DNA of 64,000 nucleotides from Proteiniphilum acetatigenes DSM 18083 (lineage in GTDB: Bacteria; Bacteroidota; Bacteroidia; Bacteroidales; Dysgonomonadaceae), in the NCBI RefSeq assembly GCF_000380985.1, contig NZ_KB905706.1, positions 1-64,000 on the forward strand, read 5' to 3'. Both the position numbers and the translations under genes were made by a program. This document shows, one piece after another, positions 1-64,000 of this stretch (position 1 is its first letter; every line of letters begins with the position of its first letter). The notes under the pieces are model-generated. The model saw nothing but the letters and a program-made list of their open reading frames with translations. It did no database searches and was not told where the DNA came from.

Positions 1-752
1 TGGGAAGTGTAATTGCATCCTACCTGGCAGGCCAGGGCGCCAGAATAGTTATCCTGGGGCGCCGGGAAGAGGCAGGCAGGGGGAGTGTAGACAAAATCAA
101 ATCGGAAGGCAAGGAAGCGCTGTTCCTGAGAACTGATGTGCTGGACGAAGCTGTGCTGGTACGGAACAGGGAAGAGATATTGGGACGGTACGGGCGTATC
201 GACGCATTGCTCAATGCAGCCGGTGGGAATATGCCGGGAGCCAACATCAGTCCCGCACAAACCTTTTTCGATCTGGATCTGGATGAATTCGACAAGGTGG
301 TCCGGTTGAACCTAACCGGCACCGTGCTGCCTTCCAGGGTTTTTCTCAAACCCATGGTGGAACAAAAAAAGGGGAATATCATTAATTTCTCGTCGATGGC
401 CGCCTTCCGTCCGATGACACGCGTAGCCGGATATGCCGCGGCAAAAGCGGGGGTCACCAACTTCACGCAGTTCCTGGCCAATGAGGTGGCTGCCAAATTT
501 GGCGAGGGGATACGGGTAAATGCCATAGCACCGGGTTTCTTTATCACCGAACAGAACCGGGATTTGCTCACAAACCCCGATGGTAGTTACACCCAACGGG
601 GAGAGGATGTCATACGCCAGACGCCCTTCAAACGGATGGGAAAACCCGAGGAACTGTGCGGGGCAATCCACTATTTAGTGAGCGATGCCTCATCCTTTGT
701 GACCGGGACAACCATCACCATAGACGGAGGATTCAACGGTTTTGCCATGTGA
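1..752 (+). CDS. SDR-family oxidoreductase, D-mannonate oxidoreductase-like, 5' partial
   Basis: The frame is open from the first bases of the window, so the N-terminus lies outside. The visible protein starts inside the Rossmann fold (GSVIASYLAGQGARIVILGR), which follows the usual glycine-rich turn. It then shows the SDR NAG motif as NAAGG, the catalytic serine region INFSSMAAF and the YxxxK pair as YAAAK. It ends with the typical SDR C-terminus VTGTTITIDGGF. The stretch NAAGGNMPGA followed by a TFFDLDLDEF-type segment resembles SDR mannonate oxidoreductases (YjmF/UxuB type), which convert fructuronate to mannonate in hexuronate catabolism. The SDR family is secure; the substrate is inferred from resemblance. 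The next 490 bases hold no convincing gene, so it probably ends its transcript. Confidence 0.8.
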   Translation, partial: GSVIASYLAGQGARIVILGRREEAGRGSVDKIKSEGKEALFLRTDVLDEAVLVRNREEILGRYGRIDALLNAAGGNMPGANISPAQTFFDLDLDEFDKVVRLNLTGTVLPSRVFLKPMVEQKKGNIINFSSMAAFRPMTRVAGYAAAKAGVTNFTQFLANEVAAKFGEGIRVNAIAPGFFITEQNRDLLTNPDGSYTQRGEDVIRQTPFKRMGKPEELCGAIHYLVSDASSFVTGTTITIDGGFNGFAM

Positions 753-930
753 CGATATTTTTATTCCATCTATTGGAAAGCCGGGATACCAACCTGAATC
801 TTATAGCTTTCCATATCTCTTGTCATAAAATAAATATATAATATGTAAAAAAATAAAAAATATTTGACTTGTGTAAAAATATACATTTTATTTGCAATAT
901 AAAATATTAATTATTTTTCTTTATATTTAG

Positions 931-946
931 TTAATCGGTTTAGCAA
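931..946. promoter_or_regulatory. Candidate LacI-family operator (site 1)
   Basis: The site reads TTAATCGGTTTAGCAA. Its reverse complement differs by one base from the palindrome at 46990-47005 and closely matches that at 48054-48069. Both of those flank a LacI-family gene about 46 kb away. This copy lies 300 bases upstream of the SusC relic and 850 bases upstream of PUL 1. The match is visible in the sequence; binding is inferred. Confidence 0.6.
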
Positions 947-958
947 CTATATAATAAT

Positions 959-1057
959 ATGGAAAAGACTCATATAAGATATCGCAGATCAGTAGCGTCC
1001 CTTAAAAGGAAGTATCCCTCTTGCTTTAGCGGTAAGGCTAAAGGTCTGTGTCAGTAA
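959..1057 (+). other. Very short ORF (32 codons), doubtful
   Basis: An ATG-initiated frame begins 12 bases after the LacI-type palindrome and encodes a basic peptide starting MEKTHIRYRR and ending KGLCQ. It resembles nothing I recognise. It could be a leader peptide or a fragment of a lost gene such as a transposase. No ribosome binding signal or conserved motif supports it. Confidence 0.12.
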
Positions 1058-1159
1058 AATAACGCATAGAAAAATCAAACAGATAGCTGATGAAACAGAT
1101 AAAATGTAAAGGTATTGCAGATGTAAGGAATGATTCTATGATAATTTTGTCTCACATTC

Positions 1160-1173
1160 TGTGTACGTACACA
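1160..1173. promoter_or_regulatory. Perfect 14-bp palindrome, candidate operator
   Basis: TGTGTACGTACACA is identical to its reverse complement. A 12-of-14 match (GGTGTACGTGCACA) lies upstream of the paralogous SusC gene of PUL 2 at 24915-24928. A central CG flanked by symmetric arms is typical of LacI/GalR operators, so a regulator of that type is a reasonable guess. No such regulator is encoded next to either site. Confidence 0.45.
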
Positions 1174-1245
1174 ACGCCCCTTATTAATCTTTCCGACACT
1201 CACAATAATTAATCCATTTATTATTCACTTTTTAATTAGATCATT

Positions 1246-1756
1246 ATGAAAGAAAAAAAAGAACTTTTTCTCAATCCAGGAAAATTTAAGGTGGGAGATG
1301 GGACCATAAAACTGAGGCTCGCCGGTTTTATCATGGTTCTGCTTTTCTCTTTCCCTGTAAGCTTTTTACATATGGTATGACCCCCCCCCCCCCCCCCCCG
1401 AAATTCAAACAATTGAACAACAGAGAGTTACAAAGCACGTAAACGTTCCTGTCATTGACACTGGGGGCGAATCCCTGGTCGGGGTAAACGTAATTGAAAG
1501 CGGAACAACCAACCGAACCGTCACCAACAAAGAGGGAATTATCGTAGGAGACCGATTTAATACTTTCAGAACACGACTTAACCTAGAATCTAAAATTATT
1601 TCTTTTTTGAAAATAGGGTTGAACTCAGGCTTCTCATCCCAAAATGAAGGATATCCACAACCCGGTTGTGGACAAATGGTTAGAATATCTCCCTATGGAG
1701 CAGATGAAATCGGTAATACAATCCTAGACTTACCATTTACCATTGAATATCTTTAG
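1246..1756 (+). pseudogene. Decayed SusC/RagA TonB-dependent transporter
   Basis: The relic begins with an ATG reading frame of 44 codons (MKEKKELFLNPGKF, then a hydrophobic stretch near LAGFIMVLLFSFPVSF). This looks like the leader of SusC proteins that carry an N-terminal STN domain. The frame ends at TGA (1378-1380) directly before a 19-C tract. From 1400 a second frame stays open to TAG at 1754-1756. It gives a carboxypeptidase-regulatory fragment (GESLVGVNVIESGTTN, then TVTNKEG) fused in frame to a barrel fragment (DRFNTFRTRLNLESK, then SFLKIGLNSGFSSQ). The STN domain, the plug and most of the barrel are missing. At about 510 bases against roughly 3.1 kb for the family, this is a multiply deleted remnant, not a functional gene. 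It sits 38 bases upstream of the PUL 1 SusC. Confidence 0.75.
1381..1399 (+). repeat. Homopolymer tract of 19 C
   Basis: Nineteen consecutive cytosines lie inside the SusC relic, right after an in-frame TGA. Such a tract could slip during replication. Changing its length cannot restore the relic, because the stop codon precedes it and several domains are absent. An assembly or sequencing artefact is also possible. Confidence 0.9.
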
Positions 1757-1794
1757 AATCATACTTTTTACTATGTTTTATTAAAAACACAAAA

Positions 1795-4700
1795 ATGAAA
1801 ATGAAAAATTCATTAAATTTAAAAGGGGGATTTCTATTTATATTTATATGGATAGCATCCTTTGTAATGTTAGCCCAGAACATTACCGTAAGAGGAACGG
1901 TCGTTGATTCGCAAAATGAACCTCTACCGGGTGTAACAATCACTGTCGTGGGTTCCACGAGAGGTGTGATTACCGATATAGACGGCAATTATTCGATTGC
2001 AGTTCTGCCGACCGATAAACTTCAATATTCTTTTGTAGGGTTAGAAACAAAAATTGTTCCTGTTAATAACCAAACGGTGCTGAATGTTGTATTAGAAGAG
2101 CAGGCAGATATGCTGGACGAGGTCACAGTTGTGGCATTTGCACAACAGAAAAAGGAGAATGTCGTAGGATCGGTTACCACCATTAATCCGGGTGAACTCA
2201 AGGTTCCTTCGAGTAACTTAACCACTGCCCTGGCAGGACGGGTTGCAGGGGTAATTTCTTACCAGAGGAGCGGGGAGCCCGGCCTCGATAATGCTGACTT
2301 TTTTATCCGTGGGGTAACCACTTTCGGTTATAAGAAGGATCCCCTTATCCTTATCGACGGGTTGAAAGTTCATCCACAGAACTGGCCCGTCTACGGACGG
2401 ATGATATTGCCAGTTTTTCCATCCTGAAAGATGCCACCGCTACCTCTCTCTACGGGAGCCGTGCAGCAAACGGGGTAATCCTGATCAGAACCAAAGAGGG
2501 TAAAGAAGGGCCTGCTAAAATATCTATTCGGGTAGAGAATTATCTTTCCACTCCCACAAAGGACGTGGAACTGGCGGATCCCATTACCTACATGACAATG
2601 CATAATGAGGCGGTCCTTACACGGGATCCGTTGGGGATATTGCCTTATTCCAAACAAAAGATCGATAACACCGCTGCCGGATTAAACAGAGCTATGTATC
2701 CTGTTACCGACTGGCGTAAAGAGTTGATCAGGGATCACACGATAAATCATAGCGTCAATCTCAATGTAAGCGGAGGAGGTAAAGTGGCACGCTATTTCGT
2801 AGCAGGCGGATTTACTCAAAATAACGGGTTACTGAAAGTCGATAAAAAGAACAACTTTAACAACAATATAGACCTGAAGACTTATGCTGTCCGCAGTAAC
2901 GTAAATGTGAATCTGTCTACAACCACTCGGTTAGATGTAAGGGTAAACGCTACATTCGACGAATATACAGGGCCAATAAGCGGAGGTACACAGGTCTACA
3001 GGAATGTGATGCGTACCAATCCTGTCTTGTTCCCGCCCTATTTCGAGCCCGACGCTGATCATGCCTATGTGCAACATATCCTGTTCGGTAACTTTGATGA
3101 TGGTACGGGAAATTACTATCTTAACCCCTATGCAGATATGGTAAGAGGTTATAAAGCCTACTCCCGTTCGGTGATGATGGCCCAATTCGAGTTAAGTGAG
3201 AATCTGGATAGATTTTTGGAGGGACTCAGATTCCGTGTCATGGCCAATACAAGCCGGAACACCTATTTTGAAACAGAAAGAGCCTACCTCCCTTTTTGGT
3301 ACCAGGCAAGCAGTTATAACAAGTTGACAGATACATTCAAATTATCATTACTGAATGAAGACGGAACATACGCAGGTCAAGAACAGCTCTCTTATGCCCC
3401 GGGAAGTAAAGAAGTGATGGCCGACTTTTACTCGGAATCGGCACTTAGCTATGACCAGACTTTTAATGATAAGCACGCAGTAAACGGGTTATTTGTATTT
3501 TTAGCACAAAACAGGGTCACCGGCAACGCCACCAACCTGGAGTCTTCTCTTCCTTTCCGGAATGTGGGTTTGGCTGGAAGAGCTGCCTATTCGTATGACA
3601 GCCGGTATAATATGGAATTGAATTTCGGTTATAATGCTTCCGAGCGCTTTCACGCGAAACACAGATGGGGTTTCTTCCCTTCGGTAGGATTAGCCTGGAC
3701 GGTCTCTAACGAGAAGTTCTGGGAACCACTCTTAAACGTAGTAAACAGCTTCAGGGTCAAAGGAACACACGGCTTATCGGGTAATGATGCGATCGGATCG
3801 CCCACAGACCGCTTCTTTTACCTCTCGAATGTGCAAATGAATGATCCCAACAGAGGGGCTATCTTTGGAAGGGATAATAGTTACAGTCGCCCGGGGATAT
3901 CGATTTTACGTTACTCCGATCCTGAAATTACCTGGGAGATCTCTACAAAATCGAACTTGGGGCTGGAGATTGGCCTTTTGGATCAATTCCGGATAGAATT
4001 GGATTTCTATAAAGAGTCCCGGAGTAATATTTTGCAATCCCGTGCATCTACCCCCGCGGAAATGGGATTGTCGGCAACGCCACAAGCCAATGTAGGGAAA
4101 GCGGAAGGAAAAGGATTTGATGCTTCGGTGGATTACAACAAGGTATTCAACAAGGATTTCTGGTTGCAGGGCAGGTTTAATTTCACGTTTGCAAAAAGTA
4201 AGTTCAAGGTATATGAGGAATATTATTACAACGATATTGCCCCCTGGAGATCGCATGTTGGTTATTCTATCAATCAACAATGGGGATATCTGGCAGAACG
4301 CTTATTTGTTGATGATGAAGAGGCTGCCAAATCACCACGACAAAACTTTGGAGAGTACGGGGGAGGAGATATCAAATACCGGGACATGAATAATGACGGG
4401 CAAATTACCGAGTTAGACATGGTTCCCATCGGATATCCCACTGTACCTGAAATTGTATATGGTTTCGGTTTTTCAGCGGGATATAAGGGTTTTGACTTTA
4501 ACGCGTTTTTCCAGGGGTTAGCCCGGGAGTCGTTCTGGATAAATCCCCATGCCACCGCACCTTTCAGGCAGTACTACTATAATGCAGATGAATTGCGAGA
4601 TCGACCAGGGTGGCCGCAGAAGTTGACACAGAATCAGTTATTGAAAGCATATGCAGACGACTACTGGTCGGAAGACAACCAAAATATCTATGCTTTATGG

Positions 4701-4985
4701 CCCCGTCTTTCCGTATCAAGCGCCGGACATGGCAATAACTCCCAGACCAGTACGTGGTTTATGCGGGATGGCAGCTTCCTCCGGTTGAAACAAGTGGAAG
4801 TTGGCTATACACTCCCAACCCGGATAACGAAAAAGGCATATATGGAAATGTTCAGGATCTATGTCAGCGGAAACAATCTGTTGAGCTGGAGCGATTTCAA
4901 GCTCTGGGATGTGGAGATGGGAGGTAACGGACTCGGGTATCCCATACAAAAAGTATTCAACCTTGGAATTCAATTAAATTTTTAA
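1795..4985 (+). pseudogene. SusC-like TonB-dependent transporter of PUL 1, single frameshift
   Basis: Read with one base added, this is a 1063-residue outer-membrane SusC protein, close in length and sequence along its whole extent to the PUL 2 paralogue at 21658-24765. It has a signal peptide ending near FVMLAQ, a carboxypeptidase-regulatory domain (VVDSQNEPLPGVTI), the DEVTVVAF segment typical before the plug, a plug domain (FFIRGVTTFG, LILIDG) and a long beta-barrel ending in FNLGIQLNF. The first frame (1795-2427) breaks at the short G run at 2359-2361. The paralogue reads LILIDGV there, and adding one G gives an uninterrupted match into the second frame, which runs to 4985. No other disruption is seen, so this is either a recent mutation or a one-base sequence error. 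SusC would import the oligosaccharide captured by SusD, which begins 4 bases downstream. Confidence 0.85.
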
Positions 4986-4989
4986 AGCA

Positions 4990-6897
4990 ATGAAAATAAA
5001 AAATATACTCAGGCTTTCGATAATCTTTATGTTGGCCCTTTCGCCGGCATGTAACGATTTTCTGAATGTAACGCCGGACAATATAGCGACCATAGATTAC
5101 GCATTCAGGATGAGAAGTACGGCAGAGAGGTTTCTCTTTACCTGCTATTCCTATATGCCCTCCCACGCCTCCTTAAATGAGAATCCTGCACTACTCGCCG
5201 GGGACGAGCTATGGTTGGTAGCGTCGAATACGAACAATGCATGGCAAATAGCCCGTGGTAATCAACGGATTGTAAATCCTTATGTAAACAGTTGGCAAGG
5301 ATCTCTTGGCTCTAAAGACCTATACCAGGGGCTTCGCGAATGTAATGTTTTTCTGGAAAATGTCCATTTAGTACCCGATATTATCGAATACGAAAGAGAA
5401 AGATGGATTGGAGAGGTAAAATTTCTGAAAGCCTATTACCATTATTATCTGATAAGAATGTATGGCCCCATCGTGCTGATAAAAGAGAATTTACCGGTCG
5501 GTGCTCCTGCGGAGCAGGTAAGAATACCCCGTTCACCGGTAGACGAGTGCTTCGATTACGTGGTGCAATTACTGGAAGAGGCGGAGGCCGCTCTACCCGA
5601 TAAAATTGATTTCGAGGTATCGGAATTGGGACGGATTACCAAAGCTATTGCACTCTCGCTGAAGGCCAAAGTGTTGGTTACGGCTGCAAGCCCTCTTTTC
5701 AACGGTAATTCCGATTATACCGGGTTCACCAATAAAGATGGAACTTCCCTGTTCAATACCACATTCGATGTTGAGAAATGGCAAAAAGCAGCAGATGCCT
5801 GTAAAGAGGCAATCGAGTTCTGCGAATCTTTGGGACACAGGCTATATGAATATAACCCGGAATTTGTACAGTATAATTTATCTGATACCACACTAATCCA
5901 AATGAGCATACGCAATGCATTCAATGAAAAATGGAACCCGGAAGTGATCTGGGCCAATACGAACAGTATGTCAGCAGGAATACAGGCTAATGCCACCCCG
6001 CGTGGACTGGATCCCGCCCTCACCGCCAACACCGGAGCACAAGGGAATATCGCGCCTCCATTGAAAATTGCCGAATTATTCTATTCCGACAACGGTGTCC
6101 CTATCGATGAGGATATTACCTGGGATTACAACAATCGATTCAGGCTTAAAATACCGGGGTATGACCATAGATTTAATCTGAAGCAGGGCTATACTACGGT
6201 ACAGCTTCACTTCGACCGTGAGAACAGGTATTACGCGAGCCTCGGATTCGACGGCGGTATATGGTATGGGCAGGGACGCTACAACGATGAGAATTCGGAT
6301 ATATTGTTTGTTTCATCGAAAGCAGGCCAACCCGCCGCCGCCATAAATATGAACTCCTATTCAACAACCGGATTCTTCCCGAAAAAGTATACCCACTTCC
6401 AGAGTGTAATCGGATCCGGAAACACCTTTACCCGGGAGAATTACCCCTGGCCCGTTCTCAAACTGAACGAACTCTATCTGTTATATGCCGAAGCGTTGAA
6501 TGAGGCAGATGGACCAAGCGAAGAGGTTTATTTTTACCTGAACAAGATACGGAGAAGAGCAGGCTTACAGGACGTGGAGGCAGCATGGAGTACTTATTCA
6601 ATAAACCCCGATAAATATAAAAGCCAGACAGGGTTACGGGAAATTATCCAGCGGGAGCGTACGATCGAATTGATATTTGAAGGTAAACGGTTCTGGGATC
6701 TGCGCAGATGGAAGCTCGCCACCACAGAACTGAACAAGCCCATTACTGGATGGGATCTCGACCAATCATCCGCCGAAGGTTATTACAGGGAAAGATTGAT
6801 CTTTAATCAAACATTCAGGTTAAAAGATTACCTGTGGCCGCTCAATGAGAATACACTTTTAGCCAATCCCGCCTTAGTACAGAATCCGGGATGGTAA
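4990..6897 (+). CDS. SusD/RagB-family glycan-binding lipoprotein, PUL 1
   Basis: A 635-residue SusD-like protein that forms the lid of the SusC transporter on the cell surface and binds the target glycan. The N-terminus is a lipoprotein signal with Cys21 (ALSPAC), followed by NDFLNVTPDN, the usual SusD opening. The C-terminal half has the family hallmarks LYLLYAEALNE, FWDLRRWKLA and LWPLNENTLLANPALVQNPGW. It follows the SusC gene by 4 bases, so the two are co-transcribed. The paralogue at 19728-21638 is 636 residues long. The ligand is not readable from sequence; GH92 and other enzyme genes downstream make a mannose-containing glycan plausible. Confidence 0.95.
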   Translation: MKIKNILRLSIIFMLALSPACNDFLNVTPDNIATIDYAFRMRSTAERFLFTCYSYMPSHASLNENPALLAGDELWLVASNTNNAWQIARGNQRIVNPYVNSWQGSLGSKDLYQGLRECNVFLENVHLVPDIIEYERERWIGEVKFLKAYYHYYLIRMYGPIVLIKENLPVGAPAEQVRIPRSPVDECFDYVVQLLEEAEAALPDKIDFEVSELGRITKAIALSLKAKVLVTAASPLFNGNSDYTGFTNKDGTSLFNTTFDVEKWQKAADACKEAIEFCESLGHRLYEYNPEFVQYNLSDTTLIQMSIRNAFNEKWNPEVIWANTNSMSAGIQANATPRGLDPALTANTGAQGNIAPPLKIAELFYSDNGVPIDEDITWDYNNRFRLKIPGYDHRFNLKQGYTTVQLHFDRENRYYASLGFDGGIWYGQGRYNDENSDILFVSSKAGQPAAAINMNSYSTTGFFPKKYTHFQSVIGSGNTFTRENYPWPVLKLNELYLLYAEALNEADGPSEEVYFYLNKIRRRAGLQDVEAAWSTYSINPDKYKSQTGLREIIQRERTIELIFEGKRFWDLRRWKLATTELNKPITGWDLDQSSAEGYYRERLIFNQTFRLKDYLWPLNENTLLANPALVQNPGW

Positions 6898-6926
6898 ATT
6901 ATGATAATATTTTAAACGGTAAATTT

Positions 6927-8135
6927 ATGAAAAAATATATTTTACTTATCTTTATCATCATCTGTATGCCAAGGTGTACAAATGAAGTCTGGCGCGGGAT
7001 ACCTACCGATGAAAACAGCCCCGCCCCACCTCCTGTGACGGATATACAGGTAGTTCCCACTCCCGGGGGAGCAAAGATATCCTATACGCTGCCTAAAAAC
7101 GACAATCTGCTCTATATAATGGCAGAGTATACGCTCAAAGGTAACATAATCCAGAAGAAAGCCTCTTATTACAGCAACTATTTAGAGATTGAAGGTTTTC
7201 CGGATACCAATGACTACAACATCAAAATCTATTCGGTTTCCCGGGATGGCGTACGATCATTGCCAGCGGATGTAACCATCACTCCGCTCACCCCCCCTGT
7301 TATCTCGATCTTTGAATCCATTACAATGGAACCTACTTTTGGGGGAGTTAGAGTGAATTTCGTAAACGAAAGTGAAGCAGAAATAAAGTTAAGCGTAATC
7401 ACGACCGATTCAGTGGGTGACTTTTACACTTATGATACTTACTATACCAAAAGGAAAGATGGCGCTTTCGCGGTTAGGGGTTTTGAAGTAGAGCCAAGAA
7501 GATTTGGCCTTTATGTATTGGATCGATGGAACAATTACTCCGATACGGTGTATGCAGACCTCACTCCCTGGTTCGAAGAACAACTCGATAAATCCAGATT
7601 CAGGCCGTTGCATCTGCCCACCGACACCTACGATCCCCATCCAAATGCTGATTATCATATGGGTAAGCTTTGGGATGATATATGGGGGACGACAACCATG
7701 GCATTCCATACCCGACCCAATACAGGTATTCCACAATGGTTTACATTTGATCTTGGCGTAAAATCGTCGTTAAGCCGCTTTAAATTCTATCATAGATTAG
7801 CATCCTCTAACGCAACAGCGGCTGATGGACAATATGCGGCAGGAGACCCTCGTGTGTTTGAAATATATGGCAGCAATGCACCCAACCCGGATGGAAGCTG
7901 GGATAGCTGGACATTGCTCGGAACTTTTGAATCGATCAAACCATCCGGTCAGGAGTCGGGTTGGACAACCGAGGATGTACAATATGCCGTTCATGACGGT
8001 GAAGATTTCGATTTTCCTGTCCTGGAGGAAGAGGGTTACCGATATCTTCGCGTCAGGATTGTCGAACTCTGGGGTAACGTTACCTATATGTATATCGGCG
8101 AAATGACATTCTGGGGAAAAGCCCTCGAAGAATAA
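6927..8135 (+). CDS. DUF4959/DUF5126/DUF5000-type surface lipoprotein, PUL 1
   Basis: A 402-residue lipoprotein when started at the ATG at 6927. An upstream ATG at 6891 would overlap SusD and place an unlikely tail before the signal peptide MKKYILLIFIIICMPRC, with Cys17 as the lipidation site. The middle part looks like fibronectin-like beta domains (VPTPGGAKISYTLP). The C-terminal third is a discoidin-like fold (TFDLGVKSSLSRFKFYH, then a final YIGEMTFWG). This matches the DUF4959-DUF5126-DUF5000 architecture often encoded after SusD, probably a surface glycan-binding protein. The PUL 2 counterpart is at 18450-19694. Family assignment rests on recalled domain architecture. Confidence 0.85.
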   Translation: MKKYILLIFIIICMPRCTNEVWRGIPTDENSPAPPPVTDIQVVPTPGGAKISYTLPKNDNLLYIMAEYTLKGNIIQKKASYYSNYLEIEGFPDTNDYNIKIYSVSRDGVRSLPADVTITPLTPPVISIFESITMEPTFGGVRVNFVNESEAEIKLSVITTDSVGDFYTYDTYYTKRKDGAFAVRGFEVEPRRFGLYVLDRWNNYSDTVYADLTPWFEEQLDKSRFRPLHLPTDTYDPHPNADYHMGKLWDDIWGTTTMAFHTRPNTGIPQWFTFDLGVKSSLSRFKFYHRLASSNATAADGQYAAGDPRVFEIYGSNAPNPDGSWDSWTLLGTFESIKPSGQESGWTTEDVQYAVHDGEDFDFPVLEEEGYRYLRVRIVELWGNVTYMYIGEMTFWGKALEE

Positions 8136-8194
8136 GATTAAATCTTCATTTAGATTGATTTACAGCAAAATATCTATATTCTATCTAAAATATA

Positions 8195-9343
8195 ATGAAT
8201 ATGAACAACTCAATCAATAAAGTTTATTATATACTTTGCATCGTCCTGATGGTCGGCTTTTCATCCTGTGGAGATATGGATGAGACATACCGCCATTTCT
8301 GGGAGAACGGCGAAAAAGTGTATCCGGCACCGGTAGATTCCCTGAAAATATTTACGGGAAGAAACCGGGTCGCTCTCTCCTGGAATATTTTTGGAGACCC
8401 CAATGTCAATTCGGCAAAGATATTCTGGAACAATAGATCCGATTCTTTGGAAGTTTCCATTCAGTCGAGTGGTGACAAAGACAGTTCCTATGTGGTCGTT
8501 GATAATCTGGAGGAAGGAACCTATTCTTTTGAGATATTCACCTACGACCTGAAAGGGAACAGGTCAGTTCCGCGGGACGGTATCGGAACTGTTTTTGGCG
8601 ATGTCTACGAGCGAACACTACTACCCCGGATGCTACATAGCGCCAATCATAAAGATGATATTCTCATGGTGCTGTGGGGAAGTATGAATGATAAGACAGC
8701 TATCTGGAGTGAACTCTACTATAAGGATCTTTCTGGTGCACAAACCAAATTGATAGTGCAAAATGATGTAGATACTACATTTATTTATGACTTTGATTTT
8801 GAATCAGATCCGGTTTTAAACTATAGAACAGTGTATGTTCCGCCAACATCGATAGATACATTCTATACAAATATGCGGACCATAGCAGCGAAAGGAGCTC
8901 CTCTCCAATTTGAGAAGACAAACTGGACTGCAACCGCTTCAAGTTTCGATTCACGCGCGGGGGCATCGTATCGGCCACCCGAATTCACCATCGATAATAA
9001 TCTTGCAACGCTCTGGGTAAATCAGGTCTCACCTCAAATGAATTATCCTCATACACTTACGATTGATATGGGAGAAATCAAGGAAAATGTCTCGGGTATG
9101 TCCATGATTACCCAAAGAAGGAATGAGACACCTAAAACAATAATGATAGAGGTGAGTAAGGACGGAATCAGTTGGAATCCGATGGGAACGTATAATGTGG
9201 AAAATATTGCAGACATTACCCAGACTTTCGATTTCTATGGCGAAGAAGATATCAGGTTCTTCAGGATGATTGCATTGACTCCTTGGGGAAATACGCCCAA
9301 TATTGCTATCCCGGAGGTGGGTGCTTATACTTATGTATATTGA
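8195..9343 (+). CDS. DUF4998-type lipoprotein with discoidin-like C-terminus, PUL 1
   Basis: A 382-residue lipoprotein with signal peptide and lipobox GFSSC. The N-terminal part (YPAPVDSLKIFTGRNRVALS, then AKIFWNN) matches the DUF4998 region found in PUL surface proteins. The C-terminal part is discoidin-like (FTIDNNLATLWVN, LTIDMGEI, then FRMIALTPWG). It most likely helps bind glycan at the cell surface with the preceding lipoprotein and SusD. It is the last gene of the SusCD group before a hairpin at 9398-9423. The paralogue at 17164-18426 is 38 residues longer. Confidence 0.8.
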   Translation: MNMNNSINKVYYILCIVLMVGFSSCGDMDETYRHFWENGEKVYPAPVDSLKIFTGRNRVALSWNIFGDPNVNSAKIFWNNRSDSLEVSIQSSGDKDSSYVVVDNLEEGTYSFEIFTYDLKGNRSVPRDGIGTVFGDVYERTLLPRMLHSANHKDDILMVLWGSMNDKTAIWSELYYKDLSGAQTKLIVQNDVDTTFIYDFDFESDPVLNYRTVYVPPTSIDTFYTNMRTIAAKGAPLQFEKTNWTATASSFDSRAGASYRPPEFTIDNNLATLWVNQVSPQMNYPHTLTIDMGEIKENVSGMSMITQRRNETPKTIMIEVSKDGISWNPMGTYNVENIADITQTFDFYGEEDIRFFRMIALTPWGNTPNIAIPEVGAYTYVY

Positions 9344-9397
9344 GCATACTATTGTAGAATATTAAATTCTTTCTCTTCTTGAATCCAAGTCCATTCC

Positions 9398-9423
9398 GGA
9401 AAGTCAGCATACCCTGACTTTCC
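9398..9423. terminator. Hairpin after PUL 1 structural genes
   Basis: GGAAAGTCAG and CTGACTTTCC form a perfect 10-bp stem around a 6-base loop. No T-run follows on the + strand, so it may be a weak terminator or an RNA-stabilising or processing hairpin, not a classical intrinsic terminator. It supports starting the next gene at 9461. Confidence 0.5.
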
Positions 9424-9460
9424 CGGGGTGGATACGGATTTGTTCTACTTCATCAATAAA

Positions 9461-10672
9461 ATGACACGACTTACTATTATTATCATTACATTAGCGTGCT
9501 TGTATATCACGGGATGTGGCAATAAAGATGAATCACCAAAAAAATTCATTCTTATAAATGGTGTGAGTGGCACACAGGAATCATTTCAGGAAATTAAAAA
9601 AACGTTTGAGACAGACAAAAAAAATGATATTGCTGTTGGCATTGGCTTTATAGTTTCTTACCTGCATTATAAACCTGCCGAAGCCGAGTCGAAATTAATA
9701 AACTATCTTTCACTTTCCGAGCAATTTGAATTGCCTGTGATTATTCAATTGGATGGAGAACAGTGGTGGGAGTACCGCTCTGATTTATGGAATTGGTGGG
9801 ATGAAAATATACCGGGTTATAACCAGGAAAACAAAAAAAATGTAGAATGGTTCAACTGGAGCCCGGATTCAGCAATGAAGATCGGCTGGCGCAATTGGGG
9901 CCGCCAACTCCGTGTTCGTCCTGCTCCCAACCTGATGAGTACGGTGTACCGTGAATCCTGTCATGCGGGAATGGGAAGATTAGTGCCCATTATTGTAAAC
10001 TGGTGGAAAAATCTTCCCGAAGAAAAGAAATACCTGTTTGTGGGAGTCAAAGTGGGATGGGAAAGTTCCATAGGAGTGAATACATGGTACTATCCGAATG
10101 GAAATGCATTGCTTGACAAACCGGAACCAAATGATCCGGATTATGGAATAAACATGGACTTCCTGCCAGACCGCGGTGTAAAAACTATTGGTTATGCCGC
10201 TGTTAGTACGCTCGGATTGGCCGTTTCAGGTCAATTACAGGAAGAAGACATCACAAAAGTGGTCCGGATACACCTCGAAGATTTGAGCAAATTCCTTGTA
10301 GATAATGAGATTCCAAGGGAGAAGATATTCACCCATTGTGGGGGATGGAGCCAGGGCGAGACATTATATTCGGCAGCTGTAAATCAATACTCTTGTCCGG
10401 GATGGAGCTTTTATGATCATGCTGCAAACCCAAAAAATGACGTTATGGCTATGAAGGCGCTCGAGTCAAGCGATGCGCCTTATTGGGGAGCCGTCGAATG
10501 GTTGTATGTGGGAGAGCGTTCAGAAGCAGATTGGGAGAATGCGCTACAGAATACACTGATCGACAATAGGGTGAGGTACATGTGTATTTATAATTGGAAT
10601 GACATTAAAAATAATCAGAATGCCATATCTGCTATACATATGATCACAAAAAATGAAATAGTATCTTCTTAA
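9461..10672 (+). CDS. Lipoprotein of unknown function, possible TIM-barrel glycosidase
   Basis: A 403-residue protein when started at 9461; an earlier ATG at 9428 would add 11 residues before the signal. The leader MTRLTIIIITLACLYITGC places the lipidation site at Cys19. The mature part is rich in Trp and acidic residues (IQLDGEQWWEYRSDLWNWW, then FNWSPDSAMKIGWRNWG). Later segments such as KIFTHCGGWSQGE and GAVEWLYVGE, with conserved-looking glutamates at strand ends, are suggestive of a TIM-barrel hydrolase. I cannot assign a family. Its place between the SusCD genes and GH92 suggests a role in degrading the same glycan. Confidence 0.75.
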   Translation: MTRLTIIIITLACLYITGCGNKDESPKKFILINGVSGTQESFQEIKKTFETDKKNDIAVGIGFIVSYLHYKPAEAESKLINYLSLSEQFELPVIIQLDGEQWWEYRSDLWNWWDENIPGYNQENKKNVEWFNWSPDSAMKIGWRNWGRQLRVRPAPNLMSTVYRESCHAGMGRLVPIIVNWWKNLPEEKKYLFVGVKVGWESSIGVNTWYYPNGNALLDKPEPNDPDYGINMDFLPDRGVKTIGYAAVSTLGLAVSGQLQEEDITKVVRIHLEDLSKFLVDNEIPREKIFTHCGGWSQGETLYSAAVNQYSCPGWSFYDHAANPKNDVMAMKALESSDAPYWGAVEWLYVGERSEADWENALQNTLIDNRVRYMCIYNWNDIKNNQNAISAIHMITKNEIVSS

Positions 10673-10725
10673 TTTTTGACTGCATAATTACCTGTATCAT
10701 AAACAATGGATAAAATAATATAAAG

Positions 10726-12999
10726 ATGAGAAATAAAGTTATAGTTCTTGATATTATATTTGTTATTTTGATGTTCTCTAATAGTTTCGCCCAAAATAAT
10801 GAATATGATTACGCCAAACATGCCGATCCATTTTGGGGTGCTGCCGAAGATTGGTGGACAGGAGGACATACATTTGCCGGTGCAGCAATGCCATTTGGGA
10901 TGGTCAAACTTGGTCCGGACTGTAATAATAAAAATACCAATTCAGGATACGACAGAAATGGGAAAATACACGGATTCAGCCACACGCATGCCTCTGGAGC
11001 AGGAGGAAATCCAAAATATGGTAATATCCTGGTAATGGCAACCCGCGGTGAAATTGATGTATATAACTATGGATCTGAAAGAATAAATGAATTGGCAGAA
11101 CCCGGTTTTTTTTCAGTCGACTATACAGATTATAATATCAATGCTGAATTCACAGTCACTCATAGTGTAGGATTTCATAGATATCGATTTAATGAAGGAG
11201 GGCAATCAAATATCTTGTTTGACCTTGGGAGTTACCTGACATGGGTAGACGATGACTGGACCCAGGAGTTTGTAGGTTCCGGAATCCAGATTATCTCGGA
11301 CACGGAAATTCAGGGTTACTCCCGGATACGCAAAGGTTGGGGAAATGGGGACGCATATACAGTTTACTTTTATGCCGTTTTGGATACTCCAGCACAAAAA
11401 GCAGGCACATGGAAATCAGGTAAAATCAATCCGAAGTCAAACAGCGAGGCGGATACAGGGGATCCTGTTGGAGGATATTTTTCTTTCGATGCGGAAAAAG
11501 GACAAGTTATCAGTGTAAAAGTCGGAATATCGTTCCTCGGAGTTGAAAAGGCAAAAAGTAATATTTCCAAAGAAATAGACCATTGGAATTTTTCTAAAAT
11601 AAAGGATGATGCCTATAATGCATGGAATAAAGAACTTGGTAAAATCAAAATTCAACAAGCCAACAAGGACTATTTGGAAATTTTCTATTCAGCATTATAC
11701 CATGCATTTTTACAACCGACCGACCGTACAGGAGAGAACCCAAAATGGAATTCCGATAAACCATATTATGATGATTTTTATTGTATCTGGGATACTTTCA
11801 GGGCAACCCACCCTCTCATCCTGCTGATAAATCCTGAACGTCAGGCTGGTATGATCAACGCACTTCTTGATATCTATAAAAATGAAGGTTACATGCCCGA
11901 TGCAAGAAGTGGAAATTCTACCGGGATAACACAAGGGGGTAGCAATTCGGATGTATTGATTGCCGATGCTTTTGTAAAGGGATTAAAAGGGATTGATTAT
12001 AGTGTGGGATTAAATGCAATGATAAAAAATGCAGAAGTTCCTCCTGGTGGTAATGAAGATAAATATGGTCGCGCAGGAATACCTGATTATAATTCATTGG
12101 GATACCTTGCGCCGGAACACAAGCGGGCTGGTAGCCGGACCATGGAGTATGCTTTTAATGATTATTGTATTGCAGTGGTTGCTGATGGGCTGGGGAAAAA
12201 GTCGGTTGCGGATAAATATCTCAGGAGATCAGATAACTGGAAGAATTTATGGAATACATTTGTTGAGGACGAGGGCGCGAAAGGGTTCATTATACCAAGA
12301 GATCGTGATGGATCATGGCAATTGGACTGGGATCTACATCATGTAGGCAGCCTGGATGATTGGCTTTATGAAGGCAATTCATGGGAATATTCTTTTTATG
12401 TCCCTCATAATATTGCAGAATTAATTCATTATTGTGGTGGAACAGAAAGGTTTGAACAACGATTGGATACCTTTTTTACAAAGAAGTCCGTTAGCACCAA
12501 TCCTCATACCTCCGGTTATTATAATGTAAGCAACGAGCCCAGTTTTCTAACGCCATTATTGTATAATTATATTGGCAAACAATGGAAATCTTCAAGGATG
12601 ATTCATAGAATTCTGCGTGAAAACTACACTACCGGAATTGATGGATTACCTGGAAATGATGATTCAGGCAGTATGTCCGCATGGTACGTTTTCCATACTC
12701 TTGGGTTTTATCCGGTTGCTGGAACGGACGTGTATTTAATCTCGTCACCCAAAAATCAAAAATCAGAAATCATCATCTCCGATAATAAGAAAATCATCAT
12801 AAATGCAGAAGGGGTGAATGATAAAAATATTTACATACAATCCTGTAACCTGAATGGAAAGCCTTATAACAGAAGCTGGTTTCGCCATTCAGATATTATA
12901 GATGGGGCGGTTATTGATTTTATCATGGGAGACAAACCTTCAAAATGGTCAATGGATGGAGAATTGCCCTCTCTTTATCTTATCAATATCAGATTGTGA
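10726..12999 (+). CDS. GH92 alpha-mannosidase, secreted
   Basis: A 757-residue protein with a Sec signal peptide (cleavage near SNSFAQ) and no lipobox, so probably periplasmic. The N-terminal beta-sandwich domain has PFWGAAEDWWTGGHTFAGA, MPFGMVKLGPD and GFSHTHASGAG. The catalytic (alpha/alpha)6 domain carries SNEPSF near residue 602 and GNDDSGSMSAWYVF near 643, followed by LGFYPVAGTDVYL. These are GH92 hallmarks containing the proposed catalytic Glu and Asp residues. GH92 enzymes are calcium-dependent exo-mannosidases acting on alpha-linked mannose of mannans and N-glycans. It follows the PUL 1 genes in the same direction. A second GH92 protein is encoded at 41355-43589. Confidence 0.93.
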   Translation: MRNKVIVLDIIFVILMFSNSFAQNNEYDYAKHADPFWGAAEDWWTGGHTFAGAAMPFGMVKLGPDCNNKNTNSGYDRNGKIHGFSHTHASGAGGNPKYGNILVMATRGEIDVYNYGSERINELAEPGFFSVDYTDYNINAEFTVTHSVGFHRYRFNEGGQSNILFDLGSYLTWVDDDWTQEFVGSGIQIISDTEIQGYSRIRKGWGNGDAYTVYFYAVLDTPAQKAGTWKSGKINPKSNSEADTGDPVGGYFSFDAEKGQVISVKVGISFLGVEKAKSNISKEIDHWNFSKIKDDAYNAWNKELGKIKIQQANKDYLEIFYSALYHAFLQPTDRTGENPKWNSDKPYYDDFYCIWDTFRATHPLILLINPERQAGMINALLDIYKNEGYMPDARSGNSTGITQGGSNSDVLIADAFVKGLKGIDYSVGLNAMIKNAEVPPGGNEDKYGRAGIPDYNSLGYLAPEHKRAGSRTMEYAFNDYCIAVVADGLGKKSVADKYLRRSDNWKNLWNTFVEDEGAKGFIIPRDRDGSWQLDWDLHHVGSLDDWLYEGNSWEYSFYVPHNIAELIHYCGGTERFEQRLDTFFTKKSVSTNPHTSGYYNVSNEPSFLTPLLYNYIGKQWKSSRMIHRILRENYTTGIDGLPGNDDSGSMSAWYVFHTLGFYPVAGTDVYLISSPKNQKSEIIISDNKKIIINAEGVNDKNIYIQSCNLNGKPYNRSWFRHSDIIDGAVIDFIMGDKPSKWSMDGELPSLYLINIRL

Positions 13000-13055
13000 G
13001 CCCGGCTCCATTCTAAAGCTTAAAGCACGAAAAAACAAAGAAAGCAAAATAAATT

Positions 13056-14363
13056 ATGGAAAAGACCTGGCGCTGGTTTGGCAGAAAAGATATAACTATA
13101 CTCGATAGGTTCCGTCAGATAGGAGTAGAAGGAATAACTTGCCTGTGTATACTGGTTGTGATGTGTAGTAATGGTAGCGGGAATGATCAAAAATCAGGAT
13201 ATATATTTGATGGAGCAGGAATAACCAGGAAAAATCTTGAAAACTATCTCGACAGGGCTGTTACAATGGCGGAATTTTTAACCGTAGACCCTTTTTGTAA
13301 CGACGCAACTTATCCCGATAAGGAACGGGATATAAAATTGATACAAAATATGGGTGCCAAATTTATTGGACGATCAATTTATCGTTGGGGCGACGAAGAA
13401 GCATTGAATAATCCTGATTTTTTGGATAACGCGAAAATCCTGGCAGCAAAAGTGCACAAAAATGATCCTGATGTTATTTTCCAGGCAGCACTTTTTGAAG
13501 CGGTAAGTGTCGGGGTAAACAATATCAGGATCCCTGAATGGGTTTTTGCTGAATTGGGTATGCCTGCCGAACAGCGTAATTTTCACTACGATGATATGTT
13601 GAACCTGAATGGAAAATTTGTTGGGTTTTGGAACGAAAAGACAAGCGTTCCCGATATAACCAGAACAGAAACACAATTATGGTTTATGTTTTTAGCCGGC
13701 TGTTATATAAATATAGGTTGTGAAGCCCTTCATCTGGGACAAATTGCCCTGATAGGTATGGAAGACCAGAATTACGAACACTGGACGAAAGTGCTTGATA
13801 AAATACGGAGTTATGCCGGAAAACATGCCCGCAGAAACTGGGTATTGCTCGATGCGCATACACCCTTTGGCGGGATGGTCGTTGAGGGAAAAAGCCTGTT
13901 GGATTTCAACTCTTTCCCTCTGCGGATGAAGGAAATCCCGGAAAAACCGCAACATTGCATTTTAGAAAAAGGATATAGAGACTCTTTCTTTGTCCGTAGT
14001 GAAGGAAGTATTACACCTTCCGGATGGTATTGCGAATCGCTGCCCTATCTAGTAGAGTTTGATAATTTCGGAGTGAGTGATACCCCGGGACAGGCAACCG
14101 TCGATTCTCATTTTGTGTGGGGATATGATGAAATTACATGGTTTTGTCTTCAGAGCGAAGCATATCAAAAAGATTGGTTGTGTTACGCCTATAACTGGAT
14201 ACGAGAAAACGATCCCAATGGATTCCTGCAGATGCCCGTATGCCGGATCATGGTTCCCGGAAGCGGTCAACCTGTCAGAAAATGCCATGCCAATACACGT
14301 ACACCGGATTTTCCCCAGGGGATGAACTTGGAGGAAACAATGAAAGAGATATGGCTGCAATGA
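13056..14363 (+). CDS. Lipoprotein of unknown function, possible glycoside hydrolase
   Basis: A 435-residue protein not recognised as a named family. A charged 27-residue segment precedes a hydrophobic stretch ending in VVMC (Cys37), so it may be a lipoprotein with an unusually long n-region or may start further in. The mature part has WFMFLAGCYINIGCEALHLG, NWVLLDAHTPFGGMV and GWYCESLPYLVEFDNFG. These patterns could be the core of a TIM-barrel enzyme. It lies 56 bases downstream of GH92 and converges with the next gene, 14 bases away. A glycan-degrading role is suggested only by position. Confidence 0.7.
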   Translation: MEKTWRWFGRKDITILDRFRQIGVEGITCLCILVVMCSNGSGNDQKSGYIFDGAGITRKNLENYLDRAVTMAEFLTVDPFCNDATYPDKERDIKLIQNMGAKFIGRSIYRWGDEEALNNPDFLDNAKILAAKVHKNDPDVIFQAALFEAVSVGVNNIRIPEWVFAELGMPAEQRNFHYDDMLNLNGKFVGFWNEKTSVPDITRTETQLWFMFLAGCYINIGCEALHLGQIALIGMEDQNYEHWTKVLDKIRSYAGKHARRNWVLLDAHTPFGGMVVEGKSLLDFNSFPLRMKEIPEKPQHCILEKGYRDSFFVRSEGSITPSGWYCESLPYLVEFDNFGVSDTPGQATVDSHFVWGYDEITWFCLQSEAYQKDWLCYAYNWIRENDPNGFLQMPVCRIMVPGSGQPVRKCHANTRTPDFPQGMNLEETMKEIWLQ

Positions 14364-14377
14364 TATTTACATTACTT

Positions 14378-15511
14378 TTATGAGACATTCTCCGGATCCG
14401 GTTGTTGCGGGACTTCATTCAGCACCATCTCATAAGTAATCCAGATAAAATACGGGATGGTTGCCCTCACGTCGTTCCACGCCTGTTCCACGTCGCTCGT
14501 ATTCATGCAATAGCTGACCAGGAACATTCCGTCCCGCTCGTACTGCGGATGTGCCATGGCATTGTATGCAAACAATCTTTCGTCTTCGATCGGCTCCGGC
14601 ACAGTGTAGATCAGCTTCTTATTACGCCAGGGACCCGTCGGGCTGTCGGAAATGAATGTGTATATTTCTCTTACCATCCTTCCCTGAACCAACAAAATAA
14701 ATTTATCTTGATAGGGAAAAACGCTGAACTGGGAACTCACGCCCACGTCGATTCCTTCGAGTGGTCGTGTAGCCTCCGGATCTCCGCTCCAGTCCGTTCC
14801 GTCGAAATATTCCCATTCCTGTAATTTGTCGTCGACCAATTTCGCCCGTGCGGCATGCAGGGTTGCGGAAAAACCTTCCACGTGATTGCCGTAGCAATAA
14901 TAATAGCCCTCGTGTTCATGAAAGCCGAATCCAAGATTGACGCCGTTGACCTTATAGGAATCCACCGGCTCGTCGTCTATAAGGGTGTAATCGGGAAGGC
15001 GCAGGCGGAAATAACGTATCTGGTTAGCACGGAATCCCCACATACCCGGCTTTTCGAAAACGATCTGCGTCATCAGCACGTGGAGAATATTGTTTTTAAC
15101 AAATCCGTGGTGCGGCCAGTAAACGGTATTATGCCCGTCCACTTTCTCACTGACCACGACCGGGGCAGGGCTCTCCGGCGTGCCGGTATGAATGGTCCGG
15201 GACTTTTCGCCGTCCAGTTCCACGATCAGGTTACCGAATACCATCCGGGACTTTTCCCTATCGCGTTTCCCGTCTACGATCCTTCCCATGAAAGAATCCC
15301 CGAAAAGCCAGAGGCTCTTGTCTTTTTTAATCGGAACGGAAATCGCACCGTCTCCTCCCGACCATACGCCCGAGCCATCGCCGGGAATCAGCATTTTTAT
15401 CATCGTCGTATCCACAACGACGTCGCGGGGGTCGGAGGACTTTTTCACATCCCGGCACATAGAAAAATACACTACCAGAGGCAACAGAAACAGGATAAAT
15501 TTCATTTTCAT
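14378..15511 (-). CDS. Lipoprotein with predicted five-bladed beta-propeller (DUF4185/DUF5005-like)
   Basis: The open frame reaches 15658, but the signal peptide begins at the ATG at 15511 (MKMKFILFLLPLVVYFSMC), giving 377 residues. Propeller-like repeats are visible: LWLFGDSFMGR, YYYCYGNHVEGFS, FILLVQGRMVREIYTF and MFLVSYCMNTSD. The segment around LWLFGDSF resembles DUF4185/DUF5005 proteins, which have folds related to GH43-type propellers. No catalytic triad could be assigned. It is transcribed alone, divergent from the GH140-like gene and convergent with the lipoprotein at 13056-14363. Confidence 0.75.
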   Translation of the reverse strand: MKMKFILFLLPLVVYFSMCRDVKKSSDPRDVVVDTTMIKMLIPGDGSGVWSGGDGAISVPIKKDKSLWLFGDSFMGRIVDGKRDREKSRMVFGNLIVELDGEKSRTIHTGTPESPAPVVVSEKVDGHNTVYWPHHGFVKNNILHVLMTQIVFEKPGMWGFRANQIRYFRLRLPDYTLIDDEPVDSYKVNGVNLGFGFHEHEGYYYCYGNHVEGFSATLHAARAKLVDDKLQEWEYFDGTDWSGDPEATRPLEGIDVGVSSQFSVFPYQDKFILLVQGRMVREIYTFISDSPTGPWRNKKLIYTVPEPIEDERLFAYNAMAHPQYERDGMFLVSYCMNTSDVEQAWNDVRATIPYFIWITYEMVLNEVPQQPDPENVS

Positions 15512-15630
15512 ATGCAGTAACCTTTTTAATGGAACGATTTGATAGACATAACCTGAATTATTCAACTTTTCTATGGGTGAAAATACATCAAAACAAGCAG
15601 AAAACCTATTATTTATTAGAAAAATCATGT

Positions 15631-15638
15631 ATATTTGT
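15631..15638 (+). promoter_or_regulatory. Candidate -7 element for the GH140-like gene
   Basis: TATATTTG fits the Bacteroidota -7 consensus TAnnTTTG and lies 67 bases upstream of the start codon at 15705. No good TTTG -33 element is visible at the usual distance, so support is modest. Confidence 0.35.
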
Positions 15639-15704
15639 TCTGCAGCATATTTTTGCAACTTAAGACTTAAGGAATAATATATCTATTATCAACAACATAC
15701 AATC

Positions 15705-17099
15705 ATGAACACAAACCATAAGATCAGGGTATTATTTTTTGCTCTTGGATTCATTTTTTCTACGTATATGCTACATGCCCAGGAAGATAAATGGCAAGGG
15801 AAAGCGGTTGATTTTTCTCATGGCAGGTTGGAAGTCCATCCCAGCAAACGGTTCCTTTGCCATGCCGACGGCACGCCATTCTTTTATCTCGGCGATACGG
15901 CATGGGAGTTGTTTCACAGATTGAATGAAACGGAGATAGACACCTACTTTGAGAACCGCAGGGAAAAAGGGTTTAACGTGATCCAGGCAGTGATCCTTGC
16001 TGAATTGAACGGGCTCAACACTCCTAACAAAAACGGTGACAGGCCTCTTCTTGATAACGATCCTCATAAACCTAATGAAGCTTATTTTGCATGGGTCGAT
16101 AAAGTAATACACAAAGCCGCAGAAAAGGGAATGTATATTGGCCTGCTACCTACATGGGGGGATAAAGTGGATATTCAATGGGGAACAGGCCCTGTAATAT
16201 TCGATACCGACAATGCTTATGCTTACGGGCAATATTTGGGAGAACGTTACAAAGATTTCCCCAATATCATCTGGATCAACGGAGGAGATCGCAGTGGTGG
16301 TGGCAGGAACAAAGACATCTGGGACGCTATGGGCAAAGGAATCAAATCGGCAGATAACAATCATCTCATGACCTTCCATCCGATTGGTGCGGAAACATCC
16401 GGAAGTTGGTTTCATGATTACGATTGGCTCGATTTCAATAGTTGTCAGACCGGACATGCCTATTATACCTACGATATCTTTGAAAAGCTGATTACCGGGG
16501 ATTATAACAGACAACCCACTAAACCGGCCATCAATCTGGAACCCTGTTACGAAGATCACCCGGTAAGAGGGCAGCCTGAAGGCGTCGATCTGTGGTTTGA
16601 TGAAAGTAACGTACGACACGCATTGTATTGGAGTTTATTCAGTGGAGCGTTCGGACATACCTACGGTTGTCACCCCATATGGCAGTTCATGGCTCCGGAA
16701 TATGTGCCGGTAGGAGGCGTCCGTAACAACTGGTATGATGTTCTTGACTTGCCGGGCGCCTGGGATCTGATACATGCCCGCAGGTTATTCGAGTCTTATG
16801 ATTTTTTCAGCAGACACCCTGACAACACCATTATCTTAACTGAGCAAACGGACACTAAGGACTTTGCTATCGCAACAAAAGGAGATGGATACGCATTTGT
16901 GTACTTCCCGCATGGAAATAGTCTGGAAGTATCTCTGGAAAAAATTTCCGGAACAAAAAAAATAAAACTTAACTGGTTTAATCCCCGTACAGGTAAAAAA
17001 ACCGGGATAGGTACCAAAGCAGCCAAAGGCTCTTTCGAGGCAAATCCACCGTCATCAGGAAAAAACAATGACTGGATATTAATTATGGAAAGGTACTGA
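15705..17099 (+). CDS. DUF4038 / GH140-like glycoside hydrolase, secreted
   Basis: A 464-residue protein with a Sec signal peptide ending near YMLHAQ. The catalytic TIM barrel begins with RFLCHADGTPFFYLGDTAWE, the hallmark of DUF4038 (apiosidase-like) proteins. IIWINGGD supplies a candidate catalytic Asp195 and PAINLEPCYED a candidate Glu279. The C-terminal 90 residues form a small beta domain (WFNPRTGKKTGIGTKA) as in family members with a putative collagen-binding domain. GH140 includes the apiosidase acting on rhamnogalacturonan II, but many relatives are uncharacterised and the substrate is unproven. It sits between the two convergent PULs, ahead of a terminator. Confidence 0.85.
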   Translation: MNTNHKIRVLFFALGFIFSTYMLHAQEDKWQGKAVDFSHGRLEVHPSKRFLCHADGTPFFYLGDTAWELFHRLNETEIDTYFENRREKGFNVIQAVILAELNGLNTPNKNGDRPLLDNDPHKPNEAYFAWVDKVIHKAAEKGMYIGLLPTWGDKVDIQWGTGPVIFDTDNAYAYGQYLGERYKDFPNIIWINGGDRSGGGRNKDIWDAMGKGIKSADNNHLMTFHPIGAETSGSWFHDYDWLDFNSCQTGHAYYTYDIFEKLITGDYNRQPTKPAINLEPCYEDHPVRGQPEGVDLWFDESNVRHALYWSLFSGAFGHTYGCHPIWQFMAPEYVPVGGVRNNWYDVLDLPGAWDLIHARRLFESYDFFSRHPDNTIILTEQTDTKDFAIATKGDGYAFVYFPHGNSLEVSLEKISGTKKIKLNWFNPRTGKKTGIGTKAAKGSFEANPPSSGKNNDWILIMERY

Positions 17100-17107
17100 T
17101 AGAAATA

Positions 17108-17145
17108 GGGGAGCGGCAGATATACACTCCGCCACTCCCCCTTTT
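17108..17145. terminator. Bidirectional intrinsic terminator
   Basis: GGGGAG and CTCCCC, with further pairing GCGG/CCGC inside, form a strong hairpin. It is followed by CTTTT on the + strand and has A residues in front that give a short U-run on the - strand. It lies between convergent genes, closing both the GH140-like gene and PUL 2. Confidence 0.75.
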
Positions 17146-17163
17146 CAAGTTAAATCCCGGAGT

Positions 17164-18426
17164 TTACAGGTCATCACCCCATAGTGTTATTTCTCCGATA
17201 TTTACACAATTGGATCCCTGCCAATTCTGATTCTTGATGACCAGCCGGATATATCGTACCCGTCCGATCTCTTCATTTACATCATATTCCCAACCGGCAG
17301 CCCATGCTGCAGCCTGATCACTTCCAGGCCTTATGATCTCATGATCTCCCATAAGCTTCCAGTCTTCTTTCCAGGCCTCCGTCTTCCAATAGGTTTCATC
17401 ATCGGAAGCATTTTTCAGTTCATTGGTACCCCAGATCTCAAAATAACGGGGACTATGGCCGGTAAAAGCTCCGGCATCTGTTCTCGGCCAGATACGTAAA
17501 CGGCTGATTTCAGCCAGTACTCCCATATCGAAGGTGAAATGATGCGGGAAATTAAACCCGGCAGCATTCTCTACCGTATGCAGGATATTCGGATTCGTTG
17601 GCGACCCATCCCATATTCGGGAAAGATCACGGCTGTTATTTACCGAAGTATTATCACCTGTTAAAACAATGATTGAAAACTTTGCTTTATTGATTTCTCT
17701 CTCCAATTTAGGCAGCGTATATTCTCTTACAGGAGAATCCAAAGTTTCCAATGCGTTTTCGGGAAGATAGGTTGTAAAAATATTGATTTTATCTCCTGTC
17801 TCGAGTTCTGTTAAAGAAGTTTCCGTATCTGTATTTTCTATACGGACAAACTCTGTGATGCCATCTTTCGTATAAGTTATAGTTGTATACTGAATTTCTC
17901 TGTTTGATATTGGATCCCATGTAATTAACATGCTTCCATCCGTTTGCTTGGCTATAGATGCAACGTTCCTGTTCCTTAACGTTTGTGTGTATGATTCACC
18001 GTAAATCAATACTGCAGCTTGCTGTACCATAGAATAATGACCTTCATTATCTCGTGTGATAAATTCAAAAGTATAATCCCCTTCTCTCAGGTTTTCAAGA
18101 TAATGATTCATCTGAATGGCCCCGCTTTGTGTACGATTTACGTCAATAAGCACAGAATCTGTCCGTTGATTCCAATATATCACTACTTTGGTAATACGCG
18201 GATCCGCATTTATTTCCCATTCAAGCAGGACTTTTTCATAGCCGGGATGAACTTTGATCGAATCTACCACACCCGTATAAATATCTTCACCCCTGTCATA
18301 ATATTCCTGATGAATACTGTTCATATCGTCACAGGCTACCATCATCATGAAAAGAAATACAGGTAAGATAATGAAGGAACGGCCTCTTCTCCCGATATAG
18401 TTTTTTAAAATTATATGTTTATTCAT
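17164..18426 (-). CDS. DUF4998-type lipoprotein with discoidin-like C-terminus, PUL 2
   Basis: A 420-residue lipoprotein with a 34-residue leader ending in FMMMVAC. The N-terminal region (GVVDSIKVHPGYEKVLLEWE, then VVIYWNQRTDSV) parallels the PUL 1 protein at 8195-9343. The C-terminal discoidin-like domain has HHFTFDMGVLAEISRLRIWP and ends INWQGSN-like before VNIGEITLWG. It is the final gene of PUL 2 and lies 19 bases after the terminator region. Expected role: surface glycan binding with SusD and the neighbouring lipoprotein. Confidence 0.8.
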   Translation of the reverse strand: MNKHIILKNYIGRRGRSFIILPVFLFMMMVACDDMNSIHQEYYDRGEDIYTGVVDSIKVHPGYEKVLLEWEINADPRITKVVIYWNQRTDSVLIDVNRTQSGAIQMNHYLENLREGDYTFEFITRDNEGHYSMVQQAAVLIYGESYTQTLRNRNVASIAKQTDGSMLITWDPISNREIQYTTITYTKDGITEFVRIENTDTETSLTELETGDKINIFTTYLPENALETLDSPVREYTLPKLEREINKAKFSIIVLTGDNTSVNNSRDLSRIWDGSPTNPNILHTVENAAGFNFPHHFTFDMGVLAEISRLRIWPRTDAGAFTGHSPRYFEIWGTNELKNASDDETYWKTEAWKEDWKLMGDHEIIRPGSDQAAAWAAGWEYDVNEEIGRVRYIRLVIKNQNWQGSNCVNIGEITLWGDDL

Positions 18427-18449
18427 TTTCTTTCGTGTAATTTAATTAA

Positions 18450-19694
18450 TCATTCTACATCTCTCACACCATCATCACCAAATACGGATACTTCGGCAAT
18501 ATGCAAAGCGGCGGTTCTCGCCCATGTCTCTTTTACAACGAAACGGATATATCGTATTTCACCCACTCCGGATTCAAATATATATTCGCCTCCGGCAGCA
18601 GTGGCTGCAACATCTTCGTCATTTGTCTGTCCTAACGGAAGACCGGACGGTTTGATTTGCTCAAAGTCGCCTAACAAGATCCAGTCATCACGCCATGGGC
18701 CGGTTGAGTAATTGACGTCGTTAATAGGATATTTCAGTTCTTTTGTACCCCATACCTCAAAATAACGTACATTGTGTTGGGCAAAGATAAAACCGTCCTG
18801 CCTGTTCCATAGCATCATACGGCTTAGTTTGGCTTCCACTCCCAGATCAATGGTAAATGTCTGCGGAGGGGTAAATCCTGCATCGGGGACCGTATGCCAT
18901 ATCACGGAAATACTGCCATCCCAGATATTGCTTATCGGACGACTATTATGTGAAGTCGTATTATCGCCCGCTAAGTGCCCGTCTTTAAAGAGTTTTTTGT
19001 CTAATTCTTTTTCATACAACGGAATCTGTTCCAGTTTCAATGTATCCGTATAGTTTCCGAACTTATCCATCAGACAAACAGCAAATAAGCGTGGATCAGT
19101 ATTGTATCCCCTGATAGAACGTTTGTCTTCCTTCAATGTTGAAAAGGCCAGATCATATTCTTCCCATTCACCGTCATCACCCATCGCCAGGAGAAAAGCC
19201 CCAATCATCACATTTCCTTCATTTTTCCAGCGAATCACCACTCCTCCGAAATCAGGCTCCATCTCCAATGTTTTAAATATAGTCTGATAGGGAGGTTCTA
19301 GGGGAATGAATGAATCCACATAAGGTGCTGATTTGTTCTCACTGTGATCAACCAGATAAAGGATGTATTCACAGGGACTTATATCGGATAATCCTTCTAC
19401 GGTTACAAAATCGTTATAAATGGATGCGCGGGATATTTTTTTCTTTCCTTGAAACAAGTATTCACACGTTACATAAGAGATATCCGTTTCGTTTGGCGTG
19501 TCATAAAAGATTTTTGCGCCTCCTGGTATCGGCTCCGTACGTACATTTGTTACAGGTAACGGCGGGGTGCTGTCGGTAGGATTCTGCCCTATTTTGTCTT
19601 CACTACACGAGGAAAAAATAAGGAATACGACCACAAATCCTGTTATGTTGAAACAGAAAAGTGGCTTTTTTATATTTATTTTCTTTCGCTTCAT
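18450..19694 (-). CDS. DUF4959/DUF5126/DUF5000-type surface lipoprotein, PUL 2
   Basis: A 414-residue lipoprotein; leader ends VFLIFSSC. It has the same layout as the PUL 1 protein at 6927-8135: PIPGGAKIFYDTPNE in the first beta domain, MEPDFGGVVIRWKNEG in the middle, and a discoidin-like C-terminus with QTFTIDLGVEAKLSRMMLW and AEVSVFGDDG. It lies between SusD and the DUF4998-type gene, with 33 and 23 bases on either side, so all are one transcript. Predicted surface glycan-binding protein; the ligand is unknown. Confidence 0.85.
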   Translation of the reverse strand: MKRKKINIKKPLFCFNITGFVVVFLIFSSCSEDKIGQNPTDSTPPLPVTNVRTEPIPGGAKIFYDTPNETDISYVTCEYLFQGKKKISRASIYNDFVTVEGLSDISPCEYILYLVDHSENKSAPYVDSFIPLEPPYQTIFKTLEMEPDFGGVVIRWKNEGNVMIGAFLLAMGDDGEWEEYDLAFSTLKEDKRSIRGYNTDPRLFAVCLMDKFGNYTDTLKLEQIPLYEKELDKKLFKDGHLAGDNTTSHNSRPISNIWDGSISVIWHTVPDAGFTPPQTFTIDLGVEAKLSRMMLWNRQDGFIFAQHNVRYFEVWGTKELKYPINDVNYSTGPWRDDWILLGDFEQIKPSGLPLGQTNDEDVAATAAGGEYIFESGVGEIRYIRFVVKETWARTAALHIAEVSVFGDDGVRDVE

Positions 19695-19727
19695 ATTCTG
19701 ATATTTTTTGTGTTTGGTTATAATTAT

Positions 19728-21638
19728 CTACCATCCTGGATTTTGTACCAAATTGGGGTTTTGAATAAGAGTGCCGGTCCTCAAAGGCCAGAGGTAATCT
19801 TTCATTGTATAATTACGGTTATTATAATAAGTGACCACTACATAGTATTCATCCAGCTTGACTCCCTGGTAGTCCCAACCCTGTACTGGCTGGTTCATAT
19901 AGCGTACAGCGTCTTTCCAGCGGCGGAGATCAAAAGGACGTTGTCCCTCGAATGCCAATTCTATCATGCGTTCCCGCTTGATGATCTCCCGCATACCTTC
20001 TTTGGAGGACGGCTTACCCGGAATGTTGGAATATTTGCCCCAGGAATCGACTACACCTTCCAATCCGGCGCGGAGACGGATACTATCAACCCATTGATAA
20101 ACTTCCCGGTCAGGTGCGGCTTTTGTTTCATTCAGCGCTTCAGCATATAACAGGTAAAGATCACTTAACCGGACCACGGGAATAGAAAACCTTACAGGGC
20201 TTGGAGAGGTGGTTGTAGTCCCTGACCGGAAACTAACTAATTTTTTTATAAAATAACCTGTGGATATATGGGCATCGGAAAACACTACACCATGACTGTC
20301 TCCGCTTCTATTTTTGATAACGATCGTTTCTTCCTCTTTTTGAGCCAGAGCTTCATAAAGGCTGCGATCGAACGCTAAATGTGCATAAAAACGGGGTTCC
20401 CGGTAATAATTCAGTTTTGCGGTTGTTTCTCCTTTACCGATATAATATTTATGGAATGCACCGGTATCCAGCCTTGTTTCATAACGCGTAGAATAATCCC
20501 AATCCCGATCTTCGTCAATCGGCACTCCGTTTTTCGTATAATATTGTTCCGCTATCTTCAATGTAGCACTCAATTCGGCTGTACCTCCATAACTGCTAAA
20601 GAATTTAGGTGTACAATAATTCTGGAACTGATTGGCGTTTGTGTAGGCCGGATGCGCCCAGATAATTTCCGGATTCAGATAAGGCCTTTCCGACACAGCG
20701 CCCCTTAGCGTATATTTCAGCAGGGTCGTATCCGACATTGTCTCAAAACCACGTTGATAACGGTATAATGCATGACCGTTATCATGACAAATATCAATAG
20801 CCTCCCTGATCGCTTCAAGCGCTTGGATCCATTTACTGTTGTCAGCTGTAGTAGGGAAAAAGGGTATATCCCGGTTATCTTTAAAATTCGCATAATCGGG
20901 ATTGCCGTTAAACAGCGGGCTGGCCGCCCACACCAGTACTTTTGCTTTTACCGATGCTGCTATCGGTTTGGTAATACGCCCCATTTCGGTGGTGCTTTCT
21001 TCGATATAACCGGGAAGATGTTCCATTGATTCATCCAACAGATTTACAATATATTCAATGACCTCTTCTACCGGTTCACGATAAACGCGCACTTCTTCAG
21101 GTGAAGCATTTACCGGAACGTCCGTATCCATAATAGGTATCGGTCCGTATAATTGTAAAAGGAAAAAGTGGAGATAAGCTTTAATAAATTTCACTTCTGA
21201 AATCCAGCGGGATCTTTCCCATGTTTGCAGGTCAGGAACCTTGTGTATATTATTCAGAAATATATTACAATCGCGTATCCCTACCCATAATGGTCTCCCG
21301 TCCCGTGCACCATCCCAATAATTTTGAAAGGGGGCTGCAGAATTCTGATCATTCCGGGCAATCCGTGAACCGCTTCGGGTATTTAAACCGCTTACATCAA
21401 TATCCCACCATATTTCATCAAATCCGACATTCCCCGGATAGGTAAACGGATCGTTCTGATTCGGTAGCATATTATAGCAGGAAAACAGGAATTTTTCGGA
21501 ATTAAACCGGTTGGAAAAGGCATTATCCAGCGTCGCTACTCCGTCAGGCACTACATTCAGATAGTCGGAGCACTTTGCGAAAAAAAACACACTAAGGCAT
21601 ACAACCAATAGTTTTGTCGTTTCTATCATATGTTTCAT
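19728..21638 (-). CDS. SusD/RagB-family glycan-binding lipoprotein, PUL 2
   Basis: A 636-residue SusD homologue with lipobox FFAKC followed by SDYLNVVPDGVATLDNAF. An internal ATG three codons in (21629) is an equally good start. C-terminal SusD hallmarks are LYLLYAEALNE, PFDLRRWKDA and YLWPLRTGTLIQNPNL. It aligns along its length with the PUL 1 SusD (635 residues), including the TPR-rich region ASVKAKVLVWAASPLFNG. It follows SusC by 19 bases. Together they form the outer-membrane capture and import complex. Confidence 0.95.
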   Translation of the reverse strand: MKHMIETTKLLVVCLSVFFFAKCSDYLNVVPDGVATLDNAFSNRFNSEKFLFSCYNMLPNQNDPFTYPGNVGFDEIWWDIDVSGLNTRSGSRIARNDQNSAAPFQNYWDGARDGRPLWVGIRDCNIFLNNIHKVPDLQTWERSRWISEVKFIKAYLHFFLLQLYGPIPIMDTDVPVNASPEEVRVYREPVEEVIEYIVNLLDESMEHLPGYIEESTTEMGRITKPIAASVKAKVLVWAASPLFNGNPDYANFKDNRDIPFFPTTADNSKWIQALEAIREAIDICHDNGHALYRYQRGFETMSDTTLLKYTLRGAVSERPYLNPEIIWAHPAYTNANQFQNYCTPKFFSSYGGTAELSATLKIAEQYYTKNGVPIDEDRDWDYSTRYETRLDTGAFHKYYIGKGETTAKLNYYREPRFYAHLAFDRSLYEALAQKEEETIVIKNRSGDSHGVVFSDAHISTGYFIKKLVSFRSGTTTTSPSPVRFSIPVVRLSDLYLLYAEALNETKAAPDREVYQWVDSIRLRAGLEGVVDSWGKYSNIPGKPSSKEGMREIIKRERMIELAFEGQRPFDLRRWKDAVRYMNQPVQGWDYQGVKLDEYYVVVTYYNNRNYTMKDYLWPLRTGTLIQNPNLVQNPGW

Positions 21639-21657
21639 AAAATACTTTTTTTAATCG

Positions 21658-24600
21658 TTAGAACTCAATATTCACACCTACATTCACTATCCGTTGCGGA
21701 GGATAATTAAAAGCCCTGTCACTCTGCTCAATATCCCACAGCTTGAAGCCACTCCACAAAAACAGATTGCTTCCTGACGCATATACACGTATATTTTGCA
21801 GATGTGTCTTTTTTACTAAATCTCCGGGTAGCGTATAGCCGATCTCAGCTGTTTTTAGTCTCAAAAATGAACCGTTACGCAACCACCATGTACTTGGTTG
21901 ATTATTATTGCTGATACTTGTTTCAGAAAGCCGGGGCCAGAAAGCATAGATATCGCGGTTATCTTCCGACCAATGGCTCTCTGCAATTGCTTTCAATAAG
22001 GAACGATCGTTAATAAAGGGAGAAATGTCGTGTACAGCATTGTTAGAGTTGATCCAAAAAGAAGAGCGAGCCGAACCCTGGAAAAAAACAGACGCATCGA
22101 AACCTTTATAACCGGCTGAAAAACCGAATCCATAAATGATTTCCGGTGTTTTCGGATAACCTATCGGAACCAGGTCGTTTTCATCAATTTGTCCATCTCT
22201 ATTGATATCTTTATATTTAATATCTCCCGCACCATATTCTCCGAAAGTCTGAGTGGGAGAGTTTTTCACTTCTTCATCATCAATAAAAAGACGTTCGGCT
22301 ATAAATCCCCATTGCTGGGAAATACTCCTTCCTACGCGCGACCTCCATGGGACACTGGAATAATCCGGTTCTTCGTAAATTACATATTCACTCGTCGCAT
22401 AGGTAAAATTACCCCTTAACACAGCCCATAGATCTTTATTGAAGGCTTTATTGTAATCCACAGAAATATCTACTCCACTTCCCTTTGCTTCACCGATATT
22501 GGCTTTGGGTATTGCCTGCAATCCCATGGTAGTCGGAATATCTGCACGTGTCTGAAGAATATTGCTTCGGTTTTCTGTAAAATAATCGGCTTGTATTTCC
22601 AGGCTGTTCCATAGATTCAATTCCAGACCATAATTGCTCTTGCGGCTGATCTCCCAGGTAATATAAGGATCTGCATAACGGCCAATAGAGATGCCGGACT
22701 GAGAATAACCAAAATTATCGCCGAAAGAGATCCCTCTGCCACTGTCGAACATATTCAAATCCGAAAGATAGTAAAAACGATCTTCTTGCGCTCCGATTTC
22801 ATCATTTCCAACTAAGCCGTAAGTTGCTTTGAGTTTTAGTTTGGAGATTGTATTAATCAATGGTTCCATAAACTTTTCGTTGGTGACAATCCAGCCTAAA
22901 CCCGCGGAAGGGAAAAATCCCCATCGTTCGTTTGCTGAAAAACGCTCAGAACCATTGTATCCGAAATTGGCTTCAAAGAAATAACGGTCGTCGTAACTGT
23001 AAGTGGCCCTTCCTGCCAATCCCGCATTACGCTGGGGAAGAGATAGTTGCAAGGTGTTGTAGGTGTTATCTTTCTTTTCCCGTACTGTGCCGACCAATAA
23101 TCCGGACAGGGTATGTTGTTCGGCAATCGTGGTATTGTATTGCAAAGCACTTTCAAAATACATGGTATTTTCCATTTTTCGATCTCCCGGAACATAGTTT
23201 AAGAAATCGGTTCCTCCATCAGGATTCAGTGCAATCAACCGATAACTATCCATGCCGGCAACCGCAGGAGCTAAGCTATAATAAAACGGGAAATACTGCC
23301 TTCTGACCTCTAATTGAGCAAACCGGTTTACATTGAACATACCTCTTAAGGATAACCCTTTGGTAATAAAATCCAGATTTTGCTTCAATTCGAATTGCAC
23401 ATACATGGTTGAACGATCGTTCGATTTATACCCTTTCAACATCTCTGCATAGGGATTTAGGGAACTTCCTGTGGTTGAATTTCCAAAGAGAATATGTTTT
23501 GCAAACTTGTTTGCCTCGTCCGGTTCATAATAAGGTAAAAAGTAAACCGGATTAGCATAGATGGATTTCATATACAAATCGGTTCCTCCATCCAGTGGCC
23601 CCTGATAATCGTCGAACATTCCGTTCAAACGTATGATGGCTTCCGTGGTTGGCGTCAGATTCACATTTACATTTGAACGCAACGAATATTTATTCAATTT
23701 GATATTGTTATTGAAATTCTGCCGTTTATCTACTTTAAGAATTCCATTATCAACCGAATAGGAAGCGGCTATATAATAGCGGGCGACCTTTCCTCCCCCA
23801 CTGATATTCAAGTTATAACGCTGATTAAATGTATTCTTATCGAATAGCATATCCTGCCAGTCGGTTGCCGGGTAACGTACCGGATCTATACCTCTTTCCG
23901 TATAATTGATTTTCTTTTCGTCATACGGAAGACGCGTTCCGGGAGATCGCGTGCGTACCGCCTCGTTATGCAGTTTCATAAAGGTAACCGGATCTGCCAA
24001 TTCGATGTTCTTTGTTGGGGAAGAATAAGAACCCTCCGTACGGAACTGAACTTTTACACCCCCTTCCCGGCCCTCTTTTGTAGTCACCAATATGACTCCG
24101 TTGGCTCCCCTTGCACCATACAAAGCGGTCGCATTGGCATCTTTCATGATAGAAAAACTGGCAATATCATCGGTTGTTAGCCGGGCAAGGTCCTCGGTTG
24201 TCATTTCCACGCCATCGATCAGGATCAACGGATCTACTTTACCTGTACCGAAACTGGTAACGCCACGGATAAAAAATTGGGCATTATCCTGTCCCGGTTC
24301 TCCGGTCCTTTGGTAAGATATCAATCCGGCAATTCGTCCGGCAAAAGCGGTAGTAAGGTTACTTGAAGGAACTTGCAGTTCGGATGGTCTTACTGTAGAT
24401 ACAGAGGCAATTACACTCTCTTTCTTTTGTGTGCCGAAAGCGACAACCGTAACTTCGTCCAACTCACTGGCTAATGGATACAGTGCTACTTCGATATACG
24501 TCTTGTTTCCTACTTCAATGGTTTGAGGGGTCATTCCAAGAAAGGAAAAAACCAACTTGTCGGAAGGAGACACCCTTATTTCAAACGTTCCGTCCACGTC

Positions 24601-24765
24601 CGTAGTAACCCCTCTTGTCGACTTGTCCACGATGATACTTACACCCGGCAGAGATTCATCCGTTTCTGCCTCTACAACCTTTCCTTTCACTTGGATCTGT
24701 TGTGCAAACAAACTTAAAGGAAAGAGAAGGAGAATACATAATAAAAGATTTAATTTTCTTTTCAT
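21658..24765 (-). CDS. SusC/RagA-family TonB-dependent transporter, PUL 2
   Basis: A 1035-residue outer-membrane transporter when started at the ATG at 24765. The frame extends to 24852, but the signal peptide (MKRKLNLLLCILLLFPLSLF, cleavage near AQ) fixes the start. Domains in order: carboxypeptidase-regulatory domain (about 25-110, VVEAETDESLPGVSIIVD), DELDEVTVVAFGTQKKE, plug (about 125-240, with PLILIDGVEM and LYGARGANGVILVTTKEG) and beta-barrel to the C-terminus (VNVGVNIEF). There is no STN domain, so an ECF-sigma/anti-sigma switch is not expected. It is the intact counterpart of the frameshifted PUL 1 SusC. A palindrome at 24915-24928 lies 150 bases upstream. Confidence 0.95.
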   Translation of the reverse strand: MKRKLNLLLCILLLFPLSLFAQQIQVKGKVVEAETDESLPGVSIIVDKSTRGVTTDVDGTFEIRVSPSDKLVFSFLGMTPQTIEVGNKTYIEVALYPLASELDEVTVVAFGTQKKESVIASVSTVRPSELQVPSSNLTTAFAGRIAGLISYQRTGEPGQDNAQFFIRGVTSFGTGKVDPLILIDGVEMTTEDLARLTTDDIASFSIMKDANATALYGARGANGVILVTTKEGREGGVKVQFRTEGSYSSPTKNIELADPVTFMKLHNEAVRTRSPGTRLPYDEKKINYTERGIDPVRYPATDWQDMLFDKNTFNQRYNLNISGGGKVARYYIAASYSVDNGILKVDKRQNFNNNIKLNKYSLRSNVNVNLTPTTEAIIRLNGMFDDYQGPLDGGTDLYMKSIYANPVYFLPYYEPDEANKFAKHILFGNSTTGSSLNPYAEMLKGYKSNDRSTMYVQFELKQNLDFITKGLSLRGMFNVNRFAQLEVRRQYFPFYYSLAPAVAGMDSYRLIALNPDGGTDFLNYVPGDRKMENTMYFESALQYNTTIAEQHTLSGLLVGTVREKKDNTYNTLQLSLPQRNAGLAGRATYSYDDRYFFEANFGYNGSERFSANERWGFFPSAGLGWIVTNEKFMEPLINTISKLKLKATYGLVGNDEIGAQEDRFYYLSDLNMFDSGRGISFGDNFGYSQSGISIGRYADPYITWEISRKSNYGLELNLWNSLEIQADYFTENRSNILQTRADIPTTMGLQAIPKANIGEAKGSGVDISVDYNKAFNKDLWAVLRGNFTYATSEYVIYEEPDYSSVPWRSRVGRSISQQWGFIAERLFIDDEEVKNSPTQTFGEYGAGDIKYKDINRDGQIDENDLVPIGYPKTPEIIYGFGFSAGYKGFDASVFFQGSARSSFWINSNNAVHDISPFINDRSLLKAIAESHWSEDNRDIYAFWPRLSETSISNNNQPSTWWLRNGSFLRLKTAEIGYTLPGDLVKKTHLQNIRVYASGSNLFLWSGFKLWDIEQSDRAFNYPPQRIVNVGVNIEF

Positions 24766-24914
24766 TTCATTTTTTATTTGTTTTAGATTAATAATTTGAT
24801 AACGCAATCTATAAGAGTGCTTTGTATTTAAGCGTTCATTTTGTAAAGTCATCTCAGTTTCTATGGTATATAGTTTCTACAATTTCATTATTTAATTTTT
24901 TCAAAATCATTCAT

Positions 24915-24928
24915 GGTGTACGTGCACA
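24915..24928. promoter_or_regulatory. Near-palindrome upstream of PUL 2 SusC, candidate operator
   Basis: GGTGTACGTGCACA matches the perfect palindrome TGTGTACGTACACA at 1160-1173 in 12 of 14 positions. Both lie upstream of paralogous SusC loci, which suggests control by one regulator. The site lies between the end of the small HTH gene and the SusC start. Confidence 0.4.
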
Positions 24929-24944
24929 GTACTGTTTTAAAAAA

Positions 24945-25142
24945 CTATTGTCCGGCTTCTCGTTTCTCACCGTATTTTGCTGCGGCAGTCGCAACGATAC
25001 GTTCATACATATACCCTTTGCCTCTTTTTATATTTCTGGTAATAGTCATCGGATGTACTCCCAGCACTTTTGCTACCTCGGTTTTCCAGCCATGTGGTAA
25101 AAATTGAGGAAGTGTCGGTTTTACCAATTTTTTCGGTTCCAT
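24945..25142 (-). CDS. Small helix-turn-helix protein (65 residues)
   Basis: A short basic protein whose centre, KTEVAKVLGVHPMTITRNIK, has the spacing of a helix-turn-helix (AxxLGVxxxTITRxIKRG). It starts 117 bases from, and divergent to, the S24 repressor at 25260. This is the arrangement of a phage-type repressor and Cro-like partner. No other phage gene is visible. It could regulate the repressor or PUL 2, whose SusC gene lies 180 bases downstream in the same direction. The assignment rests on the HTH pattern and the gene arrangement. Confidence 0.6.
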   Translation of the reverse strand: MEPKKLVKPTLPQFLPHGWKTEVAKVLGVHPMTITRNIKRGKGYMYERIVATAAAKYGEKREAGQ

Positions 25143-25207
25143 ATTTATTTTTACTTAGAAATTGCTTACCTTTACAACGTGTTGAATTTGATACATTTTA
25201 CAAAAAT

Positions 25208-25253
25208 ATAAGATATTTTCTAAATATGCAAATTTTTAATAAGATATTTTCTA
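25208..25253. promoter_or_regulatory. Two 15-bp direct repeats, candidate repressor operators
   Basis: ATAAGATATTTTCTA occurs at 25208-25222 and again, identical, at 25239-25253, a 31-base spacing (about three helical turns). The core AGATATTTTCT is partly palindromic. The second copy ends 6 bases before the repressor start codon at 25260, and the pair fills the divergent promoter region. Autoregulation by the S24 repressor is the likely reading. Confidence 0.6.
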
Positions 25254-25259
25254 TGGTTT

Positions 25260-25964
25260 ATGTCTGCGCTTGACCGGTTAAAAGAGTACATTGATTATAA
25301 AGGCATTAGCATAAAACGTTTTGAGGAGAGTGTTGGCTTTTCAAATGGATCTTTTGGATCTCAATTGAGAAATAAAAAGACAATAGGTGTAGATAAATTA
25401 GAATATATCTTATCAGTTTATCCGGAAATCAATACTGAATGGCTTCTCACCGGTAAAGGGTCGATGTTAAAAGGGACAACACAACATGCGGTTGTAATGA
25501 TGGCGGATCAACCAGATTCATTCGTAGATAAGAAACAAACGGCCGGCAACGTTACTGATTTAACCCCGATACCGTTAATCAATCCCATTGCCATTGCAAA
25601 ATTCGGGAATCCGGATTTCCAGATAGCTCCCCAGGATATAGAGGATTATTACGTTATACCTAAATTTAAATACCATAAAGTTGATTTCATGATAGAGGTT
25701 AGCGGATCATCCATGTATCCGAAATACAATTCCGGTGATATAATAGCCTGTACCATTATAAGAGGGAGTCGTTTTATACAGTGGAATAAATGTTACGTTA
25801 TAGCAACCCGTGAGCAAGGCGTTTTGGTTAAAAGAATAAAAGAGGGTAAAGACAATAACAATATTCTTGCAGTGTCTGAAAATAAAGAATACCCTCCGTT
25901 TGAAATCCCCAATGATGAAATAACCGGTATCGCTATTGTGGTTGGAGTGATAATGTTGGAATAA
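25260..25964 (+). CDS. XRE-type repressor with S24/LexA-like self-cleavage domain
   Basis: A 234-residue phage-repressor-like regulator. The N-terminal 65 residues are a Bacteroidota-type HTH (RLKEYIDYKGISIKRFEESV, then NTEWLLTGKGSML). The C-terminal S24 domain has the catalytic serine in VSGSSMYPKYNSGD (Ser151) and the catalytic lysine in GVLVKRIKEG (Lys191). Such proteins lose repression after RecA-stimulated self-cleavage or act as plain transcriptional regulators. It is divergent from the small HTH gene with direct repeats between, and it converges with transaldolase after 43 bases. It could be the remnant of an integrated element or a domesticated regulator. Confidence 0.88.
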   Translation: MSALDRLKEYIDYKGISIKRFEESVGFSNGSFGSQLRNKKTIGVDKLEYILSVYPEINTEWLLTGKGSMLKGTTQHAVVMMADQPDSFVDKKQTAGNVTDLTPIPLINPIAIAKFGNPDFQIAPQDIEDYYVIPKFKYHKVDFMIEVSGSSMYPKYNSGDIIACTIIRGSRFIQWNKCYVIATREQGVLVKRIKEGKDNNNILAVSENKEYPPFEIPNDEITGIAIVVGVIMLE

Positions 25965-26007
25965 ACCCGGTATGAAACAAGACTCGATGATATTCACGGT
26001 GGCAGGA

Positions 26008-26964
26008 TTACAGCCTTTTCACCATTTGTTCTTCGAGTTTCTCTAAGTCTTTCGTAAAGTTTCTGATCCCTTCCGCCAGTTTTTCTGTGGCCATAGCATC
26101 TTCGTTGATCATCCACCGAAATGTTTTCTCATCGATACTGATTTTTTCAATCCCAGATTGTCTGGCAGCCTCCTCACTCAATTTCCGGACCAAGACACCT
26201 TCGGTATTCTCCAGCTCTTTGAGGAACTTTGGAGCAATAGTCAACAATTCACATCCGGCAAGTTCCACTATCTCTCCGATATTACGGAAGCTGGCTCCCA
26301 TCACCTGGGTCTTATAACCAAACTTCTTGTAATAATTGAAAATCTTTTTCACAGAAAGCACTCCCGGATCTTCATGAGCGGCAATTTCCGGAACACCCCG
26401 TTCTTTTTTGTACCAATCCAGAATCCGGCCCACAAAGGGAGATATCAGACGGACACCCGCTTCGGCACACGCAACCGCTTGTGCAAAAGAGAAGAGAAGG
26501 GTCAGGTTACAATGAATTCCTTCTTTCTCAAGTATTTCTGCGGCCTTTATCCCTTCCCAGGTGGATGCGAGTTTTATCAATATCCGTTCTCTCGAAATCC
26601 CCGATGTCTCATAGAGAGCTATCAATTCCCGGGCTTTGATCAGCGACGCTTCAGTGTCAAACGACAAGCGGGCATCGACTTCAGTAGAAACCCTTCCTGG
26701 AACAATTTCCAAAATCTTTAATCCGAAATTCACGGCCAACTTATCCATCGCTTTTGCCAATTGCCCGGATTTGCCGGTTAGCTGCGTTTTACCATAGGCA
26801 ATAGCATCATCTACCAGCGAAGCATACTTCGGGTCTTGCGATGCAGTATAAATCAAAGAAGGATTCGTAGTTGCATCGACCGGTTTGTATGCTTCAATAG
26901 AAGCAAAATCGCCCGTATCAGCCACTACTTTGGTATACAGCTTCAATTGCTCTAATAAATTCAT
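26008..26964 (-). CDS. tal: Transaldolase
   Basis: A 318-residue TalB-type transaldolase, close to the 317 residues of the Escherichia coli enzyme. The N-terminus has [13 protein letters not shown] and [13 protein letters not shown]. The Schiff-base lysine is Lys131 in [13 protein letters not shown], and [20 protein letters not shown] plus [10 protein letters not shown] are family motifs. It transfers a dihydroxyacetone unit between sugar phosphates in the cytoplasm. It is the last gene of the long minus-strand operon, 54 bases after the class II aldolase. This suggests the pathway needs C3 transfer and not only housekeeping pentose-phosphate flux. Confidence 0.95.
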
Positions 26965-26980
26965 AGGTCATTGATATTTA

Positions 26981-27003
26981 ATCAACCATCATCAACCATC
27001 ATC
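26981..27003. repeat. Short tandem repeat between aldolase and transaldolase genes
   Basis: ATCAACCATC occurs twice in tandem followed by ATC. It lies in the 54-base gap of the operon and resembles the AT-rich intergenic repeats elsewhere in this operon. Confidence 0.6.
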
Positions 27004-27018
27004 TAAAATGCATTATTG

Positions 27019-28317
27019 TCATTTTACATTAAACGCGATGCGCAGTTCGTCGATCTCCTTGTCACCCATGGGTTGCAAAGAGCCGATCGAAGAGGCCATC
27101 ACCAGCGAGTTAGCTGAAAATTCAGCTACTTCCAGATAGTCGAACGTATTCAACAATTTATCACCTGTCACAAAAACACTGTCGTTTTCTACCAGAATAA
27201 CCCGATTGTGGTTAAACATTTTCGCCACACTATCCACATCATTATAGATCAGCCCGAAAGGAATGGAGGGGACATCCTGGAGGAAGATCCAACTTTCGGG
27301 GATTGTGCGTACATCAAATTTTGAGCCGCTCACCGCGTGTGCCATCAGATTCACCGATTGTGTGCAGATGATAGAGTTGATATGCGGGTTCAACTGGTAA
27401 ATACGTTGATGCAGGGCTACCGACCTGCTGGGTGTTTTTCCCGCTTCGGCCATGCCATTCTTTATCTGGACGATATCTCCCGGTACAATATCCCATCGCG
27501 CTACATTACTTGGTGTAATCAGAAAATCATTACCTCTCCAACGTACAGACACCGTACCATAGGTCGATATCATCATCCCCTGATCACAGGCCCGACGGAT
27601 AATATTCACCATCTCCGTACGGATTGCCCGTTCATCGGAAGGATGCTCAATATCCATAAAATGAGAGATGTTTCTCGGCAAGTGATTTACATACTGTGCC
27701 ACTTGTTCATCAGTCAGATAATTCACCTGTCCCAGTCTTTTGGCATTCACAATAGTGCGGCAGCAGAACTCCAGCGTTTCGAACCGCTGATAGGCATCCA
27801 TCATATCGGTTCCACCCAGTACTATCCCGTGATTCTCCATGATCACCGCCTTATAACGGGTATCCTTGAACTCAAAAGCGATCTTCTCGCCCAGATCCTC
27901 ACTACCGGGAGTTCCATAAGGTGCAAATCCTATATCCCCGCAAATGTTGTGTGCCTGCGGAACGATCTTGGTGTCGGGAACAATACCTGCAATACTAAAA
28001 GCGACCAGTGCAGGCGGATGGGCGTGGATGATAGCGGTTATTTCGGGTCTGGCTTCATAAATAGCTTTATGGAAAGGGAGCTCCGAAGAGGGTTTATGCA
28101 CCCCGATAATGGTTCCATCCCTCTTCACCTGCATGATATCTTTGGTAGTAAGCGACCCTTTATCCACTCCCGAAGGGGTAATCCAAATATCGCCGTTTTT
28201 ATCCCTGATGGAGATATTTCCTCCGGAAGTAGTGGTCATCCCCCTGCTATATATTCTTCCGATGATCACATTGATCTGTTCCACCGGATGCATTAAATTC
28301 ACATCTAATTGTTTCAT
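27019..28317 (-). CDS. Class II aldolase/adducin-family protein with duplicated domain
   Basis: A 432-residue protein, about twice the usual length for the family. The first domain (about 10-215) has TSGGNISIRD, the catalytic Glu79 in KPSSELPFH, zinc ligands His98 and His100 in IIHAHPP, and His163 in MENHGIVLGG. It should be an active zinc aldolase acting on a phosphorylated or free ketose. The second domain (about 225-430) repeats the fold (GTVSVRWRGNDFLITPS), but its equivalent of the Glu reads TPSRSVALH and of HxH reads ICTQSVNL, so it has lost the active site. It probably has a structural or substrate-selecting role. The substrate is unknown. It is co-transcribed with the SorE-like gene upstream and transaldolase downstream. 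Confidence 0.88.
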   Translation of the reverse strand: MKQLDVNLMHPVEQINVIIGRIYSRGMTTTSGGNISIRDKNGDIWITPSGVDKGSLTTKDIMQVKRDGTIIGVHKPSSELPFHKAIYEARPEITAIIHAHPPALVAFSIAGIVPDTKIVPQAHNICGDIGFAPYGTPGSEDLGEKIAFEFKDTRYKAVIMENHGIVLGGTDMMDAYQRFETLEFCCRTIVNAKRLGQVNYLTDEQVAQYVNHLPRNISHFMDIEHPSDERAIRTEMVNIIRRACDQGMMISTYGTVSVRWRGNDFLITPSNVARWDIVPGDIVQIKNGMAEAGKTPSRSVALHQRIYQLNPHINSIICTQSVNLMAHAVSGSKFDVRTIPESWIFLQDVPSIPFGLIYNDVDSVAKMFNHNRVILVENDSVFVTGDKLLNTFDYLEVAEFSANSLVMASSIGSLQPMGDKEIDELRIAFNVK

Positions 28318-28344
28318 TTTTATTGAATAAAGAGTAAAGACTAA

Positions 28345-28430
28345 AATTGATTAGTAGATTTATCTATGTACTGATTAGCAGATTATAAACACTAATCAGC
28401 ATATCATCAAATCAGTAAATTATCACATCA
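28345..28430. repeat. Intergenic AT-rich repeat region (family 2)
   Basis: It contains CTGATTAGCAGATT and AAATTATCACATCAT, which recur with small changes at 33470-33529 (CCGATTAGCAGATT, GAATTATCACATCAA). Related text occurs at 36000-36033 and, inverted, at 49828-49850. No gene or promoter is evident. Confidence 0.6.
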
Positions 28431-29699
28431 TTATTTGCTGTTAGCCAGTAAAAAGGCCTCCGCTTCCACGCTCCACAATCCCTTATAGCGACTACAGATA
28501 ACAGCCAGTTCTTTAAAAAGTTCGTCGGTCTCACCAAGCTTTTCAAAGTCGGATATCGGAGTGAGCGGCATATCAATATGTGTATAGATCAGCTTCTTTC
28601 CACCCGGGATATTGGGCAGGTTGTTGGTCGCATCGGCTACTGCATTCAATCCACCAATATGGGTGATCAGTCCGGCTGGATCAAGTCCTTTACTCATAAT
28701 ATCGAGTGCTTCCACCATATCGTCGTTATTACCTCCACTGGTGCCGACAATATGTGTATAGGCATAATGTACATTGTAGAAGTTGAACGTGGCGCTGAAA
28801 TTGGGGTCACTGGGTCCGGCAAAGAAATTGAGGCAACCGTCGAATGCCAGTATAGCATCCCCCTGCTCTACTACCGGTCTGACCGGTGCGAAGACAAACA
28901 CATCATCATAACCGGAATTACCACTCAGAGTTTTAAGTTCTTTCACCGGGTCTTCCATCGCACCGGTATTGATATAATGGAGATCAATTCCCCTGGATTC
29001 GGCAAATTCAACCGTATAGATTGAGGCAGCCCTATCTAACCGGGCCTGGTCTACATCGGTCACCACCAACAGTGATGGTTTACGGTCTTCACGATGGAGC
29101 ACATAGTTGATAGCTGCAAGTCCCATTGGACCGACACCCGCAAGAATAGCCATCTTTCCTCCATCCACAATCTCCATCTTGTGCTTATAACTGCCGGGAG
29201 TAGTATGGTAGTTGGCATGCATCGCACCGATTACACAGGAGAGCGGCTCTGCCAGCGACGCAGGATAATATCCCTCACCCGTAAATTTCAATAAGCAGTC
29301 CTGCTCCATTACTTCGTTAGGAATAATCACATAGGTGGCATCTCCGCCGATATATTTGTAACTATAACCGGGAGCGCTCAGGATACCCACGGGGCCATTC
29401 TCGTAGTAGAGTGCCGGTTGAATGGAGAACTTATCCCCTGCTTTAAATTTATGAGCCCATTTGGAACCCACTTCCAGCAATTCACCGGCGAATTCATGAC
29501 CGATGATAATAGGATTTTCCGCTACGTCATCGGGAATACGCTTGTGATCCGTCCCTTGTGAAGAAGCTTTATAGGATGACATGCACAATGAATCGGTCAC
29601 CACTTTGGCCAGGATTTCATCCTCTTTGATGGGCGGCAAATCAAATTCTTCCAGACGCAAGTCTTTTTTGCCGTACAATCTAACTGCTCTCGTTTTCAT
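28431..29699 (-). CDS. Zinc-type alcohol dehydrogenase, L-sorbose-1-phosphate reductase-like
   Basis: A 422-residue medium-chain dehydrogenase started at the ATG at 29699 (MKTRAVRLYGKKDLRLEEF); nine earlier codons are open but unneeded. Catalytic zinc ligands are the Cys in SLCMSSYKA and the His-Glu pair in GHEFAGELLEVG. The structural four-Cys zinc loop of classical alcohol dehydrogenases is absent. The nucleotide-binding segment is LAGVGPMGLAAINYV followed by VVTDVD. These features match SorE-type proteins that reduce L-sorbose-1-phosphate to glucitol-6-phosphate. In this operon it probably interconverts a keto and a hydroxyl group on a sugar-phosphate or related intermediate. The exact substrate is inferred only. 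Confidence 0.85.
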   Translation of the reverse strand: MKTRAVRLYGKKDLRLEEFDLPPIKEDEILAKVVTDSLCMSSYKASSQGTDHKRIPDDVAENPIIIGHEFAGELLEVGSKWAHKFKAGDKFSIQPALYYENGPVGILSAPGYSYKYIGGDATYVIIPNEVMEQDCLLKFTGEGYYPASLAEPLSCVIGAMHANYHTTPGSYKHKMEIVDGGKMAILAGVGPMGLAAINYVLHREDRKPSLLVVTDVDQARLDRAASIYTVEFAESRGIDLHYINTGAMEDPVKELKTLSGNSGYDDVFVFAPVRPVVEQGDAILAFDGCLNFFAGPSDPNFSATFNFYNVHYAYTHIVGTSGGNNDDMVEALDIMSKGLDPAGLITHIGGLNAVADATNNLPNIPGGKKLIYTHIDMPLTPISDFEKLGETDELFKELAVICSRYKGLWSVEAEAFLLANSK

Positions 29700-29712
29700 A
29701 TAATTATTGTTA

Positions 29713-29743
29713 GAGCCAAGAACCAAGATCCAAGAATCAAGAC
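29713..29743 (+). repeat. Family 1 repeat, left arm flanking the four-helix-bundle gene
   Basis: It starts GAGCCAAGAACCAAGATC and ends CCAAGAATCAAGAC. It is an imperfect inverted copy of 30148-30171 on the other side of the small gene at 29785-30132. Confidence 0.7.
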
Positions 29744-29784
29744 ATGAGAGTCATGATTTAGGACGGTTATATGACAATTTTATA

Positions 29785-30132
29785 CTATAAAGTGTCCTTG
29801 AAACCATTTATCATACGCTGCAATTCTGATAGTTTTTGTTGGAATTGTTCATATGTTTCAGCTTCAATATATGATAATTTAAAAGATACCAGTAACTCTG
29901 TCTCTAATTCATAAGCGGATCCAAGTGATATTTCAAGAAAACGTGCAAAATCTTTATTACTTGACTTTGCTGAACCTTCGGCAATATTAGTAGGTATGGA
30001 AACTGCAGCTCTTTGCATTTGAGTAACCAATCCGAAACGTTCAATTTGAGGAAACCTATTGACTAGCCGGTATATATCAGCAACAAATTCCACTGATTTA
30101 TTCCAAATATCTAATTTTTTAAAATTATGCAT
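29785..30132 (-). CDS. Four-helix-bundle protein (23S rRNA intervening-sequence type, S23)
   Basis: A 115-residue protein that fits this family in length and motifs: FKKLDIWNKSVEFV, GLVTQMQRAAVSIPTNIAEG and ARFLEISLGSAYELETEL. These proteins form pentameric four-helix bundles. They are found inside 23S rRNA insertions, as the Avd accessory protein of diversity-generating retroelements, and as scattered free-standing genes. Here the gene interrupts a catabolic operon between the aldolase/SDR fusion and the SorE-like gene and is bracketed by inverted repeats. No reverse transcriptase or variable-repeat target is nearby, so it is not a diversity-generating system. Its function is unknown; it is likely a spreading element unrelated to the pathway. 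Confidence 0.9.
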   Translation of the reverse strand: MHNFKKLDIWNKSVEFVADIYRLVNRFPQIERFGLVTQMQRAAVSIPTNIAEGSAKSSNKDFARFLEISLGSAYELETELLVSFKLSYIEAETYEQFQQKLSELQRMINGFKDTL

Positions 30133-30147
30133 CTCAACTTGTCCTTT

Positions 30148-30171
30148 GTCTTGAATCTTGGTTCTTGATTC
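30148..30171 (-). repeat. Family 1 repeat, right arm flanking the four-helix-bundle gene
   Basis: GTCTTGAATCTTGG followed by TTCTTGATTC. Its reverse complement aligns with 29713-29743, so the two arms form an imperfect inverted pair around the gene. Confidence 0.7.
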
Positions 30172-30177
30172 TTTTGT

Positions 30178-32187
30178 CTAAGAAAGCATCACCTGCCCGC
30201 CGGTGATCGGCAAAGCCTGTCCTGTCTCACCGCACTGCTCCATCAGGTAAAGTACTCCCCTGGTTACATCTTCGGGCGTACAACCTTTTCCCATAGGGAC
30301 TTTAGATAAATAGAACGCTTTCACATCCTCTATAGTTTTTGCTCCCGGTACCTTACCTGCTTTCAGGTATTGCACAAAGAGCCCGTTTTCCGGATCACTC
30401 CAGAGAGGTCCTTCATAGAAGTTCCCCGGACAAACAGAGTTGACTTTGATACGGTATGGGGCCAGCTCCAAAGCAAAAGACTGGGTAAGCCCGATACCCC
30501 CGAACTTCCCTCCGGCATAGGCGAAATTGGCTTTACTGCCTTGCAGTCCCGATTTGGAATTGATCTGGATAATATCGGCATAATAATCGCCCAAAGCATA
30601 CTTTGTCTGCAACTTCATGATTTTGCTGACAATTTTCGTACAATAGAAGTAGGCGCTGTAATTTATTCTGGTGACGAAATCAAAATTCTCGGGTGTCATA
30701 TCGTCCAGATCACCCGCACGAAGCACTCCGGCGTTACTGATAAAGCAATCAATTGCCCCGAAATGGCATACGGTCTCGTGGATAAGATTCTCCAGGCTTG
30801 CCGTTTCAGCTACATTCGTTTTCACAAAAAAGGCCCTGTTGCTTTTCGCAATACGGTTGAACTCTTCGGCCGTGACCCTACCCGCCTCTTCATTCAGGTC
30901 GGCGATCACGATATTGGCTCCTTCCTGTAACAGGCATCGCCCGATCCCCTCTCCGAAACCCTGGGCAGCACCGGTAATCACAATGGTTTTATTTTCCGCA
31001 CGTCCCCGGGATATTCCTGCCGACACGCTACGGCGGTAGTTTTCCACCTCCCAGTTGTCGATAAAATCTATCTGCTCCTGCGTCATTGGGTGCGGTCCGC
31101 CGAATGAATGTGAAAGATAGGCTACTTTCATTGCGTCTTCAAACACATCCAGAATGATATCGCACTGTTTGGCATTATCACCTACAGCGACCAGTCCAAT
31201 TCCTTTTATCAGTATTACTTTAGGTTGATAACCCAGTTTCCCCGTAAACGAAGGGATCGTCTTCCGGGCTTCTTCCAACACGGCTTCGGGTGTCTCATCG
31301 TTCAGGAAAATATAATTCGATTTGCAATAAACAATGGCATCGGGAGTAAATGGTTTGGCAATATCCTGCTGTTTACCGGGATTATCGTAAAAATATTTGA
31401 TCAGTTCATTTTTCCTTACCGTCAGCGTTTTCAATCCGCTGCCAGACAGCATCATCCGAAGAGCCGGCAAGATTTCTTCTGTACAACGGCAGGTATCTCT
31501 TTCGCCGGAGGGTAACGGCGTAGAAACAGCCTGCTCCAGTTTGTGAAGTATCTCTGAATAGATCGACTGTACCTCTGCGATGGTAGTAGCAGCGACAAAA
31601 ATACCGTGGTTCTGCAACCAGATCACCTGGGGTTCCTCGGCGTATGCCGCACGATACTCTTTGATCCGGTCATATACCTTTTTGAATAGCACATAACCCG
31701 GATCAGTATATTCCACATACAATGCTTTTTCACCGAAAAGCCGTTTCAGTTCGGACTCTGCATTTTGAGCGCACATCAATCCGTTCACTGCCGTCGGATG
31801 CAGATGGACCACAAAAGGATAGTCAATCACATTGTGCATCGATGTCTCCACCGAAGGACGCTTCCCTTTGGTAAGGGTAGCTTCGGCCAGATCGTTCTTC
31901 ACCTGCTCTTCCCGCTCCGTCGAATTCGGACTATACATTTTCTCCGACATGATTTCGAGCTTATTTCTGTCGAGCACGGCAAAACCTTCTTCGGTAATCG
32001 TTGCCAATGCCGCGCCACTGGCCTTTACCCATATTTTCTCTTTATTCTTGTAGGATGTATTACCGCCACCAGCTATCACAAAACGACTGTCTTGTCCGTA
32101 GAACCGTGATATATATATTAAATCCCGTATTCCGAAAATGTCGTTTTCAGGTAGAAAGGTTTGAGAATGCTGTTCCATCTTTATCAT
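30178..32187 (-). CDS. Fused class II aldolase / short-chain dehydrogenase (RhaEW-like)
   Basis: A 669-residue two-enzyme protein. The N-terminal class II aldolase domain (about 20-390) has IAGGGNTSYKNKEKIWVKAS, Glu114 in PSVETSMH, His128 and His130 in FVVHLHPTA, and His194 in LQNHGIF, so the zinc site is complete. The C-terminal SDR domain begins TGAAQGFGEGIG (405-416), has INSKSGLQGSKANFAYAGGK with the YxxxK pair, and ends ITGGQVMLS. That end resembles sorbitol-6-phosphate dehydrogenase. The architecture matches RhaEW proteins, which cleave rhamnulose-1-phosphate and oxidise lactaldehyde. The rhamnose cluster in this window lacks its own aldolase, so this may serve it, or it may act on the unknown substrate of this operon. 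Starts at 32187 or 32178 are both plausible. Confidence 0.9.
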   Translation of the reverse strand: MIKMEQHSQTFLPENDIFGIRDLIYISRFYGQDSRFVIAGGGNTSYKNKEKIWVKASGAALATITEEGFAVLDRNKLEIMSEKMYSPNSTEREEQVKNDLAEATLTKGKRPSVETSMHNVIDYPFVVHLHPTAVNGLMCAQNAESELKRLFGEKALYVEYTDPGYVLFKKVYDRIKEYRAAYAEEPQVIWLQNHGIFVAATTIAEVQSIYSEILHKLEQAVSTPLPSGERDTCRCTEEILPALRMMLSGSGLKTLTVRKNELIKYFYDNPGKQQDIAKPFTPDAIVYCKSNYIFLNDETPEAVLEEARKTIPSFTGKLGYQPKVILIKGIGLVAVGDNAKQCDIILDVFEDAMKVAYLSHSFGGPHPMTQEQIDFIDNWEVENYRRSVSAGISRGRAENKTIVITGAAQGFGEGIGRCLLQEGANIVIADLNEEAGRVTAEEFNRIAKSNRAFFVKTNVAETASLENLIHETVCHFGAIDCFISNAGVLRAGDLDDMTPENFDFVTRINYSAYFYCTKIVSKIMKLQTKYALGDYYADIIQINSKSGLQGSKANFAYAGGKFGGIGLTQSFALELAPYRIKVNSVCPGNFYEGPLWSDPENGLFVQYLKAGKVPGAKTIEDVKAFYLSKVPMGKGCTPEDVTRGVLYLMEQCGETGQALPITGGQVMLS

Positions 32188-32265
32188 GTTTTTTATATGT
32201 ATTCAGTTTCGTAAGCCATATGATTGCAACTAAAGCAGAGACATTTAGATATTTTGTGGGGACCC

Positions 32266-33444
32266 TCAGTTCGAAATGAGTTGATCACCTAAAGCTTCCA
32301 GTTCATGCCGTTTAGAGCGGTCCGCATAACCGTTCTGATCTATATATCCGTTCAATCCCTGTTTTACTAAATGTTGATGTGCCGCAATGAGACAAGCCCC
32401 TTTGTAATTAATCTCCATAAGTTTTTCGGTCAAAGGTGCACCTCCCCGGGCAAATAGTTCAATTGGCTCCATTGCAGGCGTATTATGTTCACTGCCGAAA
32501 GTCACCACAAAACCCTGTTCATAAAGATAGCCGGCATATTTTTCCAAAAGCCGGACATCGTTGCGGGTTGTGATAAATTCAACCGAATGAAATCCCCGTT
32601 GCGTGAGCTGTTTGGCTACCCGTTCCGGATCTCTTTCAAAATCAGTATAATTCCCATTTATATCATCTGCTAAAAAGGGATAAGTAGGAATACCACCGGC
32701 AGCAATGATGATTTTCTGTACTGTCTCCATCGGCAGGAAAGCAGTAGCCTCTTCCGGAACAAATGCTGCCCCACCCGCTTTCAACAGGTTACCCCGGATC
32801 TCATTTTCCACGCCGGCAAGGTTATCCACCGCCGATTTCAGCATCTTTCCATCAAAGAGCAACTCCAACAATTCCTTTATTTTCGACTCGTCATTATCAC
32901 AAACTTCATAGACATTTATGCGCAACGCTTTTGCCAAATGGCGCTCACGAATTTGTCCTTTTGTCAATTCGTCGGTTATCCGTTTGAAATCAAGCTTAAA
33001 ACCACATTCTTTCCGTCGAAGCAGGCCGTTCAGTTTGTTGCACATTGCTTCTACCTGTCGATTGGCCTCATCCCGAACATTGGATAACATTGTTGCATAG
33101 GGCTCCTCTAACCGGAAAGGATATGACAATCCTTTTCCACTCAGATAGGTACGTCCCGGATTTGCAGGATCATTCACACGCAGTCCCGCTTTCTGGTCCT
33201 CTTCATTCAGGCTGATAAATTCGATACCGAAAAGAGGATAGAGTTGTCGCTTATTACAACCATCAGCCCACTCCTGATATCCTTCTGTAGTGTAAAAATC
33301 GTTTATTCCCACCACTTTTACATCCTCGGCAACCGCCCTGTCCAATGCATCATTGACATCGGCAAAGGCACTGAAAGAGTATGGTGTATGCAGGTGCGCG
33401 TTTACTTTTACAACAGCCGACCTGCCCAATTGGCTCATCATCAA
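32266..33444 (-). CDS. PHP-domain protein (predicted metal-dependent phosphoesterase)
   Basis: A 392-residue protein with the PHP motif HLHTPYSFSAF (His17, His19) near the N-terminus. Further probable metal ligands occur in VVGINDFYT, LFGIEFISL and TFGSEHNTPAMEP. PHP proteins bind a trinuclear metal site and usually hydrolyse phosphate esters. A long helical insertion (about 115-200, rich in Lys and Glu) separates the motifs. It lies between the fused E1 gene and the aldolase/SDR fusion. A cytoplasmic phosphatase acting on a pathway intermediate is the simplest reading. Nothing ties it to DNA polymerase or histidine synthesis. Confidence 0.82.
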   Translation of the reverse strand: MMMSQLGRSAVVKVNAHLHTPYSFSAFADVNDALDRAVAEDVKVVGINDFYTTEGYQEWADGCNKRQLYPLFGIEFISLNEEDQKAGLRVNDPANPGRTYLSGKGLSYPFRLEEPYATMLSNVRDEANRQVEAMCNKLNGLLRRKECGFKLDFKRITDELTKGQIRERHLAKALRINVYEVCDNDESKIKELLELLFDGKMLKSAVDNLAGVENEIRGNLLKAGGAAFVPEEATAFLPMETVQKIIIAAGGIPTYPFLADDINGNYTDFERDPERVAKQLTQRGFHSVEFITTRNDVRLLEKYAGYLYEQGFVVTFGSEHNTPAMEPIELFARGGAPLTEKLMEINYKGACLIAAHQHLVKQGLNGYIDQNGYADRSKRHELEALGDQLISN

Positions 33445-33469
33445 ATAATTAATTAGAATATTTACCGAT

Positions 33470-33529
33470 ATACCGATTAGCAGATTGATTAATCACCAAA
33501 TCTTCACATCATCGAATTATCACATCAAC
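33470..33529. repeat. Intergenic AT-rich repeat region (family 2)
   Basis: CCGATTAGCAGATT and GAATTATCACATCAA repeat the text of 28345-28430 with single-base changes. It fills most of the 85-base gap between E1 and the PHP gene. Confidence 0.6.
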
Positions 33530-35989
33530 TTAAACACCTTTCTTTGCTCTTCTGATCAACTCCCCATCGGTAAAGTTCTGTACGGGGATATAACCTTTAA
33601 GCGGTTGGATCCGTTCATTGATCATATCCAGGAACCAGTCTGGCTGGGGGAAGAAAGACTGCTCGAGTTCAAATGCCGGAGTGATCCAGTTGCGTGAACC
33701 CAACACACATACGGGTGCATCGAGCCAATCGAATGCGAGTTGACCGATATTGGCAGCGAGGTCATTAAGGAATGATCCACGTGCGGTGGCATCACCGGCA
33801 ACGATGATTTTTCCGGTTTTCTTTACCGACTCCAATACCTTTTCATAGTTGAAAGGTACCAACGAGCGGGCATCTATCACTTCTGCGCTCATACCGTATT
33901 TGTCTTCCAGTTCCTTCGCGGCTTCTAAAGCCGGATAGAGGGTATGGCCAATGGTCAGGAACGTAATATCCCTACCCTCTTTCTTCACATCCGGTTCACC
34001 AATAGGTATTTCGTAGTAACCGGCAGGAACACCTCCTTCATGGAACTGCTCACCTATATCGTATATACGTTGGCTTTCAAAGAAAATCACAGGATCGGTA
34101 CCCTGCAATGCGGTATTCATCAATCCCTTGGCATCATAAGGCGTCACGGGGAAGCATACTTTCAAACCCGGGATATGGGCTACAAGCGACGTCCAGTCCT
34201 GCGAGTGCTGTGCACCATATTTCGATCCCACGGAAACACGGACAACCACCGGCATTTTCAGCACATTCCCGCTCATTGACTGCCATTTGGGCAACTGATT
34301 AAAAATCTCATCTCCGGCACGGCCGATGAAATCGCAATACATGATTTCGGGAATCACACGCCCGCCGCACATGGCGTAGCCGATAGCCGTTCCCACGATG
34401 GATGCCTCTGAGATTGGCGAATTGAACAGGCGGTGATAGGGCAGTGACTCGGTCAGTCCTCCATAAACAGCAAACGCACCACCCCAGTCACGGTTTTCCT
34501 CACCGTAAGCGATCAGGGATGCATCCTTATAGAAACGATCGATAATCGCCTCGAAAAGAGCATCGCGCAATTGAAACTGTTTCATCTTACTGAACGGCTT
34601 ACCTTCAGCATCGAATGCAAAACGTTCTTTGTTTGCGATCTTTTTCACCCGTGGGTTTTCTTCCATCGGAATCAGCACCTCCGGTTTTTCATTGGAGAAA
34701 CTGTCCACCGAACCGTCAGAAAACATCATGTCGCCGATAACATCCGGATTCTCCATCTTTGGTGATATCTCATCATCGATCGATTTCAGGAACATTTCGT
34801 ATACCAGAGCCCGTATATTGTCGGAGATAGAGTCGAGTTCGGCCTGAGTAGCTACTCCCGCTTCCAGCAACTGCTCACCGTAGCTGCGGATACCGTCCTG
34901 CGATTCCCATGCTTCCACCTCTTCTTTAGAGCGGTACGACGAAGCATCGGAGGGTGAGTGTCCGCTATAACGGTAGGTGAGTACATCTAACAGGACAGGG
35001 CCTCTCTTTTCTTCGATCACTTTACGTTTACGCTTATAAGCATCGATAACAGCCAACGGATTATATCCGTCCACCCGTTCAGCGTGCATTTGTTCCGGAT
35101 TCACTCCGGCCCCGATACGGGCAGCGATACCATACCCCATGGTTTCACCACAGGTCTGCCCTCCCATACCATACTGGTTATTCATGATATTGATGATTAC
35201 CGGAAGACCACCTTTCATATCACCCTTCCAAAGTTCTTTGAATTGGTCCATTGCAGCAAAGGTGATTCCTTCCCACACCGGGCCACATGCCATGGAAGCA
35301 TCCCCGATATTTGCCACGACCAATCCCGGCTTGCGGTTCACTTTTTTGTATAAAGCAGCGCCGACGGCTATATCGCCCGATCCGCCCACGATGGCATTGT
35401 TGGGATAGACGCCGAACGGAGTGAAGAAGGCATGCATGGAGCCTCCTAATCCTTTATTGAAACCGGTTTTACGGGCAAAGATCTCGGCCAATGTACCATA
35501 TACCAGAAATCTTTTTGCCAGTTCTTTGACCGATCCTTCAAAATCTTTTCTCACGATCTCATAGATCACACCATCAAAAAAATTCTCCATGATATCCATG
35601 AGCTGATGGTCATCCAGTTGATGGATGGCTGACATTCCTTTGGCCAGGATTTCGCCATGTGAACGGTGGCTCCCGAAAATAAAATCGTCCACCGTCAGCG
35701 TCCAGGCCATACCCACTGCCGACGATTCCTGTCCGATAGACAAGTGAGCGGGACCGGGATGATTATAGGGAGTACCGTTGTATTCTCCCTGCGTCTTGAT
35801 CAGATTCAACATGGTTTCAAATTCACGGATCAATACCATATCATGGTAAATCGCCTTGAATTCCTCTGTGGTAAAATTCTCTTTTTCATCTTGTACCGTT
35901 TTCTGGTACTGGTTGACAGGTATCGGTTGAAACTCCACAAAGCCGGGTTTGCGTGCTTCGGTCGGATCTATAAGTTGAACTTTGGGCAT
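33530..35989 (-). CDS. 2-oxoacid dehydrogenase E1, fused alpha and beta subunits
   Basis: An 819-residue thiamine-diphosphate enzyme. The alpha half (about 45-420) has YNHPGPAHLSIGQESSAVG, GSHRSHGEILAKG (from 107), GLGGSMHAF, and the ThDP/Mg motif beginning GDASMACGPVWEG (229) and ending at NNQYGM (270). The usual GDG is GDA here. The beta half (about 475-819) has ALFEAIIDRFYKDASLIAYG, PISEASIVGTAIGYAM and GAQHSQDW. It decarboxylates a 2-oxoacid and passes the acyl group to E2 lipoyl groups. E3 and E2 genes lie directly upstream, giving a full complex. Whether the substrate is pyruvate, a branched-chain oxoacid or a sugar-derived oxoacid cannot be told; placement with aldolases argues for a pathway-specific one. 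Confidence 0.92.
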   Translation of the reverse strand: MPKVQLIDPTEARKPGFVEFQPIPVNQYQKTVQDEKENFTTEEFKAIYHDMVLIREFETMLNLIKTQGEYNGTPYNHPGPAHLSIGQESSAVGMAWTLTVDDFIFGSHRSHGEILAKGMSAIHQLDDHQLMDIMENFFDGVIYEIVRKDFEGSVKELAKRFLVYGTLAEIFARKTGFNKGLGGSMHAFFTPFGVYPNNAIVGGSGDIAVGAALYKKVNRKPGLVVANIGDASMACGPVWEGITFAAMDQFKELWKGDMKGGLPVIINIMNNQYGMGGQTCGETMGYGIAARIGAGVNPEQMHAERVDGYNPLAVIDAYKRKRKVIEEKRGPVLLDVLTYRYSGHSPSDASSYRSKEEVEAWESQDGIRSYGEQLLEAGVATQAELDSISDNIRALVYEMFLKSIDDEISPKMENPDVIGDMMFSDGSVDSFSNEKPEVLIPMEENPRVKKIANKERFAFDAEGKPFSKMKQFQLRDALFEAIIDRFYKDASLIAYGEENRDWGGAFAVYGGLTESLPYHRLFNSPISEASIVGTAIGYAMCGGRVIPEIMYCDFIGRAGDEIFNQLPKWQSMSGNVLKMPVVVRVSVGSKYGAQHSQDWTSLVAHIPGLKVCFPVTPYDAKGLMNTALQGTDPVIFFESQRIYDIGEQFHEGGVPAGYYEIPIGEPDVKKEGRDITFLTIGHTLYPALEAAKELEDKYGMSAEVIDARSLVPFNYEKVLESVKKTGKIIVAGDATARGSFLNDLAANIGQLAFDWLDAPVCVLGSRNWITPAFELEQSFFPQPDWFLDMINERIQPLKGYIPVQNFTDGELIRRAKKGV

Positions 35990-35999
35990 TTTATCTTGA

Positions 36000-36143
36000 T
36001 TTATTAATTTGCTAATTTATTGATTTGAAGATTATACTACACTCAGAAGTCAAGAAGTATAGAAAAGAGAAAATTTAGAAGTTTTAGTTCTTAATTCTAA
36101 GTTCTAAGTTCTAAGTTCTCAGTTCCAAGTTGTAAGTTCTAAT
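36000..36143. repeat. Intergenic repeat region between E3 and E1 genes
   Basis: The first part (36000-36033) is family-2-like, with TTAATTTGCTAATTTATTGA. The second (36084-36143) is a run of degenerate 8-base units of the form TTCTAAGT (TTCTAAGTTCTAAGTTCTAA, then variants such as GTTCTCAG and GTTCCAAG). Similar units occur at 55735-55770. No gene is present. Confidence 0.65.
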
Positions 36144-36154
36144 ACTCCTTTCCA

Positions 36155-37507
36155 CTATAAAAAGACGGTTTCTTTAATAATCTCACTCACGGTAGGATGC
36201 GGAAAGACCACTTCTTGCATCTCTTTCAGCGTCATTTCCTGTTCAATAGCGATACAGGCTCCGTAAATGATTTCGCTGACGGGATTACCCAGCATGTGTA
36301 CGCCGATCACCTCGCCATGCTTTTCACCGACCAGCACTTTGCACAGTCCGCTTCCGCCCTCGTTTTCAGCGACAAAACGTCCGGCATAAGCCATGGGTAA
36401 CTTGGCTACCTTATAGGCAATATTTTTTGCCTTGGCCGATTCTTCGGTCTCTCCTACTCCGGCCACTTCGGGATTGGTATAGACCACACCCGGAATGGCA
36501 TTATAACGCATGATATCGCTTCTGCCGGTGAGGTTATTCACCACCACCTCTCCTTCACGACTTGCCGTATGAGCCAGCAACGAAAAACCGGTTACATCGC
36601 CAGCAGCAAAAACACCGGGGACATTGGTACGCATCTTTTCATCCACCTTGATACCGCCACGCAATAACTCTACTCCCAGGTTTTCCAACCCGAATCCTTG
36701 CGTAACGGGACGACGACCAACACTCAGTAATATCTTTTCACCTTCTATTGTTTCCGTTTTTCCGTCTTTCTCAAACACGACCTTGTGACCATCTACCTGT
36801 GTCACCTTTGCGTTCAGATGGAACGTAATTCCTTTCTTTGTATAGATTTCCCGAAGCATGGCAGAAATCTCCACATCGAGTCCTCCAAGAATTTCCGGAA
36901 GCATTTCCACTACAGCAACCCGGGTTCCCAGACTGTTGTAGAAACTGGCAAACTCCATACCAATCACCCCTCCGCCAATAACAACAAGAGATTCGGGCCG
37001 TTCGGTCAGCTCAAGTATCTCGCGGTTGGTAACGATGATTTCTCCCGCTTCCTGCAGCCCTGGTATTGGAGGCACGGATGCTTCCGATCCTGTACAGATA
37101 AGGAGATTTTTTCCTATATATTTTTCACCATTACTGGTTATCTCAATCCCCTCCGATGAGCGTCCGTTGATAACGGCTTCTCCCTTTATCACCGTCACTT
37201 TGTTGGATTTCATCTTGCTTTCTACACCAAGTACGAGTTTACGTACCACTTTCTTTTTACGGGAGACCATTTTTCCATAATCAAAACGGATATTATCTCC
37301 AAAAACACCATAGAGATCCCCGTGCAAAGCGTTTTCATAAGTCTTGGCACTATAAAGCAGTGTTTTGGTGGGAATACAACCTTCATTCAGACATACCCCA
37401 CCCATCGCTTTTTTCTCAAACAGTATCACATTCAACCCTTTATGTCCGGCCCGTTCCGCCGCAACATACCCGGCAGGGCCTCCACCGATAATCAGTAAAT
37501 CGTACAT
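36155..37507 (-). CDS. lpdA: Dihydrolipoyl dehydrogenase (E3)
   Basis: A 450-residue flavoprotein that reoxidises lipoyl groups of E2 with NAD+. It begins with the FAD-binding LLIIGGGPAGYVAAERA, followed by the redox-active disulfide in GGVCLNEGCIPTK (Cys39 and Cys44). The NAD-binding site is VVIGGGVIGMEFASF, and a second FAD motif is VPGVFAAGDVTG. The C-terminal HPTVSE (His437, Glu442) supplies the catalytic base pair from the partner subunit. Length and motifs are normal. It lies between E2 (186 bases upstream) and E1 (165 bases downstream); both gaps are filled with repeats. Confidence 0.96.
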   Translation of the reverse strand: MYDLLIIGGGPAGYVAAERAGHKGLNVILFEKKAMGGVCLNEGCIPTKTLLYSAKTYENALHGDLYGVFGDNIRFDYGKMVSRKKKVVRKLVLGVESKMKSNKVTVIKGEAVINGRSSEGIEITSNGEKYIGKNLLICTGSEASVPPIPGLQEAGEIIVTNREILELTERPESLVVIGGGVIGMEFASFYNSLGTRVAVVEMLPEILGGLDVEISAMLREIYTKKGITFHLNAKVTQVDGHKVVFEKDGKTETIEGEKILLSVGRRPVTQGFGLENLGVELLRGGIKVDEKMRTNVPGVFAAGDVTGFSLLAHTASREGEVVVNNLTGRSDIMRYNAIPGVVYTNPEVAGVGETEESAKAKNIAYKVAKLPMAYAGRFVAENEGGSGLCKVLVGEKHGEVIGVHMLGNPVSEIIYGACIAIEQEMTLKEMQEVVFPHPTVSEIIKETVFL

Positions 37508-37520
37508 AATATTTTCTTTA

Positions 37521-37550
37521 GAGCCAAGAACCAGGAATCAAGAGCCAGGA
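37521..37550 (+). repeat. Family 1 repeat between E2 and E3 genes, left arm
   Basis: It starts GAGCCAAGAACCAGG and ends with a second GAGCCAGGA-like unit. It pairs as an imperfect inverted repeat with 37670-37695 (GTCTTGAATCTTGG, then CTCTTGGTTCTTA). Confidence 0.6.
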
Positions 37551-37574
37551 TTATAAAGGCTATATTCAGACCGG

Positions 37575-37667
37575 TTACCGGCATAATTTATTATTTAAAA
37601 CATTTCTAAAACCATTTACCATATATAACAACCAAGCACCCAACAATTCATTAAAACTTTGTATCTT
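37575..37667 (-). pseudogene. Possible remnant of a four-helix-bundle (S23) gene
   Basis: Between the two repeat arms, the minus strand reads a short frame with LLYMVNGFRNVLNN before a stop. This resembles the C-terminus of the intact protein at 29785-30132 (LQRMINGFKDTL). The bases around ACCATTTACCATA also resemble ACCATTTATCATA of the intact gene. The arrangement repeat, remnant, inverted repeat mirrors the intact element. The match is short, so confidence is low. Confidence 0.35.
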
Positions 37668-37669
37668 TT

Positions 37670-37695
37670 GTCTTGAATCTTGGCTCTTGGTTCTT
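37670..37695 (-). repeat. Family 1 repeat between E2 and E3 genes, right arm
   Basis: GTCTTGAATCTTGG followed by CTCTTGGTTCTT. It runs into the stop codon of the E2 gene (37694-37696). It shares the first 14 bases with 30148-30161. Confidence 0.6.
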
Positions 37696-39040
37696 ATATT
37701 TCAAATTCCAGATTTTCTATTTCTATGGCAATCTGCTTCAGGAAGCGTGTAGCTTCTCCTCCGTCTAATGAACGATGATCGTAAGTAAGACTCAGTCCGA
37801 TAAAAGGAACAAAAGCATATACATCGTCACCAATATCTTTTGGACGCAGTACGATGGTATTCACACCCAGGATAGCCGATTGAGGCAGGTTAATGACCGG
37901 CGTGAACATCTCCACGCCATAATTTCCCAGGTTCGAAACGGTAAACGAACCCGCTTCCGGAGAAAGTATATCGGGATTCACGCTTCCGTTCCTGCAAGCA
38001 GCAGCAATTTCCTTGAACTGTCGGGCCAAACCGGTAATGGACAGATCATCAGCATTACGTATGACCGGCACCATCAATCCTCTTTCGGTGTCTACCGCCA
38101 ATCCAAGATGTATTTTACTAAAATAGCGGATACTGTCACCCAGAAAATGGGTATTTACATTGGGAAACTTCTTCAGCGCCCTGATGACTGAGAAGCAGAC
38201 CATATCGTTCAATGTGATATTGATGTCAAGGCTTCCCTCTTCAAGCATTGCTTTTGCTTTTTTTCTAAGCACTAATATTCTTCTGGCATCCGCACCCAAA
38301 TGGTGGGTTAACTGCGCCGAATTTTGCAGGGAAGCGTGCATAGAACGGGCGATGATCTTGCGCATATTGGATATCTTCCGTTCTTCGTAATCCTTTCCGT
38401 AAACACTGTTCACAGGAACGGACAGATCGGAAGCCCGGGCCGTACCTGCAAGCCCCGTTCCGGACGACTGCGGCAGCATACCTTGTTCCGCAGCCAGTTT
38501 TTTTGCCAGCGGTGTCATCTTCGGTCGATCATGCAAGACCGCCTGTATATCCTTTTCTATAATACGTCCCTTAGGACCGCTCCCTGAAAGGCCGGAAGTA
38601 TCCACAGCGTTTTTCTCTGCCAATTTTCTGGCACGCGGGGAAACAGGACTTCTTCCCGATTGTACGGTAAAGGGGGTAGAACTCTCTTTTTGTTCTTGTT
38701 TTTCACTTGTTAAAGAGTCTGCAGGTCGGGATTCCATAGACACGCCTTTATTCCCCTCAGCCGGAGATTCACGCCCGACCAACAATGAAGAAATATCTTC
38801 TCCAGGTTCTCCGATCACCATCATATTTTCCAATACGGGCACTTCATCGCCTTCGCTGTAAAAACATTCGAGTACGACTCCCCCCGCAGGGGCTTCTTCT
38901 TCAAACGAAGCCTTATCCGTCTCATAAGAAAATAGTATATCTCCTTTTTGCACGGTATCACCTTTTTTCTTTTTCAGTTCGGTAATGATACAACTTTCCA
39001 CTGATTGCCCCTGTTTGGGCATGATTACTACAACTGCCAT
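37694..39040 (-). CDS. 2-oxoacid dehydrogenase E2, lipoyl acyltransferase
   Basis: A 448-residue acyltransferase, the core of the E1-E2-E3 complex. The single lipoyl domain has the modified Lys43 in SYETDKASFEEEA. A flexible linker leads to the E3/E1-binding domain (SPRARKLAEKNAVDTSGLSG, then PKGRIIEKDIQ). The catalytic domain ends with LTYDHRSLDGGEA (His422, Asp426) and shows FTVSNLGNYGVEMFTPVINL. It is the first gene of the long operon, with candidate promoters and a hairpin upstream. The acyl group is not predictable from sequence. Confidence 0.95.
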   Translation of the reverse strand: MAVVVIMPKQGQSVESCIITELKKKKGDTVQKGDILFSYETDKASFEEEAPAGGVVLECFYSEGDEVPVLENMMVIGEPGEDISSLLVGRESPAEGNKGVSMESRPADSLTSEKQEQKESSTPFTVQSGRSPVSPRARKLAEKNAVDTSGLSGSGPKGRIIEKDIQAVLHDRPKMTPLAKKLAAEQGMLPQSSGTGLAGTARASDLSVPVNSVYGKDYEERKISNMRKIIARSMHASLQNSAQLTHHLGADARRILVLRKKAKAMLEEGSLDINITLNDMVCFSVIRALKKFPNVNTHFLGDSIRYFSKIHLGLAVDTERGLMVPVIRNADDLSITGLARQFKEIAAACRNGSVNPDILSPEAGSFTVSNLGNYGVEMFTPVINLPQSAILGVNTIVLRPKDIGDDVYAFVPFIGLSLTYDHRSLDGGEATRFLKQIAIEIENLEFEI

Positions 39041-39060
39041 TTACGCATGATTTAAGTATG

Positions 39061-39068
39061 CAAATATA
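39061..39068 (-). promoter_or_regulatory. Candidate -7 element proximal to the E2 gene
   Basis: Read on the minus strand this is TATATTTG, a match to TAnnTTTG, with a TTG about 20 bases upstream inside the hairpin. It would give a leader of only about 13 bases before the start at 39040. Confidence 0.35.
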
Positions 39069-39080
39069 ATGAAAGCCGAG

Positions 39081-39110
39081 GGATAAGTCAAGCTTGCTTG
39101 AAGCTTATCC
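39081..39110. promoter_or_regulatory. Leader hairpin upstream of the E2 operon
   Basis: GGATAAG pairs with CTTATCC, and TCAAGC with GCTTGA inside it, with a 2-base bulge and a 2-base loop. If transcription starts at the distal promoter, this hairpin is in the 5' leader and could affect stability or attenuation. No U-run follows on the minus strand. Confidence 0.5.
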
Positions 39111-39130
39111 GAGGCGTATCTTATATTCTA

Positions 39131-39159
39131 CAAATATACATAATTTTGACTACCGTCAA
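39131..39159 (-). promoter_or_regulatory. Candidate distal promoter of the E2 operon
   Basis: On the minus strand the -7 element TATATTTG is at 39138-39131 and a TTG (-33-like) at 39159-39157, 18 bases apart. This fits the Bacteroidota promoter pattern and predicts a leader of about 85 bases containing the hairpin at 39081-39110. Confidence 0.5.
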
Positions 39160-39409
39160 CTGTGCTGAACTATGCTGACACAAAGATATCATTATCTATG
39201 GTAGAATCCAAAGATAAATGCCATTAAATTAATAGACAATATTTTCGGATATTTAAAGATCATTCTATTCATTACATTTAATTGAGCCACACAGAAAGCA
39301 TCGGCAAATATACAGAATTTGCTTTCGCTGTCGATTCAATAATTGATCTTTCATATATTCTTTTTGATACAATACTTTATTTTAAAAACAAAATTCATCA
39401 GATAAATAA

Positions 39410-41320
39410 TTATTCCATTTCTATTTTGCCGGTGGCTGCAGCCGGATTCTGACGGAGCCAGATCCGGTACAACTCAAAAAATGTCGGAGCATCCAGCAGT
39501 TCAATATCAGGGTCTGCCGAATGCAGTTCATCCATAAATTCAACATACCAGGTAGGTGTCTTAAGAATATTCCTGAACCAATGAAAAGGTACCGGTCTTA
39601 CTCTTACCCTGTCTAACATATGCTGGACAGCAATTTTGGGATCATCGGCAATAATATCATAATCAGATCGTAATACAGGCATATCGCCATGTAACAGAGT
39701 CAAAGGCACTTTTTGCGGTACAATGCCGTCAGGACTGAATGAGGCATAACAATCAAGTCCTTCCTTAGAAAGACCCGGGGCGGTTCCGTCGATGATAAAA
39801 CCGGTGATTGTTAAATCCCAGCGCTCGTAGTAAGGTTTACAATGATTTGCCCAGCTATCTAATCCCGATTTAAAACCAGATTCTCTAGGTTCCTGTAACA
39901 TTCCCGGCATAAGATAACCCGCGCCGTTGTCGGCAGCTACAAAATAGTCATTGTGTGTCGCACTTTCCCGGTAATAATCCAGCGCCATCGGCACCCTGTT
40001 TTCCAGCACCGGGCTAATCGCCCACATCATAGGCACTTTCCCCCTGTTTTCGTCATCCCAAATGGAGGGCGTACGTTGAACCACCCATGAAGAGGCATCA
40101 TAATCTCCCACATAAAATATAAAAAAGTTCCTTCCCTTGAAATCGACCTTTCCATCTTCATCTAAATATCCTCTTTGTTTCAACTCTTCCAGGGACACTC
40201 TTCGTTGAGGATATCTTTCCTTCAACGGGAAATGAGTCCAGAAGGAAGCATTTGCCAAGGCTCCGTACCCAATGGCATCGGCATCCTTAAACGCATTATA
40301 GGCTCCGATCAATTTAGAAAATTCCCATTCGGTGGCTACATCTTCATGTATTCCCCCCGCGTGCTGCGTATATTTAAAAGCCCATGACGGGAAACCACCT
40401 ATATAGCACATCTTTTCACCCTTATTGATCCTGTAGGCCTCACTCAAGAACTCTTTCAGCGTATTCAGGTCGGTACCCGTTACCTGCGTTTCATCATCAG
40501 TGGCCGGCTCATCACCCCAGGGAGATAAATCGAAGAAAAAAGCTTTCTTACTCACGAAGAAATCATGATTGGTAAGGGTATGATGGTTTACCACCGTAGC
40601 CGTTGGTTTTTCCCGCCATTTCTGGTCGATATAATAAGCACCAAACTCACCTGAACAGCGGTTAGTCTTCATATAATTCTCGATAAACCATATATAAGGA
40701 TCATTTTTTAAGGATCCGGTCGACATCCGATCCGTCCCGGGTATAATGCCGGTGCCTGTAAAAAGGGGTGTACCGTTTTCTTTGATCAGCCTTGCTATCA
40801 CTTTCAGTTTAGGCCCATTGAGTACTATACGTGAATACAGGCTGTTAGGATCAGTATCATAACGAACAGCTATCAGATTTTCAATTCCCGCCACAGCTGA
40901 AGCCACGTTACTGGTCGATGCAATGGATGAATCATATAACACGACACCATTGATATCTTTTCTATATGCCTCTATCAATTGTATAATATCCTGATATACC
41001 ACAGTATCTTTTTCATGCAGCCATCTTCCGGGCTCCCGGTATTTATCCCACCAATAGCTGTCTATATCTATACCGTGGGTAACAATATAATGTATAAATA
41101 GGCACGGACCTTTTCTGTTTACAATTCCCTGTAAAGTGGCGACAGCATGGATATCATCCCATAAACTCCCGACTTGCTGTGTATCATTCAAATCATAAGA
41201 GAGGGTATATCTCAAATCATACACTCCGATAACATTCTGTTCTTTACAAGAAATCAGAATACATAGAATAACGGGGAGCAGAACTAACGCTGCAGCCAGA
41301 TAACCTATTGTTTTTTTCAT
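39410..41320 (-). CDS. GxGYxYP-family lipoprotein, putative glycoside hydrolase
   Basis: A 636-residue lipoprotein with leader ending CILISC. The motif DNGAGYLMPGML corresponds to the GxGYxYP signature after which the family is named. The N-terminal half (HAVATLQGIVNRKGPCLFIH, then a WWDKYREPGRWL segment) also fits that family. These proteins are predicted glycoside hydrolases of bacterial surfaces, but I know of no firm biochemical activity. The gene ends the isomerase-kinase-dehydrogenase-GH92 operon, 34 bases after GH92, which suggests activity on a mannose-containing or related glycan. The YLMP variant replaces Tyr-x-Tyr-Pro with Tyr-Leu-Met-Pro. Confidence 0.82.
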   Translation of the reverse strand: MKKTIGYLAAALVLLPVILCILISCKEQNVIGVYDLRYTLSYDLNDTQQVGSLWDDIHAVATLQGIVNRKGPCLFIHYIVTHGIDIDSYWWDKYREPGRWLHEKDTVVYQDIIQLIEAYRKDINGVVLYDSSIASTSNVASAVAGIENLIAVRYDTDPNSLYSRIVLNGPKLKVIARLIKENGTPLFTGTGIIPGTDRMSTGSLKNDPYIWFIENYMKTNRCSGEFGAYYIDQKWREKPTATVVNHHTLTNHDFFVSKKAFFFDLSPWGDEPATDDETQVTGTDLNTLKEFLSEAYRINKGEKMCYIGGFPSWAFKYTQHAGGIHEDVATEWEFSKLIGAYNAFKDADAIGYGALANASFWTHFPLKERYPQRRVSLEELKQRGYLDEDGKVDFKGRNFFIFYVGDYDASSWVVQRTPSIWDDENRGKVPMMWAISPVLENRVPMALDYYRESATHNDYFVAADNGAGYLMPGMLQEPRESGFKSGLDSWANHCKPYYERWDLTITGFIIDGTAPGLSKEGLDCYASFSPDGIVPQKVPLTLLHGDMPVLRSDYDIIADDPKIAVQHMLDRVRVRPVPFHWFRNILKTPTWYVEFMDELHSADPDIELLDAPTFFELYRIWLRQNPAAATGKIEME

Positions 41321-41354
41321 TTAAACAATTCATTTATCACTCATTAAACAATAT

Positions 41355-43589
41355 TTAAAACCCCTGCATGTCTGCGGCCGATGGAGGAGGTGATTCCAAT
41401 CCCCAGTCTTTATTCGGACGATCTCCCATGATCAGTTCCAATGTACCGCCATTGACTAAGTCCTCATGCATGAACCAGGTACGATTCAACGGTTGACCGT
41501 TCAGTGTAGCCGATTGTATATATTTATTACTCCCCGAAGCATTTTCGGCCTTCACAGTGAAAACCTTCCCATTATCCAGTTTGATGCTCGATTTTGTAAA
41601 GATAGGGCTGCCAATCGTATAAACCGGGATGCCGGGGGATACCGGATAGAACCCTAATTGCGAGAAGACCACAAACGCGGTCATACCGCCGCCGTCTTCA
41701 TCACCGGGGATACCCATCAGGTCGTTACGGAACCAGCTTTCAAGCAGCATACGTATACGTTTCTGCGTTTTCCATGGCTGACCGGCATAATTATAGAGGT
41801 AAGGAATATGAAAACTGGGCTCGTTTCCCATTACAAACTGGCCGACATTCCCTGTAGCATCGGGATGGATGGCATAATACTGCCATTTGGGTAATTTCAA
41901 ATCCTCCACAAACAATTGATCCAACTTTTCAATAAAAGGCTGATTGCCTCCGAACAGGTCAATCAGGTCGGCAATATTGTGGTGTACATCCCAGATATAT
42001 GTCCAGGCATTGTTTTCATCATAGTAGGCCCTGGCACCAATCCCTCCGGAAAATATATAATCGAATGGCTGTATGAATTTACCCTCCTTATCTTTCGGGT
42101 GAAAGAAACCCGTTTCTTTATTGAACAGATGGCGGTAGTTGAATGCACGGTTCAGGAAGAACCGGTAATCATCCTCTTTCTCCAGCGATTTTGCCATCTG
42201 TGCAATGCTCCAGTCATCATATGAAGCCGCCTGAGTTACTGCCACTGCATTTCGTTTTTCAAAATCACTGACAACAGGTACGGTCTCCTTTTCATCAGGA
42301 TAAAGCGCAGGGAACCATCCATACTCATGATAGAAATCATCCAGTTCTGTTTTTGGAGCGCGTGCCCAGGGGATCATAGTTTCGGTCAGCACAGTATTCT
42401 TCATCCCCTCGAAAGCCTTTTCCACATCAAATTGAATACCCTTGGCCAGTGCGTCGGCAAACATCACGGCGGCATGGTTGCCGTTCATACAATGTGCATC
42501 ACCGAATACACAGGGAAATGTAGGCATCCATTTCTCTGCGGAATGTTCATACATCCGGATATAGGAAGCCAGCTTTTCTTCCTGCGCCCTTGGATTCAGG
42601 ATCGTTTGCAACGGATGCAGTGCCAGATAATTATCCCAGATCCAATCGTCTGTCCAGAACGGAATACCTTCATCATCGTGCACTTTCCCATCGAAACCGT
42701 TGTAATACTTCCCGTCTTCCGATATATTGATCATACGTTCGTGTGCGCGGTACAGTGAGGTATAAAAGACTGTTTTCTGGTCTTCGGTAGCACCTTCCAC
42801 CTCTATTTTCCCCAAAGTTCTGTTCCATTGCGCACGGGCAGCCTTTGCCAGTGCATCGATATCATAACCGGGAACCTCTTTTTCCATATTCCGACGTGCC
42901 TGTTCTTCGCTGATATATGAGATACCGTATCGTATGCGCACTTCTTTCACGTTCTTATCGAATGCGGCATAACAGGCTTTCCGGCTTTCCGTATCCCGGT
43001 TGCCTGTCTCCACAGGCTCCTGGTCGAACTCAAGATAAAAATAGTGCTTTGTTCCATGATACATTTCATATCCGTGCATAGTATTACCCTGGGCATGTAA
43101 TTCTCCGTTTCCGACCGTACGTAGCATAACATATCGGGGAGCCTCTTCCTCAAAAGTCAGGGCGAATACCGCTCCACGGGCAGCCGGTGCAAAACGGGCC
43201 GTGATGCCATGATCGTCCAGATATACCGAATAGTGATAGGGTGTGGACTCTTCATGGTCGTAACGATAATTCAGGTTGGGCGTCAGCCCATCCGGTTCGC
43301 CGCAGTAGGGCATCAGGTACAACACATCACCCTGACGGTGCGAAGGTACATTCAGCGGCAATCCTTCCATACGGTCGGTGACAAATTCCCTATGAGCAGG
43401 GATCATACGCAACATACTGTTAGGCAGGTGCGTCACCGGGAATGTGGGAACCAAAAGAATACTGATATTGCCGATACGGTTATTCACGTAATCGACCGGC
43501 TCTTTTTTCCGGCTGGAAGTGGTTGTCATCTTCCCGCAACTATTCAATATTATTCCAAACAGGACTACGAATAAAATTATTTTCTTCAT
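41355..43589 (-). CDS. GH92-family alpha-mannosidase-like lipoprotein
   Basis: A 744-residue lipoprotein; leader ends IILNSC. The N-terminal beta domain differs from classical GH92 (VDYVNNRIGNISILLVPTFP, LPNSMLRMIPAHREF). The catalytic (alpha/alpha)6 domain is clear: TDDWIWDNYLALHPL, FGDAHCMNGNHAA, GNEPSFHIPYLYNYAG (about 586) and GIPGDEDGGGMTAFVVFSQL (about 627). The last motif reads GDEDGGGM where the other GH92 protein here has GNDDSGSM, so it belongs to another branch of the family. Substrate may be an alpha-mannoside or another sugar. It lies 191 bases downstream of the mannitol-1-phosphate dehydrogenase-like gene, after repeats and small palindromes. Confidence 0.9.
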   Translation of the reverse strand: MKKIILFVVLFGIILNSCGKMTTTSSRKKEPVDYVNNRIGNISILLVPTFPVTHLPNSMLRMIPAHREFVTDRMEGLPLNVPSHRQGDVLYLMPYCGEPDGLTPNLNYRYDHEESTPYHYSVYLDDHGITARFAPAARGAVFALTFEEEAPRYVMLRTVGNGELHAQGNTMHGYEMYHGTKHYFYLEFDQEPVETGNRDTESRKACYAAFDKNVKEVRIRYGISYISEEQARRNMEKEVPGYDIDALAKAARAQWNRTLGKIEVEGATEDQKTVFYTSLYRAHERMINISEDGKYYNGFDGKVHDDEGIPFWTDDWIWDNYLALHPLQTILNPRAQEEKLASYIRMYEHSAEKWMPTFPCVFGDAHCMNGNHAAVMFADALAKGIQFDVEKAFEGMKNTVLTETMIPWARAPKTELDDFYHEYGWFPALYPDEKETVPVVSDFEKRNAVAVTQAASYDDWSIAQMAKSLEKEDDYRFFLNRAFNYRHLFNKETGFFHPKDKEGKFIQPFDYIFSGGIGARAYYDENNAWTYIWDVHHNIADLIDLFGGNQPFIEKLDQLFVEDLKLPKWQYYAIHPDATGNVGQFVMGNEPSFHIPYLYNYAGQPWKTQKRIRMLLESWFRNDLMGIPGDEDGGGMTAFVVFSQLGFYPVSPGIPVYTIGSPIFTKSSIKLDNGKVFTVKAENASGSNKYIQSATLNGQPLNRTWFMHEDLVNGGTLELIMGDRPNKDWGLESPPPSAADMQGF

Positions 43590-43603
43590 TTCAATTAAAT
43601 TTT

Positions 43604-43780
43604 AGAACCAAGACTATAGAAATTCAAAATTCAAGATTCAAGATTTTTCAAACTAAATAATTTACTGATTATTAATACATTAAACCTACGCCATCTTCTT
43701 GACTTCTTTATTAATTAGTACATTAATCAACACTACTTCCCGATAAATCGGGACAAGTTATTCCGACTTGTCGGGATCAT
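43604..43780. repeat. Intergenic repeats and palindromes between mtlD-like and GH92 genes
   Basis: It contains family-1-like text (AATTCAAGATTCAAGATT) near 43630. Two small palindromes follow: CCCGATAAATCGGG (43739-43752) and CCGACTTGTCGG (43763-43774). They could act as processing or attenuation signals, lowering expression of the downstream surface enzymes relative to cytoplasmic ones, or simply be dispersed repeats. Confidence 0.5.
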
Positions 43781-44947
43781 TTAGTTTTTCCTTCCCACCT
43801 TCCCACTTTCCCACCTTATCTTACACACATTCTCCAATATATACCGGGGACCTCTTACTGCCTCCTCAAAGAACAATCTGTCCGAAGGGAAGTAATTACC
43901 GTTTTCATCTTTAGCCCTGAAAGATATTCCTGCGATAATTGCATTCAGGATCAGGTGATAAGGTTTTCCCAGCCGGACAGCAGCATGGACAGGAGCAGCC
44001 AATCGGTCTTCCGGGCCCAGTTTCCGGTACAGGTCACACCCCACACGAAACAGGGTATCTTTTAAACTTTTATTTCTGAATCGACATATCAGGTCATCTA
44101 TATGTTCTTTCAGCTGGGTCAGGGTAAACTCTTCCGGATATAATGACCGTAGGATTTCAGCAGATTGCAGCATTGTTTGCCTCACGGTATCAAGAAGTTC
44201 TTGATCTTCGAGTACTTCACAGATATAAACAGCATCCGGATATTTTTTAAACCCAAGATAAGCCGTCGCAGCATGCCCTAAATTGTGGATAAAAAGTTTG
44301 CGGTCGACCCAGGCTTTGATATTCTCTTTGGGCGCCAGAAAAGGAATATCGGGAATTGGGTTTTTAAATCCGTTTTTTGCAACGATCAAAGAGTTATAAG
44401 ATTCGGCAAATACCTGTAACGGATCCTCCTCGATATCCTTTTGTGTCATGATAGGCACCATCTTTCCAATGCTCGTTTCCACTAATCCCACCAATTTTTC
44501 CAATGGATAATCCGGCGGCAACTGTTTTTCCAATTCTTTCCGGATAAGCCTATCCGCGTTTCTTATATTCTCTGCTATAATTATATCCAGGGGTACATCT
44601 CCATATTTTTCCCGTCGGATAACTAATGATCTGGCCAGCAGAGGAATCACTGTGCCTACTCCCTGTTGTCCCACGGAAAGGGACATAATTTTTGTATTAT
44701 TCAACTCGGACATAAGTTGTTCCTCTTCATCAAGGTATATACCTTTTATATTACGAATGATCAGCAACTCATCCTCTTCTCCGTTTTTGATGACTATCCG
44801 GTATTGTTTCTGTTGATTTATCAGATCGACCAATTGCTTATTGATATCCACAAAAACGACTTCATACCCTGACAAATTGAATACCTGCCCTATAAAAGAG
44901 CGCCCAATCTTCCCGGCTCCAAAAATAACAATTTTTCTCTCATTCAT
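43781..44947 (-). CDS. mtlD: Mannitol-1-phosphate 5-dehydrogenase-like protein
   Basis: A 388-residue NAD-dependent polyol-phosphate dehydrogenase, near the 382 residues of Escherichia coli MtlD. The N-terminal Rossmann motif is VIFGAGKIGRSFIGQVF (about 7-23). The C-terminal domain begins near KLFIHNLGHAATAYLGF, the conserved MtlD catalytic region. It would interconvert mannitol-1-phosphate and fructose-6-phosphate. No mannitol phosphotransferase gene is present. It follows the PfkB kinase by 5 bases, so the three cytoplasmic genes are one tight unit. The family is clear; the true substrate could be another hexitol or hexulose phosphate. Confidence 0.85.
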   Translation of the reverse strand: MNERKIVIFGAGKIGRSFIGQVFNLSGYEVVFVDINKQLVDLINQQKQYRIVIKNGEEDELLIIRNIKGIYLDEEEQLMSELNNTKIMSLSVGQQGVGTVIPLLARSLVIRREKYGDVPLDIIIAENIRNADRLIRKELEKQLPPDYPLEKLVGLVETSIGKMVPIMTQKDIEEDPLQVFAESYNSLIVAKNGFKNPIPDIPFLAPKENIKAWVDRKLFIHNLGHAATAYLGFKKYPDAVYICEVLEDQELLDTVRQTMLQSAEILRSLYPEEFTLTQLKEHIDDLICRFRNKSLKDTLFRVGCDLYRKLGPEDRLAAPVHAAVRLGKPYHLILNAIIAGISFRAKDENGNYFPSDRLFFEEAVRGPRYILENVCKIRWESGKVGRKN

Positions 44948-44952
44948 TGAGT

Positions 44953-46173
44953 TTATCTGTAGTCTGGTATGAACGGTCGATTTGTCTTCTGAAGTTGATA
45001 ATCCCTGTAATAAGGTTCTATTAGTTCCCGTTTCTGTCCCGGATATTCTTCATAAAATGTTCCTCCATGATAGAAACAGGCATATCCGCCCGATACCGTA
45101 GCCCACGCAATTACTTCATCTATATTTACCCTTTCTTTATGAGGATCCATCATTTGCTCGGCAATAGAAGCAATTGCTCCCCCCGCAAAATTGTCTCCGC
45201 ATCCTGTGGTATCACCTACCCGTTCAGGATAAAGGACAATCTCATTTCTCACCCTTTCTGAAACCAGCTTGCAACCCTCTGCCCTGCCGAACAATTTACT
45301 GTTACAGAAATAGTAAAGCGGGTTTGCTCCATGTGTGACAATCACTGCACCTACACCTGTTCTTTTGAAGAAAGAGAGGGCTTCTGCAATAGTTGCTTGT
45401 CCGCTCAATCGTAGGGCTTCCTCCATATCTGCAATCAACAAATCGATATAACGATAGGTCTCCACAGTAGATCCTAACGGCCAGGCTTTTCCTGGGTTAC
45501 TCCTTTCGTTGAGAAAATCGTAAACAGTATTGACTACGGTAACAGATTTTTTAGCTTTGGCTTTTTTAAGTAATTCCAAGAGCGACCGGTGAATATGAGG
45601 GACTAGAGCAGTCCCTCCGAAAATGACCATGTCACTTTCGAAGAACGCTTCATCCATATCTTCAGGGTAAAGATCCCATGCGGCTCCGATATTGTTGATA
45701 AAGATACGTTCTCCCAACCCCTGGTCATAACCGGGATCCGAAAGTACGTCGGTAAAGGCTGTATATTGATCGGACACCTTGTATTTTCCAGTCTTCAATG
45801 GTGTTTTCTGTAATCGTTCATCAATAAACAGCGCATCTTTGTCGCGCCCTTTACTACCGTAAAAGTAAACTTCCGCCACAGTACCGTCCAGCATCTGAGC
45901 GGCATGAATCAACGAAACAATGGATGGTCCTCCGATATTCAATGTTAGCGGAGAGTTGCCCGCTGTGAGCAGCTCCCTCACTTCCATATAATCTCTACCG
46001 GAGAATGCTTCAAACTCGTCTCTGAAAACAAGCTTTCCGGGAGATAATCCTCCATCGCCCGGTCTCACGGATATATAACGGCTGAAAGTCTCTCCACTGA
46101 AGTTTATAGGAGTAAACAAATAATCTACCAAAGCACATCCTACTCCGGATATTTTAAAGTGTTTTTTCACCAT
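44953..46173 (-). CDS. PfkB-family carbohydrate kinase
   Basis: A 406-residue ribokinase-fold sugar kinase, longer than the usual 300-330. The C-terminal signature reads RVGDTTGCGDNFAGGAIA, with the catalytic Asp in GCGD (the family usually has GAGD). The N-terminal substrate region has LNIGGPSIVSLIHAAQML in place of the common GG-N-A pattern. Its start codon overlaps the stop of the isomerase gene (ATGA), indicating translational coupling. With a mannose/lyxose-type isomerase ahead and a fructose-6-phosphate-linked dehydrogenase behind, a ketohexokinase or xylulokinase-like role is plausible. The substrate is not determined by sequence. Confidence 0.85.
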   Translation of the reverse strand: MVKKHFKISGVGCALVDYLFTPINFSGETFSRYISVRPGDGGLSPGKLVFRDEFEAFSGRDYMEVRELLTAGNSPLTLNIGGPSIVSLIHAAQMLDGTVAEVYFYGSKGRDKDALFIDERLQKTPLKTGKYKVSDQYTAFTDVLSDPGYDQGLGERIFINNIGAAWDLYPEDMDEAFFESDMVIFGGTALVPHIHRSLLELLKKAKAKKSVTVVNTVYDFLNERSNPGKAWPLGSTVETYRYIDLLIADMEEALRLSGQATIAEALSFFKRTGVGAVIVTHGANPLYYFCNSKLFGRAEGCKLVSERVRNEIVLYPERVGDTTGCGDNFAGGAIASIAEQMMDPHKERVNIDEVIAWATVSGGYACFYHGGTFYEEYPGQKRELIEPYYRDYQLQKTNRPFIPDYR

Positions 46174-46850
46174 CAGCCCAGAAATTTTTTATAATCAGAC
46201 ACCAACAGATGTAACGGTTCCACATCTTCTTCTACAGACGGGAATCGCCCTACCGACTCGTAGAAGCAGTTGTCTGTAGAATCATCATTTACCATACTGA
46301 CTTCACCCACCAGGACCTTACCTCTCCCTTCTTCTCCGTAAAAACGATGGTACACACCTTGTTCCAACGTAATACTCTCGCCCGGGGCCAGTATTACCTT
46401 ACCGCCTGCCGGAACAACCACACTCACACCATCTTTCTTGCATCGTACATCGGTCACGTCAAACCCATTATCAGGGGTAGAGTTGTATAATTCAATGACT
46501 AAATTGCCTCCGCCCCTGTTAATAATATCTTCCATCTTATACCAATGATAATGCATGGGGGTCTCCTGATTTTCCCCAACAATCATTATTTTCTCGGCAT
46601 AAGGTTTTCTATCCACATTGAGTTTGCCATTACGTAAAGTGAATAAGAATAATCCTCTTTTATAAAAATCTCCGGAACCAAAATCAGTGATATCCCAACC
46701 AAGCATATTCTCCATCACTTCAGCAGCACTCTTTTTATTTTTTCCCCAGTCTGACAGGCTCCAATACGCCCATGGAGGCAATGAAAACTTCCATTCTCCC
46801 ATAAATGCTTTTGCGTCCGAAATAATCCGATTGATCTCGCTACGTTTCAT
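46173..46850 (-). CDS. D-lyxose/D-mannose isomerase-like cupin protein
   Basis: A 225-residue cupin isomerase. The metal site is visible as MHYHWYKMEDIINRGGGN (His100, His102, Glu107) with a second histidine in LEQGVYHRFYGE (His168). The segment SLPPWAYWSLSDWG and length match D-lyxose ketol-isomerases, which interconvert lyxose/xylulose and mannose/fructose. It is the first gene of the operon, 140 bases downstream of a LacI-type palindrome. With GH92 in the same operon, mannose to fructose is the attractive assignment. Confidence 0.85.
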   Translation of the reverse strand: MKRSEINRIISDAKAFMGEWKFSLPPWAYWSLSDWGKNKKSAAEVMENMLGWDITDFGSGDFYKRGLFLFTLRNGKLNVDRKPYAEKIMIVGENQETPMHYHWYKMEDIINRGGGNLVIELYNSTPDNGFDVTDVRCKKDGVSVVVPAGGKVILAPGESITLEQGVYHRFYGEEGRGKVLVGEVSMVNDDSTDNCFYESVGRFPSVEEDVEPLHLLVSDYKKFLG

Positions 46851-46989
46851 CCTTTTTTATTTTTTAATATTAGACAATTGACACTTATTTCTCTTTTCTT
46901 ACAATCCTCATACCGTAAATAATAACATGCCTAAAGCTCCGACCGACCTAATAAGTAAGAGAGAACTGTAAGATATCTGATCCCTCACA

Positions 46990-47005
46990 TTGCTAAACCG
47001 GTTAA
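46990..47005. promoter_or_regulatory. LacI-family operator (site 2)
   Basis: TTGCTAAACCGGTTAA, an imperfect palindrome centred on the CG typical of LacI/GalR operators. It lies between the LacI gene and the isomerase operon and probably controls the operon. It matches 48054-48069 in 15 of 16 bases and the complement of 931-946 in 15 of 16. Confidence 0.75.
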
Positions 47006-47052
47006 CTTATTTATTATAAAAATTCTCCTATCAATAAATCAGTAAAATTCAA

Positions 47053-48051
47053 TCAGATTGAATATTCAATCTCGGCTTCGAAGACGCACTCTTTTATTTC
47101 GTCTATTCCGCTCATCTGTTCCATAAGAATATCCACTGCTTTTTCCCCCATTTTCCTTATAGGTTGCTTAATGTAGGTAATAGGCATATTGGTAATAGAA
47201 AAAGAATCGATTTCGTCAAAACACACCACTTCCATCTCTTCGGGGATCTTTATGCCTTCCCTGTGCATATATTTTACCCCGGTAATAAATACCCTCCTGG
47301 AACAAAAAAATATTGCATCAACTTTGTCGGGATTATTTTTCAGGTCGATAATGGCTCTTTTTATCTCTTCTTCCTGGTTCTCATAATTGATATTCTTTAT
47401 CAATGCAGGGTCTAATAAACCATGACGGTCCAGTGCATCGATGTAGCCCTGCCGCCTGTCTGTCAATGCATTCAGATTAATATCATAACAAACAACTGCA
47501 ATCCTTTGCAAACCTTTTCTGATCAAAACTTCAATTACATCACGGGATACTTTATAATTATCAATAATGATGTAGTTGGCCTTAATATCCGGATAATAAC
47601 GATCTACCTGCACCACTGGAAGATTTCTTTTCATGATTTTAAGGAGGACTTCCTGCCCTTCATCTACCGGAACCAGTATAATACCGTCCACCTGCTTGTT
47701 CAATAATGTGGTAACCGCATCGTAAAACTCCTCCGGGCTTTCGTTTGTGTTTGAAGTAATCACCGTATAGCCGTATTTCTTCGCCTGTTCCTGTATATGG
47801 AAGGTAAGGTTTCCAAAAAATTCATTTGAGATATCCGTAATAACAACTCCAATAGACATGCTCTTTCCTGTACTGAGGCTACGGGCAATTTCATTCGGCT
47901 GATAGTTCATCTCAGCAGCCATTTGTTTAACCTTCCTGCACGTCTCCTCACTCACACGACTGCCTTTAGCCTTACCGCTCAATACAAGAGAGACTGTTCC
48001 TTTAGAAAGTCCCAACTTGTCTGCTATATCTTGCATGGATACTCGTTTCAT
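47053..48051 (-). CDS. LacI/GalR-family transcriptional regulator
   Basis: A 332-residue regulator. The N-terminal HTH is VSMQDIADKLGLSKGTVSLV, followed by the hinge helix region NYQPNEIARSLSTGKS. The periplasmic-binding-like effector domain follows (IGVVITDISNEFFG, VDGIILVPVDEG, VVCFDEIDSFSI, ITYIKQPIRKMGEKAVDIL). It acts as a dimer binding palindromic operators and releasing them on sugar or sugar-phosphate binding. Near-identical operators lie 2 bases upstream of its start codon (autoregulation) and in front of the adjacent isomerase operon. A third copy precedes PUL 1. The effector is unknown; mannose- or fructose-related sugars fit the neighbours. Confidence 0.95.
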   Translation of the reverse strand: MKRVSMQDIADKLGLSKGTVSLVLSGKAKGSRVSEETCRKVKQMAAEMNYQPNEIARSLSTGKSMSIGVVITDISNEFFGNLTFHIQEQAKKYGYTVITSNTNESPEEFYDAVTTLLNKQVDGIILVPVDEGQEVLLKIMKRNLPVVQVDRYYPDIKANYIIIDNYKVSRDVIEVLIRKGLQRIAVVCYDINLNALTDRRQGYIDALDRHGLLDPALIKNINYENQEEEIKRAIIDLKNNPDKVDAIFFCSRRVFITGVKYMHREGIKIPEEMEVVCFDEIDSFSITNMPITYIKQPIRKMGEKAVDILMEQMSGIDEIKECVFEAEIEYSI

Positions 48052-48053
48052 AT

Positions 48054-48069
48054 TTGCTAAACCGGTTGA
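48054..48069. promoter_or_regulatory. LacI-family operator (site 3, autoregulatory)
   Basis: TTGCTAAACCGGTTGA lies between the lacI -7 element (48099-48106) and its start codon at 48051. A bound repressor would block elongation or initiation, giving negative autoregulation. Confidence 0.7.
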
Positions 48070-48098
48070 CTAAATCTATATAAAATAACTTTCCTTTG

Positions 48099-48106
48099 CA
48101 AACATA
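48099..48106 (-). promoter_or_regulatory. Candidate -7 element of the LacI gene
   Basis: On the minus strand it reads TATGTTTG, matching TAnnTTTG, about 48 bases upstream of the start codon. No clear -33 element is visible at the expected distance. Confidence 0.4.
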
Positions 48107-48268
48107 ATATAATTCTTTTTCAGAAAACGCCGATTTTATTATTTTTTATTTATTTTATACTTTATAACCGAGGATGCAAAAAATCTACAATAATTCCCCA
48201 AAATAAACCTGTCACCAAAAAGATCCAAATCATTATCAAAAAACACAGTCATAAAATCATTTATTTCA

Positions 48269-48299
48269 TTGCATATATTCAATTTATCCTGTAAGTTTG
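48269..48299 (+). promoter_or_regulatory. Candidate promoter of the rhamnose operon
   Basis: TTG at 48269-48271 and TAAGTTTG at 48292-48299 are separated by 20 bases, as in Bacteroidota promoters. Transcription would begin about 30 bases before the ATG at 48336, which supports that start over the earlier open codons. Confidence 0.55.
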
Positions 48300-48335
48300 C
48301 AGACAATCTTAAAAAAAATTGAATTTAACCTCATC

Positions 48336-49820
48336 ATGAGTGTAGATAATTTAATGTCATTCTTAGCAATCGATTTGGGCGCCAGCAGCGGAAGGGCAAT
48401 GCTGGGAACTATACAAAATGATCAACTGGAGTTAAAGGAAATCAGTCGTTTCCCTAATCCTATAATCGAAGTGAACAATCGTTTATATTGGGATCTCTTC
48501 TATTTGTATAATCAGATTATAACATCACTACGGGAAGTCAAATCTCACAGGCTGCACGTCACATCCCTGGGTATTGATACATGGGGGGTAGACTTTGTCT
48601 GTTTCGGAAAGGATCGGGAACCATTGCGTATGCCTTACAGTTACAGGGATTCCCGGACATTCGATGCACCGGAGCGTTTTTTCTCCAAAATTCCGAAAGA
48701 AGAGGTATATCGAAAAACGGGAATTCAGATCATGAACTTTAACACTCTTTTCCAACTTGACACTCTCCTGCATGAAAATTCATCGATCTATCCTGTCATC
48801 AACAAGATACTGTTTATGCCGGATGCTCTATCCTATCTGCTGACGGGGACGGCGGTGACAGAATACACCATTTCCTCCACTTCACAAATGCTCGATGCTT
48901 ATACACAAAATTTCGACAGTTCGCTTCTTCAAGCACTGCAACTGGATGGCAATCACTTCGGAATGCTGGTATATCCGGGACATAAGATAGGCAATATATC
49001 CCCATCTGTACAGCGCCTGACCGGCATACAGGATCTATCCGTCATAGCCGTTGCAGGTCACGACACGGCTTCGGCCGTTTTGGCTACGCCTGCGAAAGAT
49101 GAAAACTTCGCATATCTGAGTTCAGGAACATGGTCATTAATGGGCATCGAATCGGAAACGCCTGTAATCAATGACGAAACCTTTCGACTTAACTTTACCA
49201 ACGAAGGAGGTGCCGACGGATCTATACGCCTGCTGAAAAATATCTGTGGAATGTGGCTGATTGAACAATGCAAAAAAGAATGGGAGAGCTATCAACCGGT
49301 TACTTATGAAGATATAGTAGCCGCTGCAAAACAGTCAGTCCCTTTCAAATGTTTTATCAATCCCGATTCACCATGCTTTGCTGCCCCGGGATCCATGACT
49401 ACGGCTATTCAGTCTTATTGTAAAGAAACAAATCAATATATCCCTCAAACAATGGGAGAATTAGCCCGTTGTATTTACGAAAGTCTTGCTTTTCGATACA
49501 AGCAGGTATTGGCTGATCTTCAACAACTTGCCACATTCCCTATCAATATCCTGCATATTATCGGCGGGGGATCCCAAAACAAATTGCTCAATACCTTTAC
49601 GGCCAACGCTATCGGCAAGCCGGTCGTTGCGGGCCCGTCAGAAGCTACGGCAATGGGAAATATTTTATTACAGGCAAAAGCTGCCGGTATAGTCAATGAC
49701 AAACAAGAAATCCGTCAAATCGTGAGAAACTCCATTGATCTCGATACATTCGAGCCAGAAGATACTGCTCTATGGGAGAGCCACTACAGTGATTACCTGA
49801 ATATTTACAGGAATATATAG
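48336..49820 (+). CDS. rhaB: Rhamnulokinase
   Basis: A FGGY-family kinase of 494 residues when started at 48336 (MSVDNLMSFLAIDLG). An earlier in-frame codon at 48297 lies within the predicted promoter. Motifs are IDLGASSGRAMLG (phosphate 1), LGIDTWGVDFV, YLSSGTWSLMGIE (phosphate 2) and LHIIGGGSQNKLLN (adenosine site). It phosphorylates L-rhamnulose to rhamnulose-1-phosphate in the cytoplasm. It is followed by the isomerase gene after 105 bases filled with repeats. Called rhaK in Bacteroides. Confidence 0.95.
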   Translation: MSVDNLMSFLAIDLGASSGRAMLGTIQNDQLELKEISRFPNPIIEVNNRLYWDLFYLYNQIITSLREVKSHRLHVTSLGIDTWGVDFVCFGKDREPLRMPYSYRDSRTFDAPERFFSKIPKEEVYRKTGIQIMNFNTLFQLDTLLHENSSIYPVINKILFMPDALSYLLTGTAVTEYTISSTSQMLDAYTQNFDSSLLQALQLDGNHFGMLVYPGHKIGNISPSVQRLTGIQDLSVIAVAGHDTASAVLATPAKDENFAYLSSGTWSLMGIESETPVINDETFRLNFTNEGGADGSIRLLKNICGMWLIEQCKKEWESYQPVTYEDIVAAAKQSVPFKCFINPDSPCFAAPGSMTTAIQSYCKETNQYIPQTMGELARCIYESLAFRYKQVLADLQQLATFPINILHIIGGGSQNKLLNTFTANAIGKPVVAGPSEATAMGNILLQAKAAGIVNDKQEIRQIVRNSIDLDTFEPEDTALWESHYSDYLNIYRNI

Positions 49821-49822
49821 CA

Positions 49823-49920
49823 TAATCAATGTGATGATGTGATGATTTAATAATGAAAAATAACAATAAAAGTAAATAACAATCTTGATTCTTGGTTCTT
49901 GAATCTTGAATTTAAATTTA
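49823..49920. repeat. Intergenic repeats between rhamnulokinase and isomerase genes
   Basis: It holds GTGATGATGTGATGATTT (family 2, inverted relative to 28345-28430) and AATCTTGATTCTTGGTTCTT followed by GAATCTTGAA (family 1, 49881-49913). No gene lies here. It lengthens the gap between two genes that must be co-expressed. Confidence 0.6.
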
Positions 49921-49925
49921 AAGGT

Positions 49926-51191
49926 ATGAAGGAAGAACAACTTAAAAAAGCGTATGAAGACGCAAAGGTACAATACGCATCGCTGGGAGTGGATGTTGAC
50001 CAGGCTATTGAGAAACTGAACAATCTCTCTATATCCATTCACTGCTGGCAGGCAGACGATGTGTCGGGATTTGAAAATCCTGACGGAGAGTTGACAGGTG
50101 GCATCCAGGCTACCGGTAACTATCCCGGAAAAGCCAGGACCATAGAGGAACTACGGAGTGATTTCGAGAAAGTGCTCACGCTGATCCCCGGAACACACAG
50201 GATAAGCTTGCATGCCATCTATGGCGATTTTGGCGGTGAATTCGTCGATCGTGATCAGATCGAACCAAAACATTTTCAATCATGGATCGACTGGGCGAAG
50301 AAAGTCGGCGTAAAACTCGATTTCAACTGTACCCTTTTCTCGCATCCCAAAGGTGAGAGCGGATATATGATCTCTCATTTTGATCCTGAGATCAGGGAGT
50401 TCTGGAAAGAGCACCTGCGCCGTTGTCGTCGTATCGCAGCTGAAATCGGACGGCAGCAAGGCGATCCCTGTATTCACAATATCTGGTTTCCCGACGGAGA
50501 AAAGGACAAAACCGTTTCACGCTTTGCCCACAGACAACTGATGAAAGAGGCACTCGACGATGTTTTCACCGAAAAGATCAGTACAGATTACCTGAAAGAT
50601 TGTGTGGAATGTAAATTGTTTGGTATCGGAAGCGAAAGTTATGTAGTGGGATCGCATGAATTTTATATGGGTTATGCGGTAAAAAACAATATGATGCTGA
50701 CACTGGATGCCGGGCACTTCCATCCGACCGAATCAATAGCCGATAAAATCTCTTCGATGCTCCTTTTTGTTCCTGAACTTAATCTGCATGTAAGTCGTCC
50801 GGAACGTTGGGATAGTGATCACGTAGTGATCTTAAGCGACGAGTTATTGGCTTTAACTCAGGAGATTGTTCGTTCCGGTCATGCCGATCGTGTACATGTC
50901 GGGCTCGATTATTTTGATGCATCTATCAATCGCCTGGGAGCTTATATAGTGGGAATCCGCGCTACACAGAAAGCGATGTTGCAAGCGCTGCTCGAGCCGA
51001 CCCGACAATTAAGGGAATTTGAACTGCAGGATAAAAATTTCCAACGGCTGGCTTATCTGGAAGAATTGAAATCAATGCCCTGGAACGCGGTATATAATTA
51101 CTATTGCCAGCAGCAGAACGTACCTGTGGGCGATGCTTATGTACAGGATGTCCAGGAGTATGAAGATCAGGTAACCTCTAAACGAGTCTAA
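49926..51191 (+). CDS. rhaA: L-rhamnose isomerase
   Basis: A 421-residue isomerase when started at 49926 (MKEEQLKKAYEDAK); the nine codons before it come from the repeat region. Length is close to the 419 residues of Escherichia coli RhaA. Family features are LSISIHCWQADDVSGFE, FNCTLFSHPKGESGYMISHF, the metal-binding region FGIGSESYVVGSHEFY and LTLDAGHFHPTESIADKIS. It converts L-rhamnose to L-rhamnulose. The transporter gene begins 3 bases after its stop codon region. Called rhaI in Bacteroides. Confidence 0.97.
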   Translation: MKEEQLKKAYEDAKVQYASLGVDVDQAIEKLNNLSISIHCWQADDVSGFENPDGELTGGIQATGNYPGKARTIEELRSDFEKVLTLIPGTHRISLHAIYGDFGGEFVDRDQIEPKHFQSWIDWAKKVGVKLDFNCTLFSHPKGESGYMISHFDPEIREFWKEHLRRCRRIAAEIGRQQGDPCIHNIWFPDGEKDKTVSRFAHRQLMKEALDDVFTEKISTDYLKDCVECKLFGIGSESYVVGSHEFYMGYAVKNNMMLTLDAGHFHPTESIADKISSMLLFVPELNLHVSRPERWDSDHVVILSDELLALTQEIVRSGHADRVHVGLDYFDASINRLGAYIVGIRATQKAMLQALLEPTRQLREFELQDKNFQRLAYLEELKSMPWNAVYNYYCQQQNVPVGDAYVQDVQEYEDQVTSKRV

Positions 51192-51194
51192 ACA

Positions 51195-52223
51195 ATGAAT
51201 ACAATTCTGGGTTTAATTATTATTGCTGTGGGAAGTATGGGCCAATCAAGCTCATACGTCCCCATCAATAAGATAAAAGAGTGGTCATGGGAAAACTTCT
51301 GGCTGATGCAGGGAATTTTCGCATGGCTGCTCTTTCCTCTTCTGGGGGCATTCATGGCCAGTACGCCATCGGAATTGATCGCAATATATACTACCAATGC
51401 AGCTGCCTCATGGAAAGCTATTGGATACGGGGTACTTTGGGGAGTCGGGGGATTGACTTTCGGATTGAGTATGCGTTTTCTGGGTATCGCACTCGGACAA
51501 TCAGTGGCGCTGGGAACCTGTGCTGCTTTCGGGACACTTATCCCCGCAATGCTTACCGGTACGGATCTTTTTTCTCCGAAAGGATTGGTTTTGTTGGTGG
51601 CTGTTGCCGTTACACTGGCAGGCATTGCATTAGTAGGGTATGCCGGTAGCCTCCGTTCAAAAAATATGTCCGAAGAGGAGAGGAAAAAAGCGATCAAAGA
51701 TTTTGCCCTGAAAAAGGGACTTCTTATCGCGTTGTTTGCAGGTGTAATGAGTGCCTGTTTCAGTCTGGGATTAAGCGCCGGGATACCGGTAAAAGAAGCG
51801 GCCATTGCTGCCGGAGCAAAGGAGTTGTTTGCACAGAATCCGGTCACACTATTGGTCACCCTTGGCGGATTTGTCACCAATCTCGTTTATTGTCTCTATA
51901 TGAACCGGAAAAATAAAACGAGCAGTGAAATAAAACACTCCTCAAAAGCCGTTTTGGTAAATAATCTTCTGTTTTGTGCACTGGCAGGGCTTCTCTGGTA
52001 TTCTCAATTTTTCGGGTTGGGTATGGGACAAAGTTTTTTTGAACCCGGCAGTGTGATGATGGCTTTTTCATGGAGCATACTGATGTCTCTAAACGTGGTT
52101 TTCAGCAACGTATGGGGCATTATCCTCAAAGAGTGGAAAGGTGCAGGAAAAAAGGCCGTCATTTTCCTGGTTATCGGGATGGTAGTTTTGATATTTTCTT
52201 TGGTAATACCCAATCTGTTTTAA
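51195..52223 (+). CDS. rhaT: L-rhamnose/H+ symporter RhaT
   Basis: A 342-residue inner-membrane protein (Escherichia coli RhaT has 344) with about ten hydrophobic segments. It begins MNTILGLIIIAVGSMGQSSS and contains WENFWLMQGIFAWLLFPLLG and LGIALGQSVALGTCAAFGTL, typical of RhaT. A hydrophilic loop (KNMSEEERKKAIKDFALKKG) lies mid-protein. It imports L-rhamnose released by the rhamnosidases. It is translationally close to the isomerase gene and is followed by 218 bases before the AraC regulator. Confidence 0.95.
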   Translation: MNTILGLIIIAVGSMGQSSSYVPINKIKEWSWENFWLMQGIFAWLLFPLLGAFMASTPSELIAIYTTNAAASWKAIGYGVLWGVGGLTFGLSMRFLGIALGQSVALGTCAAFGTLIPAMLTGTDLFSPKGLVLLVAVAVTLAGIALVGYAGSLRSKNMSEEERKKAIKDFALKKGLLIALFAGVMSACFSLGLSAGIPVKEAAIAAGAKELFAQNPVTLLVTLGGFVTNLVYCLYMNRKNKTSSEIKHSSKAVLVNNLLFCALAGLLWYSQFFGLGMGQSFFEPGSVMMAFSWSILMSLNVVFSNVWGIILKEWKGAGKKAVIFLVIGMVVLIFSLVIPNLF

Positions 52224-52441
52224 TCCTATCAGTTCTATGAATCATGTACTGACCTGACAATATTTGCAATATGCCGCAATAAGTTGATGGTGCGGCGGGA
52301 ATTGAAGCAAAGCGAAAATCGCTGACTTCTATTGAAAGTCTCAACAGGGAGCAATAAAATTCGGTTTATATATGTAAATCGACGATACAGACAACGACCA
52401 TTTTCAATGAAAATGAATTTGCAAATCTAAACAGACAAAAC
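52224..52441. promoter_or_regulatory. Intergenic region before the AraC regulator
   Basis: A 218-base gap holding a perfect 7-bp inverted repeat CATTTTC-AAT-GAAAATG (52399-52415) about 25 bases before the regulator start. In Bacteroides rhamnose loci the aldolase and lactaldehyde reductase genes occupy this place; here neither is present. No intact remnant is visible. Confidence 0.4.
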
Positions 52442-53350
52442 ATGAGATTTAACGACTTAGGAATCGATTTTAAATACCTGTTAGTAAACGAAAAAGATAA
52501 AAAATTCGGGTTAACGGTCAACACTGTTGGTTTTCAGCCCATAGCACCTAATACGGTGTACCCGTCCACAGAACATCCCAAAAGTTACTACTTCACCCCA
52601 AATAACGGACGTATTTTATCGGAATATCAAATCGTTTATATCAGTAAAGGAAAAGGAATTTTTTCTTCCGATTCCACAAAAAGGACAAATATTACCAAAG
52701 GACAGGTTATTTTTCTTTTTCCCGGCCAATGGCATACCTACTGCCCACTCAAAGAAATAGGATGGAATGAATATTACATCGGCTTTGAAGGAAAGATCAT
52801 TGATGATATCGTAGCAAACGGGTTCATATCTCCGGAGAATCAGATTCTCAGTGTAGGGGTGAACGAAGATCTCGTAAACCTGTTTTCTACAGCCATTAAA
52901 GTGGCTAAAGAAGATAAAACGGCTGCACAGCAGAATCTGGCAGGAATTGCATTTAATATCCTGGGTACGATTTTATCGCTGGCACAAAACAGGAACTTCG
53001 AGTCTAAAGAATCCGCTCAGAAAATTGAACGGGCAAAAGTTATCATGATTGAAAATATCCATAAAAATATCGATATCAAAGGGATTGCTACCAACCTGGG
53101 GATCAGCTACTCTTTATTCAGGAAAGCATTTAAGGAGTACACCGGTTATGCCCCGGCACAGTATTTTCAGGAATTAAAATTAAGAAAGGCCAAGGAGTTA
53201 TTGGCTGAAACCAATTATTCTATAAAGGAGATTTCCTACGAATTGAATTTCAGTTCCTATGAGTACTTTTTATCCTTCTTTAAAAAGAGAGTCGGGGTTA
53301 CCCCTATGGAATACAGAAATTCAGGACGTATAAAACAAAACAGCAACTAA
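52442..53350 (+). CDS. AraC-family regulator, probable rhamnose activator
   Basis: A 302-residue protein with an N-terminal cupin sensor domain (SEYQIVYISKGKGIF, VIFLFPGQWHTYCPL) and a C-terminal double HTH (IDIKGIATNLGISYSLFRKA, SIKEISYELNFSSYEYFLSF, then the VGVTPMEYR end). The position after rhaT and before two rhamnosidase genes matches rhaR of Bacteroides loci, which activates the cluster when rhamnose is present. The next gene begins 12 bases downstream. Confidence 0.9.
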   Translation: MRFNDLGIDFKYLLVNEKDKKFGLTVNTVGFQPIAPNTVYPSTEHPKSYYFTPNNGRILSEYQIVYISKGKGIFSSDSTKRTNITKGQVIFLFPGQWHTYCPLKEIGWNEYYIGFEGKIIDDIVANGFISPENQILSVGVNEDLVNLFSTAIKVAKEDKTAAQQNLAGIAFNILGTILSLAQNRNFESKESAQKIERAKVIMIENIHKNIDIKGIATNLGISYSLFRKAFKEYTGYAPAQYFQELKLRKAKELLAETNYSIKEISYELNFSSYEYFLSFFKKRVGVTPMEYRNSGRIKQNSN

Positions 53351-53362
53351 TTTCAGTCATTC

Positions 53363-55642
53363 ATGCATATCAGAAAAATAATATTACCCACGATCTTATA
53401 TTTATTCTTGTCCATTACTGCCAACGCACAGGAGCAATCCGTTCCATACGAATTAACAGTGAATCTGTTATCACAGACCGAACAGGTATATATAAACGGC
53501 TATCCTGTAACAACACCGATAGATAAAGTGGTTTCTCAAAGAGAGAATTTCCAGTTTACTGAAATAAGTACCCGCAAACCATTTTTCGGATGGGTAGTAC
53601 CTTCCCGGGAAAAAAACACCCTGCAAACAGCCTATCGGTTATTAGTCGCTTCAGAGAGGGATTTTCTGTTGAAAGATTCTGCTGATCTGTGGGATTCCGG
53701 AAAAGTGGAAGGGAATTGTTCTGTCAATATTCTGTATAACGGCAAACAACTTGAACCGGGAAAAGTCTATTTCTGGAAAGTAAAAACATGGGATCATCGT
53801 GGAGAAGAATCAGGTTTTTCCGGAATTTCGGCTTTTAAAACAGCTCAAAATCTAGCCGATTACGCAACAGACCGGTATCCGATTCAGAAACAAGACGAAT
53901 ATCCGGTAAAAATAAACCGGATCGATGAGATGCGTTATTTTGCCGACTTCGGTAAAGCATCTTTCGGCAGAGTAAGGGTGAATCTATATTCCGACACCGG
54001 AACCGATAGTGTAACCATCCATTTGGGAGAAACAGAAAAAAACGGAGAGGTTAACCGATCTCCGGAAGCTTCCATTCGTTACTCCCAATACAAAATAAGA
54101 CTTGATAAAGGCTGGAAAACCTATGTGGTCGCCATTCGTCCCGATAAAAGAAATACCGGGCCACAGGCTGTACTGATGCCGGAATATATCGGAGAAGTGA
54201 CCCCATTCCGCTACTGCGAAATAGAAAATTATAAACATCCGCTAGAGGAAAAAGACCTGATACGGGAGACGGCTTTTTATCCGTTCAACGATTTCGACTC
54301 TCACTTCCACAGTGCCGACACAATACTCAACCAGGTTTGGGATATCAGTAAATACTCAATAAAGGCAACATCCTTCCTTGGTATTTATATTGACGGGGAC
54401 CGGGAAAGAATTCCTTACGAAGCAGATGCACTGATCAACCAACTATCGCACTACGGCGTAGCCCGTGATTACAGCATGGCACGCTACACGCATGAATACC
54501 TGATACGGAAGCCGACCTGGCCAACCGAGTGGCATCTGCAATCCGTTCTCATAGCATGGGAAGATTATATGTACACCGGTAATAAACTCTCGTTGGCACA
54601 CTTTTATGAAGACCTTCAGGCAAAAACCCTGATAGCGCTCTCCGATGAAAGAGGTTTTATCAGTACCCGTACAGGCAAGGTAACACCGGAAGTACTTCAA
54701 TCTATCCATTTCAACGGGCAGATACGGGATATTGTCGATTGGCCGCATACCGGTATTCTCGGATTGGAAAAGGAGGAAAGCGGTGAGACCGACGGATTTG
54801 TCTTCACCGATATCAACACGGTAGTCAATGCTTTCCATTACAGAACCCTGGTATTGATGGCGCAAATTGCAGAAACGTTAGGAAAGACAGATGATCAGAA
54901 ATTCTATAACGAACGTGCTGCCAAATTGAAACAATCTTTCAATAAGCACCTTTTCGATAAAAAAAGAGGTGTTTATATCGATGGCATTGGTACAGACCAT
55001 GCATCCCTCCATGCCAATATGTTTCCACTCGCTTTCGGATTAGTCCCTGAAAACCGGATCAACAGTGTGTTGGAGTTTATCCGTTCCCGTGGAATGGCTT
55101 GTAGTGTATACGGTTCACAATTCCTGCTTGATGCCATTTATGATGCCCACGATGCCGGATATGGACTACAGCTGCTGACTTCTACCGGTGAAAGGAGCTG
55201 GTATAATATGATTCGTGTCGGTTCTACAATCACACTCGAAGCGTGGGACAACAAATATAAACCCAATCAGGACTGGAACCATGCCTGGGGCGCTGCACCT
55301 GCCAACCTGATCCCACGGAAACTGATGGGAATAGAACCATTGGAACCGGGTTTCCGGAAGATACGGATCAAGCCGCAGCCGGATTTGCTGAAATCGGCTG
55401 AAATCAAACATCCGACCATCCGGGGTGATATAACGGCAAGTTTTACCAATGATCCGGGTCAATCGTTCCGGCTTGAAGTCGATATTCCGGCCAACACTAC
55501 TGCGGAAATACACCTTCCTTTCTATTCCGGAAGGCAGACCGTACACATCAATGGCCAACCGGTAAAATATAGAAGGAACGGAAACTTTTCAGTCATTGAG
55601 AATATTGGTTCAGGGAGATGGCAGTTTTCTGTAGAACGATAA
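53363..55642 (+). CDS. Alpha-L-rhamnosidase, GH78-like, secreted
   Basis: A 759-residue protein with a Sec signal ending near ITANAQ. An Ig-like domain (about 60-170, YRLLVASERDFLL, then KVYFWKVKTWD) and a jelly-roll domain precede the (alpha/alpha)6 catalytic barrel. The barrel has YIDGDRERIPYEADALINQ (from about 342), corresponding to the GH78 region with the general acid, and LEAWDNKYKPNQDWNHAWG (Glu626) with the second catalytic Glu. A C-terminal beta domain (PGFRKIRIKPQ) follows. It releases L-rhamnose from oligosaccharides for RhaT. It is 12 bases after the regulator gene. Confidence 0.9.
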   Translation: MHIRKIILPTILYLFLSITANAQEQSVPYELTVNLLSQTEQVYINGYPVTTPIDKVVSQRENFQFTEISTRKPFFGWVVPSREKNTLQTAYRLLVASERDFLLKDSADLWDSGKVEGNCSVNILYNGKQLEPGKVYFWKVKTWDHRGEESGFSGISAFKTAQNLADYATDRYPIQKQDEYPVKINRIDEMRYFADFGKASFGRVRVNLYSDTGTDSVTIHLGETEKNGEVNRSPEASIRYSQYKIRLDKGWKTYVVAIRPDKRNTGPQAVLMPEYIGEVTPFRYCEIENYKHPLEEKDLIRETAFYPFNDFDSHFHSADTILNQVWDISKYSIKATSFLGIYIDGDRERIPYEADALINQLSHYGVARDYSMARYTHEYLIRKPTWPTEWHLQSVLIAWEDYMYTGNKLSLAHFYEDLQAKTLIALSDERGFISTRTGKVTPEVLQSIHFNGQIRDIVDWPHTGILGLEKEESGETDGFVFTDINTVVNAFHYRTLVLMAQIAETLGKTDDQKFYNERAAKLKQSFNKHLFDKKRGVYIDGIGTDHASLHANMFPLAFGLVPENRINSVLEFIRSRGMACSVYGSQFLLDAIYDAHDAGYGLQLLTSTGERSWYNMIRVGSTITLEAWDNKYKPNQDWNHAWGAAPANLIPRKLMGIEPLEPGFRKIRIKPQPDLLKSAEIKHPTIRGDITASFTNDPGQSFRLEVDIPANTTAEIHLPFYSGRQTVHINGQPVKYRRNGNFSVIENIGSGRWQFSVER

Positions 55643-55669
55643 TTTTCCAGCCACTTGCAATAGTACGAA

Positions 55670-55770
55670 TGATAGTGTGCTTCGCTCGATAATGTCTTCG
55701 GCGATAGTGTACTGTGCACGATAATTGATAATTCTAAGTTCCCAGTTCTAACTTCTAAGTTCTTAACTCA
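55670..55770. repeat. Intergenic repeats between the two rhamnosidase genes
   Basis: Imperfect tandem units CGATAGTGT / CGATAATGT / CGATAATTGATAATT appear first. TTCTAAGTT-type 8-base units then appear from about 55735, similar to 36084-36143. No gene is visible. Confidence 0.6.
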
Positions 55771-55778
55771 CCAATCAT

Positions 55779-57548
55779 ATGAAAACTCGTTTATTCTTTA
55801 TTCTTTTTCTCTTTCTTTTAGCGGGAAACGTTCCGGCTCAAAAATACTTGGCAGAAAGAACCTTTCAGGGACAACTGATCAAAGACGAAATTACAAGAGC
55901 ATATCTTACCCCTGTAAAAATAGTCTGGCAATCGGATAATAAAAACGAACAGGTGAAGAACGCCGAAGTGCTGTTGACACAATTCGACGGACAACTCTCA
56001 ACCAGCGGAGCAGGCATGTGTGTGCTCCGGTCGGACGACGAAGCACAGGCTTCGGTGTTACTGGATTTCGGAAAAGAACTGTACGGCGGAATAGAAATTG
56101 CAGCCGCGATAAGAGGCGAGAAAAAGCCGGTGCGAGTACGTATCCGTTTGGGAGAGTCGGTTTCGGAAGCCATGAGTGATTGTATTGACAACAGTGTTCC
56201 GGGCATGGGTTCAGCCACCAATGATCATTCTTTAAGAGATTACACACTGGAACTCCCCTGGTTAGGAACCGTAGAGGTGGGGAATTCCGGATTCCGGTTT
56301 GTACGAATAGATCTGTTGGATAAAGGTGTTGAACTGCCGCTACGATCAGTAAGAGCGATCTTCCGGTACAGGAATATCCCTTATCTGGGTTCATTCAAAT
56401 GCGATAACGAACGACTGAACGAAATATGGGAAACGGGAGCCTATACCGTTCATCTGAATATGCAGGAATACCTATGGGACGGAATAAAAAGAGACCGGTT
56501 GGTATGGCTGGGAGACATCCATCCGGAAATCATGACGATAAACACCGTGTTCGGAGATCACGAAGTGGTGAAAAAAAGTCTCAATTTCGGAAGGAATACT
56601 ACTCCCCTACCCGGATGGATGAACGGGATCTCCTCCTATTCATTGTGGTGGGTAATTGCACATCGCGATCTTTACCTGTATCATGGGGATTTGGATTATC
56701 TGAAAGAACAGCAGGACTATCTGTCGTCTTTGATCCGTCAGATCATTTCAAAAATAGGGCCGGACGGCAGGGAAAATCTCGATGGAGGGCGTTTTCTTGA
56801 TTGGCCTACGGCCAGAGATTCCAACGTGATCCATGCCGGACTCCAGTCTTTAACGATGATGGCTTTGGAAGCAGGAAAGGATATTGCCGGATGGTTAAAT
56901 GACAGGGAACTCAATAATGTATGTATAAAAGCATCTGAATCACTACATAAACACCTTCCATCCGATCATGGGAATAAACAGGCAGCCTCATTACTCACAT
57001 TGGCAGGGATGTTGGCTCCCAATCAGGCTTCTCCGGTTATACTCAGAAACGGGGCCACTGATTTCGCAACCTTCTATGGCTATTACATGCTGGAAGCATT
57101 GGCGAAAGACGGTAAATACAGGGAAGCAATGAATATTATCACCGATTATTGGGGAGCAATGCTCGATTTGGGCGCCACCACCTTCTGGGAAAATTTCAAT
57201 TATGAAGAACGATTGAATGCCTTACCGATCGATCAACTTCCTGACCCATCGAAGTTCGATATTCATGCCGACGGGGGCGATCACTGCTATATCGGCCTCA
57301 GGGCCAGTCTCTGTCACGGATGGGCATCCGGACCAACCGCCTGGTTAACGGCACACGTATTGGGGATCCAGGTGATCGAACCCGGATCAAAGGTAATCCG
57401 CATACGTCCGAACCTGGGAGATCTCACTTTTGCGGAAGGATCATTTCCTACACCTTACGGTGTCGTAACAGTAAAACATGTGAAACAAGCCGACGGAAAA
57501 ATAAAAAGTGAGATTGATGCTCCGAAAGAAATAAAGATTATAAGATAA
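55779..57548 (+). CDS. GH78-like alpha-L-rhamnosidase, short form
   Basis: A 589-residue protein with a Sec signal (LLAGNVPAQ). It lacks the N-terminal Ig-like domain of its neighbour. After a beta domain (VLLDFGKELYGGIEI) the (alpha/alpha)6 barrel has YLWDGIKRDRLVWLGDIHPE (from about 231) and TTFWENFNYEERL with a candidate second Glu. HGWASGPTAWLTAHVLGI and a C-terminal beta domain (KVIRIRPNLGDLTFAEGSF) follow. It probably cleaves rhamnosides with a different linkage or aglycone. It closes the rhamnose cluster before a terminator. Confidence 0.87.
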   Translation: MKTRLFFILFLFLLAGNVPAQKYLAERTFQGQLIKDEITRAYLTPVKIVWQSDNKNEQVKNAEVLLTQFDGQLSTSGAGMCVLRSDDEAQASVLLDFGKELYGGIEIAAAIRGEKKPVRVRIRLGESVSEAMSDCIDNSVPGMGSATNDHSLRDYTLELPWLGTVEVGNSGFRFVRIDLLDKGVELPLRSVRAIFRYRNIPYLGSFKCDNERLNEIWETGAYTVHLNMQEYLWDGIKRDRLVWLGDIHPEIMTINTVFGDHEVVKKSLNFGRNTTPLPGWMNGISSYSLWWVIAHRDLYLYHGDLDYLKEQQDYLSSLIRQIISKIGPDGRENLDGGRFLDWPTARDSNVIHAGLQSLTMMALEAGKDIAGWLNDRELNNVCIKASESLHKHLPSDHGNKQAASLLTLAGMLAPNQASPVILRNGATDFATFYGYYMLEALAKDGKYREAMNIITDYWGAMLDLGATTFWENFNYEERLNALPIDQLPDPSKFDIHADGGDHCYIGLRASLCHGWASGPTAWLTAHVLGIQVIEPGSKVIRIRPNLGDLTFAEGSFPTPYGVVTVKHVKQADGKIKSEIDAPKEIKIIR

Positions 57549-57658
57549 TAAAGAGTCCCGCTTATCTATTTATATGGATCTGGCACAAAATCCGGGATAT
57601 TAAGACAACAGAGGCTCTTTTATAGGGATCAACTCCTGTGATAGAGTTATAAGTTTAT

Positions 57659-57690
57659 TGTAGGGACATCCTTGGTAGAATGTCCCTACA
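57659..57690. terminator. Bidirectional hairpin terminator
   Basis: TGTAGGGACAT and ATGTCCCTACA form a perfect 11-bp stem with a 10-base loop between convergent genes. Neither side has a long T-run, but the position and stem strength support a terminator for both. Confidence 0.6.
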
Positions 57691-57698
57691 AATGTATT

Positions 57699-59372
57699 TT
57701 ACTTACCTGCTCCCACTTTTCCGTTTATTACTAATTTATTGTTAACAGGTACTATTCTGAATACAAAATCGATATTCTCTCCTTTGACAATATCTCCCTT
57801 CTCACACAGAATTTCATAATTAAATCCCCTGAACTCAGAAGATATGGAAAACTGATCAAATTTCTTAAAAGGTAACCGGTCTGTTCTCTCTTGTGGAACT
57901 TTCAATTCTAACATCCAGTTAAAACCTTTTTCCTTTGGTTTGCATGAAATGTCTATTTTATCTTCATAGAAGACTATAATGAAGTTATTCCCATTCTGAT
58001 CTTTCGATTCGACTTTCAATGTTGTTTTTGACGTTTCAGTGACTACCGGATCCGCCAGAACGACATTGCGTTTCTTTCCATTGTTATCTGATTCTACAAT
58101 TCTAAGGCCTGTTAACTCATCGCGCGTACTCCAATGGAACCTGTCGATAACGGGGAGCGTATAATAGTAAAACTGTCCGCCTGTCCCGGGAGTATGCAAA
58201 TATTCCGATTCAAAATCCTCATCGAACAGATGGATATCCCTGAAACAAAAACCATCTTTTTCCCAGAACAGATTAGCACGGTAATAACGGCTGTTATACC
58301 AAACCGATTTGTTTCCTTTGTTCCTGACATCAAACAAAGTAGTCACCGCCGTTGCCGGGGTTGTGGTAAATTGTTCTTTAAACCATTTACCTGAAGCCTC
58401 CAGCGTTTCCAACCGTATTTTCCCGGTTCTCCTCAATGAGTCTATAATCGGGAACTGCATTTTCAGTCCTTCTCCCATACCGTTCCAGGTAAAAGAATTT
58501 TCTTGTCCTGCCTGGGCATAGTTAAAAGCCAGGGAAGGTCCATCCACGATAGATTGAAAGAAATATTCCACCCATTTCCGGTTTTTTCCCGAATCATGGT
58601 ATACGGGTTCTAACGATATTACACCCTGTCTGTCACTACCGACCCCATTGTCGTATTGATACATCGGATCACTTCCCAGCATACGGAAAACAGGTACGGG
58701 GATCTGCCCTTGTTCCGACTGCGCCGGCATATAAGCATTTTTACGGCTCGGGTAATAGGCCTGGTTCCAATAGCCTCCCCATAAAGTATATCCATCAGTT
58801 CCCACCTGGTCTTTACAGTTAGCCGAAGCAACAACTCCATATTTGTCATACATGTAAGCCAACGTATGGGAATCAATATACCATGAAGCCACTGATCTCG
58901 GATAATAGCCATATATCTCTTTGAATTCAGCCATATAAACATCCACCAGCTTCTCTCGTTCCTCAGGTGTATACCCAGTAGTGAAGGCTATATTGGCTGT
59001 GGATACCCAGGGATGTTCACCACGCCACTCTATCCCTGCCGCTTCTACATGAGGCCGGGTAATTTCCCACCAGGCTCCGATCTCGCATTTTGGATCAAGC
59101 TTGCTTTTCATCAGTTTCTGATATTCCGGATCGATCAGGGCATCATATTGAAATAAAAAGGTAGCCGGAAAATCATATTTATTGACCAACTCTATTTGTT
59201 TTTCAACTGCTTCAAATAAAAGTGAATCTGCATTTTCCAGACGATAGTCGGTTTTCCTGATGAAATTGACAATATTAATTATCCGTGGAGACCGCTCTTT
59301 TTCCTCTGCTGACTTACATGAAACACACGAAAGGATAAGAAAGCAGAAAATTACTGATTTTACACACTTCAT
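57699..59372 (-). CDS. Lipoprotein of unknown function with NodB-like N-terminal fold
   Basis: A 557-residue lipoprotein with lipobox SCVSC. The N-terminal half reads like a polysaccharide-deacetylase barrel: IINIVNFIRKTDYR, LVNKYDFPATFLFQYDALI, CEIGAWWEITRPHVEAAG and ASWYIDSHTLAYMYDKYGVV. The classical DD/HxxxH metal triad is not clearly conserved. The C-terminal half (from about 370) is beta-rich and may be a GH38/GH57-type accessory domain. I cannot name a family with confidence. It stands between the rhamnose cluster and PUL 3, preceded by a terminator that separates it from SusD. Confidence 0.75.
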   Translation of the reverse strand: MKCVKSVIFCFLILSCVSCKSAEEKERSPRIINIVNFIRKTDYRLENADSLLFEAVEKQIELVNKYDFPATFLFQYDALIDPEYQKLMKSKLDPKCEIGAWWEITRPHVEAAGIEWRGEHPWVSTANIAFTTGYTPEEREKLVDVYMAEFKEIYGYYPRSVASWYIDSHTLAYMYDKYGVVASANCKDQVGTDGYTLWGGYWNQAYYPSRKNAYMPAQSEQGQIPVPVFRMLGSDPMYQYDNGVGSDRQGVISLEPVYHDSGKNRKWVEYFFQSIVDGPSLAFNYAQAGQENSFTWNGMGEGLKMQFPIIDSLRRTGKIRLETLEASGKWFKEQFTTTPATAVTTLFDVRNKGNKSVWYNSRYYRANLFWEKDGFCFRDIHLFDEDFESEYLHTPGTGGQFYYYTLPVIDRFHWSTRDELTGLRIVESDNNGKKRNVVLADPVVTETSKTTLKVESKDQNGNNFIIVFYEDKIDISCKPKEKGFNWMLELKVPQERTDRLPFKKFDQFSISSEFRGFNYEILCEKGDIVKGENIDFVFRIVPVNNKLVINGKVGAGK

Positions 59373-59466
59373 AATTATTGGGGATTAAATTTGAAGCTGT
59401 CTCAAAATAGAAACAAGCTTCTGAGAATCGAATATTTATAATTGTTTTCTGACCGGGGTACAACTG

Positions 59467-59500
59467 AAAAGAGGGTGAAATCACATTGTGATACACCCTC
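59467..59500 (-). terminator. Intrinsic terminator of PUL 3
   Basis: GAGGGTG and CACCCTC, with inner pairing ATCAC/GTGAT, make a long stem. On the minus strand it is followed by TTTTC. It lies just after the SusD stop codon and ends the SusCD transcript. Confidence 0.75.
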
Positions 59501-59510
59501 AAATGATTGT

Positions 59511-61136
59511 TCAGTTATAATCAGGATTTTGCTTCAGCGTATTTTTACTTTTAAGAATTTCGGCCCGGGGGATCGGAAGCAGATAATGTTGGGGTAAAAA
59601 TTTTCTCTCCAGCACTGTAATGGGATTATACTTAAACGTCCCGTCGCTATTTTTAATTACCTGTACTCCCATAGCATCGATATTTTCATAAGTTTCGGCA
59701 ATAAGCCAGCGGCGCAGATCGAAATAACGATGATTTTCAAAAGACAACTCTATTCTGCGTTCATTATAAAGCCTTTCAAGCAGGTTATTCCCCGATTCGG
59801 TAACAGGAGGCATTTCCACTCCATTGCGGCTTCTCACGATGTTTATGGCGTCCCGGCATTCAGCCTCATTACCAAGATGATATTGCGCTTCGGCATAATT
59901 CAAATAAAATTCGGCCAACCTGAAAAATACCCACGGCTGCGTATTGGTTTCGCTTAACGGTTGACTTTCATCCATGAATTTATACAGGTAATATCCTGTC
60001 AGCGAAGTATTCCAACTGCCCACATCACCTTCCGAACTGTCTTTTCCTTTGGGGATAAATACTTCCACTTCGCGTCCGCGGTACATCGCTCCATTATACA
60101 AAACTGATGCATAGAAACGGGGATCCCGGCCTTCATACGGGTTTGCCGGATCATACCCTGATCCTTCTTCCTCCGGTTGCTTTCCGGTTGCTTTCATTTC
60201 ATAATCATCGACCAGGTTTTGCAGAGGACAGTTACCTCCCCACCCGTCGTAACCATTAGGAGAGTTGAAGAGGTTCATTCTATGACCGTTTGCTTTGGTA
60301 TATTCTCTTTTGAATATAACTTCTTTATTGTTGTTTTCCAAAAAGATGGCCCTGTAATCGTCAGAAAGTTCATATCCCGGCAGGTTAATTACCTCTAACG
60401 ACGCATCACGGGCTTTTCCCCATTTAGTCTGGTCGTTACCGGAATTGTTCAGGGGACTGGCTGCATAAAGCAGCACCCTTGCCCGAAGCGCTTTGCATGC
60501 ATCGGCGGAAGCGCGGCCGGAATTAACCCCTTCCATCTTGTCGGGCAACCTCTCTATAGCATCCTCCAGATCGGCCAATATAAAATCCACACATTGGTCG
60601 TACGTATTTCTGGGGACGGAATAATCACTCTCATTCAGATCATACGAACGTGTAATAATCGGAACTCCGCCAAAACGCCAGATCAGATTGGAATAGATGA
60701 ATGCACGAATGAATTTCATCTCGCCGGTCAACCTGTCCTTGAGGTCTTCCGAAACATTGGCATCGTCTATCTTCTCGAAATAAGTATTGACGTTGCGCAG
60801 GTATTCGTAGGCCTTTTCCCAGTAATTAAAATTCGAAAACCGGCCGCTATCGAAAATCGTAATGTTATCCGGGGTCATTTCTCCCCTGGAGACGATAATA
60901 GAGCTTTCTTTCCCGTGCCGGGTATAAGTTTCATCGGTGGTAGAAGACATCATGGCTTCTTCGAAACCACTGGGATAGGCATTATAACAGGCATTTACAT
61001 AAGCTGTCAACAACGCATCATCATTGAAAACATCTTCTTCCGTCATTTTATCGAGGGGTTTCCTGTCAAGAAAATCATCACAGGAGATAAACAGGAAAGA
61101 GAGTATTGATATACTGATATATATAATATTTTTCAT
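59511..61136 (-). CDS. SusD/RagB-family glycan-binding lipoprotein, PUL 3
   Basis: A 541-residue SusD homologue with lipobox FLFISC, followed by DDFLDRKPLDKMTEEDVF. Family hallmarks are ACKALRARVLLYAASPLNN, WVFFRLAEFYLNYAEAQYHL and ELSFENHRYFDLRRWL. It ends LPIPRAEILKSKNTLKQNPD. It is only distantly similar to the SusD proteins of PULs 1 and 2, which are almost 100 residues longer, so the ligand is probably different. It follows SusC by 11 bases. No other PUL 3 genes lie on the near side; they may lie beyond the window end. Confidence 0.95.
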   Translation of the reverse strand: MKNIIYISISILSFLFISCDDFLDRKPLDKMTEEDVFNDDALLTAYVNACYNAYPSGFEEAMMSSTTDETYTRHGKESSIIVSRGEMTPDNITIFDSGRFSNFNYWEKAYEYLRNVNTYFEKIDDANVSEDLKDRLTGEMKFIRAFIYSNLIWRFGGVPIITRSYDLNESDYSVPRNTYDQCVDFILADLEDAIERLPDKMEGVNSGRASADACKALRARVLLYAASPLNNSGNDQTKWGKARDASLEVINLPGYELSDDYRAIFLENNNKEVIFKREYTKANGHRMNLFNSPNGYDGWGGNCPLQNLVDDYEMKATGKQPEEEGSGYDPANPYEGRDPRFYASVLYNGAMYRGREVEVFIPKGKDSSEGDVGSWNTSLTGYYLYKFMDESQPLSETNTQPWVFFRLAEFYLNYAEAQYHLGNEAECRDAINIVRSRNGVEMPPVTESGNNLLERLYNERRIELSFENHRYFDLRRWLIAETYENIDAMGVQVIKNSDGTFKYNPITVLERKFLPQHYLLPIPRAEILKSKNTLKQNPDYN

Positions 61137-61147
61137 ACAAGTACATT

Positions 61148-64000
61148 TTAAAAAGTTATATTAACACCCACATTGAATATTCTGAGTTGCGGGTAATATG
61201 TGCCTTTGCCGTCTTGTGTTTCGGGATCTATCTCCTTTATCTTATCAAAAGTCAATAAGTTATATCCGCTTACATATACCCGGCAATGGGAAATGCTCAA
61301 TCGGTTCAACCAGTTATTCTCAGGAATAGTGTATCCCAACTCCATATTCTTCAGGCGAAGGAAAGAGGCATCTTTAAGGTAATAAGTAGAGCCGTAACTC
61401 TCCATTGAATTAATGCTGCCCCCTGCCCTTGGCTGCGTGCCGTTTATATTATCGGGCGTCCATCGGTCTTGCACCTGGCTCATATAGAAGTTCCCGGTTT
61501 GATCGACACGCGAATATACCGCTTGTTTGGCCCGGCCCTGTCCCTGCAATAAAACGGAGAGGTCGAAGTTTTTCCAATCGGCGCCTAATGTCAGGCCGAA
61601 CACTATTTCCGGAAAATTAGTCAGTGGCTGCCTTACCCGGTCCATCGAGTTGATCTCTCCATTGTCGTCTACATCTTTAAATATAAGATCTCCGGGGCGT
61701 GCTCCTTCCATATGAGGATATGACTCCAGATGCGCCTGGTCTTTAAAGACACCTATTACTTCGTAATAAAGGCCTGCACCTAAAGGCATCCCTTCTTCTT
61801 TCAAATAATCATACCCTTCACCCCAGGGCGTTTCGTCCATATAGATGACCTTGTTACGGGCATATAAGAAGTTTCCCGAAGCATTGAAATTCACTGCCCC
61901 GATCCGGCTTCTGTGATTTAGCTGTAATTCCACGCCTTTATTTTCTACTTTCCCGATGTTTTCGTCGGGCAGGTCTTTCAGCCCCGTATATTGTGGAATA
62001 GAGGCATTCCGCTGCCGCAGGATATTGGATCTTTTGGTTTTGAAAATATCAAATTCGACACCTAATAAACCGTTCCAGAAATCACCGTCCAGTCCTATGT
62101 TATAAGTATCGGCAACTTCCCATGTGATATTTTTGTTAGGAAAGCCTTCCTGATAAACACCTTGCACATCGGTATTGCCAAAAACATAATTCCGTCCGGT
62201 TGCATATTTCAGCAAATACTGGAAAGCCCCCACATTATCGTTCCCTTGTTGCCCGTAAGAGGCTCTTATCTTCAGATTATTTATCCATTGCAGATTCCCC
62301 TTGATAAAGTTCTCTTCCGACAATCTCCATCCGAGTGATATACCGGGAAAGAATCCCCATTTTTTACCCGCTGCAAAAATATAGGAACCATCGTACCTGA
62401 AATTGAACTGAGCCATGTATTTACCGGCATAGTCGTACCCCAGCCGTCCGAAATAACTCATACGGGCCTGCTCGTACGCGCTGCCTCCGTTATCATAATG
62501 CTCTTTGTTGGTACTTCCTGCAAAAAGCTGGTCAATGGCGGTCGATAAGTAATTGGAACGGGACCCCCAGAAGTCATTTCCCTTCAATTCATTTTGCTCA
62601 TAGCCTAACAAAAGGTCGAGCCCGTGCACATCGTTAAACCTGCGATTGTACATTACCTTCGCATTGAAAGTAAGCGAAGTGCGGGGGATATAATCCTGCC
62701 TGAGAGACGCATAATCACGGGTACCGTTTTTCTTTTTTTCATAGGTATCGGTTTCCTGATCCCAGACGTAATAATAAAAGGGAGTTCTCCATTCTTTTCT
62801 TTCCATGCCTTCTTTATCGAAAGCCATGTATCCGTCGACCGACAATCCTTCGGTCAACCACGATAGATCGAGCCTGGCAGTAAATGTACTGTTAAAAACC
62901 GACTTATTATAGTTTCGGTATCCGGTTTCGTCGGTGACCAGTGTCACCGGATTACCGACATCCATCCCGGCGGTAGGTAATCCATTGGGATAGCGGGCCA
63001 ATGACGTGGGGAAGGAACGAAGCAAACTATAAAAGATGGTTCCTGCATCGGATCCTGAATAATGCTGATCCTCAATTCTTCCGGCAAGATCGACCGACGC
63101 GCTGAGGTACCTGGTGATCTGTGCATCGATATTCGATCGTATATTGTATTGGCGATAGTAGGTATTACTGTTTTTATAGATGGCATCCTGGTCGGCAAAT
63201 CCGGCACCGATAAAATATTTAATCCTTTCGTTTCCGCCTCTTAACGATATATTATGTTTTTGCTGCAAAGAAGTCTCCCGGAGGGTCTCTTTCAACCAGT
63301 CGGTATTCGGATAGTTAATCGGATCGGAACCATTGCGGAATTTTTCTATTTCTTCGGCCGTATAGCGGGGAACACGTCCTTCATATTCTTCAATTTCATT
63401 GAATACCTCTGCAAATGTTGCGGCATCTGCCAATTCAGGGAGGCGGGTTGGTTGTTGAAATCCTATATTATAAGAATAATCTATCGTGGGTTTACCTTCT
63501 TTGCCTCGTTTGGTAGTTATCAGAATTACACCGTTCGCCGAACGCGACCCGTAAATAGCTGCCGAAGCATCTTTCAGAACAGTAATACTTTCGATATCGT
63601 CCGGGTTTATGCGGTCCCAGTTCCCACTACGGTTGGCGATACCATCTACCAGTATCAACGGATCGGTATTGCCGGTTGTACTTTTACCACGAATGCTTAT
63701 GGATGCCCCGTCTGAGCCAGGCTCTCCTGATCTGACATTCATTATTACCCCCGACATTCGCCCCTGCAATGACTGGCCTAAGTTCTGAGAGGGACTCTTG
63801 ACTATCTCTTCCCCTTTTGTCAATGAGATGGATCCGGTTACCAGTCCTTTCTTCTGTGTCCCATAACCTACGACCACAAGCTCGTTTAAAGTCTGGAGAT
63901 CTTCCTTGAGTGTTATTTGAAAATCATTTCTATCCCCGACGTTTATTTCCTGGGGTAAATATCCGATATATGAGACATGAATAGCTGCATTATCTGATAC
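61148..64000 (-). CDS. SusC/RagA-family TonB-dependent transporter, PUL 3, 5' partial
   Basis: The frame is open from the window end. The first visible residues (HVSYIGYLPQEINVGDRNDF) are the end of the carboxypeptidase-regulatory domain. Then come LNELVVVGYGTQKKGLVTGS, the plug (GKSTTGNTDPLILVDGI, IYGSRSANGVILITTKRG) and a full beta-barrel ending FNVGVNITF. About 951 residues are visible; the signal peptide and N-terminal region lie beyond 64000. It belongs to a different SusC subgroup from those of PULs 1 and 2, with the common VVVGYGTQ motif instead of VVAFGTQ. Confidence 0.95.
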   Translation of the reverse strand, partial: VSDNAAIHVSYIGYLPQEINVGDRNDFQITLKEDLQTLNELVVVGYGTQKKGLVTGSISLTKGEEIVKSPSQNLGQSLQGRMSGVIMNVRSGEPGSDGASISIRGKSTTGNTDPLILVDGIANRSGNWDRINPDDIESITVLKDASAAIYGSRSANGVILITTKRGKEGKPTIDYSYNIGFQQPTRLPELADAATFAEVFNEIEEYEGRVPRYTAEEIEKFRNGSDPINYPNTDWLKETLRETSLQQKHNISLRGGNERIKYFIGAGFADQDAIYKNSNTYYRQYNIRSNIDAQITRYLSASVDLAGRIEDQHYSGSDAGTIFYSLLRSFPTSLARYPNGLPTAGMDVGNPVTLVTDETGYRNYNKSVFNSTFTARLDLSWLTEGLSVDGYMAFDKEGMERKEWRTPFYYYVWDQETDTYEKKKNGTRDYASLRQDYIPRTSLTFNAKVMYNRRFNDVHGLDLLLGYEQNELKGNDFWGSRSNYLSTAIDQLFAGSTNKEHYDNGGSAYEQARMSYFGRLGYDYAGKYMAQFNFRYDGSYIFAAGKKWGFFPGISLGWRLSEENFIKGNLQWINNLKIRASYGQQGNDNVGAFQYLLKYATGRNYVFGNTDVQGVYQEGFPNKNITWEVADTYNIGLDGDFWNGLLGVEFDIFKTKRSNILRQRNASIPQYTGLKDLPDENIGKVENKGVELQLNHRSRIGAVNFNASGNFLYARNKVIYMDETPWGEGYDYLKEEGMPLGAGLYYEVIGVFKDQAHLESYPHMEGARPGDLIFKDVDDNGEINSMDRVRQPLTNFPEIVFGLTLGADWKNFDLSVLLQGQGRAKQAVYSRVDQTGNFYMSQVQDRWTPDNINGTQPRAGGSINSMESYGSTYYLKDASFLRLKNMELGYTIPENNWLNRLSISHCRVYVSGYNLLTFDKIKEIDPETQDGKGTYYPQLRIFNVGVNITF

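Follow-up and report, generated by a model that had tools for sequence, protein, structure and literature searches.

Why a complete E1-E2-E3 complex should be encoded together with aldolases, polyol-type dehydrogenases and a transaldolase is the question raised by a locus of Proteiniphilum acetatigenes DSM 18083. The window analysed here, a stretch of 64,000 nucleotides, carries nine ORFs, all on the minus strand between positions 26008 and 39040 and separated by gaps of 45-186 bp, and family models agree with the assignments made in a preliminary description of this DNA. The statement there that no strong terminators separate the genes also stands, because a scan of positions 25000-44500 returned terminator-like sites at the level of shuffled sequence (16 versus 16.9) and all six of those on the minus strand fall within ORFs. 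The nine-gene operon is therefore real. A minus-strand match to TTTG-N20-TAnnTTTG, which we take to be the Bacteroidetes-type promoter pattern, lies 140 bp before the first gene (39181..39212), and lends weak support because the window holds four such matches against 1.5 expected, a number reached or exceeded by 7 of 100 shuffles. Among the nine products, the four-helix-bundle protein of 23S rRNA IVP/S23 type (29785..30132, minus strand; TIGR02436) is probably a passenger, and the transaldolase is of talAB type (26008..26964, minus strand; TIGR00874, 501 bits, cut-off 396).

As had been pointed out, the operon holds no kinase, isomerase or transporter of its own; what had been missed is that genes for rhamnulokinase (rhaK, 48297..49820; TIGR02627, 537 bits, cut-off 528), L-rhamnose isomerase (rhaI, 49899..51191; TIGR01748, 613 bits, cut-off 585) and the L-rhamnose/H+ symporter RhaT (51195..52223; NF010022, 418 bits, cut-off 369) lie 9 kb away on the opposite, plus strand, adjoined by an AraC-family regulator (52442..53350, plus strand; PF12833, AraC_binding). 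The same association is seen in relatives. A block of E2-(E3)-E1-PHP-aldolase/SDR-SorE recurs in many Bacteroidales, its order nearly unchanged from Proteiniphilum to an Alistipes MAG, and where loci have enough flank E1 is upstream of the PHP gene in 52 of 56, with aldolase/SDR (56 of 59) and SorE (48 of 52) downstream. The preliminary description had made its idea of a single pathway depend on such conservation, and the core genes are indeed kept together: E1 and aldolase/SDR were each found in 68 of 80 loci, the two-domain aldolase (44), the S23-type protein (8) and the transaldolase (4) being less constant, and all of these counts are lower bounds because many loci end at contig ends and the ORF picker missed PHP itself in seven. 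A lipoate ligase homologue accompanies 26 of the 80.

The block often adjoins rhaK-rhaI-rhaT, at least one of which is present in 27 of the 37 loci with more than 8.5 kb before PHP, and in one locus everything forms a single co-directional run (RhaK-RhaI-RhaT-E2-E3-E1-PHP-aldolase/SDR-S23-SorE-aldolase2-lipoate ligase; L102). In some relatives the neighbours are fucI-fucK-fucP. These adjoin the block in G238 and G257 (above curated cut-offs where tested), with fucU also present in the 99% complete G238, and G164 has the same gene order by similarity. These three loci keep E1-PHP-SDR-SorE and have no aldolase domain; of ten genomes examined, G238 alone has no PF00596 (class II aldolase) match in its assembly, the other nine having at least one. 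Two further fucI-linked loci retain both the fused aldolase and aldolase2 (L097, L115) and a third is cut after PHP (L138). What had been described as an unusual sugar, deoxysugar or sugar acid can thus be narrowed, from the neighbouring isomerases, kinases and transporters, to L-rhamnose and L-fucose.

In three genomes (G379, G007 and G125) the aldolase has split off nearer to the rhamnose genes and the SDR remains with E1-PHP-SorE. This would suit two separate pathways, a rhamnose aldolase function and an unrelated acetyl-CoA-forming complex, co-regulated for growth on plant or mucin glycans, but after the split SDR, SorE, PHP and E1 are still found together beside fucose or rhamnose genes, and the block keeps much the same arrangement from Proteiniphilum to the Alistipes MAG. 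We consider this reading highly improbable.

The PHP gene is present in 50 of 393 genomes of the order, 43 of which have RhaI; of the other seven, four have a strong FucI match (G118, G228, G238, G370), one has only weak matches (G136) and two have none (G169, G307). Among 90 RhaI genomes PHP and canonical RhaD are nearly mutually exclusive, 38 having PHP only, 36 RhaD only, five both and 11 neither (p = 2.6e-10; by genus 27, 23, 3 and 5 of 58, p = 2.9e-8). The genomes with both or neither, like the seven PHP genomes without RhaI, count against the route proposed below. Lactaldehyde reductase (FucO) scores above its cut-off in none of the 38 PHP-only genomes and in 18 of the 36 with RhaD only. 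Comparison shows that the operon is conserved as a unit and linked to the isomerases and kinases of rhamnose and fucose, and its neighbours in relatives assign it to 6-deoxyhexose catabolism.

What the operon would contribute to this catabolism can be predicted from its enzymes, and the reading towards which we lean is that it provides the lower part of an L-rhamnose/L-fucose route, in which cleavage to acetyl-CoA by the complex would replace the usual aldolase/lactaldehyde ending. Isomerase and kinase would deliver L-rhamnulose-1-P or L-fuculose-1-P, the C2 ketone of which would be reduced by the SorE homologue to a 6-deoxyhexitol-1-P; oxidation at C5 by the SrlD-like SDR would then give a 1-deoxyketose-6-phosphate. 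SorE and sorbitol-6-P dehydrogenase perform the same inversion on L-sorbose-1-P. The product would be an acyloin (CH3-CO-CHOH-R), which E1-E2-E3 would cleave to acetyl-CoA, NADH and a tetrose-4-phosphate, on the model of acetoin dehydrogenase, which cleaves acetoin. Both sugars would lead to the same tetrose phosphate, because rhamnulose-1-P and fuculose-1-P differ solely at C4, the future aldehyde carbon; by Fischer projection this would be D-threose-4-P, provided that SorE retains its known stereochemistry. The tetrose phosphate may then be processed by PHP, HAD, AKR or transaldolase-family enzymes, although no recurrent enzyme for it was found, which tells against the route.

The reductive step is suggested by the SorE homologue (28431..29726, alternative start 29699, minus strand), a zinc MDR and predicted ketose-1-phosphate reductase, which was rightly labelled SorE-like at the outset. 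Over its full length it shares 53% identity with Klebsiella SorE, the values for E. coli YggP and a Lactiplantibacillus homologue being 51% and 46%, and it is set apart from other MDRs, in that among the matches listed 16 SorE/YggP-type records score 354-447 bits and 14 others at most 90 bits. Such identity points to a ketose-1-phosphate as substrate. It also argues against the improbable alternative that the complex acts on rhamnose and fucose carbon in the form of another acyloin or dicarbonyl, for instance hydroxyacetone or methylglyoxal arising from lactaldehyde or DHAP, with SorE and the SDR interconverting small hydroxycarbonyls and the aldolases mopping up a C1 or C3 unit. E1-type enzymes are able to cleave acyloins, and aldo-keto reductases, whose best family is a methylglyoxal reductase model (below cut-off), occur in 6 of 24 loci, both of which favour that scheme; however, hydroxyacetone cleavage would yield formaldehyde, for which no handling gene was noticed in passing, and G238, with no class II aldolase found to make lactaldehyde, would be left unexplained.

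The SDR forms the C-terminal part of a 669-residue fusion (30178..32187, minus strand) of a RhaE-like class II aldolase (PF00596, residues 22-206) and an SrlD-like SDR (PF00106, residues 400-590). Its SDR domain has sorbitol-6-phosphate dehydrogenase (5o3z) as top PDB match and is 33% identical to E. coli SrlD, no more than the SDR domains of canonical RhaEW (32%), which tells against the proposed route. The aldolase motifs appear intact, and most copies of the block observed retain this domain, often with a second aldolase gene, neither of which the route needs. The fucI-linked L097, L115 and L138 conform to this as far as their sequence extends, and G125 has a separate aldolase gene in its cluster, all of which weighs against the route. 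The architecture is that of RhaEW, although at 232/235 bits the fusion falls below the curated models (cut-offs 568 for TIGR02632 and 1014 for PRK08324). RhaEW is a bifunctional rhamnulose-1-P aldolase/lactaldehyde dehydrogenase that has been demonstrated to make lactate (Rodionova et al., 2013; PMC3870299), a precedent that also speaks against the route.

In a conventional scheme, rhamnulose-1-P would be split by the RhaE domain into DHAP and L-lactaldehyde; after oxidation of the latter to lactate by the SDR and onward conversion to pyruvate, E1-E2-E3 would serve as a dedicated PDH forming acetyl-CoA, with SorE and PHP as accessories. Identical domain order, intact motifs, replacement of RhaD, the missing FucO (which suits lactaldehyde oxidation) and an E1 that is PDH-like by family models, below their cut-offs, all give it substance. 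We nonetheless think it unlikely, since SorE would be left without a role, though nearly as constant as the aldolase/SDR; no LutABC-like ORF was found in 80 + 24 loci (blastp, 1e-10), unlike a Deinococcus RhaEW locus; the fucose loci of G238, G164 and G257 have no aldolase domain, none being found in the whole G238 genome; and the window's genome already has two other E1 alpha/beta pairs.

The second aldolase gene (27019..28317, minus strand) encodes 432 residues with two PF00596 stretches and possibly serves in C4 epimerisation or rhamnulose-1-P cleavage, its role being uncertain; extra class II aldolases in rhamnose loci could act as C4 epimerases converting rhamnulose-1-P to fuculose-1-P. 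The PF00596 proteins of the window's genome are the two in the operon and AraD, and no canonical RhaD was found in it, the best TIGR02624 match listed being the two-domain aldolase (E = 3e-7). The 392-residue PHP-domain protein (32266..33444, minus strand; PF02811, 27.8 bits, cut-off 26.4) is a probable metal-dependent phosphoesterase. Its AlphaFold2 model (pLDDT 91) has RNase AM, 2yb1 and 3e0f/3o0f as best PDB matches, with TM scores against 9etk, 2yb1 and 3o0f of 0.70-0.71 by target length and 0.52-0.54 by query length.

Family models and motifs identify a full complement of subunits for the cleaving complex: a 448-residue E2 dihydrolipoyl acyltransferase, the first gene (37694..39040; PF00198, E3_binding and lipoyl domains), a 450-residue E3 dihydrolipoyl dehydrogenase (36155..37507; TIGR01350, 493 bits, cut-off 409) and a fused E1 alpha/beta of 819 residues (33530..35989; PF00676, PF02779, PF02780), all on the minus strand. 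The E2 sites, presumably ETDKAS (lipoyl, DKA) and DHRSLDGG (catalytic, DHRSLDG), appear intact. The operon's complex is not the genome's only one of its kind, because two further E1 alpha/beta pairs are encoded on contigs C1 and C17; the fear that it might be the sole housekeeping pyruvate dehydrogenase is therefore unfounded, and it is tied to rhamnose/fucose loci. We propose that the fused E1 is a thiamine-diphosphate enzyme cleaving 1-deoxyketose-6-phosphate. In the E1 tree it and four fused E1s of rhizobial type make up one clade, branching among the other references being poorly supported and giving no placement with acetoin rather than pyruvate enzymes. This, the presence of its HRxHG motif in the genome's own PDH-like E1, and an E2 that is not AcoC-like weigh against the proposed route. 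The deoxysugar catabolic unit ending in acyl-CoA that was first suggested is supported, and in our judgement direct cleavage of a 1-deoxyketose phosphate is likelier than passage via a 2-oxoacid.

Pectin, algal polymers and mucin have L-rhamnose and L-fucose among their main sugars, and the end products that textbooks give for these sugars in anaerobes, 1,2-propanediol and lactate, feed other microbes. A broader proposal, which we advance tentatively and with somewhat more doubt than belief, is that an entire pathway may rely on a ThDP/lipoamide complex to split the sugar, cleaving 1-deoxyketose-6-phosphates to acetyl-CoA and tetrose-4-phosphate, so that rhamnose and fucose would converge without lactaldehyde or pyruvate; about half of sampled RhaI Bacteroidales would use it instead of RhaD, and the rhizobial-plasmid E1s would act likewise on other 1-deoxyketoses. 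If C5-C6 passes straight to acetyl-CoA, propanediol predictions from rhaI or fucI would be wrong for a large part of the Bacteroidales (43 of the 90 RhaI genomes sampled carry PHP), many rhamnose users without recognisable RhaD would be accounted for, and cleavage by an acetoin-dehydrogenase-like complex would be a new mode of splitting a sugar chain.

Set beside known systems, the operon shares isomerases, kinases and transporters with the canonical RhaABD/FucIKA/FucO pathways, whereas the window's genome has neither a canonical RhaD nor a FucO above cut-off. Like RhaEW, its class II aldolase-SDR fusion is linked to rhamnose isomerase and kinase and stands in for RhaD, but it is just 24-27% identical to the members compared, is accompanied by SorE, PHP and E1-E2-E3, and in fucose loci its SDR occurs without the aldolase. 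Acetoin dehydrogenase (AcoABC/L) likewise combines E1 alpha/beta, a lipoyl E2 and E3 and acts on an acyloin, the chemistry proposed here; the operon differs in an E1 fused with extra segments, a normal acyltransferase as E2 and the lack of acetoin or butanediol genes, and its E1 is just 37% identical to an Enterococcus E1 from an operon with 2,3-butanediol dehydrogenase. Closer E1 relatives came from a plasmid collection, four fused enzymes of rhizobial-type plasmids (e.g., pRL8 of Rhizobium johnstonii 3841 and pAt15955) being 52-53% identical over the full length and lying in sugar operons in the company of ABC transporters, sugar kinases and an epimerase-like protein. The stretches opened, which extend 12 kb to either side, have no annotated SorE, aldolase/SDR or PHP; E2 is replaced in all five alphaproteobacterial stretches by a separate lipoyl protein together with an alpha/beta hydrolase that is AcoC-like in those tested, a resemblance to acetoin dehydrogenase that favours the proposed route. 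The sor operon has PTS and sorbose genes, in place of which the SorE and SDR described here are accompanied by deoxyhexose genes and E1-E2-E3, and the SDR is more similar to SrlD than to SorD (25% identity to the latter). Nevertheless, the two operons resemble one another in a SorE that is 53% identical and in a neighbouring SDR of sorbitol-6-P dehydrogenase type, a pair that in the sor operon inverts a ketose phosphate, as we propose for its counterpart here.

All nine minus-strand genes of the operon at 26008-39040, which encode E2, E3, a fused E1, a PHP-domain protein (PHP), a RhaE-like aldolase domain fused to an SrlD-like SDR (aldolase/SDR), an S23-type protein, a SorE homologue, a two-domain class II aldolase (aldolase2) and transaldolase, lie where the preliminary description placed them, separated by gaps of 45-186 bp, and its gene labels agree with family searches. 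Terminator-like sites are not commoner than in shuffled sequence, scans for sigma-70 promoters and terminators were uninformative and Rfam has no match at gathering scores within 25000-49000; the Bacteroidetes promoter pattern has a match 140 bp upstream of E2. A repressor-like protein with, as judged by eye, a helix-turn-helix and an S24-type C-terminal end is encoded on the plus strand just past the operon end (25260-25964). Upstream on the operon's own strand is a separate cluster (39410-48051) encoding a GxGYxYP protein, a GH92 glycosidase, a mannitol-1-phosphate-dehydrogenase-like (MtlD-like) protein, a PfkB kinase, a D-lyxose/D-mannose isomerase-like protein and a LacI regulator, and from 48297, on the opposite (plus) strand, are found rhaK, rhaI, rhaT, an AraC regulator and then a GH78-type rhamnosidase. 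Among these flanking genes there is no aldolase or lactaldehyde reductase. MtlD-like homologues occur within the E1/PHP neighbourhood of three genomes of the order (G304, G367 and G223), accompanied by PfkB in the first two, and a lyxose/mannose isomerase-like gene is present in that of G304, with a piece of the same in one PHP locus (L133). Since homologues fall inside such neighbourhoods, the cluster at 39410-48051 may belong with the same pathway or deal with its C4 product.

Chance clustering of the operon genes can be rejected because the block is conserved across relatives. When 393 genomes of one order (Bacteroidales, to judge by named relatives), including the window's own, were searched with the aldolase/SDR protein, 50 gave matches at E 1e-100 or better, and regions of about 13-40 kb round the match were taken from 24 of these. 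The search for the gene set across relatives, which the preliminary description had advised, revealed that the block E2-(E3)-E1-PHP-aldolase/SDR-SorE recurs: E1 and PHP are each found in 21 regions, E2 in 19, SorE in 18 and E3 in 7, these being cluster counts minus the window row, with some regions cut by contig ends. PHP and aldolase/SDR are encoded together in 46 of the 393 genomes, while each occurs without the other in four. Scanning the genomes of named species with the PHP alignment extended the block to genera that include Proteiniphilum, Petrimonas, Seramator, Paludibacter, Tannerella and Alistipes. The best 80 loci of 505 relatives, many of them short contigs, carry E1 (68/80), aldolase/SDR (68/80), SorE (54/80), E3 (54/80), E2 (49/80), aldolase2 (44), RhaK (26), RhaI (18), RhaT (16), the S23-type protein (8) and transaldolase (4), all of them lower bounds, since even PHP was labelled by the ORF picker in no more than 73 of the 80. 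Gene order is also kept, and in loci with adequate flank E1 lies upstream of PHP in 52 of 56 loci, with aldolase/SDR (56/59) and SorE (48/52) downstream. A lipoate-protein ligase often comes next after aldolase2, with homologues in 26 of the 80 loci; this was the best family, below the model cut-off, for the three proteins tested, and such a neighbour fits a dedicated lipoyl complex. A four-helix-bundle (TIGR02436) gene lies between the aldolase/SDR and sorE genes of the window (29785-30132), and as similar genes recur in 8 of the 80 loci, at roughly the same position in those listed, it may be mobile or often inserted.

The sugars handled by the operon are very probably L-rhamnose and L-fucose. 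Among the loci with sufficient flank, 27 of 37 carry rhaK, rhaI or rhaT. The block of Petrimonas sp. IBARAKI (L100), E2-E3-E1-PHP-aldolase/SDR-SorE-aldolase2-lipoate ligase homologue, faces rhaK-rhaI-rhaT, and at a further locus (L102) rhaK-rhaI-rhaT and the entire block are on one strand. Elsewhere, fucI and a rhamnulokinase-like gene lie immediately upstream of E2 (L115), and in the genomes G238 and G257 FucI, FucK and FucP adjoin the block. Curated cut-offs are passed by FucI, FucK, FucU and FucP of G238 and by FucK and FucP of G257, whose FucI assignment is based on PF02952 and 68% identity; the same fucI-fucK-fucP/block order was identified by similarity in G164. Two full fucI genes, one accompanied by fucP, are present in the genome of the window. 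In one relative a GH28/rhamnogalacturonase-like gene lies between E1 and PHP (L101:7150-8526), in agreement with rhamnose derived from pectin.

PHP (50/393 genomes) and RhaI (90/393) are encoded together in 43 genomes. The 90 RhaI genomes, four of which have fragments or split pieces only (G014, G111, G239 and G375), comprise 38 with PHP only, 36 with a RhaD-like aldolase only, 5 with both and 11 with neither (Fisher p 2.6e-10), canonical RhaD being counted at E 1e-25 or better, a threshold placed in a gap seen between 4e-29 and 3e-13 because no genome passed the curated cut-off. By genus the corresponding numbers are 27, 23, 3 and 5 of 58 (p 2.9e-8); this repeat aside, the tests ignore tree structure. 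Lactaldehyde reductase (TIGR02638) exceeds its cut-off in none of the 38 PHP-only genomes, where G379 and G096 fall just under it and G331 further under, as against 18 of the 36 RhaD-only genomes.

The PF00596 proteins of the window's genome are the two in the operon and AraD. A class II aldolase was sought in ten PHP genomes; nine have at least one, and G238, a 99% complete assembly with the fucose genes, yielded none. The fucI-fucK-fucP loci of G238, G164 and G257 contain no aldolase domain, and G379, G007 and G125 encode the aldolase half separately, closer to their rhamnose genes, the SDR half being with PHP, SorE and E1. We take the aldolase to be associated with rhamnose and SDR-SorE-PHP-E1 to be the part in common. 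A simple rule of this kind is, however, contradicted by two loci where fucI accompanies a rhamnulokinase-like gene and the fused aldolase is kept (L097 and L115), and by the G125 cluster, where fucI and a separate aldolase are together. Two roles would fit the aldolases, either as a parallel conventional branch or as C4 epimerisers of rhamnulose-1-phosphate to fuculose-1-phosphate.

With 53% identity to Klebsiella SorE, 51% to E. coli YggP and 46% to a Lactiplantibacillus homologue, the MDR protein is homologous to SorE, and the other matches listed from the plasmid collection, not of SorE/YggP type, score at most 90 bits. E. coli yggP (L172:10001-11278) adjoins cmtAB PTS genes, a glpX-type phosphatase gene and epd; our guess is that YggP is a ketose-1-phosphate reductase. 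The best solved relative of the SDR domain is, by a clear margin, sorbitol-6-phosphate dehydrogenase (142.6 versus 106.7 bits), and the domain shares 33% identity with E. coli SrlD. Since, however, the SDR domains of two canonical RhaEW proteins are equally close to SrlD, this is a weaker argument than the likeness to SorE. Four contigs of the window's assembly (C4, C15, C9 and C23; window 1-600) have SDR matches within their first 800 bases. These form two pairs of equal or near-equal score, which suggests a repeated element where the assembly breaks.

SorE and sorbitol-6-phosphate dehydrogenase jointly invert L-sorbose-1-phosphate to fructose-6-phosphate. SorE and SDR steps on rhamnulose-1-phosphate or fuculose-1-phosphate would yield a 1-deoxyketose-6-phosphate. 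Compounds of this kind are acyloins, the class on which acetoin dehydrogenase acts, and by analogy E1-E2-E3 would convert the 1-deoxyketose-6-phosphate to acetyl-CoA and a tetrose-4-phosphate. We regard the chances of this acyloin mechanism as about even. A bookkeeping script using Fischer projections brings the rhamnose and fucose routes to the same tetrose phosphate, D-threose-4-phosphate provided that SorE keeps its stereochemistry.

Identification of E1-E2-E3 as the housekeeping pyruvate dehydrogenase (PDH) was rejected. The operon's fused E1 shares 52-53% identity with four fused E1s of rhizobial-type plasmids and 36-37% with both the PDH-like E1 of its own genome and an Enterococcus E1 whose operon includes 2,3-butanediol dehydrogenase; relatives outside the order were sought in the plasmid collection only. 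The E1 tree settles the kinship with the rhizobial fused E1s but not the substrate, and the HRxHG motif of E1 alpha was discarded as a diagnostic because the genome's own PDH-like E1 carries HRGHG. Each of the five alphaproteobacterial stretches opened has genes for a lipoyl-domain protein and an alpha/beta hydrolase after E1. The lipoyl domains from pRL8 and Pleomorphomonas, like the hydrolases from Pleomorphomonas and pAt15955, score best against the acetoin dehydrogenase E2 model, in each case below cut-off, as expected of a split gene. Given these matches and neighbours that include xylulokinase, PfkB or FGGY kinases, an epimerase-like protein, mannitol dehydrogenase and ABC transporters, this family of E1 proteins occurs in sugar operons, with acetoin-type partners in alphaproteobacteria. 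On plasmids of rhizobial type and of Arthrobacter, six sugar operons (L164, L165, L166, L169, L170 and L176) combine E1, split in L170 and otherwise fused, with a lipoyl-domain protein, sugar kinases and, except in L176, an alpha/beta hydrolase; their substrates may be 1-deoxyketoses. A further type with a sugar regulator, in Sinorhizobium/Rhizobium (L174 and L177), encodes an oxidoreductase, E1 alpha (motif HRGHGHCIAKG), E1 beta, E2, E3 and a class II fructose-bisphosphate aldolase.

Searching the plasmid collection gave no relative of PHP, and no PDB match by sequence is better than E 0.97. The AlphaFold2 model of PHP (mean pLDDT 91) matches RNase AM and the metal-dependent phosphoesterases 2yb1 and 3o0f. 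PHP could plausibly act as a phosphatase on the tetrose phosphate or an intermediate, and the HAD-family proteins, aldo-keto reductase and fructose-6-phosphate-aldolase-like protein encoded in subsets of loci could share that proposed job. A scan of 12 of the 74 unassigned operon neighbours and one other protein for a recurrent tetrose-phosphate enzyme gave only scattered genes.

The strongest rival to acyloin cleavage combines RhaEW (PMC3870299) with lactate oxidation and a dedicated PDH. While it accounts for the aldolase-SDR fusion, it leaves unexplained SorE, the fucose loci without an aldolase and the absence of lactate genes, LutABC having no match in the 80 and 24 loci, although a Deinococcus RhaEW locus carries such genes. 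Among the papers listed by searches of the open-licence literature, none, to judge by title or opening of the abstract, deals with this gene set or with 1-deoxyketose-phosphate cleavage in sugar catabolism. At minimum the cluster counts as a new variant of 6-deoxyhexose catabolism, and it may represent a new way of cleaving sugars.
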